Origin: Candidatus Poseidonia sp.
GTDB taxonomy: Archaea > Thermoplasmatota > Poseidoniia > Poseidoniales > Poseidoniaceae
Direction of reading: 5' to 3'
Assembly (NCBI GenBank): GCA_030829545.1
Contig: JAURAI010000001.1
Coordinates: 1-64,000 of the forward strand
Length of the DNA stretch: 64,000 nucleotides
Positions 1 through 64,000 of this stretch are shown here, one piece after another. How positions within the stretch are numbered: the stretch's first letter is position 1; each line of letters starts with the position of its first letter. A program made the translations under genes and the position numbers. The notes under the pieces were generated by a model. The model was not told where the DNA came from. It saw nothing but the letters and a program-made list of their open reading frames with translations, and ran no database searches.

Positions 1-696
1 ACGAAGTTCATGACAGCAGGCACGCGGTATGGAGCCCAACCCAAGGGAGAACTCGTGCCCATCACGCACAATCCTGGCGTTAATTGCGCCCATCGCATGG
101 CCAATTTGCGAGAAGTGGGATTCTTTGAGGAAGGCTGCATTGGGGCTGAAGATGTGGTGCTCGACGCCAAGATTCAACGTGCCGGTCACAAACTCTTCAT
201 CGACCCATCCAACGTTATGCCTCACCGACGACGACGCCCGTTCAAGCCCTACATGAAGCAAATGAGAAATTATGGCTATACTCGGATGGTCGCTAACAAG
301 CGCTGGCCTGAAATCGCCACTTGGTCGCACACGGCCATCGGTTTCTTCCCGCCACTTGTTGTAATCGCTCTCGCCGCCATGCTCTACGGAGCACTTTCAG
401 GTGGTGCTGAGGCCGACTTGTGGTTCAGCCTTTCAGGCGAATGGGACCTCGCCCGTGTTGCATTCCACATCCCCTTGGGACTCGTGAGTTTCTACATCGC
501 ACTCTCGTGGCTTGGGGCAGCGATTGGAACATCACCACACCGCTCCATAGGCACGGTATTTTTGGCACCGCTCTTCGTCTTCCTAGCCCAGTGGGCATAC
601 GGCCAAGGCGTCATCAAAGCCTGGCGAGAAGTCCGTCGTACCGGAGGTCGTGCTGGCGAAGGTGCTCAAATTGACGACCGCATTCGTACTGCGTGA
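1..696 (+). CDS. Glycosyltransferase family 2, C-terminal part (gene starts before the window)
   Basis: The frame is open from base 1, so the first ATG at 10 is probably internal and the 5' end of the gene is missing. The visible part has the end of a GT-A fold: a GxEDVVLDAKI-like segment (the ED motif of family 2 enzymes), then FIDPSNVMPHRRR and a Tyr/Arg-rich stretch ending in NYGYTRM, as is typical just before the membrane segments. Two or three hydrophobic helices follow (about residues 110-195 counted from base 10), and the C-terminus is basic and cytoplasmic. It probably transfers a sugar from a nucleotide-sugar to a lipid or surface glycan at the membrane. Substrate is not predictable. 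A second family 2 enzyme lies at 47152-48276 and shares the same HxEDMEV-type and RxxR-rich segment. Confidence 0.8.
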   Translation, partial: TKFMTAGTRYGAQPKGELVPITHNPGVNCAHRMANLREVGFFEEGCIGAEDVVLDAKIQRAGHKLFIDPSNVMPHRRRRPFKPYMKQMRNYGYTRMVANKRWPEIATWSHTAIGFFPPLVVIALAAMLYGALSGGAEADLWFSLSGEWDLARVAFHIPLGLVSFYIALSWLGAAIGTSPHRSIGTVFLAPLFVFLAQWAYGQGVIKAWREVRRTGGRAGEGAQIDDRIRTA

Positions 697-761
697 AAAC
701 CCACCTGTTCGCTTGGCCAAACGGGCCAATCTCTATGACTGCAGACGCATAAAACAGAGAC

Positions 762-1058
762 ATGGCGGGTCGCTCATTGGCGCAACGGTTGGTCGCTCTT
801 GACCAACCAGATCAGCGCAGTGAGGCCGAAGCCATTTGGTTTTCAGTCCGACCAGTGATGTTGTTGCTACGAGTTCTTCTTGTCGTCGCCGCTATTTTGA
901 TTGGGGAGATTTTTGACGACCTCCGAATACAAGGCTTGAGCATTGGCGTCTGGGCATTGATTGCTGGCATCCCGCTCTTTTTGCTCGTTTCAATGCTGAT
1001 CGTATACCTCGACCAGAAAACGGGCATGAACCAAGAAAAACCTGAGCCACCCGCGTGA
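762..1058 (+). CDS. Small two-helix membrane protein, unknown function
   Basis: 98 residues. A hydrophilic N-terminus is followed by two hydrophobic helices (about residues 30-47 and 61-82) and a short, proline- and glutamate-rich tail. I recognise no family. It sits between a glycosyltransferase and the start of the secreted-protein operon at 1103, on the same strand. The reading frame is uninterrupted and its composition is membrane-protein like, so it is probably a real gene. Confidence 0.55.
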   Translation: MAGRSLAQRLVALDQPDQRSEAEAIWFSVRPVMLLLRVLLVVAAILIGEIFDDLRIQGLSIGVWALIAGIPLFLLVSMLIVYLDQKTGMNQEKPEPPA

Positions 1059-1102
1059 AAGAATGACGAACAATCAAATAAGGATTCGATTAAGTTTCGT
1101 TC

Positions 1103-3595
1103 ATGAGGCCGCAGGTTCTGTTCGTGACGCTGCTGCTGCTCTTGATGAGTCAAAGCAGCGTTGTTGACGCCAAAAAAGACGGTCGATTCAACCATGCAGC
1201 GTCCGGTTGTGGCTGCCATTCTGGCGCAACCGGCAGCGTATCCCCGGCCCTGAGTGGCCTTCCCTCAGCCTACGATGCATCGACAACCTATTCACTGAAT
1301 ATCGGCATGTCCACCAGTCCTTCAAGCGGAGGTTTCAACTTAGAGGTCAGCCAAGGCAGCCTCTCAAATCCAAGTTCAGCCGCTAAAGTGAGCCCTAACG
1401 GTCTTCAAGCAACCCACAACACGTGGACCAGCACCTCATGGACCGTTGATTGGACTTCACCAGCAAGCGGTTCAGGTTCGGTGCAGTTTAATCTCGCCGT
1501 ACTCTCTGGAAACGGCCAGCAAAATACGGCTGGAGACGATTATGCCACCATGAGTACTTCACTGAGTGAAGCCATCACGGCCAATAACGCACCCTCGGTA
1601 ACTTCGCTCATCATCGAGCCCGCCAGCCCGACAACAGAAGATGACGTCTTCGTGACCTACACCTTCAGCGATGCTGACGGTGACTCCGAGTCAGGATCGA
1701 GTTTTGCTTGGTACCTCAACAACACCCTCATGCCCTCCCACGCTACTGCGACCCTTCCTTCATCAGCCACGGCGAAGCATCAATCTTGGACCGTTGAAGT
1801 CACGCCATCTGACGGAATTGATGTTGGGACAGCCGTCATGTCCCCCACGCTCACCATCGTGAATTCGCCACCAAAGATCACCAACGTTCTACTGAGCGAT
1901 ACAGCACCAACTTCCAGCACTGAGCTGACCTTCCAATACCTTTCAGAGGATGCTGACGATGATGCCGTCGACGTACAGATTCAATGGAGACTTAACGGGC
2001 AAATCGTACCTGAACTTGACAATGCTACGACCCTGCCAGCGATTGCCACACGCAGCAACGATGTTTGGTCCGTTGAAGTTCGTGGACACGATGGCGAGGG
2101 TTTTGGTGACTGGACGCCATCTACCAACGTGACCATCGCGAGTGGCAACACGCCCCCCGTTGTCAGCCAAGTCAGTCTTGCCGCACCTTCACCGACAAAC
2201 ACAACCTCGGACATATTGGTTCAATGGAATGAGATTGATGGAGACGGTGATGCCATTGTTGGCCACGAAATTACCTGGACGGTCAACGGCCAAACCATTG
2301 AGACTGCTAACGGCATGAACCCCCTCCCTGCATCGATGACGTCGAAAGGAGAGGTTTGGAAAGCAAGCGTGCGCGCTTCAGACGGCATTGGTTGGTCGTC
2401 GTGGGAAGAAAGCGACACGGTCGCCATCGTCAACGCCGCTCCGGTCATCATCAGCCTCTCCCTGAATTCGAGCAGCATGACGGTCATGCACGACCTCATT
2501 GTCAATCTTGAACTTGAAGATGTGGACGGCGATACCGTCAGTATTACATCGACCCGATGGTTCAATCAAGGACAAGAAGACCTCGCCTTTACCGATGCAA
2601 GCCTTCCGTCGTCCGCCCTCACCAAAGGAGATGTGTGGACGGTGCTTGTTACCGTAAGCGATGGAGAATCAGAAGTAAGCAGCACAAGCGAAGGGGTGAC
2701 CGTCCTCAATGCGGCCCCTTCGGTGGAGATGCAGTGGCCTGATGAGGTCACATCACTTAGTGAACTCGCGCCCCAATTATCTGCCAGTGATAGAGACGGA
2801 GATGCTGTTGAAATGTGGACCAACTGGTACAAAAACGGTTTTCGAGATGCTGGCCTTGAAAATTCAAGCGTCGTTCCCGTCGAAAAATTGGCACCCGGTC
2901 AAACCTGGACACTGCACGCGACCCCTTGGGACGGTGAAACCTTGGGTGAACGAGCCGAACACACCCTCGTCATTGCGAATCTCCCCCCTACCGCTGCTTT
3001 TGCAGTCCTTTCAACGGATGTTTGGTTCGGTGAAGAAGTGATTCTGTCGGCGGAAGCATCAAGTGACCTTGACGGAAAAGACCTCACCTATGCCTGGTCA
3101 TGGGCGATGGGTAGCGCATCGGGACAGATGCTGACGCTGGTGCCAAAGGGAGGCGTGGACTTGACCCTCACCGTGAGCGATGAATTCGGAGCTACCAACA
3201 GCACCACACAGACGCTGCAGCCGACAGTTGGACCACAGGTGCAAAACCTCATGATTGTTCACGACGGCCAAGGAAGGGTAGAACTTTCATGGTCGTGGAA
3301 CGGTGACGAAGCCGCTTTCAATATCCTGAGAGGCAGTCAACTTATTGCCACGGTCAACGAAGCATCGTTCTCAGACAATCCTCCAATGAGCGGTTTGAAT
3401 GAATACACCATTCAACCAGTGGACCAAAACCGAATCTATCGAAACGCCATGGACACCATCAGCCTCAGCATTGAATCACCTGCTGTGGAACCACCTGCGC
3501 CGTCTGCCACGGGGGGCTACGGCCTTGGCATCCTCCTCCTGCTCGGCTCTCTCCTGCTGATGCAGCGTAATCTCAACAGAGGAGGTGAACAATGA
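1103..3595 (+). CDS. Secreted, membrane-anchored multi-Ig-like protein with N-terminal Reeler-like domain and CxCH motif
   Basis: 830 residues. A signal peptide (about 1-23) is followed by a domain with C36-G-C38-H39 and then a Tyr/Gly-rich beta region (to about 155). This resembles the Reeler-like domain seen after CxxCH motifs in secreted bacterial proteins, but here the motif is CxCH, one residue short of the canonical heme-c site. About five repeats of some 92 residues follow (about 160-620), each with a D-x-DGD motif, a W-x-NG segment, LPSS..T and W.V.V..SDG: Ig/cadherin-like folds that probably bind calcium. A further PKD-like part is followed by a C-terminal hydrophobic helix (about 803-820) with a basic end. 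The stop codon overlaps the next start (ATGA), so translation is probably coupled. Likely a cell-surface protein; heme binding is only a possibility. Confidence 0.8.
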   Translation: MRPQVLFVTLLLLLMSQSSVVDAKKDGRFNHAASGCGCHSGATGSVSPALSGLPSAYDASTTYSLNIGMSTSPSSGGFNLEVSQGSLSNPSSAAKVSPNGLQATHNTWTSTSWTVDWTSPASGSGSVQFNLAVLSGNGQQNTAGDDYATMSTSLSEAITANNAPSVTSLIIEPASPTTEDDVFVTYTFSDADGDSESGSSFAWYLNNTLMPSHATATLPSSATAKHQSWTVEVTPSDGIDVGTAVMSPTLTIVNSPPKITNVLLSDTAPTSSTELTFQYLSEDADDDAVDVQIQWRLNGQIVPELDNATTLPAIATRSNDVWSVEVRGHDGEGFGDWTPSTNVTIASGNTPPVVSQVSLAAPSPTNTTSDILVQWNEIDGDGDAIVGHEITWTVNGQTIETANGMNPLPASMTSKGEVWKASVRASDGIGWSSWEESDTVAIVNAAPVIISLSLNSSSMTVMHDLIVNLELEDVDGDTVSITSTRWFNQGQEDLAFTDASLPSSALTKGDVWTVLVTVSDGESEVSSTSEGVTVLNAAPSVEMQWPDEVTSLSELAPQLSASDRDGDAVEMWTNWYKNGFRDAGLENSSVVPVEKLAPGQTWTLHATPWDGETLGERAEHTLVIANLPPTAAFAVLSTDVWFGEEVILSAEASSDLDGKDLTYAWSWAMGSASGQMLTLVPKGGVDLTLTVSDEFGATNSTTQTLQPTVGPQVQNLMIVHDGQGRVELSWSWNGDEAAFNILRGSQLIATVNEASFSDNPPMSGLNEYTIQPVDQNRIYRNAMDTISLSIESPAVEPPAPSATGGYGLGILLLLGSLLLMQRNLNRGGEQ

Positions 3596-4569
3596 TGCGT
3601 CGTAACTTCTGGGTCGTTCTGGCCACGCTCTTGTTATTCGCACCCAGTCTTGGTTCAGCGAACCCAAGCGGAGTTGGAGAAGGCGCTTTTGATGCTCAAT
3701 GCGGCGGTGCGTGTCACGGCGACGCCGACATGAATCGCTCGTCTTCTTCGATCGTCACGCTACACAGTGAATCAGTGGCATACGAAGGTTTGCTGACCAG
3801 CGTTACCGTCAGCATTGACAACATTGAAACAACACAACAAGGACTCCTCGGCGTCTTTCTTCTCAGCAGCCTTTCGGGTGCAGGGGACTTACCCTCCGAT
3901 GACGGATGGACCATCATCTCGAACAGCGAAGGGGGGACTGAAAATTATGTTGAAATCACCGTACTTCCGTCTCAAGAACAACGCAACGTCACCTGGACCC
4001 TGCGGGCTCCAACCATCGGTCAATACGAGTTGCACGGGGCCGTTCATCATGGAACTGAAGACGGCAGTGAAGCCCCCTTCTTTGGACAGAGTAATACCCC
4101 CGTGGTCGTTGACGTCGTGGTCGTTCCTGAAGACCTGCCCCGTTTGGCATCGGACTATGCACCCACCACTCAGCGCCTTCTTGGTGAAAGCACAACAATG
4201 GAACTGAAGACCGCTTCGGTTGAATCCGTCGTGGTCGAATGGAGGGTTACTGGAGGCGAAGTGCAGACGGCGGAAGTCGTGGCCTTGAACGATGGAGCAT
4301 GGTCCTTTGACCTACCGGCCTCACTTCAGCCGACCGTGGTTGAATGGCGCGCCCTCCTCGAAGGTGAAGGACCGTCACAAACGACGCCATGGTTCCAATT
4401 GCGAAGCGATGAGGCACCTTGGACGGTCGATGAAACAGCAGCATACGTGCAGTCACTTGCCCTCATCATCGTTTCCATGGCGGGTTTCATGGCGCTCCAA
4501 AAACGCCGCACAAGCCACATGCAAAAGACGGAACTTACGGATGAAGAATTTGATGGAGGTGACCTCTGA
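3592..4569 (+). CDS. Secreted, membrane-anchored protein with CxxxCH motif
   Basis: 325 residues, starting inside the stop codon of the preceding gene. A signal peptide (about 1-23) is followed by C37-GGA-C41-H42, a heme-c-like motif with three instead of two residues between the cysteines. The body is beta-rich and includes an HGAVHHG stretch that adds histidines, and a single hydrophobic helix lies near the C-terminus (about 285-305), followed by a short basic/acidic cytoplasmic tail. The design matches the preceding gene: short Cys/His segment, beta domain, C-terminal anchor. I infer that the two proteins and the membrane protein encoded next (4569-5126) form one surface complex, possibly for electron transfer or metal binding. 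No family name can be given with confidence. Confidence 0.75.
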   Translation: MMRRNFWVVLATLLLFAPSLGSANPSGVGEGAFDAQCGGACHGDADMNRSSSSIVTLHSESVAYEGLLTSVTVSIDNIETTQQGLLGVFLLSSLSGAGDLPSDDGWTIISNSEGGTENYVEITVLPSQEQRNVTWTLRAPTIGQYELHGAVHHGTEDGSEAPFFGQSNTPVVVDVVVVPEDLPRLASDYAPTTQRLLGESTTMELKTASVESVVVEWRVTGGEVQTAEVVALNDGAWSFDLPASLQPTVVEWRALLEGEGPSQTTPWFQLRSDEAPWTVDETAAYVQSLALIIVSMAGFMALQKRRTSHMQKTELTDEEFDGGDL

Positions 4570-5126
4570 TGGTCAGCTCAAACACGCTTCACGTCGTCAG
4601 CACTGAACTCACCGTTGGGTCCTTCGCAATGGCTGGAGCAGCCTTCCTCTGCGCAGGACTTGCTAGCCATCATCGGCTCGGAATGCAGCGTCATCTCAAC
4701 CTGTTTGACCATGTAGCACATTTCGCCCTCGCATTTGGTTTGTTGGCGATGCCCATGGCGATTGCTACGGGTATTGCTTCAAGCCCCGGAGACGGTATTG
4801 ACCATCCGTTGCTCATCAACAAAATGTTCATTTCATGCGCTTCTCTCGGCCTTGCCTTGGGCGTGCTGAGCGTACGATGGCAACAAGGCTCCACAATCTG
4901 GGCGGAAGAATGGGGCAAGCGTTGGCAGATGCTCGGCGGCATGGCGGCATCCGGACTGATCTTGACAACTGCCTCCTTGGGAGGGACCTTTTCTCGAGGG
5001 GAATCACTGCTGGACATGCTGCACTTGCCCTACGACTTCGTACCACTGATGCCGTTGTGGCTGTCGGGACTTGTTCTTCTTGCAGGCCTGGCCAACATGG
5101 TCACGGGCCGCCAAGCATCTGCTTGA
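4569..5126 (+). CDS. Polytopic membrane protein, DUF2231-like, possible b-type heme or redox partner
   Basis: 185 residues with four to five hydrophobic helices. Histidines occur near helix ends (H34-H35, H48, H51, H78, H157), and a conserved-looking TTASLGGTFSRGES segment follows the fourth helix. The pattern (paired histidines, Gly-rich loop) recalls DUF2231-type membrane proteins that are thought to bind heme or quinol, but the match is by eye and weak. The start ATG overlaps the TGA of the upstream gene, so three proteins (1103-5126) are translationally coupled. I infer a membrane partner of the two secreted Cys/His proteins. Confidence 0.65.
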   Translation: MVSSNTLHVVSTELTVGSFAMAGAAFLCAGLASHHRLGMQRHLNLFDHVAHFALAFGLLAMPMAIATGIASSPGDGIDHPLLINKMFISCASLGLALGVLSVRWQQGSTIWAEEWGKRWQMLGGMAASGLILTTASLGGTFSRGESLLDMLHLPYDFVPLMPLWLSGLVLLAGLANMVTGRQASA

Positions 5127-5129
5127 GAC

Positions 5130-6983
5130 TCAAAGGCCGGCCATATCGCCTGTTTGAATCGTCCACTGGCTGGCGTACACGCCACCTGAGGCAACCAAAT
5201 CATCGTGGATGCCACGCTCAACGATGGCACCGTCGACCATGGAAAGGATTTCATTGGCATTGCGAATGGTACTCAATCGGTGAGCAACGGCAATCGTTGC
5301 ACGGTTCTTTCCAGAGGAGAGCAGGTTTTCCTGGATTCGTCGCTCTGTTTCAGCATCCAATGCACTGCTGGCCTCATCGAGAATCAACAAACTTGGCGCC
5401 CTCAAAATGGCTCTTGCCAGTGAGATTCGGGCTCGTTGCCCACCGCTCAACATTGCTCCACGGTCGCCGACCATCGTATCCAAACCGTCTTCCAATTCTT
5501 GGACGAAATCCCATGCACCTGCCATCGCAAGTGCATCCTTGAGCATCTCTTCTGTGGATTCTTGGTTGTAGATGACGTTGTCACGCACGCTACCGTAGAA
5601 GAGGAAGGGGTCTTGACTGACGAAGCCTATGGCTTCTCGAAGCGAATGCAGCGTAAAGTCGGTGATCGGTTCGCCGTTGATCAGCACTTCACCGCTATCG
5701 GGTGTGTAGTAGCGCATCAATAATTTGAGAATGGTTGTTTTTCCCGCCCCTGTGTGTCCCATGACGCCGAGAAAATCCCCTGCCTCCACCTTGAAGGTGA
5801 TGCCGTTGAGGACTTTGATGGTGGTATTGGGATAGGTGAAGTAAACATCGTTGAATTCAACGGATTGAATGCCGCCTTCGAGGTCCTTGGAACCTTCATT
5901 GTCAACGATGGTGGGTTCGAGGTCAACGACAGCAAATACACGTTGGGCTGCTGCCTCACCGCGTTGAAGTTGATTGACGAGGATGCCGAAGATGAACATC
6001 GGCATGGTCATTCGTGTGCTGATAAGAAGGAAGGTCACGAGTTGGCCCGTCGTGATTTCATCTTGACTGGCAAGATATCCGCCTGCGGTCACCAAGAGCC
6101 CGAATGCTACCCCAGCAATGGCGTAAATCATTGGAATGAAGCGATTCCGATCTTTGCTGGCACCCATGGCTTGGTCACGATATTCACCCGACTGGTCTGC
6201 AACGCGACGTGCTTCCCAATTCTGTGCGTTGTAGGCTTGCACGACTGCAATGCCTGAAATCAAGTTTTCAAGGACGGCATGAATGTCCCCCGTAGACTCT
6301 CGTTGTTTGCGGTATTTTCGCTGCACACGGGTTGAGAACCAGTACACTGCAGGCACGATGAACAAGAGGGGACCAAAAAGAACGGCGGCCAATTTCAACG
6401 ACATCAGAGACAGAATGACGAAGGCGGTTGCGAAGGTGATGACGATCCGAATAATCGAAGTTGAAGAATCCGATACAACGTCCTCCAGTTGGTTCACGTC
6501 ACTTGAAAGGACGGACATGATTTGACCCGTCTGCCTGAGGTCGTAGTAAGAGGCTTCCATAGCGATGAGCGAGCGGGTGGCGTCCATTCGCAGATCGTGT
6601 TGAATGTTGTATCCGAGCGTTTGCCAGGCGTATTCGGAAATCCCCTGGAAGACAGCTAAACAGAGGAAGCCAAGGAAAATTAGGATGCCGTAGCCGTAGG
6701 CCGGGTCGCTGTGAATGGTCGTCACTAAATCTTGAACGATTTGAGGCCCTGAGAGAACATCTGTTGTGAAGTAATCGACCGCCAAACCGATTGCAACAAA
6801 TGGCATGAGGTCAAAAAATCGGGCGGCTGCATTGGCAAAAATACCTGTCGCAACCCGTTTTGGATATTTTTTGGCATAGGGAACGACACGCCAAATTTGA
6901 CGACCGAGCACTGGAGCGCCCTCGTTGAGGTCCTCAGGGCTCATTGCATCCTTACCGGTTTTAGATGCATGTCCTCGCGTCAT
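5130..6983 (-). CDS. ABC exporter, fused permease-ATPase (MsbA/MDR type)
   Basis: 617 residues, the normal length for a half-transporter. The N-terminal half holds six transmembrane helices; the C-terminal ATPase has Walker A (GHTGAGKTT), signature (LSGGQRARISLARA), Walker B (LLILDEASSALD) and the H-loop (AVAHRLST). It should work as a homodimer that exports a lipid, peptide or drug-like compound. Met14 (MSPEDLN) is an alternative start. It is convergent with the three-gene secreted set (stops 3 bp apart) and divergent from the large protease at 7096, with a shared 112-bp intergenic region. Substrate is not predictable; export of a product linked to surface biogenesis is possible. Confidence 0.92.
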   Translation of the reverse strand: MTRGHASKTGKDAMSPEDLNEGAPVLGRQIWRVVPYAKKYPKRVATGIFANAAARFFDLMPFVAIGLAVDYFTTDVLSGPQIVQDLVTTIHSDPAYGYGILIFLGFLCLAVFQGISEYAWQTLGYNIQHDLRMDATRSLIAMEASYYDLRQTGQIMSVLSSDVNQLEDVVSDSSTSIIRIVITFATAFVILSLMSLKLAAVLFGPLLFIVPAVYWFSTRVQRKYRKQRESTGDIHAVLENLISGIAVVQAYNAQNWEARRVADQSGEYRDQAMGASKDRNRFIPMIYAIAGVAFGLLVTAGGYLASQDEITTGQLVTFLLISTRMTMPMFIFGILVNQLQRGEAAAQRVFAVVDLEPTIVDNEGSKDLEGGIQSVEFNDVYFTYPNTTIKVLNGITFKVEAGDFLGVMGHTGAGKTTILKLLMRYYTPDSGEVLINGEPITDFTLHSLREAIGFVSQDPFLFYGSVRDNVIYNQESTEEMLKDALAMAGAWDFVQELEDGLDTMVGDRGAMLSGGQRARISLARAILRAPSLLILDEASSALDAETERRIQENLLSSGKNRATIAVAHRLSTIRNANEILSMVDGAIVERGIHDDLVASGGVYASQWTIQTGDMAGL

Positions 6984-7095
6984 GAAATCATGGCCATGCT
7001 TGCTATTCTTGAACCCTCGCTAAGAATGCAGTTACATGCAAGCAGCCTGACCGAACAGGCAATCTTTCATGAGGTAAGTCTGTGTAGAGGAGGAC
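6984..7095. promoter_or_regulatory. Divergent intergenic region with nested inverted repeats
   Basis: This 112-bp gap separates the ABC exporter (minus) from the S8 protease (plus). It contains two nested inverted repeats: GCTTGC (6998-7003) with GCAAGC (7038-7043), and inside them ATTCTT (7005-7010) with AAGAAT (7022-7027). A separate small hairpin is formed by GCCTG (7045-7049) and CAGGC (7056-7060). A clear ribosome-binding site, GAGGAGG, lies just before the protease ATG at 7096. Operator function is inferred only. Confidence 0.45.
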
Positions 7096-10000
7096 ATGCT
7101 GACCAGTCGCCGCCCCAGTTCCATCCTCCTCATCGGTTTGATGCTGCTCCAACTCATGGCTCCTATCGCCATGGCGAATGGAGGGCAATCAACTGATATT
7201 GAGATGGAAACCGATGCAGATTTGGAACTGCTCTCCATGCTGAATATTCAACCAAGAGCGGACAGTGAACACGGTTGGTCGTCGAGCGAAGATGCCACGG
7301 ATACAACACACCTGCTTTACCGCGATGTTTCGTTGCTCTCCCCTACGGAATGGACGCAACAAACGGGCGAGGAAACCGTCAGGGGCTTCCACATCCTCAG
7401 TCACGCATATCCAGTCCCTTCACAGTGGTTCTACGACCTCGCTGATGAAGGAATCAAGTGCCATTCATTCCTTCCACCGACTGGTTTTCACTGTGATGTC
7501 AACGGCAAAACGCCCGCTCAACTTGCGTCCTTGGACGTTCAAGGGATGGCCGTCATGGACGCCACCGACAAAATTCGTACTGACCTCGCTCGTGGCTTGC
7601 TCGGCATGGAGATGGACATTTCCAACCCCTTCGTCAACCAAGAAGGTGCCATTGTCAACGTGGTTCTTTCGGGAGAGGAACTCCCAGAGGGAATCAACGA
7701 ACGAAGCAGCATCGCCTTGGATGCGCATTCAGGGCGTTTTGCCACCATGGCGATTGACGCTGAAGGCCTGGCTTGGCTTGCCGCCCAACCCGAGATTGAA
7801 TGGATTGAAGCAAAACCCTTCTTTGAAATATTGAACAGCAAAGGAATCGAGGTCATGCACGTTGATGACCTATGGGACAATACCAACATGGCCAGCATCG
7901 ACAGCGGCTGGAATGGACTGGACGGGACGGGCATCATCGTCACGGTAGCCGACACGGGCCTTGACAACGGTGTCAACAATTCGAACATGCATCCCGATTT
8001 CCGCGACCACATAACGGGCATCCTTTCCTTCCCCCCTCCCGCTTCAACCTGCACCTATTACGGAATGAGCCCGTGTGGTGACGATGCTGAGGATAAACAC
8101 GGTCACGGCACGCACGTTGCGGGTTCGGTTCTCGGTGACGGGACTCACAGCAACGGCGACATTATCGGAGCGGCCCCCGAAGCACACCTTCTCTTCCATT
8201 CCATTGCAACCACCCGCAGCGGGGCTGAGGAGTTGCTCGGAATACCCAACGACCTCGATGATTTGTTCAAACTCGCATGGGCCAACGGGAGTCGAGTTCA
8301 CACGAATTCATGGGGTTCAGGTGTCGCAGGTCAATACACGACCTCGTCAATGCAAGCCGACAGCAGTGCACGAACATACGATGAATTGGTGATTCTCTTC
8401 GCCGCTGCTAACGAGGGCGTTGATACCACTCCACGTGACGGTGAAATCGATTTGGATTCGATGGGCTCACCGGCAACTGCCAAGAATGTACTCACCGTGG
8501 GTGCCAGTGAAAATGCACGTGCGAACATGACTTGGACGTGGGGCAGTACGAAATACGGCTCACCAATTTCATCGGATAAATTAGCCGATAACCCAGAGGG
8601 AATGGCAGCATTTTCCTCCCGAGGACCGACCGATGACGACCGCCTTAAACCTGACATTTCTGCTCCGGGAACGATGATTCTATCTGCAAAATCTCGCAGT
8701 ACCTCTGACGTGGGATGGTTGGGTCATAACGCAAGTTACACCTACATGGGTGGTACGAGCATGGCAACACCACTTACGGCAGGAGCGACGGCCCTTTTGT
8801 TGGAACATCTCATGCTAAACTTGGGAGAAAGCAATCCAACTTCTGCACTCGTGAAGGCAATCTTCACCGCAAGTGCTCACGATATGACTGGACAATACAG
8901 CTCGTCCACGAATGGCGCAGGTGAAACCGCACCAAACGACCACGAAGGATGGGGGCGGGTCAACATGTCACAAGCCCTCAATACATCGTGGTTGCAAAAC
9001 CAATCGGTTTCAACCAATGACGACCGTGGATGGTCGTTTAACGTGCCTGCGAATGCAGAAGACATTCATTTCGCACTCTCTTGGACCGATCCAGCTTCAA
9101 CGCCTGCGGCTTCCACGAACTTGGTCAACGATGTTGACTTGGCGGTCAAGAGCCCTACCGGAACTTGGACCAACCTGAGCAACAATCTCGACAATCTTCT
9201 CGGAATGACACTGACTGCTCCTGCCCAAGGTACGTGGGAAGTTCATGTCGTGGGAACCAGCATTCCTACTGGTCCACAATTCTTTGCTCTCGCACTTACG
9301 GGCGATTACAGCCTCACCAACCTCACACAAGACGCTGATTTGGACGGATACATTGACGAAGATGATGACTGCAACACGACTGCTGGAACATCCAACCAGG
9401 ACCGTGATGGATGTCCTGACACCGATGGGGACGGATATTCCAATCCCGATAGCGGATGGACCGTTAACGACGGCGCAGATGCCTTCCCGTCCGATGTCAC
9501 TCAATGGGCCGACACCGATTACGATGGATATGGAGACAACGCTGCTGGTAACGAGCCCGATGCTTGTAGCTCAGTCGCTGGCAACTCCACGGGCGACCGT
9601 TACGGTTGTACGGACACCGATGGGGACTCCTTCTCAGATGCTGATAGCGGATGGACTGCCTCAAACGGGGCCGATGCCTGTACCAGTGTTGCTGGACCAT
9701 CAGACCAAGACCGAAACGGATGCCCAGATAGTGACAACGACGGTTATTCTGACCCCGACGGCTCGTGGGGCGTAGCGCTCGGCGCTGACGCGTATCCCAA
9801 CGATGCCACACAGTGGGTCGATAGCGACGGTGACGGATACGGCGACAACCCACCTCCAGCAACAACGGGCGATGCTTGCCCCTCAAGCAGCGGGTTGTCC
9901 AACCAAGACCGATACGGCTGTGCTGACACAGACGGCGATGGTTACTCTGACCCCGATTCAGGATGGACGGTCGCTGCAAATAATGCAGATGCCTTTGTTT

Positions 10001-12705
10001 CTGATGCCACGCAGTGGGCTGATGGAGACGGCGATGGATACGGTGATAACGCAACTGGAAACAATCCCGATGCGTGCCCTTCAACGGCGGGCACCTCCAC
10101 AGAACTCGGTCGACTCGGCTGTGCAGACAGCGACAGTGATGGTTACGCTGACGTCGATGATGCCTTCCCAAGCGAGTCCACGCAATGGAGCGACACCGAT
10201 GGTGACGGATACGGCGATGAAGCCACTGGCTTCCAAGGGGACGCATGTCCTTCCGCGTCCGGTACTTCGACCCGTGACCGCTTCGGTTGCCCCGATACGG
10301 ACAGCGATGGCTCTTCGGACAACGACAGTTCCTGGACGGTCAGTAACGGAGCCGATGCTTATCCAAGCGATTCGACCCAATGGGCCGATACCGACGGCGA
10401 CGGATACGGTGACAACCCGACTGGAACAAACGGCGACCAATGCCCAGCACTCACAGGCTATTCCACACAAGATCGCTTGGGCTGCCCCGATACAGACAGC
10501 GACGGATACTCAGACCCAGATTCACTGTGGACCATCGATGACGGAGCTGATGCCTACCCCAACGATCCGACGCGATGGGGCGACAGTGACTCAGACGGCT
10601 ATGACGACGGATTGGACGATGACTGTCCTGCCTTCTTTGGCACTTCAATGCACGACAGAAAAGGATGCCCTGACCAAGACGGTGATGGCTATTCAGATCC
10701 CGACGCCTCGTGGACAACCAACGACGGGGCCGATGCTTTCATGACCGATTCCACCCAGTGGAACGATACCGACGGTGACGGATACGGCGATAATGCAGCA
10801 GGAAATTTACCCGATGCATGCCCGTCGCAATACGGCGAATCATGGCAAAACGGCACCTATGGTTGCCTCGATAATGATACGGACGGGTGGGCGAACCAAG
10901 AGGATACTCACCCCGACGAATTTACACAATGGGCAGATGCTGACGGCGATGGCTACGGCGACAACCCCGGCGGTGTAGAACCGGATTCATGCACCAGTTT
11001 GGCTGGAAACTCAACCGAAGGATACCGTTTGGGTTGCCCCGATACGGATGGAGATGGCTGGGATGACGTCATCGACGCTTTGCCCAACCTCGCAACTCAA
11101 TGGCTTGACCAAGACGGCGATGGCTACGGAGACAATGCGAGTGGACTCCAACCCGATGCTTGCCCTGGAGAAGCAGGGACCTCAACCATCGACCGCTTCG
11201 GCTGTGTCGACAGTGACGGAGACGGTGTATCCAACGGAACTGACGCCTTCCCCAATGACCCAACACGAACGACCGACAGCGACAGCGATGGTTACGATGA
11301 TGTCGAGGACCTCTGTCCGCTCGTCAGTGGAAATTCAACCTCCGACCGACTCGGGTGTGTTGACAGCGACGGCGATGGTGTCTCGGACCCAACCCTGCAA
11401 GTTGGCAACATGAGCGGTTGGAATACCAGCGATGGTGCAGACGCATTCCCTGATGAACCTACACAATCTGTGGATTCAGATGGTGACGGTTTCGGTGACA
11501 ACATCAACGGTCACGAGGCTGATGTGTGCCCGAGCGAATCGGGCTCTTCAACCGTGGATCGCTTTGGTTGCGTGGACAGCGACGGGGACGGAACCTCCGA
11601 TGTCAATGATGCCTTCCCCTCTGAAGCAACGCAATGGGCTGACGCTGACGGCGACGGATACGGTGACAATGCCGACGGAATCACCCCTGATGCCTGCAAC
11701 GCCACGGCCGGTACGTCAAGCCTTGACGTGTACGGTTGCGTTGACGCAGATGGAGATGAGGTGAGTGACTCGAACGACCTTTGGCCCGCAGATAAGTCAC
11801 AGTGGTACGATTCAGACGGTGACGGATATGGCGATGAGGCCACTGGGACCGACGGGGATTCATGCCCGCAAGTTGCAGGAACATCGACGCAGGGTGACGA
11901 ACAGGGATGTTTGGATACCGACGGTGACGGATGGTCAGACGACACGGATGCGTTCCCCGATGAACGAAGTCAATACATCGACAGCGATGGCGATGGATGG
12001 GGCGACAACCAATCTCTAGGAGCCCACAAGCCGGACCATTGGCCCAACGATGCATCTCGGAATTCAGCCGAAGCAAGTCTTTCATGCACACCGTTGACCA
12101 TTGAATTGGACCTTGCTGCAAGCGGATATTTCACATTCACTTGCACCTTAACCACACCGATGGCCTCGGCATTTGCTGCGAATATCGACTGGTTGGCGAC
12201 TTCCAGCGTTTCGGGAGAATCATCGAGTCACTTCCTCACGTTCACGTCTGCGACCGGAAATTCACAAACAGTCACCTTCTCGGGCAACGCACGTGATACA
12301 GGCAACCACCAAATTTTGCTGACCGCCTATGAGCCGGGTGCAGAAATTCCAATGGACACTGTCACCGTCGTATTACGGACAGAGGACTCGAACGCTCCGG
12401 TAACTGTGTACGACAGCGAGCAATCTTCAGCATTCACCGAACTGGCAGAGAACCCAATGGTGCAAGCAGCGCTTGGTGCCTTAGTGCTCTTTGTCCTGAT
12501 GGGAGCGCTCATGATTCGTGGGCACAGCCGCAATGTGCGAAGCGACGCCATGCGCGTTGCCAGAGCGGAAGAGTTGAGGCAAAGTCGGGGCATCAGCAAC
12601 CGAAGTCCTTCTCGCTCCATGATCGGCCAGCAGAATGCGCCACCTACCGTTCGCAAGCGAAGCGTGAACTCATCACTCTTTGATGACCTTCGCCGCAAAA
12701 AGTGA
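7096..12705 (+). CDS. Giant secreted subtilisin-like (S8) protease with thrombospondin-type-3 calcium repeats and C-terminal anchor
   Basis: 1869 residues. A signal peptide (about 1-28) precedes a propeptide-like region. The S8 domain has the catalytic triad Asp286 (TVADTGLD), His337 (HGHGTHVAG) and Ser555 (GGTSMATPLTAG), plus the oxyanion-hole region (AAANEG). A P-domain-like beta segment follows (about 640-740). From about 746 to 1640 there are roughly twenty repeats built on DxDGDGYGDN and DxDxDG motifs, thrombospondin-3 style, which bind calcium and form a stiff stalk. A beta domain (about 1650-1780), one transmembrane helix (about 1794-1812) and a basic tail end the protein. It should be held on the cell surface and degrade external proteins. 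A strong GAGGAGG site supports this start. It ends 62 bp before tRNA-Gly. Confidence 0.93.
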   Translation: MLTSRRPSSILLIGLMLLQLMAPIAMANGGQSTDIEMETDADLELLSMLNIQPRADSEHGWSSSEDATDTTHLLYRDVSLLSPTEWTQQTGEETVRGFHILSHAYPVPSQWFYDLADEGIKCHSFLPPTGFHCDVNGKTPAQLASLDVQGMAVMDATDKIRTDLARGLLGMEMDISNPFVNQEGAIVNVVLSGEELPEGINERSSIALDAHSGRFATMAIDAEGLAWLAAQPEIEWIEAKPFFEILNSKGIEVMHVDDLWDNTNMASIDSGWNGLDGTGIIVTVADTGLDNGVNNSNMHPDFRDHITGILSFPPPASTCTYYGMSPCGDDAEDKHGHGTHVAGSVLGDGTHSNGDIIGAAPEAHLLFHSIATTRSGAEELLGIPNDLDDLFKLAWANGSRVHTNSWGSGVAGQYTTSSMQADSSARTYDELVILFAAANEGVDTTPRDGEIDLDSMGSPATAKNVLTVGASENARANMTWTWGSTKYGSPISSDKLADNPEGMAAFSSRGPTDDDRLKPDISAPGTMILSAKSRSTSDVGWLGHNASYTYMGGTSMATPLTAGATALLLEHLMLNLGESNPTSALVKAIFTASAHDMTGQYSSSTNGAGETAPNDHEGWGRVNMSQALNTSWLQNQSVSTNDDRGWSFNVPANAEDIHFALSWTDPASTPAASTNLVNDVDLAVKSPTGTWTNLSNNLDNLLGMTLTAPAQGTWEVHVVGTSIPTGPQFFALALTGDYSLTNLTQDADLDGYIDEDDDCNTTAGTSNQDRDGCPDTDGDGYSNPDSGWTVNDGADAFPSDVTQWADTDYDGYGDNAAGNEPDACSSVAGNSTGDRYGCTDTDGDSFSDADSGWTASNGADACTSVAGPSDQDRNGCPDSDNDGYSDPDGSWGVALGADAYPNDATQWVDSDGDGYGDNPPPATTGDACPSSSGLSNQDRYGCADTDGDGYSDPDSGWTVAANNADAFVSDATQWADGDGDGYGDNATGNNPDACPSTAGTSTELGRLGCADSDSDGYADVDDAFPSESTQWSDTDGDGYGDEATGFQGDACPSASGTSTRDRFGCPDTDSDGSSDNDSSWTVSNGADAYPSDSTQWADTDGDGYGDNPTGTNGDQCPALTGYSTQDRLGCPDTDSDGYSDPDSLWTIDDGADAYPNDPTRWGDSDSDGYDDGLDDDCPAFFGTSMHDRKGCPDQDGDGYSDPDASWTTNDGADAFMTDSTQWNDTDGDGYGDNAAGNLPDACPSQYGESWQNGTYGCLDNDTDGWANQEDTHPDEFTQWADADGDGYGDNPGGVEPDSCTSLAGNSTEGYRLGCPDTDGDGWDDVIDALPNLATQWLDQDGDGYGDNASGLQPDACPGEAGTSTIDRFGCVDSDGDGVSNGTDAFPNDPTRTTDSDSDGYDDVEDLCPLVSGNSTSDRLGCVDSDGDGVSDPTLQVGNMSGWNTSDGADAFPDEPTQSVDSDGDGFGDNINGHEADVCPSESGSSTVDRFGCVDSDGDGTSDVNDAFPSEATQWADADGDGYGDNADGITPDACNATAGTSSLDVYGCVDADGDEVSDSNDLWPADKSQWYDSDGDGYGDEATGTDGDSCPQVAGTSTQGDEQGCLDTDGDGWSDDTDAFPDERSQYIDSDGDGWGDNQSLGAHKPDHWPNDASRNSAEASLSCTPLTIELDLAASGYFTFTCTLTTPMASAFAANIDWLATSSVSGESSSHFLTFTSATGNSQTVTFSGNARDTGNHQILLTAYEPGAEIPMDTVTVVLRTEDSNAPVTVYDSEQSSAFTELAENPMVQAALGALVLFVLMGALMIRGHSRNVRSDAMRVARAEELRQSRGISNRSPSRSMIGQQNAPPTVRKRSVNSSLFDDLRRKK
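9331..12009 (+). repeat. Coding tandem repeat: calcium-binding (TSP3-like) stalk of the S8 protease
   Basis: About twenty imperfect repeats of roughly 38-50 codons, each holding one or two DxDGD-type loops, a GADAFP-type turn, a TQWxDxDGDGYGDN element and a DxCP..xGxS segment with paired cysteines. The repeats differ enough at the DNA level to be old rather than freshly duplicated. Opposite-strand open frames over this stretch are Arg/His-rich mirrors of the Asp codons and are not genes. Confidence 0.85.
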
Positions 12706-12767
12706 ACGGGAAGTTCGTCAACCGATTGACTCAAAGAGGAGAGGTTGCTGGGTCGGCACACCACACT

Positions 12768-12839
12768 GCGGATATGGTGAAGTGGTTATCATCTGAGGTT
12801 TCCAACCTTATGTCGTGGGTTCGACTCCCGCTATCCGCA
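12768..12839 (+). tRNA. tRNA-Gly(UCC)
   Basis: A full cloverleaf can be drawn by hand. The acceptor stem is GCGGATA with TATCCGC, the D-arm GTGA with TCAT (one G-U pair), the anticodon stem TGAGG with CCTTA, and the loop TTTCCAA gives anticodon UCC for GGA/GGG. The variable loop has 4 nt; the T-arm is GTGGG-TTCGACT-CCCGC. The discriminator base is A at 12839. No intron and no encoded CCA. Confidence 0.95.
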
Positions 12840-12955
12840 CCTCTCAACACAGGGTTACGTCAGTATTCCCGCTACCCGTGATGTGAACCACGGAAGTATG
12901 AAAGGCTCGCAGTGTGGACATTTTCTTGAAGAAGCCATCCTGAGGTGCCCCTATC

Positions 12956-13609
12956 ATGAATTTCTTTCTCCTTTGTCTGCTTACGCTCTGGCTCTACCTG
13001 CCAGGTTTTCTCGCCAATACCTTTGCCATGATGTGGGGGAAATGGTTTCCCAAGACAGGGTACGGACCGTGGCCCATTGATGGGGGACGTGTCATGAAGG
13101 ATGGGAATCGAATGCTTGGTGACGGCAAAACATGGAACGGCCTCATCGGGGGTTCGCTCACCTCCGGGCTCTTGTGCGTCATCATGGCCACTACACTCGC
13201 AGATGGGTCCATTGAAACTGTTTTTTCAGCCCGTTCAACCGTGTTTGCCAACCCCCTCATCGGTTCGGAGCAAACTTGGTTTGATGTGGGAGGAACGGTA
13301 GGAACGGCATTTATTCTCGGCACCTTCCTCGGTTTTGCTTGTTTGGTTGGCGATAGTACGGGCTCCTTCCTCAAGCGACGTCGTGGACTCAAGCGAGAAG
13401 GCGATATCTCCTCAAAGGCACCGCTTCTCGACACGCTGCCCTTTGCAATCATGGTATTTTTGTGGGGACAACTCTTTCTGGGCACCTCGGTCTTGGCTGC
13501 AGAGGAACTCCGCTTGCCTATGATTGGCCTGATCCTCTTTACACCGATACTTCACCGCACCTTCAACATCATTGGCTACAAAATAGGCTGGAAAGACGTC
13601 CCGTATTGA
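12956..13609 (+). CDS. carS: CDP-archaeol synthase
   Basis: 217 residues, four to five transmembrane helices. The segments LPGFLANTFAMMWGKW, PIDGGR and GNRMLGDGKTWNGLIGG match the CarS/DUF46 family (N-terminal Asn-rich helix, then D-G and LGDGKTW-G-G). The enzyme transfers CMP from CTP to 2,3-digeranylgeranyl-glycerol phosphate, giving CDP-archaeol, the branch point of archaeal polar lipids. It therefore shows that the cell makes ether-linked isoprenoid membrane lipids, which makes the fatty-acid-type synthase at 16635 more remarkable. It follows tRNA-Gly by 116 bp. Confidence 0.9.
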   Translation: MNFFLLCLLTLWLYLPGFLANTFAMMWGKWFPKTGYGPWPIDGGRVMKDGNRMLGDGKTWNGLIGGSLTSGLLCVIMATTLADGSIETVFSARSTVFANPLIGSEQTWFDVGGTVGTAFILGTFLGFACLVGDSTGSFLKRRRGLKREGDISSKAPLLDTLPFAIMVFLWGQLFLGTSVLAAEELRLPMIGLILFTPILHRTFNIIGYKIGWKDVPY

Positions 13610-13623
13610 TCGCCTCACAGACA

Positions 13624-13650
13624 CTTGCAAGAAGGCTCCGTCTTCGCAAG
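13624..13650 (+). other. Hairpin after carS, possible 3' processing or termination structure
   Basis: CTTGC (13624-13628) plus GAAG (13631-13634) pair with CTTC (13642-13645) plus GCAAG (13646-13650), with a two-base bulge. It lies 15 bp after the carS stop. There is no clear T-run, so its role is uncertain. The rest of the 152-bp gap (13610-13761) shows nothing else I can support. Confidence 0.35.
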
Positions 13651-13761
13651 GGTGAAGCTTGATCTCGACTTAGGAAACTCTGACAACTCCCTACCCATCA
13701 TATCGATCTTGGTGCAACTCAAAACGAATCTTCTTGAAGGCGAGGAACTCATGGCGAAGAG

Positions 13762-15402
13762 ATGGAGACGGATTTGGTGGCAGAAGAGACCACCCTCGTT
13801 CCACGTTCACCATCAAGGCCTGCCATCCTCGCCCTTACGCTCGGTTTCATAATCGCATACGGAGAAGTCATCCTTCGCATGCTTCAGGGCAAAGATATTG
13901 TTGATGCCGTTTGGCCTCATGCGGTTCGGTCTCTTGATTGGACCATGTCGCTTCGCTCGTCGATGGAGAGCGTGTTGTTCCTCGTAGCATTCTTTGTTTC
14001 ATCAGCCTATTTCATACGGAAGCGATTGGCCGAAGAGGATTCGCCACGATTACGCCTCGCCCTGTATTGCCTCCTCGGTTTGACACTCGGTTTGACCACC
14101 ATCCATTTGCTCATGGATGTATTTTACCTGCGAGGCGCATTCTTGCTCCTACCAACCCTCTTCGGAGTGATCCTCATTTCCCTTCTGCTGAGTCTGGGCG
14201 GAATGCCCACCATCAGAGAAATGGGACAACGTAGGATTGCTTGGACTCGAATCCTTCATCTCTGCGGCGTATTTTTCGCAGCTTGGCTCATCGTCCCGGG
14301 TGTACCCGCACTCATCGGCTTTGCACCATCACCACCCGATGCTCCAACCATCGGCTACGGTGCGGCACCTGGCCCCTTTGACACCGTACAGTTCAGCGAA
14401 GCCTACGAGATGCCTGAAGAGGTCAGGGCCGTCCAAGGAGGACTTGAAGACGACATCGTCTTCAGCGTTTACCTGACCTTACCCCTCATTGCGGAAGACA
14501 AAGGAGTTGAATCCATTCCCCTCGCAATCCTGCTTCACGGCTTCGGTTACCCCGACGCTGATGCCTATCAAGACTGGATGACGCATCTTGCGGCAAAAGG
14601 AATGGCCGTTGCTCTTCTTCAGTATCCATCCGACCTCAGACCTGACGGGTATGAAGACTTTGAAGCCACAGATATCGAAGGCGAAAGTGATTTCTTGCAA
14701 CATACCTACCGTGATGTTGCCATCAGGGCAGCCATTGAACACCTCAACCAAATGGCCATTGAAGAACCAAGGCATGACGAAGTCAACGCTCATTTGGGTA
14801 ACATGAGCATTGAACCCAGCGACTTATGGGTGGGCGGTCATAGCCTTGGGGCAGGATATACCTTCATCACACTGGATGATATTCTTTCTCGGGGATGGGC
14901 AAACCATTCCTTGGTGGTGGCTCTCGAAGCCCCAGCAAGCCGGCCAGCTCAAGCAGGTATTCAGCCAAATTTGACCAACCTCCCAGAGCAGACGTTGGTT
15001 CAAATCGGCGTATCGCAGGATGACATGTCTGTGGGCGTTTGCCCGGGAGTATTTTTCCAACAAATGTTTTCTCAACTGCCAAATGAGCGAAACCAATTGA
15101 TCGAGGTCCAATCTGACAAATATGGCTTCCCACGACTCATTGCGAGTCATTATTTGCAAGCCGACCCCGCCCATGACTCCCTTTCTGACTGGAGTTTTTA
15201 CAGGCGAATCGATGCCCAAGCCGACTTCATCGTGGCACAGAGTCGTCAGGACACCTTTACCGCTGACTGGGCATATCAGTACATGACCGATGAAACGATG
15301 CTGACTCAAATGGGCAAGTGGTCGGACGGAACACCCGTCCTTCCACTCAAACTCTATCACGATGCACTGAACACAAGTACAGACTTTGACGACTGTAGTT
15401 GA
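13762..15402 (+). CDS. Membrane-anchored alpha/beta-hydrolase-like protein
   Basis: 546 residues. The first third holds five to six hydrophobic helices (about 20-190); the rest is a hydrolase domain with AILLHGFGYPD (oxyanion-hole region) and the nucleophile elbow GGHSLGAG with Ser361. The late DxxxxDxxH-type acid and histidine could not be placed with certainty; D/H residues near YHDALN at the end are candidates for the histidine. It looks like a chlorophyllase/lipase-like serine hydrolase on the outer face of the membrane. The substrate is unknown; an ester or lipid is plausible. It overlaps nothing and precedes a MerT-like protein on the same strand. Confidence 0.8.
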   Translation: METDLVAEETTLVPRSPSRPAILALTLGFIIAYGEVILRMLQGKDIVDAVWPHAVRSLDWTMSLRSSMESVLFLVAFFVSSAYFIRKRLAEEDSPRLRLALYCLLGLTLGLTTIHLLMDVFYLRGAFLLLPTLFGVILISLLLSLGGMPTIREMGQRRIAWTRILHLCGVFFAAWLIVPGVPALIGFAPSPPDAPTIGYGAAPGPFDTVQFSEAYEMPEEVRAVQGGLEDDIVFSVYLTLPLIAEDKGVESIPLAILLHGFGYPDADAYQDWMTHLAAKGMAVALLQYPSDLRPDGYEDFEATDIEGESDFLQHTYRDVAIRAAIEHLNQMAIEEPRHDEVNAHLGNMSIEPSDLWVGGHSLGAGYTFITLDDILSRGWANHSLVVALEAPASRPAQAGIQPNLTNLPEQTLVQIGVSQDDMSVGVCPGVFFQQMFSQLPNERNQLIEVQSDKYGFPRLIASHYLQADPAHDSLSDWSFYRRIDAQADFIVAQSRQDTFTADWAYQYMTDETMLTQMGKWSDGTPVLPLKLYHDALNTSTDFDDCS

Positions 15403-15440
15403 GAACAATCTTTCAAAAACCCCACGACGTATTTGGGTGT

Positions 15441-15866
15441 ATGACCGAGCCGGTTGCAACAAGCGATGTAAAGTCGCTGTGGAAGGTCGTCGGTGGGTCC
15501 GCTTTCCTCGCATCCATGTGCTGTTTTCCAAGCGTGGTGCTGGTGATGTTCGGCTTGGCCAGCGTATCCACTGCCACAGCACTCTCGAATAATTTGTACT
15601 GGGGAGAAAACGGATACTGGTGGTTTCGGCCAGCCCTCACAATTCTTTCAATTACCTTTGTGACCGCTGGTTTGGTCTTGTATTTCAGGAGAGACGGAAT
15701 CTGCTCTCTTGACGAGGTCCGCCGCCAGCGTCAACGTGTGATCAACACTTCACTGATCGTTGCCATCGGGAGCGTCTTGGCATATATCCTGTTGAATTTC
15801 GTCATCCTCACAGAAATTGGAATCGCATTGGACCTTCCCTGGGAATCCAGTCGTCTTTGGAAATAA
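15441..15866 (+). CDS. Small polytopic membrane protein, MerT-like
   Basis: About 141 residues from ATG 15441 (an upstream ATG at 15399 overlaps the previous gene and gives a less likely N-terminus). Three to four helices. The first ends in a Cys-Cys pair (SMCCFPSVVLVMFGL), and after the second comes YFRRDGIC, which together resemble the mercuric transporter MerT layout (CC in helix 1, Cys in the following loop). No merA or merP is near, so metal transport is only a guess. The stop is directly next to the stop of the convergent phosphopantetheinyl transferase. Confidence 0.65.
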   Translation: MTEPVATSDVKSLWKVVGGSAFLASMCCFPSVVLVMFGLASVSTATALSNNLYWGENGYWWFRPALTILSITFVTAGLVLYFRRDGICSLDEVRRQRQRVINTSLIVAIGSVLAYILLNFVILTEIGIALDLPWESSRLWK

Positions 15867-16622
15867 TCAGAGGGCGTTACGGTTTGTTTTGCAACCCACT
15901 CCCCAATCGGGATTGTCCTCCATCGCAACCTTAGTTTCTTCCAAAAGGGACTCTTCCGCATTCATAGGACGGTGTTCTTGGCCAGTCGTTGCTACGGCAA
16001 TTCTGTACCCATTATATTCGTAATAATCCAATTGAATTTTTGAATTTTCAATTGAAATAATTTGATTATCATTTTCAATTGAAAGTTGAATATCCCTGGG
16101 ATTGAGATGCATCCCCAAACCCATTGATTTTTGCACAGCTTCTTTCTTGACCCACATCCGCATTGCATGCTGAGGCAGAGACTTCAACTCGGCCAATTCG
16201 TCTCCTTTGGCCATGAGGTCAAAGGCATTCGTCGCAAGCCTTCGTTCAAGCAATTCACCATCAATCCCAATACTGACCCCTGCAGGTGCAAGAGCAACAA
16301 ATGCATGACCCCCTGAATGGCCGATCGACACAGAGGGCAGGGGTGTACGCTGCCAAACACCTTGGATGTATGCCAATCGTGGCGCTCGGAACTCATCTCG
16401 CTGTATTTCGAGATACGAAAGATCTCCACAACCCCATTGTTTGAGGGCTAAGCCCAGTAAATACCGGCCACTGAGATGTTCTCGCCTCCTTTTTTCTGTC
16501 ACAAAGGTAGCCACTTCATTCGGGTTTGCAAGTGGCACCATGTCCAATGAAAGGTCCAGCAAGGGCATCATGAAGGCCCGATGAGTAGCGCCAAGAGGGA
16601 TTTCGACAACACTCGAATCCAT
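15867..16622 (-). CDS. Sfp-type 4'-phosphopantetheinyl transferase
   Basis: 251 residues, the usual length for the Sfp/Gsp class. The diagnostic pieces are SIGHSGGHAFVALA, then SIGIDGE (Mg-binding Asp) and MWVKKEAVQKSMG (W-x-KEA-x-K motif). It should move phosphopantetheine from CoA to a carrier protein. It starts 12 bp after the megasynthase stop with a GGTGAGG site before the ATG, so it is the third gene of the fabI-megasynthase operon and most likely activates the three ACP domains encoded next door. The C-terminal coding part is strongly AT-rich (16010-16095) compared with its surroundings. Confidence 0.9.
   Translation of the reverse strand: MDSSVVEIPLGATHRAFMMPLLDLSLDMVPLANPNEVATFVTEKRRREHLSGRYLLGLALKQWGCGDLSYLEIQRDEFRAPRLAYIQGVWQRTPLPSVSIGHSGGHAFVALAPAGVSIGIDGELLERRLATNAFDLMAKGDELAELKSLPQHAMRMWVKKEAVQKSMGLGMHLNPRDIQLSIENDNQIISIENSKIQLDYYEYNGYRIAVATTGQEHRPMNAEESLLEETKVAMEDNPDWGVGCKTNRNAL
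16029..16083. repeat. AT-rich patch with three CAATTGAA copies inside the transferase gene
   Basis: CAATTGAA occurs at 16029-16036, 16049-16056 and 16076-16083, two of them within TTTCAATTGAA(A) palindromes. The 85 bp around them are far richer in A/T than the rest of the window. They encode a plausible part of the protein (IENDNQIISIENS), so this is coding sequence with an unusual composition rather than an insertion. Confidence 0.5.
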
Positions 16623-16634
16623 AACCTCACCGGA

Positions 16635-19600
16635 TCATCGGTCAAGCGAGAAGCGCTGACCCTCATCTACCTGCGCCATTGCCTTGAGCTCCAAGCCCTT
16701 CAAGGCGAGCACGGGGGCATCATCGTCACCGACCACGAGAACGTCGTGAACGGTCACACCGTCATCCTTTGCAGAGGTCTGAACGCTTCTCAAGCGCAGC
16801 GTTTCATGTTGCTCGGGTACGCGTAACATGGTCGACCACATAATGCCGACCGGCAGACTGCTAAATCCAAGCGTCTCCATGGCAACGAGGCCAGCATTCT
16901 GGAAGCCCGATTCAATCAACATTGGGAGTGATTCAAGCAGAACCTTTTCGCCTTCAGACTCACTTGCAAACTGGTCGATCTGTGGGAGTTGATGTCGCAT
17001 CAATGCCACACCGTCAATGCCCATGAGTTCCTCATCTCCAACTCCACGGATGACACCGCCGTGTGATTGGAAGCGTGGACCGTGGAAGTATCGGCTGTAA
17101 ATGAAGTCTGGATTGTGAATGAGGGCTCCCGGTGCAGGAGTGCCGATAGTGGGCAGTTCGTCTACTTCACGCTGAAGGAAAGGACACAGGTCGTCACATT
17201 TCTCAACCAAACGTACCAGTGCAACATGGTGCTCACGCTCACCAAAGACTTCACCTTTTGAATTGCTCAAGTCCGATACCAAATGGCATCGAACCCAGGT
17301 CATATCTCCTTCTTGACGTTCAACCTCAGCCTTGATACGGACCGTCATCGGCCCTTTCAATAATTTGACAGGCAAGCCAAAGCGTACCTCTTCAAATCCA
17401 GCCAGACACGTAGAAGGTCGCAACAGCAATGCATTTTGCGCAAACATCTCGAGAGCCATCACGCCTGGATGGTAGGGGACATCATCGATGGCGTGGTCAA
17501 TCAAGAAGGGGTGGTCTTGCGTTGAGAGCGTTGTCTGCGTGGTGATGCTTTGCCCTTCTTCAACCGTTAATACCCGGTCAATGAAGGGGAAACGTGCAGG
17601 GTCTGCAATCGTAGCAGCCATTCCCGGTGGGAGTTTGAGAGGTGCATCCCTGAATGAATTGAAGCGGTCCATGAGTCCCAAGGAACCGCAACCGATGACG
17701 CGACGTTTTCCTCCTCGAAGTGCCTCATCAACGAAAATATTGACTCCGTCTTCAACGGCGAGAGTATCGATTCCAGCAGCAGCGAAGACGGCTTCAATCG
17801 ACCCACGTGTGGCCATCCCGACGTCTCTCCAGCCTGTCCATCCAATGGCAACGCCTCTTCCTTGACCCGCAGCCGTGATGCGAGCCATTTCAGCGTCGAG
17901 GACTGAGTTCGCTGCAGCATAATCTGTTTGCCCGCCGTTACCAAAACGACCAGCGACACTTGTGAAGCAACAGGCGAAGTGAGGAGCGTCCAAACCTGAC
18001 GCCTTCACCGCTCCAAGCAAGGCTCTCCAACCGTCGACCTTGACACGAACGACCCGATCAAAGGTTGAGTAAGCCTTGTCTTCAACAAGTTTCGAATCTT
18101 CCAAACCTGCACCGTGGACAACACCGGTAATCGTTCGTCCAAGTTCACTGCCCAAAGTAGCTAAACCTTCGCTGTCCATCACGTCAATGGAATGGTAGGT
18201 GGCTTTGTTGCCTGTTTGTTCAATGGCATGAAGGGTGAGGTAAACATCTCTGCTTCGGGTGAATGATTGCCAAGAAGCATTCCATTCAACCATGGTGACC
18301 TTCCCCGTTTCACTGGCTGCCAACATTCGCTCCCGCAGGGCATTCTTTTCCTCTTCCAGTTGGGCAGCATCCCATTCGATCCAGTCTTTCGTGGACTCGA
18401 TCAGTCGTGACCTACCGAGTAACTCGAAATGAGCACCCGCATTACGGCTTGCTGTGGCGACACCGATGATGGAGGCCGCCGTAACTCCCGAGCCACCGCC
18501 TGAAACGAGCCAAGTATCGGCGGATGTGAGCGGTGTGAGTTCATCTACAACATCTTCAGCAAAGGCAACTAACGTCCAACGTCGTCCGTCTCGGTCGAGG
18601 CCAATTTCAACCTCGCCATCAAGTTCGAACAGGTCGCTTTCGATACGGGCGGCTGCAAGATCTTCATTGAACACGAGGTCGGGGTGAAGGTCAAGCGCTC
18701 TGCATCGGACATCGGGACGCTCAAAAGCATAGGATTTCGTTACGCCTGACGCTGCGCACTGAACGGAATTGAAGCGGTCGCCGAGGTTCCCATGTCGCCC
18801 ATCCATGGCGGTAACAGAAGCAACGAATGCATGTTTTCCTTCGGCCAATTGGCTGTTCAACTCTTTGAGAAGACCGAACCAGCCATGACCTGATAGCGCT
18901 ATTTGGGAAGAAGGATAGGTGTCCTCATCCCACTGCTCAGAGGCTAATTTCATGGAGGCCATGTGAACCAAACCAGCGAGGGGCGTATCTGCAAGTTGTT
19001 GAGCGATCCACGCAATGTGTTCTGGCTGCTCAGGGTCGGCACGGTAGACCGTTCGGCCCCCTTCATCGAGGACGGATGGGTCACGTATTCGACTTTCAAA
19101 GCCAACACGAATGGCCTTCAAACCGCGTTCTTCCATTCGACGGCAGAAGGCTTCTGCAATGCCCCACCCGTCATCGGTGACGAGCACCGTTCCACTGACA
19201 TCCAACAGCGAAGGTGTTCCGGGACAATCCTCAACTTCAATTTGCCAGCGACGGGTGCCTTCAACCGTGGATTGACTTGCTATTGGTTGAGGGCTTGCTG
19301 GGCTTGTTGGTGCGTCCACCTCTGCGGGAACGGAGACCGATGCACCACCTTGCATCTTGGTGATGTAGGCAGTGAAGTGGTTCAAGGTGGGGTGGTCCGA
19401 GAGAACAAAATCCTCGTCCACCGGTAGGGCAAAGCGATCTCGAATCTCAGCCATAATCTCAGCCTGTTTGACCGTGTCAATCCCCAATTCCCCTTCGAGG
19501 TCCTGGTCAAGTTCAATGAAATCAGCTGGATATCCAGTATGACTGACGACAACCTCAATCAACACTGCTTCGATATCTGGATTTGATGCCGCAGGAATCA

Positions 19601-22600
19601 CTTCTGCCTTGACAGGTTCAACGATTGGCGTTAGTTCTGATTTCACCACGGGCGGTGTTGGGCTCGGTGTTGAAACCGTTGATGGCGAGGAAGCCCCGCT
19701 CATGCGTTGGATATATCCAATCATGTGGTTCAACGTCGGGTAATCCGACAGGACAAAGTCCTCATCGATGGGCAAATTGAACCGATCTCGGATATCGGCC
19801 ATGATCTCAGCCTGTTTGACGGTGTCAATTCCCAATTCACCTTCAAGGTCCTGGTCAAGTTCAATGAAATCAGCAGGATAGCCCGTATGATCGACCACGA
19901 CTTCAACGACCGTTGCCGTCATGTCTGCGTCATCAACGACCGCTGGGGTTTCTACCGCCACTGGCACCGCCAAAGGCGTGGGCGGAGGTGTTGGGGTCAC
20001 TGGTGCAGGGACTGACGGGGCAGTCACAGGTGCACCGCCTTGCATCTGCTGGATGTAGCCAATCATGTGATTCAGGGTCGGGTAATCGGACAAAACAAAG
20101 TCTTCATCGATGGGCAAATTGAATCGATCTCGGATATCGGCCATGATTTCAGCCTGCTTGACCGTATCAATACCCAATTCACCTTCGAGGTCTTGGTCAA
20201 GTTCCACAAAGTCTGCAGGATAGCCAGTATGGTTGACCACGACCTCAATGACGGTGCTCACCATGCCTTCATCACTTACAGGGGCTGCTGTTATCGCAGG
20301 TGCTGGCGCGGGCATTGGTTCAGGAGATGGTTCAGGTACCGGAGCCGTGGCCTTCGGCGTTGGTGCAGGAAGCGAAGGTTCGCTTGGTGATGGCAGACCT
20401 TCCCATGCTTCGGTAGGGGGCCATGGCTCGCCTTGGATGCCTCCATGGAGGTTGTTTTCACCATCTACATAGGCGACCAATTTATTCTGCAATACGCGCA
20501 TGACAACCTTGTCAGTTCCAGCAAGGCCCCGAGTCCAGGCGAGGAGTTTGGCACCGTTGATACGGTCGCCCTCAATGGGCCATCGACGCATCAATGAAAG
20601 GGCGATTTGTGACCCGAATCCAGCAGCAAAGCGCAAACCGTATTGGAGTTCAGGATAATCGCCACCCTTGGAGAGATTCAAATCACCCAACTCAGGGTCC
20701 TTCTCCTTGTGATTCGCAATGGGTGGGATACGCCCGGTGAGCAAGCCATAGAACATGCTTGCGTCCTCGATACCGACCGCCATTGGATGGCCGGTGAACC
20801 CTTTGGTATTGGCGATGACGAGTTTATTGGTGGAGTCCCCAAATGTATCCCTCAGGGCTCTGACTTCGGACTGCGCCGAGCCTCCGCGAGCAGGGGTGTA
20901 AGTTTCATGAGAGAAGAAGACCGTCTTCGGAGCGATCTCATGGCGGTTGAGTCCCCATCGTTGTTCCATTTCACTGACGAAGCCGTTGACGACTTGCCCG
21001 ACGTGGTCAACATCGAGGCGGGTACCGTGATAGGCTGAATTGGCAGTTGTTGAACCAAGGAATTCAGCAATGGGTTGAACGCCTCGTTGCTCTGCTTCAG
21101 AATGCCGTTCAACCACGAAAGCTGCTGCACCCATGCCCAAGACCAATCCATTACGCCTGCGGTCAAAGGGCAAGGCTGTTTCCTCCACAACATTCCCCGT
21201 GGCTGCTGCACCTGAAGCTGCAAAGCCACCTGCAATCCATTCCCACAAGTCATCGCCAGTGACATCTTCTCCGCTGATGATGACCACACGGTCCACCCGT
21301 CCAGCATCCAACCAATCCTCGGCCACCCCGAAGGCTGCTGTTGCAGATGCACAAGCGAGGTTGATGGTGGTATTTGGCCCTCGAATACCCGTATATTGTG
21401 CGAATTGGGAATGTCCCATGTTGAGGGTTTGGAAGAGATACCTTCGGTCAAAACGACCTTCGCCGTCATCGCCGTCTGTCTTGGCGTGCTTGACTCCCAT
21501 CTGCAAACCAGGGAAGCAAGAGGAAAAGACAATTCCAGTACGGTCTCGTTGTAGTTGAGGCACCTGCCAATTACGTATCAGTCGAAGCCCGCCCTTTCCT
21601 ACTTGCTCAACGGGAGTGAGTGGTATCCCCGCATCTCGAAGGGCCAACAATCCAGCGGCAACAGCAAGCTGCGTGCTGATATCCCAGGCTACAACTGCCT
21701 TGGGATCAATACCAAATTCTTCTGCAAGGTCAAAGGCTCCTTTCAGACCGGCCAGTTGGGGAATGTCTCCAAAGACCTTGGCTTGGTCCATGTTCACCGA
21801 GCCATCTCGTCCTTTGATCAAACGTACAATATTTTTGTCGAGCAGTCGTTGCTTGTATTCGTCTGAAACTTCGCTGATGCAGGTATCACCGCGCACCAGT
21901 TGTTCAAAGGTATCCTCTGAAAAAACCCGCTCCATACCGGGCAATCCCAAGGAAATACCACTGACGACGTAGGGGTCAACGTCTCGTTGTGAAACAGTTG
22001 GCGCCTGAAGAGCGGTAGCCGTTGTCACACGCTGCATCTGCGCAGCGACGGGTGCAGCAGTCAAGGTTGCCATCGGCGACCACGAAGAGGGCGGTGCTCG
22101 AACCCAACGGTTGAGGTCACCCGCAGTTTGGATGGTTGAAGTATCAAATTCAGAGTCGGTGTCGGCCTCGGAAGCAAGCGTAGAAATGACATCTTGTACC
22201 TCGTGTGGAGTAAGGCCAAGCCCTTGCTGGAGAAGTACGTGGCCGTGACAGAAAGATGCGGGATAGCCACTGAATTTCGCAATACGGTCGCCAACATAGG
22301 CCTGAATCGCCTTTGTCTTTGCATACTCAGAATCAAGTGGACCAGTTTGGACCACCGAAACAGTTGGGGCGATTGCAACGCTACCGCCAGAATTCGGCAA
22401 GGGGCGTGCACGAGTACGAAGGGATTCGAGTTCTGAACTGGATGACGCTGTTTGAAGCGGGGCTGCAAAGTAGGCTTCAAGTGGACCAGCACGGAATCCT
22501 TCCTGTATGGCATCAGAATCCAAAGCAGGCCATTCGGGGGCTCGTCCAGCCAATGCTAAAGCGCCAATGGCGGTGAAAAAGGTAGCAATGCCCCCTTGTT

Positions 22601-25439
22601 TCGGATGATTGGACATAATGGGTAGGTGGGGTTGGCCCTCAAGAATTTGAGATGCGAACATCGACAGGGCTCGTTTTGGCCCGACTTCAACGAAAATACG
22701 AGCCCCTGCCTCATACATGGTCTCGATTTGTTTGGTCCATTCAACTGCTGATGCCATTTGCGGAGCGAGTTTTTCCAGAATACCGATCTTAGCATCCGCC
22801 CCCTCTGTAGGATAGAAGCTCCCGTCCACGTTCGCGGTAATGGGAATGGTGGGCCACCGAATACTCAGGCTTTCCAAAAAGCGACGCAATGGCTCATTTG
22901 CTGGTGCAACGATACGGGAATGGAATGCGTGTGATGTAGCGAGTGGGACACAATTGAATCCCTTAGCCTCAAAGGAAGCCATCACGGCTCGGACGGGGGC
23001 TGTTTCACCAGCAATCACCGTCATTTTGGGAGAGTTTTTATTGGCTGCGATGACGTATCCCTCGGCTTCATTGAGGACAGTTTCCACCTCGCCATAGGGT
23101 GCGGTTACGCTGGCCATGAGGCCTTTATCATCGATCTCAACCGAGCCCATTTCGGTACCCCGTGCGGCAGCAGCACGCAATGCACCGTCCATGTCAAGAA
23201 TACCAGAGGCCATCAGAGCAGCATATTCGCCGAGGGAGTGTCCTGCGACCATGTCAGGATGATGCCCATAGGTGTTGAGAGTTCGTTCAATCGCTAAATC
23301 CGCAGTGAGCATGGCGGGCTGAGTGTACTCTGTTTGCTTCAACTTGTGCTCGGCTTCCTTTCGTTCATCCGCATTCAGGCTGCTTCTCAAAACGAAGCTG
23401 GAGAGAGTTTCGCCGTCCAAAACCTCAACCATGGTCTCGTCGGCTTGCTTCCAAACTTTTCCGGGCGCGGAAAATCGCTGAACAAGGTCGTGCGTCATTC
23501 CAACGTATTGACTCCCTTGACCGGGATACATGTGGGCGACTTTTGCCTTGGCTGGTACGGGTGAATCCGTGCTAACAAGAACACCTTGGGCTTGGAGGAA
23601 ACCCCATTTTTCTTTGTCATCAAGTGCGTTGATTGCTAAGTTCTGTCGCTTGGCGAATTCTGCCCATGAGGTTGCTACTAAGGCCAAGCGAGCCACGGCG
23701 GTTTCATCGTAGTCGGAACTTGAAGTTTGGAGCGCTTCTGAAAGACGGCGCCCCCGTGGGTCGTCATCGAAGAGAGGACCGCTAAAAGAGAGGGATGCAA
23801 GTTGTTCTTTGAGAGAAGCAACCGAATCACCAGAAAGAAGGAGAACGCCTCCTTCAATCGCTTTCATGGCATCGTATGAGAGAGAGGGAGTTGCAGCCTC
23901 ATCCAAGATAGAGGCCGCCTGAGGCTGCTCTTGGCGGCTGTAAGCCTTCCAGCGTGCATCCCAATCAGAGGCCATGGGGAGATGGTAATCGGGGTCATAT
24001 CCTTCCAAAGCAACGTGGAAATTTGTGCCCCCAAATCCGAAGGCAGAGACGCCTGCACGACGAGGGTGATGTTCAGGACGAGGCCACTCCAGAGGCTGTG
24101 TGGGGACAAAGAAAGGGATGTTGGACCAGTCAACCGTTGGGTTCGGAGTTTCGAAGTTTGCACTTGGAGGAATGGTACGGTGATGAAGGGCCATGACCGT
24201 CTTCATGATGCCCGCAATACCAGCAGCAGCCTTGAGATGACCAATCTGAGATTTGATTGAACCTACGGCAACTTTCCCAGTTCCCTCAACACCGGTCCAC
24301 AGACGTGAGAGCGTTGAAAGTTCAGTCGCATCGCCTACTTTGGTTGAGGTCCCGTGGGCTTCAACCAATTCAACACTTGATGCGGGATAGCCTGCTTGGC
24401 TGTACGCACGTGCTATCGCTTGAATTTGGCCTCGTTGACTGGGCGCCGTAATGCCTTTTCCACGGCCGTCTGACGAACCACCAATACCTCGGATAACGGA
24501 ATAGATTTCATCCTCATCGCGAATCGCATCGCTCAATCGCTTGAGGACAAGAACGCCAGCACCTTCCCCCATGACGAATCCGTTCGCACGTGCGTCAAAA
24601 GGAGAAGAATGAGTAGGCGAAAGAGCGCCGATTGCAGAAAATTTGGAGAAGGTTGCAGGATCCATGGTTCGGTCGGTAGCCCCTGCGAGCATGATGTCGA
24701 CTTGACGCATCTGAAGCAGTCGGCAAGCGTCCAAAACCGCAGCCATTGAGGAGGCACATGCCGCATCCATTGCGTGATTAGGCCCTTGCAGATCAAGCAG
24801 GTTCGCCACGCGTCCAGAAACAACGTTGGCTAATTCACCGGGCATGGTATCTTCATTGATGCGAGGTGTTCCTTCGATAATTTGCTCGGTAAAGGCATCG
24901 GCATTGGTCGTGGGCAGACCGTGCTGCTGAGCTACTGTTGCTGTGTGGTTTGACCACACTCGAATGTTCGATAGGTTTCTGTTTTCACCGCCCAAAGCAT
25001 TGGCAAAGACAACACCCGTGCGAGTCCGGTCGATGTCGCTTTCTTCACCATCGTAGCCAGCATGCTCGATTGCATCTGCAGCCACGGTAACGGCCCAGAG
25101 TTGGCACGGGTCGATTTGACCCAAGGTTCCGGGCGGTTGACGCCAGCGGCGCCAATCAAATTCGGCTTCTTGAACCAAGGCGCCGATTTTAGAATAGGTG
25201 AACCCTTCAGTATGCTTGCCTGGTTCGCCTTCTTTCCAAAAGTGATTGATAGGGCCTGGCCAACGGCCTTCGGGAAGTGGCGCTATGCTCACCTTTGATT
25301 CGATGATGTTCTGCCAGAATGCATCAATTGAATCAGCATCTGGCATCAACGCACCAAGACCGACAACGGCGATTGGCTCGAACGGACCTTGATCAATACC
25401 CTCGCAGGGTTTGCCGTCTTCTGTGGTCAATGACATCAT
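16635..25439 (-). CDS. PfaA-like iterative fatty-acid/polyketide megasynthase: KS-AT-(ACP-like)-KS-ACP-ACP-ACP-KR-DH
   Basis: 2934 residues. Domains in order: KS1 (about 20-470) with active Cys228 (DAACASSM), His near 361 (VEAHGTST) and near 401 (KSQIGHLKAAAG). Acyltransferase (about 635-960) with YPGQGSQ and Ser735 (GHSLGEY). A degenerate ACP-like stretch (about 1040-1110). KS2 (about 1190-1640) with Cys1363 (NLACASATAA), His in FFSHETYTP and GFTGHPM. Three ACPs with LGIDTVKQAE, Thr1759, Thr1873 and Thr1989 at the usual Ser position, separated by Pro/Ala linkers. Ketoreductase (about 2090-2600) with SGGGSG, Ser2494 and Tyr2507 (DYAAAN). A double-hotdog dehydratase (about 2635-2925) with His2643/His2649 and a late ESGFQ. 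No ER or thioesterase domain; FabI upstream can supply the ER. The product is probably a fatty acid or reduced polyketide. A GGTGA site precedes the ATG 6 bp after fabI. Confidence 0.92.
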   Translation of the reverse strand: MMSLTTEDGKPCEGIDQGPFEPIAVVGLGALMPDADSIDAFWQNIIESKVSIAPLPEGRWPGPINHFWKEGEPGKHTEGFTYSKIGALVQEAEFDWRRWRQPPGTLGQIDPCQLWAVTVAADAIEHAGYDGEESDIDRTRTGVVFANALGGENRNLSNIRVWSNHTATVAQQHGLPTTNADAFTEQIIEGTPRINEDTMPGELANVVSGRVANLLDLQGPNHAMDAACASSMAAVLDACRLLQMRQVDIMLAGATDRTMDPATFSKFSAIGALSPTHSSPFDARANGFVMGEGAGVLVLKRLSDAIRDEDEIYSVIRGIGGSSDGRGKGITAPSQRGQIQAIARAYSQAGYPASSVELVEAHGTSTKVGDATELSTLSRLWTGVEGTGKVAVGSIKSQIGHLKAAAGIAGIMKTVMALHHRTIPPSANFETPNPTVDWSNIPFFVPTQPLEWPRPEHHPRRAGVSAFGFGGTNFHVALEGYDPDYHLPMASDWDARWKAYSRQEQPQAASILDEAATPSLSYDAMKAIEGGVLLLSGDSVASLKEQLASLSFSGPLFDDDPRGRRLSEALQTSSSDYDETAVARLALVATSWAEFAKRQNLAINALDDKEKWGFLQAQGVLVSTDSPVPAKAKVAHMYPGQGSQYVGMTHDLVQRFSAPGKVWKQADETMVEVLDGETLSSFVLRSSLNADERKEAEHKLKQTEYTQPAMLTADLAIERTLNTYGHHPDMVAGHSLGEYAALMASGILDMDGALRAAAARGTEMGSVEIDDKGLMASVTAPYGEVETVLNEAEGYVIAANKNSPKMTVIAGETAPVRAVMASFEAKGFNCVPLATSHAFHSRIVAPANEPLRRFLESLSIRWPTIPITANVDGSFYPTEGADAKIGILEKLAPQMASAVEWTKQIETMYEAGARIFVEVGPKRALSMFASQILEGQPHLPIMSNHPKQGGIATFFTAIGALALAGRAPEWPALDSDAIQEGFRAGPLEAYFAAPLQTASSSSELESLRTRARPLPNSGGSVAIAPTVSVVQTGPLDSEYAKTKAIQAYVGDRIAKFSGYPASFCHGHVLLQQGLGLTPHEVQDVISTLASEADTDSEFDTSTIQTAGDLNRWVRAPPSSWSPMATLTAAPVAAQMQRVTTATALQAPTVSQRDVDPYVVSGISLGLPGMERVFSEDTFEQLVRGDTCISEVSDEYKQRLLDKNIVRLIKGRDGSVNMDQAKVFGDIPQLAGLKGAFDLAEEFGIDPKAVVAWDISTQLAVAAGLLALRDAGIPLTPVEQVGKGGLRLIRNWQVPQLQRDRTGIVFSSCFPGLQMGVKHAKTDGDDGEGRFDRRYLFQTLNMGHSQFAQYTGIRGPNTTINLACASATAAFGVAEDWLDAGRVDRVVIISGEDVTGDDLWEWIAGGFAASGAAATGNVVEETALPFDRRRNGLVLGMGAAAFVVERHSEAEQRGVQPIAEFLGSTTANSAYHGTRLDVDHVGQVVNGFVSEMEQRWGLNRHEIAPKTVFFSHETYTPARGGSAQSEVRALRDTFGDSTNKLVIANTKGFTGHPMAVGIEDASMFYGLLTGRIPPIANHKEKDPELGDLNLSKGGDYPELQYGLRFAAGFGSQIALSLMRRWPIEGDRINGAKLLAWTRGLAGTDKVVMRVLQNKLVAYVDGENNLHGGIQGEPWPPTEAWEGLPSPSEPSLPAPTPKATAPVPEPSPEPMPAPAPAITAAPVSDEGMVSTVIEVVVNHTGYPADFVELDQDLEGELGIDTVKQAEIMADIRDRFNLPIDEDFVLSDYPTLNHMIGYIQQMQGGAPVTAPSVPAPVTPTPPPTPLAVPVAVETPAVVDDADMTATVVEVVVDHTGYPADFIELDQDLEGELGIDTVKQAEIMADIRDRFNLPIDEDFVLSDYPTLNHMIGYIQRMSGASSPSTVSTPSPTPPVVKSELTPIVEPVKAEVIPAASNPDIEAVLIEVVVSHTGYPADFIELDQDLEGELGIDTVKQAEIMAEIRDRFALPVDEDFVLSDHPTLNHFTAYITKMQGGASVSVPAEVDAPTSPASPQPIASQSTVEGTRRWQIEVEDCPGTPSLLDVSGTVLVTDDGWGIAEAFCRRMEERGLKAIRVGFESRIRDPSVLDEGGRTVYRADPEQPEHIAWIAQQLADTPLAGLVHMASMKLASEQWDEDTYPSSQIALSGHGWFGLLKELNSQLAEGKHAFVASVTAMDGRHGNLGDRFNSVQCAASGVTKSYAFERPDVRCRALDLHPDLVFNEDLAAARIESDLFELDGEVEIGLDRDGRRWTLVAFAEDVVDELTPLTSADTWLVSGGGSGVTAASIIGVATASRNAGAHFELLGRSRLIESTKDWIEWDAAQLEEEKNALRERMLAASETGKVTMVEWNASWQSFTRSRDVYLTLHAIEQTGNKATYHSIDVMDSEGLATLGSELGRTITGVVHGAGLEDSKLVEDKAYSTFDRVVRVKVDGWRALLGAVKASGLDAPHFACCFTSVAGRFGNGGQTDYAAANSVLDAEMARITAAGQGRGVAIGWTGWRDVGMATRGSIEAVFAAAGIDTLAVEDGVNIFVDEALRGGKRRVIGCGSLGLMDRFNSFRDAPLKLPPGMAATIADPARFPFIDRVLTVEEGQSITTQTTLSTQDHPFLIDHAIDDVPYHPGVMALEMFAQNALLLRPSTCLAGFEEVRFGLPVKLLKGPMTVRIKAEVERQEGDMTWVRCHLVSDLSNSKGEVFGEREHHVALVRLVEKCDDLCPFLQREVDELPTIGTPAPGALIHNPDFIYSRYFHGPRFQSHGGVIRGVGDEELMGIDGVALMRHQLPQIDQFASESEGEKVLLESLPMLIESGFQNAGLVAMETLGFSSLPVGIMWSTMLRVPEQHETLRLRSVQTSAKDDGVTVHDVLVVGDDDAPVLALKGLELKAMAQVDEGQRFSLDR
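19359..20262 (-). repeat. Three tandem ACP-coding repeats
   Basis: ACP3 (about 19359-19575), ACP2 (about 19713-19925) and ACP1 (about 20055-20262) share most of their DNA sequence, including HTGYPADF, LDQDLEGELGIDTVKQ and SDYPTLNH-type stretches. Attachment residues lie 114 and 116 codons apart. ACP1 and ACP2 are nearer to each other; ACP3 differs (MAEIRDRFALPVDEDF). Linkers between them are Pro/Ala/Val-rich and diverged. This points to duplication with selection on the carrier domains. Confidence 0.85.
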
Positions 25440-25445
25440 TTCACC

Positions 25446-26237
25446 TCAATTCATGATGCTCTCGGGCACCATCGTAATCGAATACCCAGCGTCGACGTAA
25501 ATGCACTGCCCCGTTACGCCCGAGGACAGCGGGCTCGAGAGCCAGAGCGTAGCTCCTGCCACATCTTCTTGGCTGACATTTCGTCGCAAAGGAGCATTGG
25601 CTTCAACATGGTCGAGAATACGGTCGAAGCCTGGAATGCCCCCCGCAGCGATGGTACGAATGGGTCCCGAGGAAATGGCATTGATACGATGTCCTTCTGG
25701 GCCGAGGTGGCATGCCAATTCTCGCGTCCAGCATTCAAGGGCAGCCTTTGCCATGGACATGATGCCGTAATTAGGGACGTATCGGTTAGATGCAGCATAG
25801 GTAAGCGTGACCGTTGAAGAGCCCGGGTTGAGATAGGGCAAAGCGTGTTTAAGACAACGCTGAAGGGAATTCGCCGAGATGGTCATGGCGGTGTTGATGT
25901 CTTGGTCTTCGACGAAGAGAATGGGGCGGTCAAAGCAAGCACGAGGTGCAAAACCAATGGCGTGTATGAGGATATCCGCCTTTTTACCGGGGTGGTCTTT
26001 TGCGAATGCCGTGAAGAATTCAGCCGTTGATTCATCCCCAGCGACGTCAAGTGGATAGAATCCGTCGATGGCGGGCAACTCGTCTTTGAGCTTGAAAACT
26101 CTGCTCATGAATCGCTTCTGGTATCCCAAATAGAGGGTCACTCCAGCCGCTGCTAATTGTTTGCAAATGGCCCAAGCGATGGAGTCCTCACTGGCCACCC
26201 CGAAAACAAAGGCTGTTTTTCCTTCTAATCCAATCAT
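25446..26237 (-). CDS. fabI: Enoyl-[acyl-carrier-protein] reductase, FabI type
   Basis: 263 residues from ATG 26237 (a GTG three codons earlier is less likely; GGAG lies 9 nt before the ATG). A short-chain-dehydrogenase fold with the FabI-specific features: GVASEDSIAWAI for NADH binding, the loop HAIGFAPR, and the active pair in a YVPNYGIMSMAKAALE segment (Tyr-x6-Lys), then SSGPIRTIAAGGI. FabI reduces the trans-2-enoyl-ACP in the last step of each fatty-acid elongation cycle. It is the first gene of the operon with the megasynthase, which itself lacks an enoyl-reductase domain. A de novo fatty-acid FabI is unusual in an archaeon; transfer from bacteria is the simplest explanation. Confidence 0.93.
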   Translation of the reverse strand: MIGLEGKTAFVFGVASEDSIAWAICKQLAAAGVTLYLGYQKRFMSRVFKLKDELPAIDGFYPLDVAGDESTAEFFTAFAKDHPGKKADILIHAIGFAPRACFDRPILFVEDQDINTAMTISANSLQRCLKHALPYLNPGSSTVTLTYAASNRYVPNYGIMSMAKAALECWTRELACHLGPEGHRINAISSGPIRTIAAGGIPGFDRILDHVEANAPLRRNVSQEDVAGATLWLSSPLSSGVTGQCIYVDAGYSITMVPESIMN

Positions 26238-26259
26238 GAAAAACACTCCGTAGATAACA

Positions 26260-26277
26260 GGTGTAGTGCGCTACACC
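26260..26277. promoter_or_regulatory. Perfect inverted repeat upstream of the fabI-megasynthase operon
   Basis: GGTGTAG (26260-26266), TGCG, CTACACC (26271-26277): seven matching base pairs around a four-base centre, 23 bp before the fabI ATG. The position is right for an operator of a dimeric regulator of this operon. I see no similar copy in front of other genes of the window. The surrounding gap (26238-26355) holds no other gene. Confidence 0.5.
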
Positions 26278-26355
26278 AAGCCTTTGAGTGTTACCCTTCC
26301 AAACGAGGTACATCGGCCGAGTTCATGACCTTAGAGAAAATGCCGCAAGTTGTAT

Positions 26356-27444
26356 TCACAAGTCGGCAAAGGCGGCGTCAAGATCATCGTCATCGTCATC
26401 ATCAAGGAAGAGATCATCAAGGTCTGAAAGGTCCAAATCGTCAACCTCATCAGGCTCATCAGGCTCATCCTCAAGATCAACGGTGGGCACATACATTGGT
26501 TGTGAGTTGGCACGACGTCGCAGTGCGCGAGCCATAGCGACGATGAGAACCAAACCAAAGATGGCAGCACCTGCGATACTGCCATAGAGAACAAGGGTGT
26601 CTTTGTTCACTTCCTCAAGACCGCCTCCCAATCCGCCTGCGGACGCACTTGCTTCCAATTGAACCGAAATTGTTACTTCGCTTACTGCAGCGTCTGGGTC
26701 GTTTTCACTTGTTGCTTGGAAAATGAGTTGGTGCCGTGAATCTTCACCCACTTTAGAAGGGGCTCGAACAGTGAGTTCTCGGACCGTAGAAACCCCGTCT
26801 TCGCTGACCGATTCAGCAACGAATGTTCCATCAGGGAAGGTGAATCCAAGTTCTTCAAGTTCGTCAACATTGACGATATTGACGCTGATTCTGTCGTCAT
26901 CATTACCGTTGTTTTGGAACTGGAAAGAGACCTTGACTTGCTCGCTCTCCCCCATGGTCCTCGTACTCTTGTCAGAGACATCCAGGTCAACCATACCATA
27001 AGTTCCAATGTTCAAATCACCGTTCACGCTTGCATTGGAGGCGAGTGCTTCTGGCCACTCCAATACACCGACATTGGTGACTGATGCAATCAAGGTGAAT
27101 TCGTAAGAGATGGACGAGGACATGCGTTTTTGTCCAGTGAAGGTTACAGTGAAATCTTCTTCTTCGTCAGGACCCAGGTCGAAGGTGTCTTCTTCCAAGA
27201 TCATGTCAACTTCAATGCCGCCCCATTCCTTCTCAACACTGATCGACTCTTGGAAGGAAGAGGGATTCTTGACCGTGCATGTGATTTCAATTGAGGGGGT
27301 ATTGAGTGGGTGTACGTCCAGTTCAGGTTGCTTTTCATCGCATTCGATTTCAACCCCTGGCGCGGTTGGAGTCTGAGCGCTTACCGGCATTGATGCAAGA
27401 AGCAGCGCGATGGTGACGAGAACCAGACTTCGCGCGTGTTGCAT
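26356..27444 (-). CDS. Secreted, membrane-anchored beta-domain protein with acidic cytoplasmic tail
   Basis: 362 residues from Met at 27444 (an upstream in-frame ATG at 27480 would add 12 residues before the signal peptide). A signal peptide is followed by two beta-sandwich units with VKNPSSFQESISV and FQNNGNDDDRISV segments, as in CARDB/NEW3-like domains of archaeal surface proteins. One transmembrane helix (about 290-312 of the mature count) leads to a cytoplasmic tail ending in an Asp run (LFLDDDDDDDLDAAFADL). Likely a surface structural or adhesive protein; function unknown. Confidence 0.75.
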   Translation of the reverse strand: MQHARSLVLVTIALLLASMPVSAQTPTAPGVEIECDEKQPELDVHPLNTPSIEITCTVKNPSSFQESISVEKEWGGIEVDMILEEDTFDLGPDEEEDFTVTFTGQKRMSSSISYEFTLIASVTNVGVLEWPEALASNASVNGDLNIGTYGMVDLDVSDKSTRTMGESEQVKVSFQFQNNGNDDDRISVNIVNVDELEELGFTFPDGTFVAESVSEDGVSTVRELTVRAPSKVGEDSRHQLIFQATSENDPDAAVSEVTISVQLEASASAGGLGGGLEEVNKDTLVLYGSIAGAAIFGLVLIVAMARALRRRANSQPMYVPTVDLEDEPDEPDEVDDLDLSDLDDLFLDDDDDDDLDAAFADL

Positions 27445-27523
27445 AGCGGCCACAGTAGAAGGGTGTGGATTCTCTTTCATCAATGTGATGGGAGATTGGG
27501 TGACTTAAAGGGTGAATCTAAAT

Positions 27524-28405
27524 TCATGAAGAAGCAGGAGATTCCCCATAAACTTTCAGCGCTAACTCGTGGTGTGTCGTCCAAAGAACGTCCTCCTCAA
27601 CACCGGCTTCAAGAAGTTGTTTCGTTCGCTTTGGCACCGTCTTTGGACCCAAAACGGCACCTGGTCTCCGGGGGTCGTCCATGTAATCTGTTTCCAAAAA
27701 AAAGCCATGACTTGAGGCACTCTGAGTTTCAATCAAACGATCAAGTGCCCCTTTACCAATTAACACGCTCGGGGTTAACCCGTGTGTATGGCTCGCACGA
27801 ACATCGGGAGGCGAGTAGTGACGAACCAATTTGACCAAATCCATCCCTTGTTTGGTCGCTCTTGCAGCAAGGTCTGGATAGGTGGCATCGCTTTCGCCTT
27901 CGACGTGCAATTGCAACGGAATACCCTCCTGTGCAGCAAGATGCATGGTTTCATCGAGCAGCATGTTGGACAAATCCCAAATGTGTTCTGAAACCTTCCA
28001 GTGAGGACGCCCCACCTCTCCGATAGCATGGGCTTGACCCTCGTGAACAAAATGAAGAGCAGCATCGATGGAATGTCGATAATTCTCGATGGCCCGTTCC
28101 TGACCTGCATCGCCTTCTTCTTCCACCCAGCGCTCGAACTGATGGGCAAATGCTGCAGGATGTGGTCCCAAGACGACTCTCACTCCCAAACCCACTTCGT
28201 GGCGAACTGCTTCAGCCATGCCAAGCGTATCAGCATAGGATTCAGTATGGCCTTGAAGCGTCTCCGGAGGTTGTCGGAAATCGGGACAGTGAACCAGCAC
28301 GATGTCGGTGCCACCTGCACGCTGGAAATCTTTAGCGGCATCCAAATAGCGTCCATTTCGATTGAGATGGAAGTGATTATCCAGAATCGGACCGTAGTAG
28401 GTCAT
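27524..28405 (-). CDS. TatD-like metal-dependent hydrolase
   Basis: 293 residues, amidohydrolase-type TIM barrel. Metal ligands are suggested by DNHFHLN near the N-terminus, GEVGRPHW (conserved Glu), LQLHVEG (His), ASHTHG (His) and ETDYMDDP (Asp), in the right order for the TatD family. Such enzymes act as DNases or other hydrolases; the specific substrate is unknown. The gene is 9 bp downstream of the TBP-like gene's stop on the same strand, so the set 29765-27524 is probably one transcription unit. Confidence 0.8.
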   Translation of the reverse strand: MTYYGPILDNHFHLNRNGRYLDAAKDFQRAGGTDIVLVHCPDFRQPPETLQGHTESYADTLGMAEAVRHEVGLGVRVVLGPHPAAFAHQFERWVEEEGDAGQERAIENYRHSIDAALHFVHEGQAHAIGEVGRPHWKVSEHIWDLSNMLLDETMHLAAQEGIPLQLHVEGESDATYPDLAARATKQGMDLVKLVRHYSPPDVRASHTHGLTPSVLIGKGALDRLIETQSASSHGFFLETDYMDDPRRPGAVLGPKTVPKRTKQLLEAGVEEDVLWTTHHELALKVYGESPASS

Positions 28406-28414
28406 GCCATCGCC

Positions 28415-28957
28415 TCAAATTCGCTCGACAAAATATCCGCCGTCGGTGAGGACTGACTTCCAATATACCGCTGCCATCGCGACCATGTTGGGGTGACGAG
28501 CATCTGCGACAATCCCTTTCCCGTTGGGCCAAAGTTGAACGGTCAAATTATGCCTTGAATCGTGAATCGTGGTGCAACCGAGACGTTGGTCGTATTCTGC
28601 TTTACCAGAGGTTAATTGTGCTGGTATCGCCTGAAGGTTGATGTTCTGTTCAAATTGGAACGAGGCTACAACCGGCCCCATTTCAGCAACCAGACCACTG
28701 TCGTCCATGCCCAAACGAAGCAGCAATTCCTTCGCAGCTGCACGGGCCGCTTCGATGCGGTGCGTCCCATGAACAACAATACGGCCTTCTTCATCGATGA
28801 CCAAGGTGGCACGGGGGCGGTCAAGCGCCTTGATGACGACACCGCTGTTCCGCTGCCCACCAACTTCTGTCACGACTTGATCGTGATTGACGGGCGTTGG
28901 GCAGACGAAGCGTACGAGTTGGTTTTCAACGCGAACATCCATTGAACCGGCTGTCAT
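28415..28957 (-). CDS. TBP-like protein, divergent TATA-binding-protein fold
   Basis: About 180 residues from ATG 28957, chosen because it follows the upstream stop with a GGAGGA site; an in-frame start 7 codons earlier overlaps that gene. Two imperfect halves are visible. The first holds GVVIKALDRPRATLVID, EEGRIVVHGTH and EAARAAAKELLLRLG, which follow the TBP repeat pattern (P-G-V-I..L..P..T..IF.SGK.V.TGA...E.A..A...L). The second (about 95-180) repeats the layout more weakly (QFEQNINLQAIPAQL, KAEYDQRLGC). It may be a second TBP, a TBP-related regulator or a DNA-binding domain borrowed for another use. The match is by pattern only. Confidence 0.6.
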   Translation of the reverse strand: MTAGSMDVRVENQLVRFVCPTPVNHDQVVTEVGGQRNSGVVIKALDRPRATLVIDEEGRIVVHGTHRIEAARAAAKELLLRLGMDDSGLVAEMGPVVASFQFEQNINLQAIPAQLTSGKAEYDQRLGCTTIHDSRHNLTVQLWPNGKGIVADARHPNMVAMAAVYWKSVLTDGGYFVERI

Positions 28958-28958
28958 C

Positions 28959-29765
28959 TCATTCCTCCTCCATGCCAACGGGGTCTGTTGGTGTTGATGA
29001 AATCTCCTCAGGAGCAGGGTGGCTGCTCAGTGCTTCGAGGATACTGTGTCTTTGAGGCATGTGAAGTGCTACCAGAAGGGTTGCATCATCTCCAAGATCT
29101 TCACGTAAGGAGGCTAAGGCCCCACGTATTCGGCATGCATAGCGTTGATCTCTTCGCTGATGAAGGACTGGAGTACTGAGCCATTCACACATATCCCACC
29201 AAGCGCCTGCCAGTACACTGGCACTTGACAAATCGGTCGACTGGCCCTTTGGGGGCGGCTGAGCAAGGAAGAGATGGGCCTTCACAAAGCGTTTCCATCG
29301 TTTGGTGACCCGAACCATGCCGAGCAACTTTCGCCAATGAGATACAGCTTTTGCCTCCTGTGTGAGATAATCGCTCCAATCTTCATCATCCGCAAGAGGT
29401 TCAATGAAGAAAACAGGGCGCTCGTGGCGTGTTGCATTTCGTTGCAGGCGACGTGGCTCGGGGTCTGGAAATCTGCCTCCTTGGATGTCATCAAGTTCGT
29501 TAATCCCTTCGAGGTACTTCCCAAAGGCACCACCTGAAAGAAGACCGTGAGTGAGGTTGATTCCTTGTGATTCAAGCTCGTCCTTCTCTTCTTGAATCCA
29601 CAAATCTACGATATCCGGTGCGTCAAGCAACGCCAAACCATGCCACTGATCTCTGGGGCGCATGGCGTTGGGAAAAACCACGGTAGGAAGTGTCCCGTGA
29701 AGAATCACCCGACCGCCTTCGGGGTCTTTCCAGACCATGTCGGCCCAGTCGTGCTGGGAATTCAT
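28959..29765 (-). CDS. Conserved-looking protein of unknown function, weak TraB-like resemblance
   Basis: 268 residues, soluble. An N-terminal GGRVILHGTLP segment and a later RRDQRYACRIRGAL followed by TLLVALHMPQRHSILEAL loosely recall TraB/GumN proteins (GT-H near the start, ERD-x-YMA, then a V-G-x-H-x-x-G-I strand), but key residues differ and I do not trust the assignment. It is translated just before the TBP-like gene (stop and start separated by 1 bp) and just after the giant surface protein gene's stop on the same strand, so it is co-transcribed with the TBP-like gene. Confidence 0.6.
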   Translation of the reverse strand: MNSQHDWADMVWKDPEGGRVILHGTLPTVVFPNAMRPRDQWHGLALLDAPDIVDLWIQEEKDELESQGINLTHGLLSGGAFGKYLEGINELDDIQGGRFPDPEPRRLQRNATRHERPVFFIEPLADDEDWSDYLTQEAKAVSHWRKLLGMVRVTKRWKRFVKAHLFLAQPPPKGQSTDLSSASVLAGAWWDMCEWLSTPVLHQRRDQRYACRIRGALASLREDLGDDATLLVALHMPQRHSILEALSSHPAPEEISSTPTDPVGMEEE

Positions 29766-29774
29766 GCAGATGCC

Positions 29775-32700
29775 TCACTGGTTGTTGACCCAATCGTGCA
29801 GGGATTCTATGTTCCATCCTTGGTCGAAATAACCTTGGATTTCTTCTTGAGTCCACTGAGGGAATGCTTCCATCGCTCGTGCCATTTCAGGATCGACATT
29901 TGCTGGAATCTGTGCGAGAACCTTTTGTTCGCCGTAGCCTGCATCATCGTCTTCATCCTCGTATTCATCATCGAACATGGAGCCGCCTGAGCCTGCTCCT
30001 CGGCGTGCAAAGACGAAGACCAATGTTCCGAGAACACCGATGACAACGACCAGAAGAACGACGATTAGGAGCATCGAAGAACTGTCTTCCTCTTGTGCTA
30101 CCTTGACGTTGAATGCATCACCTGCTGCTGAACCATCGTAGAGGGGCGTACTGGACCCGTTTAGGGTGATAACGTAGTACATTCCTGTTGTTTGGGCACC
30201 AAAAGGCTCGAGTGTGACTTTAATCCAATCGCTCGTTTCTGCAATATCTAACTCATCTGATTCCACGGTGCGCTCAATGACGGGCGTCCCACCGTCGGTG
30301 ACTGATTTAATCACCAATTCAGCAACACCTGCCATGCTTCCAGTGTTCTTGACCTTGATACGCAAATCCATGCTCTCTCCGACTCGTGGTTCTGAATCGA
30401 TCAGAACATCTTGGATTTCGAATTTGGCCTCTTCACGAATGAAGGAGTATTCTGACTTGTATTGAGGTTGACCAGAGAAGATGGGAAGCACTGAGCCGTC
30501 ATCTTGAGGACCGCCACCCAAACGGACGGTTGAACCTGCGGAATCTGCACCAGAGACCCAGAAGATAAGTTCTACACCGTCCCAATCGCCTTCAGGTTCG
30601 TAGACGTCATTCGTGATAGGCCAGAGGTCAACGCACTCTGCTGTGGCAAGGTAGCCACCGCCCATGGTACTCAAAGAAAGAGTCTGTGAACCTGGTTCTG
30701 CATCAAAGTACTTGACATATTCATTCCACTTGATATCGTTGATGTTGTCTTGGTAAAACATCCAATTGACCTGTAAGTCACCGGGGAACATCGCTTCTTG
30801 CTCCTTGATTTGAACCTGCATGTCAACGCAATGGTATACTGCGGTTGAAAGGACGTTGCTGATGATTCGGTCAGGAGCAGTGGCATCCAATGCACCTTTT
30901 TGGGCGAGCCACGTATTCGAGACGACTTCAGGTGGCGTACGGTCGACCTTGAGGGTGAAGGATTGACACCCAAAGGATGTGGAAGTAGCACAGAAGGCTG
31001 AGGTGAAGTCTTCTGCCCCATCTGGTAGGTTGATGAGTTTGAATTCGTATTCATACTCATTTGTGAAAACTGGGGCTGTGATGTTGAAGTCAAAGACGCC
31101 ACCGGTAAAGGTATGCGTGATGGTTTCACCTGGTGTTGAAATATAGCCCTTACCGAAATCTTCTGAGGCATCTTTCCGGATGATTTCCATCGTAAGTTCA
31201 ACTTCAGGGTTGATGTAAACACTGTTGTAAATCCCTTCTCTGAAGGCGTATTGTCCGGTGAACCGAATGGTATCTCCTGCAAAGACAAATCCTTGGCGAA
31301 CATCTTGAGTTGTAGGTTCACTCATGTCCTCAAAGGTAGGTGTAATCATCAGATTATTGACTTCATCCGTTCGCAAATCAAGTTGGATGCCGTCGTAATA
31401 CCTCCAAATTTGGATGTATCGGCCCGGCACACCAGAAAGCATGGTGTAGAGTGGATTGTCAAGGTCCTGCATTTGCAAACGAGGCTCGAGGTCCTTACCG
31501 TCCATACCAACGATACCCCAATTGATGCGGATGGGAATGTTGAGAATGAAATCAGATTCAAACGGATCGATCAGGGCAAAGCCATCCATGTTGAGCATAG
31601 AGGGAGAGGTCGTGCCGTCATCCACAATTTCGATGTGAGGGCTGTTAGTCCATGCTGTTTCATTCCGAGGGAAGTAATAGATGATCATATCATCGGATGT
31701 TTTGTCAAGATTCAATTGGAAGAAATCTACGTCACGCCATCCGTTATCATCACTGGCTTCCATGATGAGATGGTAGGTATTTCCAGCATACATGGTTTGA
31801 TTCCATGTGCCATCCCACTGGTTGGCATTGGAGTTGAGGAAACCATTGCCCTGAGAGTCTTCGATGAAGAAATTACGAATGACAGGTGTCTTTGAAGTCA
31901 TGGAGACATAGGTAATTTTGTCATCATCAAATCCAAAAGAACCACCGTCAATCGGGTTTCCTGCAAGGTCAAAGCCCTCAATCCACATCGAAACTTTCCC
32001 TTCAAGTCCTTCGTTAGCAACGTCGTTGTACTCGCCGCTATAGTTGGCAGTAGGAGCGGCTCCATCACCGTTCATGATGACGGTGATGTACTCGTCAGCA
32101 TCGGGTTGGCCGTTGTCGTTGTCGTCGTGGTCGTGCTCAACCCAAATGTGCAAGTCGAGGCTTGCAGGAGGACTGGGGAGGTCCTGACTGGACATTCGAA
32201 TCTTCTGACTTTGTTGGGGAACCACCCAGGTATCATCGACCAATGTTCTCCAATTTTCTTCGACATTCGCATCGGTACCGGGGCTCAGCACTTGTATGTC
32301 AAGGAGATTGGGCTCGTAGGTATCAATGGAAATATCAAAGGGAATACCACAGGTTTCATCGGGATTGTATTCAGCGGGTGGACAAAGCAAATCGCCTCCC
32401 TCATAGCCTCGGATTGCGAATCGGTAGGTTTCACTTCCCGCAGCGCTTCCAAGATCGACGTTCCAGTTGAAATCACCGCCGATCACGCCAGATCGGTTGG
32501 CTACTTCTTCCCATTCGATGGTAATGTTGCCGTCTGTGGTATTGACGTGCTTGATTTCGAGGACCAAAAAGTACGAAGATGGGTCAGGAGCTTGGTTCAA
32601 ATCTTCGAGGCGGATTTGTCCGACGAGATTGATGTCTTGTCCGGATTCTGCCCCGGTCAAGGATTGGGTGATGCCGATGCTGTTTTGGAGCGTGAACATG

Positions 32701-35621
32701 GTGATCCCCGCATCGTTTTCAACCGCATTTCCAACGGCAGGGTCAAGCAATACTGCATCTGGCAATCCGTTGACGTTATTGGTTGTCGTCAACCCTGAAT
32801 ACATACGAACAGCTTCAGTGTCGTCCCAGTTAGGGTTGACACGGAAATGCCAAGTGACCTGCTTACCGTTGGTGATGTCACTTGCTGATGAGGTTGATTC
32901 AAGCGTGATGTAATTATTGACATCACTGGCTTCGCTGAAGGCCATGAAGTCGGAATAAGCGAGTTTGATGTAGTCGGTTGGTGTTTCGAAGGTGAGCCAT
33001 GCTTCGGAGAGACTCGTTCCAGTCACCAGTTCATCGACCACGTGAGTCGTTACGACTTCGTAGATGTCCCCGCTCGGATAGAGGCCAACTGGGTTATTGG
33101 TCAGCGAGATGGTGTTGGTATAACCCGTGCTGGAGGACACCGACAAGTCTGAGAATTTGACACTACCACCGCTGGATGTGTGAACGGCAATCGGGACCGT
33201 AGCCGTTGCCCCTCCAGTCCACAAAGCGATGCCTTGGTTCAATTCAATATCAAGCCCATCATTGGAGTTTAAGGTGGTCGAATAATTGTAAACAATGTCG
33301 AGGTCGACAACCTTGAGACTGGTTCCAGAAGATGCATTGGGGGAATCAACACCGAGTCGGAACATCACCCAGTAGCGCCCGAATTCGTCTTGGTGAGTTC
33401 CAGGCACTGAAGGATTGGTCAATAAATTGTTGAGCGAGTCTTTCAAGGGCATGGAAGGACTCAACATCTCGGGAAGGATTTGACTCGCGTTTGGCATGAC
33501 TCCTAAATCTTGAGACTGAGAACCTGCCATCAGCGATAGAGTGAACCCTTCGGTATCATCGGTGTTCGAGCGGATGCTGACTTGGTCAAAACTCATTTCT
33601 GCGCTTGCTACCTCAGCACCTACTGGCAAGAGGAAGAAGGCACCCTGTGCTGCCCCATTGACTCCTAATGTCATGGATGCTTCGTCACTGCCGTAGTTGA
33701 TGTTGTTAACCGTGCTTGAGATGAATTGAGTTTGACGGCCGAACATATCGAACGCAGGTTCTGTAAATCCGTAGTCAACATCACCATCGTTGGCGATGTC
33801 AATCCGTAGATCATCTGCATGATGTCCGAATTCAAGGTCAAACCACATCCCACCGACGTCACAAGGACCTTGATAGGACAATACTGCGCTGAAACCAAAC
33901 ATTGGTGCGGGGAAGTTTGTTTTCACACCGTCATCAAGTGAGACTGATGTGGTACTTCCAGTTGGATTGATCTGAATGTTGGGGTCTTCTGAGCAATCAT
34001 CTTGGATATATGGCGTGATGGAAGTGATAGGATGACTAAATTTGCTGCGTTCAAGTGTTGGTGAAAATTGATGCTTGACGAGTTCTGGAGTGTACATCAT
34101 CGGCTCGCCACCACCGATTGTTTGCCATACACCATCGTCAATAGCCGATGGCCCCACGGATGTGAAGTTGAAGCCCGTACCGACACGAGTTCCGATGCTG
34201 AAACCGTGCAGGACTGGAGTTGAAAGGCGGTCGGGACCTGAATTGAAATTAAATCGCAGGTTGACAGCACGATTGAGTTGAGAGTCAATATCCCAAAGTT
34301 CGATGATATCCCCGGTGAGACCTTCCATCATGTTACCGTTCTTATCGGCGATGATGTTGTTTGAAGTGTCAAGGACGTCAACGGTCAAGGTGGCACTTGA
34401 GGAGGTTTCTGACTCAATTGAAACCACGCCGTAACCGTTTGGATGGTTTTCACCACCCATGACCGAAGGGGTCATGCCCCGGACGATCATGCTTCCATTT
34501 TGGGGCAGAACATCGCCCAAGAGGAAGTTATCGATGTACCATCCAGACATATTGTCATCGATGTTGGCTAGAGTGCTTTCGGTATGGTGCATCACGAAAC
34601 GCAGTTGCACATACTCGTCAATGTAATCGGTGAGATCAATGCCCAGCGTCATCCATCCGCTTGGATTGGTTGGAGTTGTGGACTGTCCAGCAAGCCCGTA
34701 TTCCCAATCAGACCCGTTTTGCAAACCTTGGCAGGCAGATCGGATTTTGCCATTCTGACTTCCTGATGCTCCTTGAGCGTAATTGGTTCCGTATTGAATA
34801 CCAGTGCTCGCTGATGTGTCAAAGTTGATGTGACTGAATCCACTGTTATCGGGTGGGAAACCGGGATTGGGGGATGAGCGGATTTCAACATATGCGCAGT
34901 CCAGGAATCGAAATGTGTTCGTTTGGGTTCCTGCGGCTGTTTCAAGGTTGTGCCAAGAGTCAAAGGTCACAGTCTTTGATTTCAGCAGAGGGTCTACGAA
35001 GAGTTCTGCGGAATGCAATGATACTTTGAATTCAGCAACACCGTTATCATCGGTGTAGTTGTCATCAACCAAATTTGTTCCCCAGCAATCGTTACCTGAA
35101 GCGCATCCAGCAGGAGTGTCACTCGAACTCAACGAGCCGTGGTCCCAACCGATGCCAGAAAGAGGCATGGTACTCGGGTCGGTCCTGTCCATGAAGTTCG
35201 CTCCAGTCCCCTCAAAGTCAGTAAGGAATCCTTCGGCTTTGAGCGAAACGGGCGTGGGCGTGTTATCCACTTCTATTTGGAACAGTGAAATATCACTGAA
35301 TTCGGTTAATTGATTGTTGTCGGCAGGGTCCCAAACGTTCTTTCCTTCTTGTGCTCCGTTCTCCAAATCAATACGAGATTGAGCAGCATGCTCAACCATT
35401 GAGGTCGAGATGGTCATGGTTGCGCCAGTCACGGTTTCTCCGTCGGGGAGATTGATGGCCCCGTCGTTGATATTTACAAGGGGGTTACCGTCACGAATGT
35501 CGATTTCTGCTTCTCCAGTTCCATTGGCAAAATTCGTCACATTGGCCGCTGCAAGAGGTGCGAGCAGCATCAAAAATACGAGAAATAATGGCGTGGTTTT
35601 TCGGGGTGATTTGGTTTGCAT
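29775..35621 (-). CDS. Giant secreted surface protein with C-terminal anchor and a short cytoplasmic helical tail
   Basis: 1948 residues from ATG 35621, preceded by AGGTGAC; an upstream in-frame ATG at 35699 would put 26 residues before the signal peptide. Signal peptide (about 1-25), then a very long beta-rich ectodomain with several jelly-roll/CARDB-like units, calcium-type DxDxDG (HDDNDNGQPDADE) and paired cysteines. One transmembrane helix near the end (LLIVVLLVVVIGVLGTLVFVF) is followed by an acidic stretch and a terminal helix pair (MARAMEAFPQWTQEEIQGYF, then DQGWNIESLHDWV) that looks like a small CUE- or SHOCT-like module. Probably an S-layer-like or adhesive/sensory surface protein. 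It is divergent from the thioesterase at 35751. Confidence 0.8.
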   Translation of the reverse strand: MQTKSPRKTTPLFLVFLMLLAPLAAANVTNFANGTGEAEIDIRDGNPLVNINDGAINLPDGETVTGATMTISTSMVEHAAQSRIDLENGAQEGKNVWDPADNNQLTEFSDISLFQIEVDNTPTPVSLKAEGFLTDFEGTGANFMDRTDPSTMPLSGIGWDHGSLSSSDTPAGCASGNDCWGTNLVDDNYTDDNGVAEFKVSLHSAELFVDPLLKSKTVTFDSWHNLETAAGTQTNTFRFLDCAYVEIRSSPNPGFPPDNSGFSHINFDTSASTGIQYGTNYAQGASGSQNGKIRSACQGLQNGSDWEYGLAGQSTTPTNPSGWMTLGIDLTDYIDEYVQLRFVMHHTESTLANIDDNMSGWYIDNFLLGDVLPQNGSMIVRGMTPSVMGGENHPNGYGVVSIESETSSSATLTVDVLDTSNNIIADKNGNMMEGLTGDIIELWDIDSQLNRAVNLRFNFNSGPDRLSTPVLHGFSIGTRVGTGFNFTSVGPSAIDDGVWQTIGGGEPMMYTPELVKHQFSPTLERSKFSHPITSITPYIQDDCSEDPNIQINPTGSTTSVSLDDGVKTNFPAPMFGFSAVLSYQGPCDVGGMWFDLEFGHHADDLRIDIANDGDVDYGFTEPAFDMFGRQTQFISSTVNNINYGSDEASMTLGVNGAAQGAFFLLPVGAEVASAEMSFDQVSIRSNTDDTEGFTLSLMAGSQSQDLGVMPNASQILPEMLSPSMPLKDSLNNLLTNPSVPGTHQDEFGRYWVMFRLGVDSPNASSGTSLKVVDLDIVYNYSTTLNSNDGLDIELNQGIALWTGGATATVPIAVHTSSGGSVKFSDLSVSSSTGYTNTISLTNNPVGLYPSGDIYEVVTTHVVDELVTGTSLSEAWLTFETPTDYIKLAYSDFMAFSEASDVNNYITLESTSSASDITNGKQVTWHFRVNPNWDDTEAVRMYSGLTTTNNVNGLPDAVLLDPAVGNAVENDAGITMFTLQNSIGITQSLTGAESGQDINLVGQIRLEDLNQAPDPSSYFLVLEIKHVNTTDGNITIEWEEVANRSGVIGGDFNWNVDLGSAAGSETYRFAIRGYEGGDLLCPPAEYNPDETCGIPFDISIDTYEPNLLDIQVLSPGTDANVEENWRTLVDDTWVVPQQSQKIRMSSQDLPSPPASLDLHIWVEHDHDDNDNGQPDADEYITVIMNGDGAAPTANYSGEYNDVANEGLEGKVSMWIEGFDLAGNPIDGGSFGFDDDKITYVSMTSKTPVIRNFFIEDSQGNGFLNSNANQWDGTWNQTMYAGNTYHLIMEASDDNGWRDVDFFQLNLDKTSDDMIIYYFPRNETAWTNSPHIEIVDDGTTSPSMLNMDGFALIDPFESDFILNIPIRINWGIVGMDGKDLEPRLQMQDLDNPLYTMLSGVPGRYIQIWRYYDGIQLDLRTDEVNNLMITPTFEDMSEPTTQDVRQGFVFAGDTIRFTGQYAFREGIYNSVYINPEVELTMEIIRKDASEDFGKGYISTPGETITHTFTGGVFDFNITAPVFTNEYEYEFKLINLPDGAEDFTSAFCATSTSFGCQSFTLKVDRTPPEVVSNTWLAQKGALDATAPDRIISNVLSTAVYHCVDMQVQIKEQEAMFPGDLQVNWMFYQDNINDIKWNEYVKYFDAEPGSQTLSLSTMGGGYLATAECVDLWPITNDVYEPEGDWDGVELIFWVSGADSAGSTVRLGGGPQDDGSVLPIFSGQPQYKSEYSFIREEAKFEIQDVLIDSEPRVGESMDLRIKVKNTGSMAGVAELVIKSVTDGGTPVIERTVESDELDIAETSDWIKVTLEPFGAQTTGMYYVITLNGSSTPLYDGSAAGDAFNVKVAQEEDSSSMLLIVVLLVVVIGVLGTLVFVFARRGAGSGGSMFDDEYEDEDDDAGYGEQKVLAQIPANVDPEMARAMEAFPQWTQEEIQGYFDQGWNIESLHDWVNNQ

Positions 35622-35750
35622 GGTGTCACCTACGGAATACGGAGGGGAGCACCCCCTAAAATCTCGTCGCTCTGCGGTTTCGCACGAATTCAACTTCAAA
35701 TACCTTCATTTTGGACGATGGATTATGAGGGAGAAGGCCGTGGACGGTCC

Positions 35751-36221
35751 ATGGAGCCCTACTCAACCGAGCCTGTCACGCTAATTGAAGAGGTCTTTCC
35801 ACAGGACACCAATGCCTACAATACACTCTTCGGTGGTCGCCTTCTTTCGTTAATGGACAAGGCGGGAGGCATTGCATGTGCAAAGTTCGCCCATCGTGAA
35901 TTTGTCACGATTTCCATTGACACGCTTACCTTCATTGCGCCCGCTCGCCAGGGCGATTTGTTGGAAGTCACTGGCCAAGTGGTCTACACCAGCAGCCACA
36001 CTGCTTGTACCAAAGTCACCGCATATACCATGAGCAAAGCAACGTGGGAAAAGAACATTATTTGCGAAGGCTACTTCTTTTTCGTCGCCATTGACTCCAT
36101 GATGCGCCCCATACCCGTCCCCCAATTTTCACCGAGTACAGATGAAGAACAAGAAGAGTGGGAAAAGGCCGAGGCCATCCGTGAAAACATGTTGGCGCAG
36201 AAGGCAAAACGCAAGCAATGA
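35751..36221 (+). CDS. Acyl-CoA thioesterase, hotdog fold (YciA/BACH type)
   Basis: 156 residues from ATG 35751; ATG 35718 in frame is an alternative that adds 11 residues. The segment VFPQDTNAYNTLFGGRLLSLMDKAG is the family signature (P-x-D-x-N...G-GG-x-x-x-x-x-D), here shown as VFPQDTN and LFGGRLLSLMD, followed by ISIDTLTFIAPARQGD. The enzyme hydrolyses acyl-CoA to free fatty acid and CoA. A role in releasing products of the fatty-acid synthase or in lipid turnover is possible but not shown; it is 9 kb away and on the other strand. Confidence 0.88.
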   Translation: MEPYSTEPVTLIEEVFPQDTNAYNTLFGGRLLSLMDKAGGIACAKFAHREFVTISIDTLTFIAPARQGDLLEVTGQVVYTSSHTACTKVTAYTMSKATWEKNIICEGYFFFVAIDSMMRPIPVPQFSPSTDEEQEEWEKAEAIRENMLAQKAKRKQ

Positions 36222-36263
36222 ACGACCCTATCCTTCATGAAGCCCTGACCGTTGGGTCTCGAT

Positions 36264-37286
36264 ATGGTCGTACTCAACATCGCCATCATCGGCTCCGATG
36301 ACCTCGCAAAGAGCATTGCAAAAGCAGCAGACCAGAGGGACGTGCACACCTACGTTCACAAGGAGGCGGGCGGAGATGGTCCACGCATTCTTTCACTGAT
36401 ACGCCCAGCAAAATATCCCGAGCGTTTACCACCCTTTCTCAACGCCCTTTCAACCGCCCGTGTGGGAGTCATAGAAGTCACTGCCATCGACGCAACCCTC
36501 GGTGAGGTTTTGGTCGCTTTTGCCAGCGCAGGTATTGAAAACGGTCTTGCCGTCCTCAATCCCCCACAGGGAGAATGGGTGGATGAAGGCCAAGCGGCCA
36601 TGCTGTTCAAGCAAGCAGGATTGAAAGATTGGACTTTTGAAACCAATGACGGTGTTCACCTGCGTGAATGCCTCTACAAGTTGATGGACGAAAAAAGGCC
36701 GGAGCTTCTTGCCAATACTCAAGCCCCACTTGTCCTTCCTGTTGACCAACATTTCAACGTCAAGGGCATCGGCTTGGTAGCGATTGGATATGTCCAAGCA
36801 GGCAGCGTCAACGTCCACGACGAGTTGATGTTGCTCCCCGCCCGAGGACCAGGTACTGCGAAATCACTGCAGGTCATGGACGATGATGTCCCCGTTGCCT
36901 CAGCGGGCGATCGAGTCGGACTCGCTCTTCGCAACGCCAAGGAAGAACACTTGACTGGAACTACCATCATCGTTCACCCTGCTGTTGAAGACAAGCAAAC
37001 TGGAATCACGCCACCGCTGGCGATTGAACAACACATCACATCACGGGTTCACTTGAAAACGTCGCCCTTCCAAAAGAGAGTCCTTGCAGAGGGAGATGTC
37101 GTCCATGCCAGCGTCGACTTGCAATTTGTTGTCGGAAGAGTGACACAGGCAGAGGGAGAACAAATCACTGTGAAATGGGAAAGCCCCCTCTTTATTCGTA
37201 CCACTGACCCACCTTCGATTCTCTTAGCCCAACTTGATTCAAGACCCAGAATCATGGGCTCTGCACGAGCAGAACGTCAGGATTGA
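36264..37286 (+). CDS. EF-Tu/SelB-like protein without a functional P-loop
   Basis: 340 residues from ATG 36264 (a TTG four codons earlier is less likely). The layout follows EF-Tu/SelB: a Rossmann-like N-terminal domain, then a beta-barrel with HFNVKGIGLVAIGYVQAGSVNVHDELMLLPARG (here HFNVKGIG and GSVNVHDELMLLP), DVPVASAGDRVGLALRN, and a third barrel. The GTP-binding P-loop GHVDHGKT is replaced by GSDDLAKS, so it should not bind GTP normally. Known archaeal relatives lack GTPase motifs too, but their role is unclear. It may be an inactive translation-factor paralogue that binds RNA or competes with SelB/EF1A. Confidence 0.7.
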   Translation: MVVLNIAIIGSDDLAKSIAKAADQRDVHTYVHKEAGGDGPRILSLIRPAKYPERLPPFLNALSTARVGVIEVTAIDATLGEVLVAFASAGIENGLAVLNPPQGEWVDEGQAAMLFKQAGLKDWTFETNDGVHLRECLYKLMDEKRPELLANTQAPLVLPVDQHFNVKGIGLVAIGYVQAGSVNVHDELMLLPARGPGTAKSLQVMDDDVPVASAGDRVGLALRNAKEEHLTGTTIIVHPAVEDKQTGITPPLAIEQHITSRVHLKTSPFQKRVLAEGDVVHASVDLQFVVGRVTQAEGEQITVKWESPLFIRTTDPPSILLAQLDSRPRIMGSARAERQD

Positions 37287-37385
37287 TTTGCCCTCGGCGT
37301 GGATGCGACCAGGAAATTACTTGCCCCAAGAGGGGGAAGTTTTGCGGTGGTTTCTTAACCTCTCACCAATGGACCGAGGAACGGG

Positions 37386-38846
37386 ATGCACGAAATTGGG
37401 CAGCGTTCTGTACCAACGAGTGAGACGGACACGGAAGTGTTCTCGTCGCTTCGGTTGGCAGAATCATCGGAACGGGTGAACATTCATCTGGATGAGCGCA
37501 TGCTGAGTATCCAAGGTCGTCGTACCACGGCCATTGATGTACGAATGGGTGCCATCGACACGGTTCAACACCACTCCACTCACTTGGTCCCTGCTTGGTT
37601 GGTCATCCTTGGCGCCGCATTTATTTGGATTGGATACCGTTTGATGGTCCCGCCCCTTTACCGACTGAGCTTCATTGGCTTGGGAGCATTGCTTATTTTG
37701 GCTCGCTTCATCACTAAGCAGCCAACCTTTACAATTCACGCGTCATCTGGAGATTCACACGTCCTTTTTGGAAATGAAGCGACCCTCCACCGACTGGGTT
37801 TCATGGTCAACAAGGTGCTCAAAGGCAAGACTATTGAGGAAGCACGAACCAATTACGAAGCGATTCTCGCTGCGAGTTACCGAGACTGGAACGATTCAGA
37901 TATCTTACCCGCTCCTGAGTTGCCCGTCATTATTCACCAACCTGCATCCATTGACCGTCTGCTCCAAACCGATGGGAGCGATGCTGTCAATGCTCCACCA
38001 ATTGAAGAAACGATGGAATGGCTGCCAACCGACGAAACGCCCCCTCCAGCAGCCCCGCTTTTTCCCAGTTTCCTCGCTACCTATCACGGGCAACAAAGCC
38101 AGGCTGAGACATTGACATACAGTCCCGACCATCGCCCCGGACCCATCGGCCATCCCATCCTCCTCCCCGTCCATACCGTCGCTCCACCAATGCACCAAGG
38201 GGCAGGAGAGCCAACGGCAACCGAAACACCGCATCCCCTCCCCTCGTTTTGGGGACGGTCGGAAGTTCATATCACGTCTCAGCAACAATCATCTGAAGAG
38301 GTTGAAGAGAACACAGAGGAAGGCGTGTTGGATGCTGAACTTCTCTACGCCCCTGTTGATTCTGAGGACATCCCCGATCCTCAACCCCAACCACCGCAGG
38401 TTCTCAAAATCAAAGAACCACGCAGAATTGAGGATACGCCTTTCAAACCTCGCCGCGTAACGAGATTTACTTCTCGACCATCCCAAGGAAGGCGTTTCTT
38501 GAGTCGGATCAGAGATGTATCTGCAAACCTACTCGGGAACACGATTGGTCCAGCCCGCCCTTCACCCTTCGGGACAACTGAAACATCGTCTGCACTTCGC
38601 GAGCATACCGAGGCCAATACACCTCCCAACGAGGAGGTGTTGAACCGCCTGTCGGTCGAGAACGGTGGCTTGTTGGAACCTGAGGAAGCCGACCGCATTG
38701 CTGCACGTGGACGAGCCATATTGGCTGCAGCTGAGGAACTCACAAGTGCTCCCCAAGAAAGCCTTGATGACCTTTCATTTGGCGATTTAACTCCCACGAA
38801 ATCAGATGATGAAGCTGTTCATGTTCGACGTTTGGATGATGATTGA
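37386..38846 (+). CDS. Membrane protein with PH-like domain and long acidic proline-rich tail
   Basis: 486 residues. The N-terminal part has a beta segment (RVNIHLDERMLSIQGRRT), two hydrophobic helices (about 65-108) and a second beta segment (FTIHASSGDSHVLFGNEATL), which is the order seen in bacterial-type PH-like membrane proteins. The rest, about 330 residues, is proline-, glutamate- and serine-rich and predicted disordered, with short conserved-looking stretches such as RRVTRFTSRPSQGRRFLSR. Function unknown. Its stop lies 1 bp from the stop of the convergent PfkB kinase. Confidence 0.7.
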   Translation: MHEIGQRSVPTSETDTEVFSSLRLAESSERVNIHLDERMLSIQGRRTTAIDVRMGAIDTVQHHSTHLVPAWLVILGAAFIWIGYRLMVPPLYRLSFIGLGALLILARFITKQPTFTIHASSGDSHVLFGNEATLHRLGFMVNKVLKGKTIEEARTNYEAILAASYRDWNDSDILPAPELPVIIHQPASIDRLLQTDGSDAVNAPPIEETMEWLPTDETPPPAAPLFPSFLATYHGQQSQAETLTYSPDHRPGPIGHPILLPVHTVAPPMHQGAGEPTATETPHPLPSFWGRSEVHITSQQQSSEEVEENTEEGVLDAELLYAPVDSEDIPDPQPQPPQVLKIKEPRRIEDTPFKPRRVTRFTSRPSQGRRFLSRIRDVSANLLGNTIGPARPSPFGTTETSSALREHTEANTPPNEEVLNRLSVENGGLLEPEEADRIAARGRAILAAAEELTSAPQESLDDLSFGDLTPTKSDDEAVHVRRLDDD

Positions 38847-38847
38847 A

Positions 38848-39771
38848 TCACAGACCAAGCATCGTCCGATAGCCCAGATAACGGTTGTCAAATTCTTCAA
38901 CCTCTAACGCTCGCAGGGCGTCAGTTCCAAAGGCTTCAAGCGTGAAACTCGCCATTACCGTTGCCATCATCAAACCGTCCCGTAATTCTGCCATTTCCAA
39001 AGCCTGAGTACGTTGAGAAAGATGTGAGGCTAATGCGCCTGCAAAGGTATCTCCACAACCCGTAGGGTCAACGAGATTGGCGGTAGGGTAGGCTGGGAGT
39101 GCAAGCAATTCACCGCGATGCAGAGCAAGTACGCCATGCTCACCTCGCTTGACGACAAGCGTGGTCGTGTCAGTCTGCTCGGCCAGGTCATGCATGGCGC
39201 GGACAAGATTGTCTTCTTGAGAGAGCATGCGAGCTTCACCATCATTGATGATGACCAAATCAGCGGCCGTCATCACCTCGAGCAATTCAGGACGGGCAAT
39301 GTCAATCCAGAGATTCATCGAATCGAGCATCGTGAAGCGAAGAGGAGATGTTTGCTCCATCACGTTTCGTTGAATGGCAGGATGCAGGTTCGCACAAAAC
39401 AAAATTGTTGGCTGCTTTGCATCTTCGGGAACCCGAGGCTCAAAATGTTCGAACACGTTGAGGTGGGTTGCTCGAGTTTCCGCCTCAGCCATGGCACCGT
39501 GATAGGCGCCTTCCCATCGGAATGTTTCGCCCTCAGCCACCTCAAGTCCGCTGAGTTCAAGACCTGATTTCGATAGAATCTCACGGTCTGAGGAGGTAAA
39601 ATCAGAACCGACCACGCCCACGAGGCTGGCATTTGCACCACCGTGAAGGCGCTGAATGAATTGGCATGACAACCCGCTGTAGGTAGCAGAACCACCCAAG
39701 GCATTGGTCACTGAACCTGCGGGAGACTCAACCGAGTCGTAAGCAATACTTCCAACGATGAGAACTGTCAT
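38848..39771 (-). CDS. PfkB-family carbohydrate (or nucleoside) kinase
   Basis: About 307 residues from Met at 39771 (MTVLIVGSIAYD), which fits the family N-terminus; an ATG at 39792 overlaps the upstream stop as ATGA and is an alternative. The signature near the C-terminus DPTGCGDTFAGALASHL (PfkB motif 2 with the catalytic Asp) and the early GGSATYSG (glycine-rich substrate loop) are intact. Members phosphorylate ribose, fructose, adenosine and similar; the exact substrate cannot be read from the sequence. Downstream of the biotin carboxylase on the same strand with 17 bp between start and stop. Confidence 0.85.
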   Translation of the reverse strand: MTVLIVGSIAYDSVESPAGSVTNALGGSATYSGLSCQFIQRLHGGANASLVGVVGSDFTSSDREILSKSGLELSGLEVAEGETFRWEGAYHGAMAEAETRATHLNVFEHFEPRVPEDAKQPTILFCANLHPAIQRNVMEQTSPLRFTMLDSMNLWIDIARPELLEVMTAADLVIINDGEARMLSQEDNLVRAMHDLAEQTDTTTLVVKRGEHGVLALHRGELLALPAYPTANLVDPTGCGDTFAGALASHLSQRTQALEMAELRDGLMMATVMASFTLEAFGTDALRALEVEEFDNRYLGYRTMLGL

Positions 39772-39788
39772 GACAAACCACGTCCAAA

Positions 39789-41129
39789 TCATCCAAGAAG
39801 CTCTTGGTGCATGTCGATATATTGAATGGTGATGTCCCCGTTATTGAAATCCTTCTCGTCCATAATCCGCCGGTGCAGTGGAATGAGGTGTTCAACGCCC
39901 GTGATGATCGTTTCATCAAGGGCCGTTTTCATTCGAGCGATGGCGTCCTCACGGTCTCGGCCCCAAACGAGTAATTTAGCGAGCAGGGAATCAAAGCAAC
40001 CCGGCATCTCGTATCCCGGGTGAGCGTGTGTGTCACATCGTACGCCAAAGCCACTTGGGAAATGACACTCCCACAATCGGCCCGGACTTGGTACAAATTC
40101 ACGAGGATCTTCTGCGTTTAATCTGCACTGAATAGAGTGGCCGCGCCATGTGATGTCTTCTTGGGAAAGTGGCAATGCTTCACCTTGTGCTACCCGAATG
40201 CCGAGTTCAACCAAGTTATGACCGGTGATCAATTCGGTAACGGTGTGTTCCACTTGGACACGTGGATTGACTTCAAGGAAGTAAAAATCACCGTTGGCAT
40301 CACGAAGGAATTCGAAGGTTGCAAGACCTTTGTAGCCAACCGATTCCGCCCCACGGCATACCAGGTCGCCGATTTCTGCACGCTTGGCATCATCCAACCA
40401 AGGGCCTTCTTCAACCAATTTTTGATGGCGGCGTTGGATGGAGCAAAAGCGTTCACCAAAATGAATGGCCTTCTTACCGTCCGCAAGAACCTGAAACTCC
40501 ACGTGCTGAGCACCTTGAATGTATTTCTCAACAAAGACCCGCTCGTCACCGAAGGCTGACCTTGCTCGTGATTGACAGAGTTTGAGAGCGCTTTCAAATT
40601 CGTCGGCCTTCCCGACAATTTGCATACCGATGCCACCACCGCCAGCAGCTGCTTTGATGATGACAGGGTAGCCGATTTCATCGGCGAGTTTACTGGCGAC
40701 ATCAGCACTGGAAATAGGTTCTGAGGAGCCCTTTGCGGTCGGAAGTCCTGCCGCTTCCATCGCCGCTCGCGCCTCGATCTTATCACCGAGCAACGTGATG
40801 ACGCCCGATGCAGGACCGATGAAGGTGATGCCTTCCTCCTCAAGACGGGCTACAAATGCTGCGTTTTCGGCTAAGAAGCCATAACCAGGGTGTACGGCAT
40901 CACATTCCAACTCCTTTGCAGCCTCGACGACGGATTCAATGTCGAGATAGGAGTCCAAAGGGTTGGTTCGGTAATTCGGATAAGCAATATCTGCCATGCG
41001 AACTGGGAGCGAGAGTCGGTCCTCTCGACCGTGAATGATGGCCGCTTCAATACCCATGTCACGCAAGGTTCGCAGGATGCGGAGCGCAATTTCGCCACGG
41101 TTTGCAATGAGAACACGCTTGAAGCCCAT
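39789..41129 (-). CDS. Biotin carboxylase subunit (acetyl/propionyl-CoA or pyruvate carboxylase)
   Basis: 446 residues from ATG 41129 (MGFKRVLIANRGEIA), the usual N-terminus; an upstream ATG would add 11 unrelated residues. ATP-grasp fold with AAAGGGGIGMQ (glycine-rich ATP loop), RDCSIQRRHQK-type FCSIQRRHQKLVEE, and FLEVNPRVQVEHTVTE, the biotin-carboxylase signature. It carboxylates biotin on a carrier protein, using ATP and bicarbonate. No biotin carrier or carboxyltransferase is in this window, so the partners must lie elsewhere. If they form acetyl-CoA carboxylase, the product malonyl-CoA would feed the megasynthase at 16635; if propionyl-CoA carboxylase or pyruvate carboxylase, it would not. 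Confidence 0.9.
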   Translation of the reverse strand: MGFKRVLIANRGEIALRILRTLRDMGIEAAIIHGREDRLSLPVRMADIAYPNYRTNPLDSYLDIESVVEAAKELECDAVHPGYGFLAENAAFVARLEEEGITFIGPASGVITLLGDKIEARAAMEAAGLPTAKGSSEPISSADVASKLADEIGYPVIIKAAAGGGGIGMQIVGKADEFESALKLCQSRARSAFGDERVFVEKYIQGAQHVEFQVLADGKKAIHFGERFCSIQRRHQKLVEEGPWLDDAKRAEIGDLVCRGAESVGYKGLATFEFLRDANGDFYFLEVNPRVQVEHTVTELITGHNLVELGIRVAQGEALPLSQEDITWRGHSIQCRLNAEDPREFVPSPGRLWECHFPSGFGVRCDTHAHPGYEMPGCFDSLLAKLLVWGRDREDAIARMKTALDETIITGVEHLIPLHRRIMDEKDFNNGDITIQYIDMHQELLG

Positions 41130-41192
41130 AGAACACGGGCAACCGAAGCAATCTATGAGCAAAGCGGTGGAATTGTACGTGGAAGAACCGAT

Positions 41193-42248
41193 TCACGGTG
41201 GAATTTCAACCACGGATTCGTCGTTCCCTTGAACGTAGACGACGGCACGAACAAAAGGCTGACCGCGAGGGCGAAACATGGAACGCTTCATCATGCCCAA
41301 GATGCCTCGTAAGGTCACAAGCATCCTCTTGAATGAGCGCCATGGATGACGAATGATACGCAATGGGTTACCGATGCCAGTCAGAGGGTATTGCAATTGC
41401 TCCATCATGGTCATTGGAATCTGTTCATCAATTCCATACACGGTTGGTCGTTTGTCCTTGGGCATGTAATAGGTTCCAAAAATCAAATCCCAAAGAGGCA
41501 GGAAGGTCGAATAATTACACCAAATGGCTTCTTCCTCGTTGGAATGGTGCCAATGATGGAATTCGGGCGTCATGATGATCCTTGAGAGCGGTCGTAACCA
41601 GAGGCGGACATTCGCATGAAGGAATAGGCCGAGTAAAATTTGGGCAATGGCAATCAATCCTGATGTTTCCGCAGAGAAGCCCGCGGCAATGAGAAAGAAA
41701 AACGCTGGCGCAATCAACGTTCCATCAAAGGGGTGGGCACGAAAACCGCTGGCCCAATCCATGTCCTCTGGCGAATGATGAATGGCATGGAAACGCCATA
41801 GTTGAGGCACCTCATGGTAGAAACGGTGGGTCCAATATCCCATCAAGTCAAACAACATCACGCCCACGATGAGCAGATATGGTTCAGGTATCGATTGGAC
41901 ATAGGGACGGAGCAACAATCCAGGAATCCAAGCAAAACTCAGAACACCAACGAGAATGGCCGCTACCAAACCAATGCTTTGAAGCACGGGTGAAGCCAGT
42001 GCGTAGCCTACATCAAGTTCGAGATGTGGGCGGCGAAACCCTTGGTGGTCGTGGCGCGGAAAGAGTCGTTCAAAGGGGACAACAAGTACGAAGAGAACGA
42101 TAACTGCCCCCAATCCATCTTGGTTCTTTGATACGGCATAACCTGCGAGTGCCAATGCGAGGATTCGAAGTACAATCGCCCGAGGCCATCCACCAACGGG
42201 TGGAAGGCGAGGAGCAGCCGGAACATCTGCATCCGAGGGGTATGTCAC
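41193..42248 (-). CDS. Fatty-acid hydroxylase / sterol-desaturase superfamily membrane enzyme
   Basis: 351 residues with four to five hydrophobic helices and the three His clusters of the superfamily: HRFYHE, FHAIHHS and EFHHWHHS, which together hold the di-iron site. Members hydroxylate or desaturate lipid tails or sterol-like compounds using oxygen. Likely target: an acyl chain or isoprenoid lipid; not decided by the sequence. The long hydrophilic N-terminus (about 1-25) precedes the first helix. The enzyme sits among lipid-related genes and is divergent from a SLOG-family gene. Confidence 0.85.
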   Translation of the reverse strand: MTYPSDADVPAAPRLPPVGGWPRAIVLRILALALAGYAVSKNQDGLGAVIVLFVLVVPFERLFPRHDHQGFRRPHLELDVGYALASPVLQSIGLVAAILVGVLSFAWIPGLLLRPYVQSIPEPYLLIVGVMLFDLMGYWTHRFYHEVPQLWRFHAIHHSPEDMDWASGFRAHPFDGTLIAPAFFFLIAAGFSAETSGLIAIAQILLGLFLHANVRLWLRPLSRIIMTPEFHHWHHSNEEEAIWCNYSTFLPLWDLIFGTYYMPKDKRPTVYGIDEQIPMTMMEQLQYPLTGIGNPLRIIRHPWRSFKRMLVTLRGILGMMKRSMFRPRGQPFVRAVVYVQGNDESVVEIPP

Positions 42249-42345
42249 AAGTCACTGGCGGCATGAACATTCATAGTAATTCTCTCAGCATGTGCAGAGG
42301 AATTGACCGAAAAACGGAAGATATTTGATTGTGAAGAGGAGAAAA

Positions 42346-42870
42346 ATGGCATCAAAAAGAAAAATAATGCCGAGATTTGATAACCCCCTACGCGTATGGA
42401 CTAACATGAGCGGACCAAAGGCAACGGGCAGCAGTGTGCTGCAAAAACTAGCAGGGAAGGACCTGAATAACGATGGACGAATCATCAATCTGGTCGTGTG
42501 TGGAAACTCAAAATTTTATGATTACTCCTTCCTTGAAACCGAAATTGAACAGTGGGTGAAGTACCACGGTTATCCAGACGTCATCATATTGGGCGGTGCG
42601 AGCGGAGTAGATTTCCTAGCAGAACGCTGGGCCGATAACAACAACATTCCCATTGCGGTATTTACCGAAGCATGGGCTGGTCCGCGGTCATCTGACGGAG
42701 TCGACTCAGGTCGGCCAGCAGCGATTGCAGACCTCGGAAAACGAATGCTCAAGCATGCGACGCACATGTTAGCATTCCCGGGACCCGATTCGGTTTGGAC
42801 CAAACGAATGGAGGATTTAGCGAGGGACTCTGCCGTTCCAGTGGTCAGCATTCCGCTCCCAGAGGAGTGA
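42346..42870 (+). CDS. SLOG-fold protein of DUF2493 type
   Basis: 174 residues. ATG 42346 is chosen because GAGGAG lies 4 nt upstream; a TTG at 42325 and ATGs further in (42367, 42406) are alternatives. Motifs: VVCGNSKFYDY, VIILGGASGVDFLAERWA and HMLAFPGPDS, the family pattern (C/GSR near the start, GGAxGVD, adenine-nucleotide loop). SLOG proteins bind nucleotide-derived ligands and can be sensors linked to defence or stress systems, but no toxin or effector gene is beside this one. Role unknown. Confidence 0.75.
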   Translation: MASKRKIMPRFDNPLRVWTNMSGPKATGSSVLQKLAGKDLNNDGRIINLVVCGNSKFYDYSFLETEIEQWVKYHGYPDVIILGGASGVDFLAERWADNNNIPIAVFTEAWAGPRSSDGVDSGRPAAIADLGKRMLKHATHMLAFPGPDSVWTKRMEDLARDSAVPVVSIPLPEE

Positions 42871-42873
42871 GCA

Positions 42874-44121
42874 TCAGTAGACGTCACGAAGGTAGCGCTT
42901 TTGTTCCTTCATCATCGTCTTTTCGATGAAATGGGTCGCGTCGTCAAGTGACATGCCACCGTGTTCAACGGCGATGTCAATAAGCGCTCGATGAACGTCC
43001 TTGGCCATGTATTGCTTGTCGCCACAGATGTAGAAGTAAGCCCCGCGCTCAAACCATTCCCATACTTCTGCGCCGTGTTCTTTCAAACGGTGTTGAACAT
43101 AGATTTTCTCTTCTTGGTCACGGGACCACGCCGTTGTAAACTTGTACAGGTGGCCTTCATCGATCCATTGTTCAATTTCATCTTTGTAATAGAATTCAGT
43201 TTTCGCAGATTGGTCACCGAAGAAAAGCCAGTTCTTACCAGTGCCTCCGTCATGAACACGTTGCTCCATGAAGGCACGGAACGGAGCAATTCCTGTTCCG
43301 GGGCCAACCATGATGATATCGGTTTCTTTGTCCTCTGGAAGGATAAATGACTTGGTTGGTGACATAAAGACGCCGATTGGAGCGCCTGAAGTATCAATTT
43401 CATCAGCCATGAATTGGGTGCAAAGGCCACCTCGTGCTCTTCCGTTGTATTCGAAACGAACAATTCCAACGGTCAATTCAACGAAGCCTGGATGGGCATC
43501 GTGTGAAGAAGCGATGGAATAGAGGCGAGGTTTGAGGCGGTCTGCCAGCTCAAGGAATTCTTCATGAGCGTATTTGACATCGAATTCACGCATGATGTCA
43601 ATGTAATCTCGCGTCCAAAGGTAGTTTTCAATGCCTTTAGCGTCAGCGTTGATTGCTTCTACTTGAGAGGCCGGGTCGTCGGAGGCTACCGAAGGACGAA
43701 GCGGTGTCGTTGCGTCTTCAGTGGCTTGCCACGTCTCGTTGTTGCGGGACCGTGATACAATACTCATGGAAATCTTCATCCCGCTTGAAATCACCTTTTC
43801 TGTGAGTGATTGGACAAATTTCTTGTTGGCCAGATGTACTTCAAAATCCTTCTTGAGAGCTTCGCGAAGGGTGCGGTCTCCTTTGTGGGTTGTTACCTCT
43901 GCATCCGGATTCCACCCCTGGACTTCAATCAACTCATCGACGATGTGAGGAGGATTTTCAGCGACCACGCCAAGGGCATCGCCGACTTTGTAGTCCAAGC
44001 CAGAGTCTCCGAGTTCGAAGACGATGTGACGGGTTTCTTTTCGCGACCCTTCACCGTTGAGAATGAAATTCTCAGTAATTTTACTCATATAGGGATTTTT
44101 TGCAGACCAACCATCAGCCAT
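42874..44121 (-). CDS. NADPH-dependent flavoprotein reductase, CysJ FAD/NADPH half
   Basis: 415 residues. Has the FAD part (RLYSIASS), a GGLCTQF loop for FAD, and the NADPH part (GPGTGIAPFRAFMEQR, FYICGDKQYMAKDV, terminal aromatic RYLRDVY). The order matches sulfite reductase flavoprotein (CysJ), cytochrome P450 reductase and FNR-type reductases, but an FMN/flavodoxin domain is missing. It probably passes NADPH electrons, via a ferredoxin or flavodoxin, to an oxygenase, sulfite reductase or the BoxB-like enzyme at 58697. Divergent from the MBL-fold gene at 44273. Confidence 0.85.
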   Translation of the reverse strand: MADGWSAKNPYMSKITENFILNGEGSRKETRHIVFELGDSGLDYKVGDALGVVAENPPHIVDELIEVQGWNPDAEVTTHKGDRTLREALKKDFEVHLANKKFVQSLTEKVISSGMKISMSIVSRSRNNETWQATEDATTPLRPSVASDDPASQVEAINADAKGIENYLWTRDYIDIMREFDVKYAHEEFLELADRLKPRLYSIASSHDAHPGFVELTVGIVRFEYNGRARGGLCTQFMADEIDTSGAPIGVFMSPTKSFILPEDKETDIIMVGPGTGIAPFRAFMEQRVHDGGTGKNWLFFGDQSAKTEFYYKDEIEQWIDEGHLYKFTTAWSRDQEEKIYVQHRLKEHGAEVWEWFERGAYFYICGDKQYMAKDVHRALIDIAVEHGGMSLDDATHFIEKTMMKEQKRYLRDVY

Positions 44122-44272
44122 ACCTTCACCTCAACCACATAGTGGCGATGGTTTTCCCATCTAAGGTTGCTTTATCATCATTGGTATGAATTCACATCGG
44201 CATCATCGTCGAAAAATTGCCCACCACGAATCACCGATGAGAAGAAGAAGGGGGGGCGTGTTAGCGGGCTTC

Positions 44273-45076
44273 ATGGACCATCGCATCGTGATGCTGGGGA
44301 CTGGAAATGCATTCCTTCCCCACGGCAGACATCATTCCTTTGCGATGTTTGACGGCCAACACATTATCGATGCACCTCCGACTGCACTGATCGGCATGCG
44401 AAGAATCGGTACTTCTCCGGCCGACATCCGAACCGTCTTTGTCACACACGTTCACGGCGACCATGTCTTCGGATTCCCATTCTTATTGCTCGAGCGCAAA
44501 TACATTTCAGACCGTGAGCAATTACAGCCGCTGCGTGTTGTTGGTTCACCCATCGTGCGAGAACGACTGACCCAATTATGCAATCTCGCCTTCCCAGGTT
44601 CGTTGGAGACCATCCTTGAAACGGTTGAATGGGACGAGCGAGAGGTTGGAACAACCGACGACGGTTGGACGTGGGAGCGATTTGAGGTTCATCACGAAGA
44701 TGCAGTTGATCCTCATGGCTATCGATTTGAGCATCGTAGCGGTGCAAACTTTGTCCACAGCGGAGATTCAGGCCCATGTGAGGCACTTCACGAGGCGATT
44801 GAACGTTCCTGTATCGCTGTTCTTGAGATGGGTTTTCCTGATTGGGTCCCATCAACACATCATCATAAGCCAAAAGATGTGGAGGCTTTAGCCCAACGAT
44901 GCTCAACTCCACTGGCCATCACGCACACCTTTATCGACGAAGCTACCGAGTTTGAGACGACGCTGACAAAGGAGGTCCCTCAACTCCCTGCCCACGTGAC
45001 CCAACTTTCCGACGGAGCCACCATCGTTTGGGAAAAAGAGGCGTGGACCATCAAGAATTCTACCGACCTTTTCTGA
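44273..45076 (+). CDS. Metallo-beta-lactamase-fold hydrolase, RNase Z-like
   Basis: 267 residues from ATG 44273 (MDHRIVMLGTG), the typical N-terminus; an upstream ATG at 44186 gives a basic leader unlike the family. The HxHGDH metal motif is present (THVHGDHVFGF), followed by HSGDSG (Asp) and a late HTFIDE. Zn-dependent phosphodiesterase or hydrolase; arylsulfatase- or RNase Z-like by layout. A TATA-like CTTTAT near 44171 fits a leadered transcript. The role in tRNA 3' processing is possible but not certain. Confidence 0.8.
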   Translation: MDHRIVMLGTGNAFLPHGRHHSFAMFDGQHIIDAPPTALIGMRRIGTSPADIRTVFVTHVHGDHVFGFPFLLLERKYISDREQLQPLRVVGSPIVRERLTQLCNLAFPGSLETILETVEWDEREVGTTDDGWTWERFEVHHEDAVDPHGYRFEHRSGANFVHSGDSGPCEALHEAIERSCIAVLEMGFPDWVPSTHHHKPKDVEALAQRCSTPLAITHTFIDEATEFETTLTKEVPQLPAHVTQLSDGATIVWEKEAWTIKNSTDLF

Positions 45077-45157
45077 TGGCTTTGAATTGTTCTTTTTTCT
45101 TTTTCACCTGCTATCTTTATATCAGCATATGAGCCGTTCCTTGTTCACAAATCATTG

Positions 45158-45194
45158 CCTTCCAAAGGAAGCAGTGGACAGGCATATAAGGGGG
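45158..45194. other. Possible origin recognition box (ORB-like) next to orc1/cdc6
   Basis: CTTCC-AAA-GGAAG (45159-45171) is a perfect short palindrome followed about 18 bp later by GGGGG (45190-45194). Archaeal ORB and mini-ORB elements are built on a TTCCA..GGAAA core with a nearby G-run, and lie beside orc1/cdc6 genes, as here (115 bp upstream of the initiator). Only one copy is clear, so this is a candidate, not proof of an origin. Confidence 0.45.
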
Positions 45195-45221
45195 ACTCGG
45201 ACTCAAGTCACATATGGCGTT

Positions 45222-45238
45222 GGGTCCGAAATGGACCC
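45222..45238. promoter_or_regulatory. Perfect inverted repeat in the orc1/cdc6 promoter
   Basis: GGGTCC (45222-45227), GAAAT, GGACCC (45233-45238). It lies 35 bp before the ATG of orc1/cdc6, just ahead of a TATA-like TATAAAAG (45251-45258), which fits an operator that covers the BRE/TATA region. It could serve autoregulation. Confidence 0.45.
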
Positions 45239-45272
45239 TTTGCTATTAGGTATAAAAGCGAGGTGAAATTGA

Positions 45273-46514
45273 ATGGAGGACAACATCTTCGACAAGTTCA
45301 TTTCGCAGAAAACGCTCTTCAAAAATAAAGAGAATCTTCGCCATAATTTTCGCCCGAATCAACTCCCACACCGCAACGAAGAGATTGATACCATTTCCTA
45401 CAACCTTTGGGAAGCTCTGAAGGGACACATCCCCTCAAACATGACGCTCTACGGCGTAACTGGCGCTGGCAAGACTGCAGTCACCGCCTATGTCTGTCAT
45501 CACCTCAAGGCCAAGGGAGAATCCATGGGGAGTCAGGTTGAATCCATCATGGTCAACTGCCGCCAAATCGACACACAATACCGAGTTCTAAGCCACATTG
45601 GAAATTCTCTTCTGGAGTCCTATGAACAAGATGAGATCCCCTTCACTGGCTGGCCGACCGATCGTGTCTTCAACGAATTGATTCGCAGAATGGACCAGCG
45701 CGGTGGAGTCTTTGTCATCGTGCTCGATGAGATTGATCACTTGGTGCGAAAGGTTGGAGATGACCTCTTGTACAATTTGACCAGCCTCAACTCCTCACTC
45801 AAGAAGGCACGAGCGTGTGTCATCGGCATTTCTAACGACTTGAAATTCACTGATTTCCTCGACCCCAGAGTCCGTTCAAGACTCGGCCAATTGGATGTTC
45901 TGTTCAAGCCCTACGATGCTGAGCAACTTCAGGATATTCTTCGACAGCGCGCTGTTCAGGGGTTGAATGAAGGCGTGATTGGTCCTGGCGTTATCGAACT
46001 CTGCGCTGCACTCGCTGCTCAAGAGCACGGAGATGCACGGTGTGCATTGGACCTGTTGAGAATCTCAGCAGAAAAGGCTGAGAAAGAAGGTGAAAATACG
46101 GTGAATCAAAACCATGTCCGAGTGGCACAGAGTCAAATCGAAGCCGACCAGATGACTCCCGTGATCTCAAGCCTTCCAAGTCAGCAAAAATTGGTCTTAG
46201 CGGCCGTTCTGCTCAATGAACAAAACGGACTCAGGAACGTACAGACCGGTCAAGTTTACGACATTTACCGCCAAGCCTGCAAACATATTCGACAGAATCC
46301 ACTCACGCAACGTCGCATCTCGGGCCTCATCTCCAACCTTGACATGCTGGGATTGGTAACTGCACGAACCGTCAGCAAGGGACGCTACGGACGTTCGAAG
46401 GAAATCAATTCCTGTATTCCTGCAAACATCAATGCCCCAGAAATCATGAAGGCTGCCGAAGAAGAAATGGCACTTGTCTTCAAAGCAGCCTACCATCATC
46501 AAACATCGCTCTGA
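45273..46514 (+). CDS. cdc6: Orc1/Cdc6 replication initiator
   Basis: 413 residues, usual length. AAA+ domain with Walker A GVTGAGKTA (Lys67), Walker B FVIVLDEIDHL (Asp152-Glu153), arginine-rich sensor segments (LDPRVRSRLG) and a C-terminal winged helix (about 300-400, with RRISGLISNLDMLGLV). Binds origin DNA and loads the MCM helicase. Start: ATG 45273, 7 nt after GAGGTG. It is preceded by a 196-bp gap with a possible ORB element, a palindrome and a TATA-like box, so a replication origin may lie here. The gap holds no coding gene I can support. Confidence 0.92.
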   Translation: MEDNIFDKFISQKTLFKNKENLRHNFRPNQLPHRNEEIDTISYNLWEALKGHIPSNMTLYGVTGAGKTAVTAYVCHHLKAKGESMGSQVESIMVNCRQIDTQYRVLSHIGNSLLESYEQDEIPFTGWPTDRVFNELIRRMDQRGGVFVIVLDEIDHLVRKVGDDLLYNLTSLNSSLKKARACVIGISNDLKFTDFLDPRVRSRLGQLDVLFKPYDAEQLQDILRQRAVQGLNEGVIGPGVIELCAALAAQEHGDARCALDLLRISAEKAEKEGENTVNQNHVRVAQSQIEADQMTPVISSLPSQQKLVLAAVLLNEQNGLRNVQTGQVYDIYRQACKHIRQNPLTQRRISGLISNLDMLGLVTARTVSKGRYGRSKEINSCIPANINAPEIMKAAEEEMALVFKAAYHHQTSL

Positions 46515-46556
46515 ACCGTCGTGATGGGCGGATTCGCTCACTTTCTGGTTCGGTGT

Positions 46557-46564
46557 GCTTAAAT
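46557..46564 (+). promoter_or_regulatory. TATA-like box of the gene at 46588
   Basis: CTTAAATG, centred about 28 bp before the ATG at 46588, which suggests a leaderless transcript starting at or next to the start codon. No ribosome-binding site precedes this ATG. Confidence 0.45.
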
Positions 46565-46587
46565 GCACCTCGTCAGTCCGCAGGAAC

Positions 46588-47151
46588 ATGAGCGACGACA
46601 AGGTCAGCGTTGATTCGTCTGAAACCTCCAGCAATGGAACGGTTCCATTCTACTCCAACTGGTTCATCATCCTCGGTGCTTGGGGACTTCTATTGGCTGT
46701 GCTCAACATGATGAGTATGGCTCACCCCACCCAACACATCTCTTGGGGAGGTCTGCTGACATTCGAAGCTACGAACGCTGCCTTCGGAGAAGCGAAAGAT
46801 GGATTTCACTTCGAGATTCTCGGTGACTCAATCTTCATGGCAGCCTGCATTGCATTGCTCGTGTTCGGATTCAAACCAATCAACGATTCAGGCAACTTGT
46901 CAGCATGGTTCCGTGGTTTGGTCATCAATGACACATGGACTGCATTGGGCGACATGACCGTCGGTGGAGGGCAACGAACAATGGCTGCTTGGTGCCTCTT
47001 GCTCGGCTTTGTGTTTTATTTCTGGTTCGGCATTCAGCACGATGGCTGGATTGATGTCGGCGTTTATTCAGTCAGCATTGCTTTGATTGCAGCAGGCTTT
47101 GCCCTCAATCATGCAAGCCGTGTTCCACCCGGCGATGAAAACATCGATTGA
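46588..47151 (+). CDS. Small four-helix membrane protein, unknown
   Basis: 187 residues from ATG 46588 (an ATG 11 codons earlier would fall upstream of the predicted transcript start). A Ser/Thr-rich N-terminus precedes about four hydrophobic helices, with a repeated theme: helix, HISWGGLLTFEATNAAFGEAK loop (amphipathic, with His and Glu), helix, and TWTALGDMTVGGGQR loop, helix. I do not recognise the family. Its stop is directly followed by the convergent glycosyltransferase stop. Confidence 0.6.
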   Translation: MSDDKVSVDSSETSSNGTVPFYSNWFIILGAWGLLLAVLNMMSMAHPTQHISWGGLLTFEATNAAFGEAKDGFHFEILGDSIFMAACIALLVFGFKPINDSGNLSAWFRGLVINDTWTALGDMTVGGGQRTMAAWCLLLGFVFYFWFGIQHDGWIDVGVYSVSIALIAAGFALNHASRVPPGDENID

Positions 47152-48276
47152 TCAAGGCTTGGAACCGAACAGCCTACGATGACCATGGCGCCCCAACATG
47201 GCGTCGATGCAACCCAAAAATGTCCCCTGCCAAAGCGCAATACTCCATCGGAATGTTAGCCAGCGAACGCCGATCATGACGCTCAATTTACTCTTGGTTG
47301 ATGATTTCATCATGCCACGATTCACTGCGCCCAAAGAACCACGCCTCAAAATAACCTCCTGCAGGAGCAAGAGGATAGCAGAGACGAACAAACCTTGAAT
47401 CCTCCATTGCTCGAAAAGAACTGGCGTCGCCAGCATGTCCCCAAGCAGTGAAGTCAGGAAAGGAAGGCTGAAGCCTGCAATTAACAACCAAATCGGTAAG
47501 AGCAAGAGAACGATTGTTGAACTCCCGAGAAAATCAAAGGCTGGACCCTTTCGCTTTCTTCTTGGATGATGACGAAGGATTCTGACGTGGGCTCTCGCAT
47601 CACGGCGACGCTTGTGCAGGAAAAGACCTGTCCCTCGTTCCGGCACGTGTCGCACCAGAGCATCTGGAGCATAGACAATCGTGCCGCCTGCTTCAAGAAG
47701 TCGCAAACTTACCTCCATATCTTCTGCATGGTACCAGTCAGGTTCAAATCCACCGATGTTACGAAGTGATTCGCGATGAAACATGGAGCAGGGACCGTTC
47801 GCTAAACTTGTGCGCCTGGGCCTCGAGCGGTATTTTGAGGCAATTTCAACTGAACGAATTTGGCTTACGATGTCTTCAGCGCGTTCAAAGACAGTACGGC
47901 CAGTAACAGCCACCACCTCTTCAAAATCATCAACTGGATTCGCGGCCAAAACGAGGTTGGTAATCCAATCGTGCTCGGGACGTACATCAATATCGGTGAT
48001 AGCAACCCATGTTCCTTTGGCATGTTCAACCGCCCAACGTCGACCTGCCGAAAGACCCAATGCTGCTTGATGATGAATGCGAACAGGAGGGCCTCGCTCA
48101 CCTTGTGGGTCATGCCACTGTTTTGCACGTTCGGAACCCCCGTCCGTTGAGCCGTCATCAACAAGGAGAATTTCCACATTTGGATAGGTCTGTGCGACAA
48201 GGGCCTCGAGGCAACCATCGATCCAATGGTCACCGTTTCGCACACATACGGTGATTGAAACAAGTGGATTGTCCAC
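47152..48276 (-). CDS. Glycosyltransferase family 2, membrane-associated
   Basis: 374 residues starting at GTG 48276, directly after the stop of the CoA-biosynthesis gene. GT-A fold with VSITVCVRNG, LLVDDGSTDGG (first DxD-like), TDIDVRPEHDW (DxD) and HAEDMEVSLRLLEAG (ED motif), then RHVPERGTGLFLHKRR and two hydrophobic helices near the end (about 260-310). Transfers a sugar to a lipid or surface glycan. It shares layout with the fragment at 1-696. Confidence 0.85.
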   Translation of the reverse strand: MDNPLVSITVCVRNGDHWIDGCLEALVAQTYPNVEILLVDDGSTDGGSERAKQWHDPQGERGPPVRIHHQAALGLSAGRRWAVEHAKGTWVAITDIDVRPEHDWITNLVLAANPVDDFEEVVAVTGRTVFERAEDIVSQIRSVEIASKYRSRPRRTSLANGPCSMFHRESLRNIGGFEPDWYHAEDMEVSLRLLEAGGTIVYAPDALVRHVPERGTGLFLHKRRRDARAHVRILRHHPRRKRKGPAFDFLGSSTIVLLLLPIWLLIAGFSLPFLTSLLGDMLATPVLFEQWRIQGLFVSAILLLLQEVILRRGSLGAVNRGMMKSSTKSKLSVMIGVRWLTFRWSIALWQGTFLGCIDAMLGRHGHRRLFGSKP

Positions 48277-49296
48277 TCATTCCACCTCAAAAGATTCCAA
48301 TAAACGGCGACATCGTTCTTTGGTCGCAAGACTTGTCAATTGGACGACGACACCCTGCCTTGGTTGACCGTAGACAACGATGGAACCAATGGGAGCAAGG
48401 AGATGTGCATACAGAGGGGCGAGGTCTTCTTCTCCTTCAACATCGATCAGGCAAGGTTCTTCTTCATCCACTGCTTGTTGAAGTGCCGTAAGAAGTGATG
48501 GTGTCAGTTGGCCCGGTGGGTTTTCAGCACGGAGGTGGCGAGAAAACGAACTGGCATCGACCCGATCCTCTTCAGCAAGATGTGTTCGTTTTGTTTGACC
48601 GTCAATCAATGCGATGTCGGGGGTGATGTCCATTTCTAACATGGTTCGTACCGTCACATCACCAACTGCGATCAACATATTTTGACCCAAAGAACGATCT
48701 TCTAACGCAGCATACATCGCTACGTCAGGAGCATCTTCAGGGCCTTCAAACAAGGTCCCCATCGGCGTTTTAAGTTCTTGATCAAGGCCAGGATGCATCA
48801 ACAAAACATTCTGAGACATCGAGGAACTTACCCATGGGTGACCTTCAGTGTCAATCTTCCCGTTCCGTATACGAGATGAACTGATGATGCCCCCGCAATG
48901 ATCTGCAAGATGGTCGACTTCAATGATGTGCAAAGGCGGTAAGTCATTGGAGGTTCGTAAGTCATTGATGTGCTCACATTGACCACGCGTCTCGGGGGTG
49001 GCAACGATGCAGTCGGCCGTGGGATGGTTGGGTGCAGGACCCTGCGCGTCGTTCAATTCAAACACGACTGCACGCCGAGGGGCATGCTGTTCAATCCACT
49101 GCAGGAGGTGCTCCCGTCGTGTTTCAAAGGATTCGATGTTCGCTGCTTTTGTGTCGGCCATGCGGTCACTGGTGATGTGAATTTCAAGATGAGCTGCTTG
49201 ACGTTCAGCCGCACCAAGTAAGAGACGATGCCCCGCATGAAAGCGGTCAAAGGTTCCGCCGACCAAACATCGCTGAAAGCGGTAGGCGTCCTCCAT
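48277..49296 (-). CDS. Fused CoA biosynthesis enzyme: phosphopantetheine adenylyltransferase + GTP-dependent dephospho-CoA kinase
   Basis: 339 residues from ATG 49296 (a TTG two codons earlier is less likely). The N-terminal half (about 1-150) is a nucleotidyltransferase of archaeal PPAT type: GGTFDRFHAGH (the HxGH site) and ISSSRIR (late SS-R motif). The C-terminal half (about 160-339) matches DUF359, shown in archaea to be a GTP-dependent dephospho-CoA kinase: VGDVTVRTMLE, DIALIDGQTKR, ENPPGQLTP, DVEGEEDLAPL and VVYGQPRQGVVV. Together they carry out the last two steps to CoA. The two activities are often separate genes in archaea. CoA also feeds the phosphopantetheinyl transferase at 15867. 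Confidence 0.9.
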   Translation of the reverse strand: MEDAYRFQRCLVGGTFDRFHAGHRLLLGAAERQAAHLEIHITSDRMADTKAANIESFETRREHLLQWIEQHAPRRAVVFELNDAQGPAPNHPTADCIVATPETRGQCEHINDLRTSNDLPPLHIIEVDHLADHCGGIISSSRIRNGKIDTEGHPWVSSSMSQNVLLMHPGLDQELKTPMGTLFEGPEDAPDVAMYAALEDRSLGQNMLIAVGDVTVRTMLEMDITPDIALIDGQTKRTHLAEEDRVDASSFSRHLRAENPPGQLTPSLLTALQQAVDEEEPCLIDVEGEEDLAPLYAHLLAPIGSIVVYGQPRQGVVVQLTSLATKERCRRLLESFEVE

Positions 49297-49379
49297 GAGC
49301 AAAGGTTAGGACCAACAGCCTTTGAGGTCATCGCTACATGGAAGCATTGAGAAGAGGTTTTGGAAAACTGTGCCCCGAC

Positions 49380-49627
49380 ACCTAACGGCCTCGTTCATCG
49401 TTTCCTCGGAGGCCTGACCCTCGGCATCGGGGCGTTCTGTCCGGTAGGGTGGTTGTCTTGAGGTCATCCTCTCGTCGTCCAAGGACCCATAACCTACCGA
49501 TGGTTTACCGCATTTGCACCGGGAATCACGCCCCGAAGGGTCATCCCAGTCTTCGATTTGCGGCCGTACTCATGGTGTCAGACGTCATAGCAATGTTTCA
49601 CAGTAGCTCAGCCCGATGTTGCAGGTA
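49380..49627 (-). ncRNA. Candidate structured non-coding RNA (minus strand), RNase P RNA-like motif order but unproven
   Basis: The 360-bp gap between the CoA gene and the large wHTH gene has no credible ORF but strong secondary structure. On the minus strand a TATA-like GATATAG (49658-49652) overlaps the stop codon of the wHTH gene, giving a start near 49627. The RNA would have: a long-range helix between CATCGGGC (49618-49611) and GCCCCGATG (49433-49425); a hairpin with a C(UUCG)G tetraloop (49546-49521); and a helix CGGTAGG/CCTACCG (49499-49493 with 49448-49442) enclosing GAGG-AUGA-CCUC. ACAGAAC follows at 49440-49434. The order GUGAAAC, GUGCAA..GGUAAACC, AGAGGAUGACC, ACAGAAC resembles RNase P RNA, but its GAGGAAAGUCC and GGCUUA elements are absent, so I do not assign it. 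Confidence 0.4.
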
Positions 49628-49656
49628 CGGTATCATCGCCTCAAGACGACTCTATA

Positions 49657-52167
49657 TCACTTCATCGGTGGCTCTGATGCCATGTTGTGAGCGAAACTCC
49701 TCCCGAAGAGCACGCGCCCGATGGCCTCGTCCCCGTGTTGCATGACAGTAAGCCCGAGCATTGGCCATGATTCAATCGGTTGAACGAGCCATGCCCCATC
49801 ACCATGCGATGATAAAATGGGAACAGGAAGTTGATGGTCTCGGGCATAAATAGCATCAAAGAGGTCTCGAAGCGGCCCGACGCCAGGACCTTCGGGCAAC
49901 AAATGAATGCCCAGAAGTTCTTCCGCAGTTAATTGACAACCGGGATGGTGTATTTCTTGGCCGGGGAACCCACATCGTTCACCTTCTGTTCGACCGATGA
50001 TTGCGAGCCACGGTAAGGGATGCGAACTCAGCCAAGCCCTTCCAGATACCGTATTCAATTGGTTCACAATCCATTCATTTCCATACGGTAGCCACCAAGA
50101 GGGGGGCAGTGAAGTCATGATCTGCCGTTGTAATTCTGTGGTCCATGGAAGGTTTTGGAGCAGAGCATCAATACCTCGGGACCAAAGGTAAAGCAACGAT
50201 GACTTCGGATGGATGCGAGCGGCCTTAAGGCAGGTATCCAAGCGAGCATGTGTTGGCTGATGGTTTGCTGAAGCGAAGAGATGTTCAATGACCTCTACAG
50301 TCATGTGAGGCGTATCCAACCAGGAGAGAAGGGCTTGGTCAAACAGGTCACGATAGGCCTCATCGGCGAGATGAAGACTGGCCAAAAGCGCCGTTGCATA
50401 CCAGGGTGCAATCGGTGATTCATCGAGTGCTTTGGCGAATGAAAGGGTTACTTTTGGCTCATGTGGGAGGTTTGCCTTGAGGCGTCGCAAAGCGAGGGTT
50501 TGCCAGTGAAGCGTGCCTTTCGCAATAGCCTCTGGAAGGTCGACCAAATCAAGGGCATCGACCTTGAGCAAATCCGCCCATCCACTTGGGAGGTTTGGAT
50601 GAAGGCGAAGCCATCGCTGAGGACGTTCACTTTCAGGCGATGCAATCCATGCTGCCAGCGGATAGGTTGATTCGAATTCATTAGCCATACGAGCATCACC
50701 CTTCGGAAAGACATGAAGGCTGCGAGAAAGAGCGTCTCCTTGCCTTCCTTTCGGAAGTGGAGAAGTATACATTGTTGCCGTATTGACCGCTAAAGGAGCC
50801 AATAATTCTGCCGCATTGCTGGGCATGTATTCGCTGGGGGGCGAAAGAGGTTGTATGGATGAAGAAGGTGAATGGAGGATAACCGGCAGGGAAATATCTC
50901 GGCCGATTTGAGCATATACCTCTGCTAGGTTTGGAGACGTCACGAGATGGGTTGAGTCTCTCGATGCTGAATGCCCAGTGCCGCGGCGAGTCATGAACAA
51001 CCTGCATTTTGGATGAAATGTAAGGCGTTGGTGGAAGTCCTCATCTGGTTCATCGAAGGGCCAGTCAACGACACATGGCCACTGTGATTCTTGAACCAAG
51101 TACGAGATGAGCGCCGATAAGCCACTCATGGACATCCCATAGGTATCGATGGTTCCTTCATTGACCTCATCAACGGACCAGTCAACATCTCCAAAGTCGG
51201 AAAAAATATCTTTTCTCAATGATTGAGGGAGTTTTGAAGTATTCTTGAGCAAGTCGGAACGAATGGATTCGTACATCGCTCCAATCCGATCTTCAGACAT
51301 TCGCGAATGACGGAGACCAAGCCAATGCCGAAGAAGAGGAATCGGAAGGTTGCGATCTCGGCGTCCCTGTCCGTCTGTTAGACAGATAGCTTGTGTTCCT
51401 AAGGCCTCGACGACAAGGGAGCGGTCCAATTCATGTGGCAAATGTGCGGTGATGCCGCTGGGAGGAAAATATTGCAGCGCCGTTCCTGAGACCTGCCCGA
51501 GACAATGGTCACCATTCATGAGAAACTGTGGCGGGGTAGGATGCTCGGAACTATCCGAGAACCATTGACCTTCTATCAGGGTGGTCAAAGGTGCTTGTTC
51601 GAGTACTTTTCCACGAGCGAGGCCAATCTTTGTTGGAGCGTTGCCAAAATCTGCAAGCGTCCCTGAGGTGGTTGCTGAAGGTGGTGTGGTCGATGAAAAA
51701 TCATCCAACATGTACCACTTGAGTTTGTCAACCTGGAATAAAATCCATGTCCCCCCTTGATTTCCTGTGGAAATTTGACCTTGCGGATTCATGGCATCTG
51801 GGATGAAAAACAGTGAAGATTTCGGTGGTTTGACATAACCAAGAAGCACGTTTGATGATTCTGATTGGACAACCACTCCGTCGGTATTTGTAGGAATTTC
51901 ACTCACATGGCGCTTCAATTTCTCCAAGCCATCGCTTTCCAAGCGCTCGAGTCCGCTTTGGCTGAGGTACATTGGGGCGTTTCGCAGCCCCCCTGATTCG
52001 TCTCGAATAACATAGCCCTCTGCACGTAATTGCCGGCATGCGAGCGAGGCGTGCGGCATTCGCATGTCGAATTGCTTGGAGATTTCTGAAACTGTGCTCG
52101 GCCCTCTGCTCAGCCAAAACAGGATCTTTCGATGTGCTGCCGAACGAATGCTTCCCGACGGCATCAC
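49657..52167 (-). CDS. Large winged-helix protein of unknown function
   Basis: 836 residues, soluble. The N-terminus (about 1-95) is a winged helix: RKILFWLSRGPSTVSEISKQF, RMPHASLACRQLRAEGYVIRD (wing) and LSQSGLERLESDG. The rest has no motif I recognise; it contains repeated helical stretches and short segments such as RLKANLPHEPKVTLSFAKALDES. The size and the N-terminal DNA-binding domain suggest a regulator with a large sensory or enzymatic part. It is upstream of a candidate structured RNA and its stop codon overlaps the predicted promoter of that RNA. It is divergent from the small wHTH gene at 52439. Confidence 0.7.
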   Translation of the reverse strand: MMPSGSIRSAAHRKILFWLSRGPSTVSEISKQFDMRMPHASLACRQLRAEGYVIRDESGGLRNAPMYLSQSGLERLESDGLEKLKRHVSEIPTNTDGVVVQSESSNVLLGYVKPPKSSLFFIPDAMNPQGQISTGNQGGTWILFQVDKLKWYMLDDFSSTTPPSATTSGTLADFGNAPTKIGLARGKVLEQAPLTTLIEGQWFSDSSEHPTPPQFLMNGDHCLGQVSGTALQYFPPSGITAHLPHELDRSLVVEALGTQAICLTDGQGRRDRNLPIPLLRHWLGLRHSRMSEDRIGAMYESIRSDLLKNTSKLPQSLRKDIFSDFGDVDWSVDEVNEGTIDTYGMSMSGLSALISYLVQESQWPCVVDWPFDEPDEDFHQRLTFHPKCRLFMTRRGTGHSASRDSTHLVTSPNLAEVYAQIGRDISLPVILHSPSSSIQPLSPPSEYMPSNAAELLAPLAVNTATMYTSPLPKGRQGDALSRSLHVFPKGDARMANEFESTYPLAAWIASPESERPQRWLRLHPNLPSGWADLLKVDALDLVDLPEAIAKGTLHWQTLALRRLKANLPHEPKVTLSFAKALDESPIAPWYATALLASLHLADEAYRDLFDQALLSWLDTPHMTVEVIEHLFASANHQPTHARLDTCLKAARIHPKSSLLYLWSRGIDALLQNLPWTTELQRQIMTSLPPSWWLPYGNEWIVNQLNTVSGRAWLSSHPLPWLAIIGRTEGERCGFPGQEIHHPGCQLTAEELLGIHLLPEGPGVGPLRDLFDAIYARDHQLPVPILSSHGDGAWLVQPIESWPMLGLTVMQHGDEAIGRVLFGRSFAHNMASEPPMK

Positions 52168-52438
52168 CAGTCACCTCATCCATGGCGTAATTTTCATGCT
52201 TCATAAAATATACTCTTCGGGCGTCAACTAGTTACTTTTAGTTATTGATTTCCAGTAGAGAAGTGTTCATTTACTTACTCAATGGGTCGCTGATGTAGAA
52301 ATTACACCGATATTTTTGTCATCAATTGTAACCAAATCGTTCGTTGAGGCAGTAACCATTATATCAGCGGCCTCGCTCCTGTAAACCAGCGGCACAATAC
52401 CACTTGAGCCACCACATCAATGACAGGAGGAAACAAAC
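52168..52438. promoter_or_regulatory. 271-bp divergent regulatory region, A/T-rich
   Basis: Lies between two genes for winged-helix proteins. It holds AACTAGTT followed by TACTTTTAGTTATT (52228-52249), i.e. a short palindrome and a near-direct repeat, and a TATA-like TTATATC near 52360. A very strong ribosome-binding site, AGGAGG, sits 10 nt before the ATG at 52439, so the small gene has a leader of about 50 nt. I see no gene in this stretch. Confidence 0.45.
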
Positions 52439-52759
52439 ATGAAGACAACACGCATCCGTGAAAAAATTAAGAAATTTCTAGGCGACCGACCGCGTAATAC
52501 CGCTGAGATTTTGGAATACATCAACAGTACCATGCGTCATGGTACAACCAGTCAACAACTCGGCAACGTGCTCTCCAAAGACAAAGACATCGTCAAGGTC
52601 GGCTACATCAAGCGCTCCGGGATCCTCTCTGGCGGCTACGACATTTGCGAGTGGGCCACACGGAACTGGGTTTCCGAACATTGCCCTGAGTGGATTGAAG
52701 GCACACCAATCATCGTCGATAGTGAAGGCAATTTCACCACCGGTGCGACCAAACTCTGA
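52439..52759 (+). CDS. Small winged-helix protein
   Basis: 106 residues with an unusually strong ribosome-binding site (AGGAGG) and a probable leader. The N-terminal half reads as a winged helix: TRIREKIKKFLGDRPRNTAEI, then TTSQQLGNVLSKDKDIVKVGYI and a short wing. The C-terminal part is acidic and could pack against a partner. Probably a DNA-binding regulator; the target is unknown. It is convergent with the aldolase at 52951. Confidence 0.7.
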   Translation: MKTTRIREKIKKFLGDRPRNTAEILEYINSTMRHGTTSQQLGNVLSKDKDIVKVGYIKRSGILSGGYDICEWATRNWVSEHCPEWIEGTPIIVDSEGNFTTGATKL

Positions 52760-52903
52760 ACCCACACCTGGGCCTTGCCCATTAGGGCGGTAGGATCTGT
52801 TGAACCGCTTGTTGTCGCGGCGCATAGATCTCGAACATCTTGTCAATCATTCCCTGGCGAATGCACAACACTGGCGTCAGTATCAAGCAACGGGGGGGTT
52901 GAA

Positions 52904-52941
52904 ACTCGCTTAACGAGTGAACGTCTCAGGTTTGGACGTTC
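52904..52941. terminator. Pair of hairpins between convergent genes
   Basis: ACTCG-CTTAA-CGAGT (52904-52918) is followed at once by GAACGTC (52919-52925) pairing with GACGTTC (52935-52941). They lie in the 191-bp gap between the small wHTH gene (plus) and the aldolase (minus), ending 10 bp from the aldolase stop. They could act as a bidirectional transcription stop. The rest of the gap shows nothing I can support. Confidence 0.4.
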
Positions 52942-52950
52942 AGTATCGAT

Positions 52951-53904
52951 TCACTGGCCTTCAAAGATGGACATCGCTTCATCAACGGATGCACCATCAC
53001 AGATGATTGCATGGCAGGCTGCAGTCATACGGACTGCTTCCTGCGTTTCTTTTTGGTGAATGTTGCGTCCAGTAGCTGCACCTTTGCAACCAGAGATATT
53101 GATTTGGTCGTGAAGGCGTTGAAGGAACTCTCGCGCAGGAAGTGTTCCTCCTCCCGAGCAGATAATGCGTGTGCGACCCGCAGCCTCTACTGCGATTTTG
53201 AAGGACTCAGCCTGCGTCATGCCTTCCCATGCCTTGGGATAGTTGACTTTGGCAAAATCCGCACCAAGACAGGCAGCGACACCCGCTGCTCCGGCGATAA
53301 GTTGCGGGTCTTTCTCATCAGGAACTGCTTTTCCACGAGGATACATCCACACGACTGAGATCATGCCTTGTTCGTGAGCTTGGCGAATAAATTGGGCTGC
53401 TTCAGTGAGCATTTCGTGCTCGTATTCGCTTCCGATGTAAACAGTGTAGCCAATTCCTACGACGTTGATGCCGTTATGAATCAGGGACATTACATCGTCC
53501 ATGTCCCAAAGAGCTTGGGAAACTGGATCTCGCTGTCCCGTTTTCACCATGTGAGATTTTGAGTTGAGTTTGACCAAATAAGGGATGTCGGGGTGGTCTC
53601 TTGCATACATCGAGATGAGGCCAAGTTGGCCTGCCAGAACACCAAGCGTTCCTGCTTCAAGCGTCCTCGCTCCGATCTCAAACAAGTGTGCAGGGTCGTT
53701 GGAACTGAGGGGCACAGAAACTCCACCATCATAGAAATCATCGTTGAGGTGTTCAATTTTCTGATCGCAAGCGAAGAGGTTCATTGAACCAGTTCCTGCT
53801 GTTGCAGCCCGAAGGTTGTCAAGATAAGTCTCTAGCAATTCATCAGGCACATCGCCCGGTACGTGAAATTCTGACATGGTGGTCAACCCGATTGTTTTGT
53901 TCAT
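52951..53904 (-). CDS. Class I fructose-bisphosphate aldolase, DhnA/FbaB type
   Basis: 317 residues from ATG 53904, which overlaps the upstream stop (ATGA); Met at 53877 (MSEFHVPG) is an alternative. TIM barrel with FACDQKIEHLNDDFYDGG near the start, ADFAKVNYPKAW with the likely Schiff-base Lys, and IICSGGG (phosphate-binding strand). Cleaves or forms fructose 1,6-bisphosphate from triose phosphates. The divergent operon next door holds a fructose-1,6-bisphosphatase, so both steps of gluconeogenesis to fructose 6-phosphate are encoded within 5 kb. Last gene of a three-gene operon with the hydratase and the GGR-like enzyme. Confidence 0.85.
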   Translation of the reverse strand: MNKTIGLTTMSEFHVPGDVPDELLETYLDNLRAATAGTGSMNLFACDQKIEHLNDDFYDGGVSVPLSSNDPAHLFEIGARTLEAGTLGVLAGQLGLISMYARDHPDIPYLVKLNSKSHMVKTGQRDPVSQALWDMDDVMSLIHNGINVVGIGYTVYIGSEYEHEMLTEAAQFIRQAHEQGMISVVWMYPRGKAVPDEKDPQLIAGAAGVAACLGADFAKVNYPKAWEGMTQAESFKIAVEAAGRTRIICSGGGTLPAREFLQRLHDQINISGCKGAATGRNIHQKETQEAVRMTAACHAIICDGASVDEAMSIFEGQ

Positions 53905-54791
53905 TCGCCAGTAAAGTTTGCCACACGCTTCTCAACGTAAGCGGCGATTCCTTCTTTGGCGTCACTGCTGTTGAAGAGTGCCGCTTGGAGTTCTCGCTCA
54001 AGGGCAAGATGGTACTCAAAGGGAATTTCTGGCCCAGTCTGACACGAACGCTTGATGTTACCAACGGCTTTGACAGCCTTGTTGGGCAGTGTGAATTGAC
54101 TGCACCAGTCGAGAATGTCTCGGCGGAAGTCATCAGCGTCGCCTTCCCAGATGTGGTTGATGAGATTGCAGGCATGAGCGTCCTCGAAGGACATCAATTC
54201 GCCAGTGACCATCATTTCCAGTGCCTTGGCCTTTCCAATAAGACGTGTGAGGCGAGCCGTACCACCGGTTCCTGCAAGGACACCGAGATTGATTTCAGGC
54301 AGGCCGACTTTTCCAGAGTTCTTTCGTGCAATGCGGATGTCAGCAGCCATTGCGATTTCGAGGCCACCGCCAACTGCGTGACCGTTGATCGCACAGACAA
54401 CCAATTTTGAAGTCTGCTCGAGGCGAGACAGAGTTTCGTTAGCGTGAAGGCAGAAATTGTATTTGAAGCCGGGTGTGACGCTGTTGAGCATTTGAATGGA
54501 TGCACCTGCTGAGAAGAAGGAGGCTCCATTTCCAGTCAAGACGATGCATGTGACGCTGTCGTCAAAGCGAGCGCGGACGATGGCTTCGTCGATGTCGCGC
54601 ATCATACCGTGCGTGTAGGTATTTGGTGAACGGTCGTTGGTGCCTTCAATAGGAGCCCCTGCTGAGTCAGAAGTAAGTTCAATCACAGCAATGCCATTGT
54701 CGGTCACTCCGTAGTTGACAAGACGGTTCGGCATCGGTTCGAGTTTCAATCCATAAAGGTCGCTCATACCTCTGCCCACACGGGAAGGCAT
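53901..54791 (-). CDS. Enoyl-CoA hydratase/isomerase family protein, hydratase-type active site
   Basis: 296 residues from ATG 54791 (overlap TAATG with the upstream stop); Met at 54767 is an alternative. Crotonase fold with the oxyanion loop GASFFSAGAS and both catalytic glutamates in place: GGGLEIAMA and GLPEINLGVLAGTGGTARL. It should add water to trans-2-enoyl-CoA. Together with the dehydrogenase at 61359 it could serve beta-oxidation or aromatic-CoA degradation. Its stop overlaps the aldolase start. Confidence 0.88.
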   Translation of the reverse strand: MPSRVGRGMSDLYGLKLEPMPNRLVNYGVTDNGIAVIELTSDSAGAPIEGTNDRSPNTYTHGMMRDIDEAIVRARFDDSVTCIVLTGNGASFFSAGASIQMLNSVTPGFKYNFCLHANETLSRLEQTSKLVVCAINGHAVGGGLEIAMAADIRIARKNSGKVGLPEINLGVLAGTGGTARLTRLIGKAKALEMMVTGELMSFEDAHACNLINHIWEGDADDFRRDILDWCSQFTLPNKAVKAVGNIKRSCQTGPEIPFEYHLALERELQAALFNSSDAKEGIAAYVEKRVANFTGE

Positions 54792-56074
54792 TATGAAGAA
54801 ATCGCTGCCTTTTCTTGCGCTTGAACTTCGCGTTCGTTGTCGTTAGCAAAGGATTCATGGCCGCCTTGCCGTCGAACGCGTTTCCATTGCTCCCCGATGG
54901 CCTTTGCCTCATCCGAGGGTTCCCAATGGTCTCGTTTCAACGCAGGACGGAAGGGGAGACGACGCACTCCGCGCCCCATCGCCTTGTCATCTTTGACCAG
55001 CATGAATGGACTCACGATGCGGTAGAGAAGCCGTTTGAACGAGGTGGGGCGAAATAATTTACCAATCCAAATCAAGCCGTCGCCTCGCTTGTTTTGATCC
55101 TTCATCCATGCCTTGCACATCCGCTTGAACATCCGATCTCCCACCCGGTTCATCAACCAACGATTGGCGACGCTGGTACGAACATAGGGCATCAAATGGC
55201 GGCGGACGTCTTGCTCATAGTCACCCTCACCCAGTATATCACGGGCTGCGAGTACGCCTGACCAAACCGCCATCCGCATTCCAAAGCCCCACATGAAATC
55301 CTGCAATCCACCGGATTCACCGACGTAATATCGACCGTCTTGTTTGTAATGCTGATTGATTGTAAAATCACCTTTTCCGCCCACGCGTTTGATGGGTTGA
55401 CGGTTTAGATTTGGATAATGCGTTTCATACCACGCAATGGTCTCGTTGAGGAAACGCTCGCTCTTTCGCTGCTTTCGCCACAAACAGGTGCAAATCAAGC
55501 CGACCCCCTCGATGATGATGAGATATGAATAGGACCCAGGTGCTAATTTATCGTTCAATTGAAAGGCGATATGATTGGGATGATCCGTTTTGAAAATCTC
55601 CCCATAAGCCACTGCCGAGGTTCCTTTGGGGCCGCAAGCAATGATCGTGCAGTCTTCTTCGTTGACGCGAGAGCCGTAATGAATCGTTGCGCCAGCTTCA
55701 ATCGCCTGTCGCTTGAAGCCTTGGTCAATGGCATCGTCCGAAGTGCCTCGCTCTACGATTCGGTAAGCTACGCCCGAAGTTCTCGCTTGGGTGATGACGT
55801 CATCGGGGTGGATGAGGTCAACGGTATCGAAGGTGGTGGCTTTGAAACTTGATGGTGCTAGGCCCCATTCATTGAGTTGGTCAAAAAAATCATCATCCAT
55901 GCTCCAGTTTTCCAAGGCTTGGAAATCCCCGTCAAAGCGAGCACCTGAATCCTGGCGAATGTCATGGACGTGGACCTCACGACCAGCTCTTGCGAGAAGG
56001 GTTGCTGCGGCCAGCCCGGACAGACCTGCGCCCATGATGTGGACAGGAGGGTGTTGGCTTGGAGCCTCGGCCAT
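54791..56074 (-). CDS. Geranylgeranyl-reductase-like FAD oxidoreductase
   Basis: 427 residues from ATG 56074 (MAEAPSQHPPVHIMGAG); the frame is open further up but that part lies in the opposite promoter region of moaE. Has the dinucleotide motif MGAGLSGLAAATLLARAG, TIIACGPKG in the mid part and GGLQDFMWGFGMRMAVWSG near the end, the GGR-family pattern (GDAAG..P..GEGI replaced here by a related form). Such enzymes saturate isoprenoid chains of archaeal lipids or chlorophyll-type side chains. First gene of an operon; divergent from moaE with a 51-bp gap. Confidence 0.75.
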   Translation of the reverse strand: MAEAPSQHPPVHIMGAGLSGLAAATLLARAGREVHVHDIRQDSGARFDGDFQALENWSMDDDFFDQLNEWGLAPSSFKATTFDTVDLIHPDDVITQARTSGVAYRIVERGTSDDAIDQGFKRQAIEAGATIHYGSRVNEEDCTIIACGPKGTSAVAYGEIFKTDHPNHIAFQLNDKLAPGSYSYLIIIEGVGLICTCLWRKQRKSERFLNETIAWYETHYPNLNRQPIKRVGGKGDFTINQHYKQDGRYYVGESGGLQDFMWGFGMRMAVWSGVLAARDILGEGDYEQDVRRHLMPYVRTSVANRWLMNRVGDRMFKRMCKAWMKDQNKRGDGLIWIGKLFRPTSFKRLLYRIVSPFMLVKDDKAMGRGVRRLPFRPALKRDHWEPSDEAKAIGEQWKRVRRQGGHESFANDNEREVQAQEKAAISS

Positions 56075-56125
56075 GGTAAGCCATGGAGGCGTGAGGTTTG
56101 AATGATGTGTTCTCGTCGTGTGACC

Positions 56126-56551
56126 ATGTCCGAGCGCATCGTGGTTGAGGAAGCACGAACCGTGCTCGACCCTGATGCCCTGCTTGGGCAACTCAACACC
56201 GAGGGCTGTGGAGCCGTGGTGAGTTTTGTCGGGCTTACCCGTGGCATCGATAACGGGACAGAGATTCTTCGTCTGGAATTTGATGCATGGCATGAGCAAT
56301 TACGCCCGGTCTTGCTCGACCTTGCAACCGTTGCGACAGCAACCTACGGGCTTCATGGAGTAGCAATGGCTCATCGCACGGGTGCGGTTGGGCCAGGAGA
56401 ACCCATCGTCGCCATCCATGTTGCCAGTCCACATCGCAAAGAAGCGTTTGAAGCATGTTCGTGGCTCATTGATGAATTGAAGCGTCAGGCGCCTATTTGG
56501 AAGAAAGAAGTCACACCGTTAGGTACGACATGGAAAGAGGGGTTAGGATGA
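56126..56551 (+). CDS. moaE: Molybdopterin synthase large subunit
   Basis: 141 residues from ATG 56126 (an ATG 8 codons earlier also possible). MoaE motifs: GAVVSFVGLTRG, HRTGAVGPGE, VASPHRKEAF and PIWKKE, which holds the catalytic Lys region. With MoaD it inserts sulfur into cyclic pyranopterin monophosphate. The stop overlaps moaC (ATGA). MoaD is not in this window. Confidence 0.92.
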   Translation: MSERIVVEEARTVLDPDALLGQLNTEGCGAVVSFVGLTRGIDNGTEILRLEFDAWHEQLRPVLLDLATVATATYGLHGVAMAHRTGAVGPGEPIVAIHVASPHRKEAFEACSWLIDELKRQAPIWKKEVTPLGTTWKEGLG

Positions 56552-57009
56552 ACAAAACAAGCATCGAAGGAATCGTTGAAATCGGAAAGAAACCAATCGT
56601 CGAGCGAAGGGCGAGAGCAAAAGGAAGGCTTTGCCTGCAGGCCTCCACCAAGCAAGCCATTGTGAACGGAGAAATCACGAAGGGAAATGTCTTGGAAGCC
56701 TCAACCATTGCAGCCATTCAGGCTGTTAAAGAGACACCACGCATTATCCCACATTGTCATCCAATTCCTCTGGAAGGAACGAAGGTCGAATGGACATGGG
56801 AGGGCAATGACCTCTGGTGTCATGTTCAGGTGTCTGCCCACTACAAGACAGGCATTGAGATGGAAGCACTCACTGGTGTCGCAGCAGGCCTCCTGTGTGC
56901 CTTTGACATGGTGAAATCATTGGAAAAGGATCGTGACGGACAATACCCTGCCGCCATGCTCACAGACCTCTGTGTGGTTGAGAAATTCAAAGGCCCATCA
57001 ACCGTTTGA
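56548..57009 (+). CDS. moaC: Cyclic pyranopterin monophosphate synthase
   Basis: 153 residues from ATG 56548, overlapping the moaE stop. MoaC signatures: PHCHPIPL, KTGIEMEALTGVAAGLL and a late DLCVVEKFKG. It completes the first step of molybdenum cofactor synthesis with MoaA. Frames starting earlier lie inside moaE and are not used. Confidence 0.92.
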   Translation: MNKTSIEGIVEIGKKPIVERRARAKGRLCLQASTKQAIVNGEITKGNVLEASTIAAIQAVKETPRIIPHCHPIPLEGTKVEWTWEGNDLWCHVQVSAHYKTGIEMEALTGVAAGLLCAFDMVKSLEKDRDGQYPAAMLTDLCVVEKFKGPSTV

Positions 57010-57012
57010 TTC

Positions 57013-58002
57013 ATGGCATTGCCGCGAGTCCCTGCGTGTATGGGCATGACCACGGACCTATCACACCATTTCCTTGAAGCGGTTGACCAAGCCGCTATTG
57101 CAAGCGCTGCATGGCGCGGCAAGGGTGACAAAAATGCAGCCGATGATGCTGCGGTTGAAGCCATGCGTCGTACCTTTGACGCAGTGCCTTTCGACGGAAG
57201 GGTGGCCATTGGCGAGGGAGAACGTGACGAAGCCCCCATGCTGTACATCGGTGAGCCCTTGGGCTCGATGATTGGACAGGAAGGAGCTCCCAAGATCGAT
57301 ATTGCCGTCGACCCTTTGGAATGCACCAATAATTGTGCCGACAATACTCCCAATTCCATTGCAGTACTTGCAGCAGCCCCGCGAGGAACCTTGCTGCATG
57401 CACCCGATTGTTACATGGACAAACTGGCAACTGGGCCACTCTTGGCTGACCATGTTTCCCTTGACGGTGGAGCAACGTACAACATCGAACAAGCCATGCA
57501 TGTTCTTGATTGCAACGCTGAAGATGTTCGTATCGTCGCCTTGGACCGTGAGCGACATCACGACTTGTTCAAGGAAATTCGAGCAACGGGTGCTCAACTC
57601 CACCTCATGGGAGACGGTGATGTATCAGGCGCTATCTGGGCAGCCAAGACCGATGGACCCTATGACATGCTCATGGGAATTGGAGCAGCGCCCGAGGGCG
57701 TTATTTCGGCAACTGCGATTCGTGGCCTCGGCGGACTCTTTGAAGGCCGTCTTGTGTTTCGTTCCGATGAGGAAGAAGCACGTGCAGAAACGATGGTCAA
57801 CGATGACCTCACTCGTTTGTGGAAAGCGCATGACCTCTGCCAGAGTGAGGATGCTATTTTCGCTGCATCCGGTGTTTGCGATGGCTACCTTCCTGGAGCC
57901 CTCATTGGTGAAAGTACGACAACGACCTTCAACGAATTGATTGACGTCAGCCGAAAAACCGTGATTCAAAACGAAGAAGTTCGCCCCCGGACTGTGGCAT
58001 AG
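57013..58002 (+). CDS. glpX: Fructose-1,6-bisphosphatase class II (GlpX-like)
   Basis: 329 residues. The family motifs are GEGERDEAPMLYIGE (metal site) and IDIAVDPLECTNNCA, where the family normally has DPLEGT or DPIEGT, then HAPDCYMDKLATGP. Hydrolyses fructose 1,6-bisphosphate to fructose 6-phosphate for gluconeogenesis. Starts 3 bp after moaC, so it is in the same transcript; Met at 57046 (MTTDLSHH) is an alternative start. The Gly to Cys change in the active-site loop is unusual but may be tolerated. Confidence 0.88.
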   Translation: MALPRVPACMGMTTDLSHHFLEAVDQAAIASAAWRGKGDKNAADDAAVEAMRRTFDAVPFDGRVAIGEGERDEAPMLYIGEPLGSMIGQEGAPKIDIAVDPLECTNNCADNTPNSIAVLAAAPRGTLLHAPDCYMDKLATGPLLADHVSLDGGATYNIEQAMHVLDCNAEDVRIVALDRERHHDLFKEIRATGAQLHLMGDGDVSGAIWAAKTDGPYDMLMGIGAAPEGVISATAIRGLGGLFEGRLVFRSDEEEARAETMVNDDLTRLWKAHDLCQSEDAIFAASGVCDGYLPGALIGESTTTTFNELIDVSRKTVIQNEEVRPRTVA

Positions 58003-58014
58003 AGGGTCGGAATC

Positions 58015-58638
58015 ATGGCACAACAACTCCGCATCGATGTCCGTTTACCAGAAGGACATTGGGCGGGTGATGTGACTCGTATTCATCCGAAGGCAACCTT
58101 GCGGATTGAACAACACATGCCCTTGGGAAAAGGTCGGGGGACGGCTCGATGCTGGGCGAACGTACCGCTTGACGAAACGATTACCGCCCACGACGGAATC
58201 GACAGACTTACACCCCTTGAAGACGGTTATTTCAACGTCGACATCTCTGCGGGCGGAGGTGGCTTTCTTCGTCCGCTCATTGACTTAGGCGTCGTTCCAC
58301 GAACTCCCTTTGAGGTGCGGGACGGATGGGTTGAATGGACGGTTGAAGGACACCGAGAACAGATGCGGGACCTGATCAATCGCTTCCGTTCTGATGAAAT
58401 CCCTCATCGTCTGTTATCGACGAGGAGTACGGGTCCACGACTCCTCACTCCACGTCAACGTGAGGTCTTTGAGGCAGCCTCTCGAGAAGGGTACTGGGAT
58501 GTACCTCGTCGCATCAATTTGACGGAATTAGCCGGTCTGCTGAACATTGCGAAATCGACCCTCTCAAATCAACTCCAGCGCATTGAATCAGCGGTGTTTC
58601 ATGCCTTTACGGACGAGATTCGTCGGCAAAGCCCCTAA
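58015..58638 (+). CDS. Bacterio-opsin-activator-type HTH regulator (HTH_10)
   Basis: 207 residues. An N-terminal beta-rich domain (about 1-125) of unknown fold is followed by the HTH_10 signature: LTPRQREVFEAASREGYWDVP, then INLTELAGLLNIAKSTLSNQ and LQRIESAVF (given in parts). This archaeal family includes Bat-like activators. It ends right at a twin palindrome that fronts the BoxB-like gene, so it may regulate that gene. Same strand, 12 bp after glpX. Confidence 0.85.
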   Translation: MAQQLRIDVRLPEGHWAGDVTRIHPKATLRIEQHMPLGKGRGTARCWANVPLDETITAHDGIDRLTPLEDGYFNVDISAGGGGFLRPLIDLGVVPRTPFEVRDGWVEWTVEGHREQMRDLINRFRSDEIPHRLLSTRSTGPRLLTPRQREVFEAASREGYWDVPRRINLTELAGLLNIAKSTLSNQLQRIESAVFHAFTDEIRRQSP

Positions 58639-58673
58639 CATGTTCAGGCGAACATGTTCGTAAAGGGTATAAG
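58637..58673 (+). promoter_or_regulatory. Twin palindrome plus TATA box before the BoxB-like gene
   Basis: AACATGTTC (58637-58645) and CGAACATGTTCG (58649-58660, a perfect 12-bp palindrome) are spaced about 13 bp centre to centre. A TATA-like TATAAGG begins at 58668, 29 bp before the ATG at 58697, so the transcript is probably leaderless. The palindromes lie just upstream of the BRE/TATA, the place expected for an activator or repressor of a dimeric kind. The adjacent HTH_10 protein is the obvious candidate. Confidence 0.6.
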
Positions 58674-58696
58674 GAGGTCGCCGACTACACTGTATC

Positions 58697-59857
58697 ATGG
58701 ACAACCTTCCGAAGACCTGGGATGACTGGATTGAAAACTTCAAAGCCTGGCAAGACAACGTCGGCTACAAGCGTGAGTGGATGGGCGATTTTGACCTCTC
58801 CATCCAATTCGACTGGGAACGCGCTGGCGATGTCATCGAGTACGGTGACTACACAGGACGTGCCAAGTGGGAACGGTCACTCCAGGTTCCACACCAAAGC
58901 ATGAGAGACGCCCTCGTGAGCATGATCACAGTTCAAGGCGATACCGAATTCGCATCAGTCGAGCAACAGCGACACCTGTTGGCGACCGCACCAACCGATT
59001 ATGACCGCTACGCAGCAGCTCGTATCATGGCCGAAGAACAACGCCACGGATGGCAAATGGCCTACCTCCTCATGACCTACTTCGGCCAACAAGGACGACG
59101 TGAGGCGCAAAAACTCCTTGAACGTAACGCTCAGGACGGAGACCGACTCCTCGGCGCCTTCAACCGCCCCATGCCGCACTGGCTCGACTTCTTCTGCTAC
59201 ACCATGTTTGTTGACCGTGATGGCAAATTCCAACTCGGCATGCTCTCAACATCTGCCTTCAAGCCACTTGCTGCTAGCATGGGACCCATGCTCAAGGAGG
59301 AATCCTTCCACCTTGGTACTGGCTCCAACGGACTGCGCCGTATCATCAAGGCAGGTGTGATCCCCCTTGACATGCTACAGCGCTACATCAACAAGTGGGT
59401 GTCCACAGCACACGACCTCTTTGGGGTTGACGAATCTTCATCGGCGCACTGGGCCTATGTTTGGGGAATCAAAGGGCGCTGGGATGAGCGAAAGAAACTC
59501 GAAGCTGACCTCGAAGTATCCAAAGAAACACTCAACGAAGAAGCCCGACAACACTACCACGATGAGATTGTCCTCGAAGTAGAGAAACTCAACGGTTACC
59601 TTCCAGAAGGCAGTACCAAGCTCTACGTCCCGCACGAGAATTTCCACCGTGAAATTGGCCACTTCAAGCGTCAACGCATGACCGTTGAAGGCGTGGCTTT
59701 CGAGGGCGATGATGCTGCATGGGAGACCTACATGCACAATCACTTCCCAACCGCTCAGGACGAAGAAGACCTCAAGGCATTGTTCGAGCAACAATGGGTG
59801 GCTGAAAAGCCGTTGACTGCTCGCCAACTTGCCTCCGGCATTGGTGCAAGCGCCTGA
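58697..59857 (+). CDS. BoxB/PaaA-family diiron acyl-CoA epoxidase
   Basis: 386 residues. Ferritin-like four-helix bundle with the two metal motifs AEEQRH (Glu114, His117) and EESFH (Glu201/202, His205). Stretches such as VQGDTEFASVEQQRHL, DRDGKFQL, LFGVDESSSAHWAY and GIKGRWDE resemble benzoyl-CoA 2,3-epoxidase (BoxB) more than phenylacetyl-CoA epoxidase (PaaA). It would add one oxygen atom to the ring of an aromatic CoA ester. Shorter than bacterial BoxB (about 470). A reductase partner could be the CysJ-like protein at 42874. Downstream neighbours (dehydrogenase, isomerase, aldehyde dehydrogenase) fit such a route. Substrate not proven. Confidence 0.85.
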   Translation: MDNLPKTWDDWIENFKAWQDNVGYKREWMGDFDLSIQFDWERAGDVIEYGDYTGRAKWERSLQVPHQSMRDALVSMITVQGDTEFASVEQQRHLLATAPTDYDRYAAARIMAEEQRHGWQMAYLLMTYFGQQGRREAQKLLERNAQDGDRLLGAFNRPMPHWLDFFCYTMFVDRDGKFQLGMLSTSAFKPLAASMGPMLKEESFHLGTGSNGLRRIIKAGVIPLDMLQRYINKWVSTAHDLFGVDESSSAHWAYVWGIKGRWDERKKLEADLEVSKETLNEEARQHYHDEIVLEVEKLNGYLPEGSTKLYVPHENFHREIGHFKRQRMTVEGVAFEGDDAAWETYMHNHFPTAQDEEDLKALFEQQWVAEKPLTARQLASGIGASA

Positions 59858-59879
59858 TGCTCATTTGAGTTGATGTGTG

Positions 59880-60416
59880 ATGATTCCGGTTGCTCTTTAC
59901 GGCGTTGACGCTGCGATGTGCGAGCGCTTCTATGAGGCCCTTCCCCAATTGGTGAAGGATGCCTATGAAGACCAGGCGTACATCGAATCACTCTACGCCA
60001 TTGAAACCAAGCACTCTATTGACCACGTCCGAATTGCTGACGTCTGGTCCGACCGCGCCCCCTTTGCATGGCCGGAAGATGTTGTGAACGAGGTAGAAAT
60101 GGTCCTTCGGACCACGAATTATCCCGACGTCGCTTTGCTTGAACATTTGATGACACTGGACGATGTGGATGCCCAACGTATCTCTGAGTGGATGCACTTT
60201 TCGACCAACCTCTTTCCAATCTACTCTCAAAAAGCCTGTGAAACACTGGGCCGCATGGGTTTGGAAACACCCTACAAGCCCAAGGACATCGCTAGTTACG
60301 GCCTCTATGTGAGCAGAATTGAAGGCCTCAAACTCCACGCCCCTGCTGCTGGACTTCCTGAAATCGGGCTTCCCCGAACAAGGATGTTGCAGTTGGGCTT
60401 GGAGCGATTCGAATGA
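59880..60416 (+). CDS. Unknown soluble protein, possible partner in the BoxB-like cluster
   Basis: 178 residues from ATG 59880 (GTG at 59877 also in frame). Mostly helical, acidic, no motif known to me. Segments WSDRAPFAWPEDV, SEWMHFSTNLFPIYSQKACE and a late GLPRTRMLQLGLERFE. Lies 22 bp after the epoxidase and overlaps the transporter start (ATGA), so it is in the same operon. Could be a small accessory subunit, but there is no direct sign. Confidence 0.7.
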   Translation: MIPVALYGVDAAMCERFYEALPQLVKDAYEDQAYIESLYAIETKHSIDHVRIADVWSDRAPFAWPEDVVNEVEMVLRTTNYPDVALLEHLMTLDDVDAQRISEWMHFSTNLFPIYSQKACETLGRMGLETPYKPKDIASYGLYVSRIEGLKLHAPAAGLPEIGLPRTRMLQLGLERFE

Positions 60417-61336
60417 AGCATGCAAGCCTTCACTTCAAACTTGTCTTGGTCGCTGCCATTTGGGGATTAGGCTGGCCCGCTGGGCGTGTTGTGGCGGCAG
60501 ATGTACCACCCGTCACCGCAGCATGGATTCGTTATGTGATGGTCGTGGTTCTGTTTCTGGCCTATCTCAAATGGTCAAAACAATGGATCTTGCCCTCTCG
60601 GATGCAATGGCGCCAAATCACTTGGATTGGTTTTTTCTCAACCTTTCTCTACCAAGTTCTTTTCATGTACGGGATGGGTTACACAGCTGCTGGTGATGCA
60701 TCGCTCATGATCACTTTTAATCCGCTTTTTACCGCCATTTTAGCCATCTTTTTCCTCAACGAAGCAATGACCCGACGCTTGTTCGGAGGGTTGCTCATGG
60801 CATTGGCCGGAGTAGCAATTCTCTTTCTGGCCTCGCCGAATACCGATATTCCATCCATGGAGCGGTGGATTGGTAATGCCTTCATCGCCGGTGCAGCACT
60901 TGCTTGGGCAAGTTCAACCATTCTCATGAAGAAGGTCATGACCAATGTTCCCGATGACGCTGACGCACCGCTCAGTCCGCTTCATCTCACGGTATGGTCT
61001 TCGGTGGTAGGCTTCCTGATTCTCACGCCGTGGGCGGGATATGAAACTTACAACCTTGGATTTGATGCACCGAGCCAAGGAGCGTGGTTGGGCATTGTCT
61101 TCCTCGCTGTATTTTCAACCGTTCTAGCCTATGTGTGGTTTGCGGACGGTATCCACACCATTGGGGCAGGTAAGTCTGCCTTCTACGTCTACCTGGTTCC
61201 ACCCTTTGGAATTTTGAGCGGTTGGCTTCTTCTTGACGAGAAACTCGGCTCTTCGCTCCTGCTGGCCTTTTCCCTGATTGTTGGTGGCGTCATGTTAGCT
61301 CAACGAAACAACATCTCTGGCGAGCAAGCATCATGA
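60413..61336 (+). CDS. EamA-family (DMT) membrane transporter
   Basis: 307 residues, ten hydrophobic helices in two repeats of five. Typical spots are AAIWGLGWPAGRVVA at the start, TFNPLFTAILAIFFLNEAM in the first half and PPFGILSGWLLLDEKLGS in the second. Exporter or importer of small metabolites; substrate unknown. Begins inside the stop codon of the preceding gene and is followed 22 bp later by the dehydrogenase, so uptake or efflux of an acid used by the pathway is a fair guess. Confidence 0.88.
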   Translation: MKHASLHFKLVLVAAIWGLGWPAGRVVAADVPPVTAAWIRYVMVVVLFLAYLKWSKQWILPSRMQWRQITWIGFFSTFLYQVLFMYGMGYTAAGDASLMITFNPLFTAILAIFFLNEAMTRRLFGGLLMALAGVAILFLASPNTDIPSMERWIGNAFIAGAALAWASSTILMKKVMTNVPDDADAPLSPLHLTVWSSVVGFLILTPWAGYETYNLGFDAPSQGAWLGIVFLAVFSTVLAYVWFADGIHTIGAGKSAFYVYLVPPFGILSGWLLLDEKLGSSLLLAFSLIVGGVMLAQRNNISGEQAS

Positions 61337-61358
61337 AGGTGGAGAACCTCGCCGATGC

Positions 61359-62243
61359 ATGGCGATTGAACGCGTTGCAGTGATTGGCGCTGGTACAATG
61401 GGAGCCGGTATCGCCCAAGTCTGTGCTCAGGCCGGTTGGGCGACACGGCTCTACGATGCATTTCCTGAAGGACTTGAGCGTGGCATGCAGCGTATTGATG
61501 CTTTTTGGGACAAAGGCATTGCCCGTGGAAAAACAAGTGCTGAACAAAAAGCCGAATGGAGTTCAAACCTAGAGGCTGTCAGCGACCTTGCACAGGCAGT
61601 AAGTGATGCGGACCTTGTGATTGAAGCAGTTCCTGAAATCCCCGACCTCAAGCATTCTATTTTCGCTCAACTCGACACACTCGTCCCGAGCCATTGCGTG
61701 CTCGGAACAAATACCTCCTCTCTTTCTATTGCCGACATAGCTGCTGCTACCTCACGACCCGAACAGGTGATTGGTATGCATTTCTTCAATCCAGTCCCGA
61801 TCATGAAATTGCTTGAATTGGTTCGCCATGAACGCACGAGTGAAGCAACGATTGCCCTTGCTGAACAAGCAGGTGAGGCCATGGGAAAAACAACAATTTT
61901 GGTGAAGGATATTCCAGGGTTTGCAACCAGTCGTCTCGGAGTGGTCTTGGGCAATGAAGCCATCCGTATGCTTGCAGACGGCGTGGCGAGTGCGAAAGAT
62001 ATCGATACCGCCATGGTGCTGGGGTATAAGCATCCAATGGGACCCCTCGCCCTAACCGATTTGGTTGGATTGGACGTACGGCGTGACATATTGAAGAATT
62101 TGCAAGCCTCCTTCAACGACGACGCCTATGCACCACACCCACTCTTGGAGCGTCTGGTCGCCGAGGGTAGACTGGGTAAGAAAACTGGCAAGGGCATTTA
62201 CGACTGGTCCAGCGGAGAAGCGAAAGAGACAACGCTGGATTGA
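61359..62243 (+). CDS. 3-hydroxyacyl-CoA dehydrogenase (HBD/PaaH type)
   Basis: 294 residues, the length of the single-domain form. NAD-binding motif VAVIGAGTMGAGIAQV, the catalytic His region HFFNPVPIMKLLELV, and a C-terminal domain with KHPMGPLALTDLVGLD. Oxidises 3-hydroxyacyl-CoA to 3-oxoacyl-CoA with NAD. It works after an enoyl-CoA hydratase such as that at 53901, in beta-oxidation or the lower part of aromatic-acid degradation. Confidence 0.93.
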   Translation: MAIERVAVIGAGTMGAGIAQVCAQAGWATRLYDAFPEGLERGMQRIDAFWDKGIARGKTSAEQKAEWSSNLEAVSDLAQAVSDADLVIEAVPEIPDLKHSIFAQLDTLVPSHCVLGTNTSSLSIADIAAATSRPEQVIGMHFFNPVPIMKLLELVRHERTSEATIALAEQAGEAMGKTTILVKDIPGFATSRLGVVLGNEAIRMLADGVASAKDIDTAMVLGYKHPMGPLALTDLVGLDVRRDILKNLQASFNDDAYAPHPLLERLVAEGRLGKKTGKGIYDWSSGEAKETTLD

Positions 62244-62262
62244 ATTTCTACGATAGCATGAA

Positions 62263-63084
62263 ATGGTTTTACTCAGCGGTATCGGCATGCAAGATGGAAG
62301 TATGTGGCCGCAAAACGCGGGTCAAACCGTACAGATGAGCCCCGCCTCATCCAACGTCACCATAAGCAATCCACAGAAAGGGCCCAAAGTCCCGATGACC
62401 ATCGCAGCAGTACTTGTGGTGATTGGATTGGTTGGATTTTTGGTTGCGGCAGTGGTAGGCGCTTCAATCGAGGATACATTCAACAATCTCTCCACCAAAG
62501 AGTACACTCAAGCCGTGGGTGATAACATCACCCTTGGTTATGACGACCCCGACAGCCTTGGTGAAGAAGGATGATACCTCCTCATAGAAGGCGACCCGAA
62601 TACCGATGCTGACGGTAACGGGCAAGCCGATGCTTGTGATGGCCTCAATTTCACCATTGTATTGGAAAACAGCACGGCCTCAAATGAGAGTGGCAATGAT
62701 ATTGATATTGGGGTCGCTCGATTTGATTGCGACATCCGTGGTGACAACAGCGAAGAAGCGTATTTCGACATTGAAAACCATATCATCATCGCACGCGTAT
62801 GTTACACCATCGGTGATGAAGATGGCGTGACCGAACACGATTGCAAAACCGGCGACCGCATTCATTTCAGCAACGATGGAGGTGTTAACATGTCCATTGT
62901 GGACCTTGACAAAATGTACGAGCCCTTTGTTGAGGAGCTCATCGTCGACGGAGTTGTTTCAGCCATCTCATTCGCTGCGGGATGTTGCTCAATCTGCGGT
63001 GGCGTCGTGGCGCTCTTCGTCGGTTTGATGCGTGTTGGTGGAAAGAAAACGCCGGAGCAGAACATCCGCTTCGAAGTGCAATAA
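62263..63084 (+). pseudogene. Two-helix membrane protein interrupted by an in-frame TGA
   Basis: One frame runs from ATG 62263 to a TGA at 62572-62574 and then continues without shift to the stop at 63084. Before the stop: a Pro/Asn-rich start, one hydrophobic helix (about 45-68) and an extracellular part. After it the text YLLIEGDPNTDADGNGQADACD continues the same domain, with DxDxDG-like acidic loops and later C-x-C/GG helix near the end (FAAGCCSICGGVVALFVGLM). Without the TGA the product has 273 residues. TGG (Trp) to TGA is the simplest change (GWYLLIEG). It may be a mutation, a sequencing/assembly error, or readthrough. Function unknown. Confidence 0.7.
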
Positions 63085-63864
63085 TCATTCAAAGTGTGGA
63101 TCACGCTTCTCGAGGAAGGCTTTCACACCTTCCTTGAAAGCGGATGTTGTCCCTGCCGCTTCAATCAGCGTCCGCTCGTGGTCCAAATGCGTTTTGAAAT
63201 CGTTGTCAGTCTGAACGTGAAGGAGGTGCTTGGTTGCTTCCTTCGTGTGTGCGCCCCACGACGACCACATGCTCGCCCATGCTTTTGCAGTCTCCATAAG
63301 TTCCTCTTGAGATACGATGGCGTCAATAGCGCCGTATTCATGCGCTTCTTGTCCGGACCATATTTGGTTGCCCAAGAAGAAACGACGAGCGACTTGTTCA
63401 CCGACATAGCGTGGCAATAACCAGGTTGTACCACCGTCAGGAGAGAGACCCATACCAGCGTAGGAAGCAGCCATACGGGCTTGGGGAGTCCCAATACGCG
63501 CATCGCATGCCAGTGCCAAGCCAAGCCCACCTCCCGCAGACACGCCGTTGAGGGCTGCAATAACGATGGTTGGTGATGTCCGAATGCGAACGATAAGTGG
63601 GTGCAAGATGCCCGTTAACTCACGAATCAATTGGGGTGCATCACCCTCGTCAATGGATGTTTGAAAGGCATTGATGTCTGCACCCGCAGAGAAAAAACGC
63701 CCTTCGCCGGTCAATACGATGGCTTTTGTTTCCTGGTCGTTCAATCCATCATTGACCGCATCTGCGATGAGGGGAAGGAATTCCTTTGAGAAGGATTGCG
63801 TCGATGCCTGACCGGCCATGGTAATGATGCGAATCTCGTCGTGTTGTTCAACTTCAATTCCCAT
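63085..63864 (-). CDS. Enoyl-CoA isomerase, PaaG-like
   Basis: 259 residues. Crotonase fold with GRFFSAGADINAF (oxyanion loop). Neither hydratase Glu is kept: GGGLGLALACD has Gly and the second position is SYAGMGL. Instead the segment GLSPDGGTTWLLPR, with an Asp, matches PaaG, which isomerises ring-epoxide CoA esters to oxepins, or shifts double bonds. Found beside the BoxB-like epoxidase cluster and 9 bp downstream of an aldehyde dehydrogenase on the same strand, which supports a role in aromatic degradation. Confidence 0.85.
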   Translation of the reverse strand: MGIEVEQHDEIRIITMAGQASTQSFSKEFLPLIADAVNDGLNDQETKAIVLTGEGRFFSAGADINAFQTSIDEGDAPQLIRELTGILHPLIVRIRTSPTIVIAALNGVSAGGGLGLALACDARIGTPQARMAASYAGMGLSPDGGTTWLLPRYVGEQVARRFFLGNQIWSGQEAHEYGAIDAIVSQEELMETAKAWASMWSSWGAHTKEATKHLLHVQTDNDFKTHLDHERTLIEAAGTTSAFKEGVKAFLEKRDPHFE

Positions 63865-63873
63865 GTTTTACCC

Positions 63874-64000
63874 TCACAACTTGACATTGACGTTCTTGAC
63901 CTTGGTGTAGAAGCGAAGCGCATCTTGGCTCTGTTCGATGCCGATGCCTGAATGCTTCCAGCCAGTGAAGGCCGTTTGAGGGAAGGTGATGGGGTATTCG
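63874..64000 (-). CDS. Aldehyde dehydrogenase, C-terminal fragment (gene continues beyond the window)
   Basis: The last 41 codons are present, ending at TGA 63876-63874. The text FTGWKHSGIGIEQSQDALRFY then TKVKNVNVKL is the usual C-terminus of aldehyde dehydrogenases (GxKxSGxGxE..xxALxFYTxxK). The catalytic Cys and Glu lie outside the window. In the Box and Paa pathways an aldehyde dehydrogenase oxidises the semialdehyde formed after ring opening, so its place next to the PaaG-like gene is meaningful, though many other roles exist. Confidence 0.8.
   Translation of the reverse strand, partial: EYPITFPQTAFTGWKHSGIGIEQSQDALRFYTKVKNVNVKL

What the first reader, a model, noticed from the sequence alone, without database searches (positions are those of the whole stretch)
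15867..26237. Complete bacterial-type fatty-acid/polyketide synthase operon in an archaeal genome
Three adjacent minus-strand genes, 12 bp or less apart: FabI enoyl reductase, a 2934-residue KS-AT-KS-ACPx3-KR-DH megasynthase and an Sfp-type phosphopantetheinyl transferase. Together they supply all steps of iterative acyl-chain elongation, with the enoyl reductase split off as a separate protein. The window also encodes CarS, an archaeal ether-lipid enzyme, so this cell should have isoprenoid membranes. What the acyl product is for (storage, signalling, surface lipid or mixed membrane) is open. PfaA-type synthases are known in bacteria; transfer from bacteria is my inference. I cannot say whether this exact system has been described.
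Basis: partly seen in the sequence, partly recalled or inferred. Interest (0 to 1): 0.93.

Follow-up and report, generated by a model that had tools for sequence, protein, structure and literature searches.

The report
Archaeal fatty-acid megasynthase with threonine carriers
A group of ocean archaea, whose membranes are supposed to be free of fatty acids, carries an inherited three-gene machine that should build fatty acids, and its carrier domains have threonine where known carriers have serine.

Summary
Observation confirmed: FabI, a 2934-aa KS-AT-KS2-ACPx3-KR-DH megasynthase and an Sfp-type PPTase, 6 and 12 bp apart. No chimera: the megasynthase is in 33/35 genomes of the window's family and 8/24 of the sister family, and the operon lies beside the same core genes in both and in a one-contig genome; in 10 of 11 fetched sister sites without it the flanking genes are neighbours.

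It is not PfaA proper (NCBIfam cut-off not met). Architecture, host groups and PPTase match the 'Type R' secondary-lipid synthases of Shulse & Allen 2011 (product unknown); I find relatives in several bacterial phyla, Heimdallarchaeota and other Thermoplasmatota. KS2, their CLF, keeps a full KS catalytic set. FabI stands where many bacteria have an acyl-CoA-dehydrogenase-like gene.

Unexpected: the phosphopantetheine site is Thr in 286 and Ser in 9 of 295 ACPs. In 19 synthase-bearing genomes tested, every ACP match lies in the synthase and 16 of 17 PPTase matches beside it; 16 synthase-less genomes have neither. So Thr is very probably modified.

Best reading: an iterative type I fatty-acid synthase. 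G1PDH is undetected, GpsA and PlsC-like enzymes present, so a glycerol-3-phosphate ester or mixed lipid is plausible but unproven. Bacterial origin is neither shown nor excluded.

The parts
25446..26246 (-). FabI-type enoyl-ACP reductase (266 aa from GTG; ATG at 26237)
   Evidence: Pfam adh_short_C2 232 bits; best PDB match FabI 1ulu, 2.9e-58, with Tyr-x6-Lys aligned
16635..25439 (-). Megasynthase, 2934 aa, KS1-AT-(ACP-like)-KS2-ACPx3-KR-DH
23985..25379 (-). KS1 domain; C228, H362, K396, H401
   Evidence: Pfam; residues invariant in 29 Poseidoniales (one Cys read as X) and 47 other relatives
22638..23531 (-). Malonyl-type AT; S735 in GHSLG, H840 in HAFH
   Evidence: Pfam; invariant; malonyl preference of HAFH is recalled knowledge
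22110..22307 (-). Degenerate ACP-like stretch (GYPASFCHGHVLLQQGLGLTPHEV), no Ser/Thr in the usual place
   Evidence: my reading; relatives L105 and L115 carry a Thr-ACP motif between AT and KS2
20454..21992 (-). KS2: FabF-like ketosynthase with C1363, H1511, K1546, H1551; called CLF in the literature class
   Evidence: AF2 model pLDDT 90.5 and Foldseek top hit FabF, target TM 0.89
20052..20255 (-). ACP1, attachment-site Thr1759 (codon 20163-20165)
   Evidence: PF00550, motif LGIDTVKQ
19710..19913 (-). ACP2, Thr1873 (codon 19821-19823)
19362..19565 (-). ACP3, Thr1989 (codon 19473-19475)
17670..18527 (-). KR, S2494 Y2507 N2511
   Evidence: Pfam, conservation
16638..17588 (-). DH, H2649 and E2843
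   Evidence: PKS_DH_N; H and E the same in 29 Poseidoniales (one X) and the 41 of 47 others that aligned
15867..16622 (-). Sfp-type 4'-phosphopantetheinyl transferase (251 aa)
   Evidence: Pfam ACPS 33 bits; only PF01648 match in the held genome, which is 74% complete
27524..28978 (-). Flanking genes TatD (27524-28405) and TBP-like (28415-28978), markers of the site
12956..13609 (+). CarS (CDP-archaeol synthase), ether-lipid gene in the same window
39789..41162 (-). Biotin carboxylase, possible malonyl-CoA supply (not adjacent)

Best explanation
The operon encodes an iterative, fully reducing type I fatty-acid synthase of the Type R (PfaA-like) class, native to Poseidoniales. Inferred cycle: malonyl-CoA is loaded by AT onto phosphopantetheine arms that the operon's PPTase attaches to Thr1759, Thr1873 and Thr1989; KS1 condenses; KR and DH process; FabI reduces the enoyl group in trans; KS2, a second competent ketosynthase, takes part of the elongation or sets chain length. 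The chain is not hydrolysed (no thioesterase domain matched) but probably passed to an acceptor by PlsC-family acyltransferases, most simply glycerol-3-phosphate, giving ester or mixed ether/ester lipids. Shown: genes, operon, conservation, intact residues, Thr/Ser exclusivity at the sites found, PPTase and ACPs tied to the synthase, G1PDH undetected. Inferred: Thr modification (about 0.85), fatty-acyl product (about 0.8), use in membrane lipid (about 0.45).
For: Operon and site. Catalytic positions in 76 proteins. Purifying selection, Thr kept through ACC/ACT/ACG/ACA. ACP site T 286, S 9, other 0 of 295 sites in 111 loci; the loci were found with the whole megasynthase or with KS2, only L037 with a query that held KS2 and one ACP. 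PPTase 17 of 19 synthase+ genomes, one each, and 0 of 16 without; all 41 PP-binding matches (18 of 19 genomes) lie in synthase frames, 0 of 16 without. Enoyl-reductase partners of three kinds: FabI here and beside L043, ACAD-like in 28 of 80 genome-contig loci, NMO-type fused in Heimdall L061. ACC beside bacterial and Heimdall relatives. Carboxyltransferase 35/35, GpsA 33/35, PlsC-like 59/59, G1PDH 0/35. A 538-aa PlsC-like acyltransferase occurs in 5 of 8 synthase+ and 0 of 16 synthase- genomes of the sister family.
Against: No product or protein is known to me; the only expression hint is PMC9902471's polyketide-synthase transcripts from Thermoplasmatota MAGs, which may be another gene. Sixteen sister genomes live without the synthase and also without G1PDH over cut-off, so it is not the order's sole source of membrane lipid. 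PlsY was not found (0/35). The 538-aa acyltransferase is missing in 3 of 8 synthase+ sister genomes, and by genus the link is weak (3/4 vs 0/5, p 0.048). No release domain. Engineered S36T E. coli ACP is, as I recall, used as an unmodifiable mutant, so Thr modification needs a tolerant PPTase. PPTase scores are weak, so 'no other PPTase' rests on Pfam sensitivity; two synthase+ genomes had no Pfam hit although BLAST found the gene.
Confidence: 0.72

Rival explanations
1. A secondary-lipid or polyketide synthase: the product is a special acyl chain (unsaturated, hydroxylated, storage or surface lipid, signal) and not a bulk membrane fatty acid, as for the characterised Pfa and Hgl relatives.
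For: Patchy presence in the sister family (8/24); nearest described class is 'secondary lipid'; no release domain; a PF04116 fatty-acid-hydroxylase-type gene in the window at 41193-42248.
Against: Near-universal in the window's family (33/35) and strong purifying selection, which fits a core function; a dedicated FabI argues for full reduction; the genomes tested show no ACP match outside the synthase, so no separate FAS II is seen that would supply bulk chains.
Confidence: 0.4
2. The Thr-ACPs are dead or differently used carriers: Thr is not phosphopantetheinylated and the chain stays on KS or CoA.
For: Thr replaces the usual Ser in all three ACPs; S36T appears in a plasmid list in PMC10607373, by my recollection as an unmodifiable mutant.
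Against: Only Thr or Ser at 295 sites; two Thr/Ser switches inside Poseidoniales and mixed Ser/Thr ACPs in L046 and L080; a PPTase match only in genomes with the synthase; ACP motif otherwise intact.
Confidence: 0.1
3. Assembly chimera or recent acquisition by one lineage from a bacterium.
For: Homologues in many bacterial groups; tree position unresolved.
Against: Same operon and flanks in two archaeal families, in the one-contig genome G073 (L052), no composition break, a separate Poseidoniales clade with a long stem.
Confidence: 0.03

Closest known systems
Type R secondary-lipid synthase cluster (Shulse & Allen 2011, PMC3098273; passages read)
   Same: One large KS-MAT-'CLF'-ACP(3-6)-KR protein followed by a PPTase gene; same bacterial groups as many of my loci (Acidobacteria, Elusimicrobia, Chloroflexi incl. 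Roseiflexus); ACC gene beside it in Koribacter
   Different: 'archaea', 'threonine' and 'serine' occur 0 times in its main text; here KS2 keeps Cys/His/Lys/His, a DH is present, and FabI is the reductase gene
PfaA / PUFA synthase (TIGR02813)
   Same: KS-AT-tandem ACP-KR order, best NCBIfam match
   Different: Below subfamily cut-off; extra KS2 inside; no PfaB/C/D among the window ORFs scanned; ACP site Thr (Ser in PUFA synthases, recalled)
FabI enoyl-ACP reductase
   Same: Family, catalytic Tyr-x6-Lys
   Different: Below the cut-offs of the NCBIfam FabI equivalogs listed (25 of 151 matches shown); serves a type I synthase
Putative MGII fatty-acid/ester-lipid genes of Villanueva et al. 2017 (not held; known through passages of PMC6962369 and PMC7852524)
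   Different: I could not read whether this synthase was the pathway meant

Membership tests
Type R secondary-lipid synthase | Domain order KS-MAT-CLF(KS2)-ACP(3-6)-KR in one protein | tested here: met
   three ACPs; the second KS is catalytically complete, so the label CLF is doubtful
Type R secondary-lipid synthase | PPTase gene directly downstream | tested here: met
Type R secondary-lipid synthase | Groups with the KS of the named type strains | tested here: inconclusive
   KS2 tree holds relatives from the same groups (Roseiflexus sp., Korobacteraceae, Elusimicrobia) but not the type strains' own sequences, and the paper used the proximal KS
PfaA (TIGR02813) | Curated subfamily score | tested here: not met
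   883.7 against 1010.1 bits
PUFA synthase complex | PfaB, PfaC, PfaD partners in the cluster | tested here: not met
   None among the window ORFs scanned; two very long ORFs (7096-12705, 29775-35699) and short ORFs were not scanned
Acyl carrier protein (PF00550) | Family score | tested here: met
   three matches over cut-off
Acyl carrier protein | Serine at the phosphopantetheine site | tested here: not met
   Thr in 3 of 3 here; T 286 / S 9 of 295 family sites; the 5 PDB ACP alignments shown of 10 matches have Ser there
Sfp-type PPTase | PF01648 over cut-off | tested here: met
   33 vs 25 bits
FabI | Tyr-x6-Lys site and family match | tested here: met
Fatty-acid synthase (function) | Makes acyl chains from malonyl-CoA | not testable with these tools
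   needs reconstitution

The most novel reading that the evidence does not exclude
Threonine is the natural phosphopantetheine attachment residue of a whole, inter-domain family of type I fatty-acid synthases, each with its own tolerant PPTase, and in Poseidoniaceae this synthase makes the acyl chains of native glycerol-3-phosphate ester or mixed ether/ester membrane lipids, answering what lipids these abundant marine archaea make.
Probability: 0.38. Interest if true: 0.94.

Novelty: new variant of a known kind. Interest (0 to 1): 0.78.

Why it matters
PMC6962369 (passages read) finds that Marine Group II does not seem to make known archaeal membrane lipids and asks which lipids they do make. 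A dedicated fatty-acid synthase in nearly all genomes of one MGII family, with G1PDH undetected, makes that question directly testable by heterologous expression and lipidomics. Independently, a large carrier-protein family with Thr in place of the usual Ser gives a simple biochemical test of a textbook rule about phosphopantetheinylation, and a possible orthogonal ACP/PPTase pair.

Tried and rejected
Chimera: rejected. KS2 as an inactive CLF: not supported. Origin by tree: unresolved; AU tests did not reject Poseidoniales+27 bacteria (p 0.738; that tree even scored better than the quick one) or Poseidoniales+other Thermoplasmatota (p 0.387); one bacterial row, L091, fell among Thermoplasmatota. 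ACP structure: single-sequence model useless, pLDDT 39. PDB search with the 538-aa acyltransferase gave nothing. The 375-aa upstream gene (26356-27483) has no Pfam match and is found in 7 of the own-family loci (L030, L032, L034, L036, L052, L053, L055), not in L029 of that family nor in the sister-family loci; its reading as a membrane-anchored exported protein is mine. L054, fetched as a possible relative from another Thermoplasmatota family, has no KS2 match; the other 11 such loci do. Paper searches for a Thr-ACP or an archaeal synthase of this kind: (all 10 allowed); in the listings and passages I saw, none described either. Passages (found by term) were read in PMC7852524, PMC6336850, PMC6962369, PMC10304266, PMC9902471, PMC9723583, PMC10607373, PMC3098273, PMC11237513; no paper was read whole. 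[quoted passage not shown] Villanueva 2017 is not held.
Full report
What is there. Three minus-strand genes, FabI (25446-26246), a 2934-aa megasynthase (16635-25439) and a PPTase (15867-16622), are 6 and 12 bp apart. Pfam finds KS, AT, a second KS stretch, three PP-binding domains, KR and a PKS-type DH. The best NCBIfam model is PfaA, 883.7 bits against a cut-off of 1010.1.

It is native. Of 59 genomes (the window's and relatives) 41 match the megasynthase: 33 of 35 in the window's family, 8 of 24 in the sister family. The two own-family misses are 70% and 67% complete. A phylum draw of 292 genomes gave 72 matches at 1e-60: 41 own-family (one own-family miss, G281, 83% complete), 14 sister-family, 17 in other families; it includes G073, a single-contig genome. 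Of 35 loci looked at (L020 and L030 are the same place), FabI lies with the synthase in 30 and the PPTase in 31; each absence is a locus where the synthase runs to a contig end or is split between contigs. G073 (L052), L053 and L055 carry all three genes. The order u268, TBP-like, TatD, FabI, synthase, PPTase is shared by the window's family and sister-family genera g10, g12 and g14 (L021-L024). TatD was found in all 16 sister genomes without synthase; I fetched 11 of these 16 sites. In 10, TatD is followed, in some after a small ORF or gap, by the roughly 630-aa gene that lies beyond the PPTase in L022 (next to it) and L024 (one ORF between); the eleventh (L149) reaches its contig end there. 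In g12 (L021, L023) the downstream side differs. In genus g7 the TatD site is also empty and the synthase sits elsewhere (L154, L155). One cassette at one ancestral site, with losses, is the simplest account. L028, of the own family, groups with sister-family L021 in the KS2 tree (support 90), which hints at exchange inside the order.

It is under selection and looks active. dN/dS against L002 and L004 is 0.051 and 0.043; seven more distant pairs had saturated dS and gave no ratio. Fifteen active-site positions were read in 29 Poseidoniales proteins and 47 relatives: the same throughout, except two X, two KR Asn-to-Ser, and six relatives with no aligned DH. The KS2 model has pLDDT 90.5 and matches FabF at target TM 0.89.

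Relatives. In the ORF survey 76 of the 80 loci show synthase domains, L082 and L101 only partner genes, L095 and L134 nothing (my ORF choice may have hidden them). They come from Chloroflexi, Elusimicrobia, Acidobacteria, Myxococcota, Spirochaetes, Actinomycetes, Heimdallarchaeota and Thermoplasmatota, among others. The order KS1-AT-KS2-ACPn-KR-DH recurs. An acyl-CoA-dehydrogenase-like gene is present in 28 of 80 loci, many of which are cut short, mostly upstream; PPTase and ACC genes often lie downstream. Heimdall and several Thermoplasmatota proteins have the PPTase fused at the C-terminus. L061 has an N-terminal NMO-type domain; a FabI frame lies beside L043's synthase. So the enoyl reductase seems exchangeable while the need for one persists; several loci show none. 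This is the Type R class of Shulse & Allen 2011, whose product is unknown.

Threonine. All three ACPs read LGIDTVKQ. With the site left free in the pattern, 295 ACP sites in 111 of 129 loci (six duplicate loci dropped) gave T 286, S 9, nothing else; one of the T (L083) is in a broken frame. A looser pattern gave T 281, S 11 and three others, which lie outside ACPs by my reading. Ser is found in L024, L025, L026, L028 and in one ACP each of L046 and L080; four changes on the tree with states T, S and mixed, four rows without ACPs left out. Codons of the Thr vary synonymously. PDB ACP alignments place the Thr on the Ser of known ACPs.

Why Thr is probably modified. In 35 genomes (19 with synthase, 16 without), PF01648 gives one match in 17 of 19 and none in 16. 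Sixteen of the 17 matches lie next to synthase sequence on the same contig; the other, G042 contig 6, lies 380 bases from a contig start, the synthase contig of that genome being cut at residue 1860; I did not fetch it. The two misses are g7, where BLAST still finds a PPTase beside the synthase. PF00550 gives 41 matches in 18 of 19 genomes, all in synthase frames, and none in 16. A PPTase kept only with these ACPs most likely modifies them.

Lipid setting. G1PDH (PF13685): 0 of 35 over cut-off, one weak match, control 13 of 14 genomes. Carboxyltransferase 35/35. PlsY 0/35. GpsA 33/35. PlsC-like 59/59. A 538-aa PlsC-like protein (P0004) has orthologues at E below 1e-90 in 32 of 35 own-family genomes and 5 of 8 synthase+ sister genomes, 0 of 16 synthase- ones; Fisher p 0.0013 by genome but 0.048 by genus, the fairer unit. 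This agrees with the MGII picture in PMC6962369 and PMC7852524 (passages). But the sister genomes without synthase also lack G1PDH over cut-off, so membrane use of the product is an inference.

Origin. I cannot say which domain gave it to which.

Mechanism and limits are in the best explanation. Steps shown are sequence facts; no chemistry has been observed.

Noticed in passing
window 41193-42248 (-) and 39789-41162 (-): A PF04116 fatty-acid-hydroxylase/sterol-desaturase-type enzyme directly beside a biotin carboxylase gene; possible lipid-modifying and malonyl-CoA genes.
   Followed up: no
window 26356-27483 (-): 375-aa protein without Pfam match, between TatD and FabI in most own-family loci seen; reads as a signal peptide, ectodomain, one TM segment and a very acidic tail.
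   Followed up: partly
L154, L155 (genus g7) and L025-L027: Genus g7 has a divergent, Ser-type synthase at another place while the ancestral site is empty.
   Followed up: partly
L105, L115: Some Anaerolineae relatives carry a Thr-ACP between AT and KS2, where the window protein has only a degenerate ACP-like stretch.
   Followed up: no
   Followed up: no
window 53901-54791, 61359-62243, 63085-63864: Enoyl-CoA hydratase and 3-hydroxyacyl-CoA dehydrogenase genes: beta-oxidation enzymes in the same window as the synthase.
   Followed up: no
window 45273-46514 (+): Cdc6/Orc1 gene, so a replication origin may be near.
   Followed up: no
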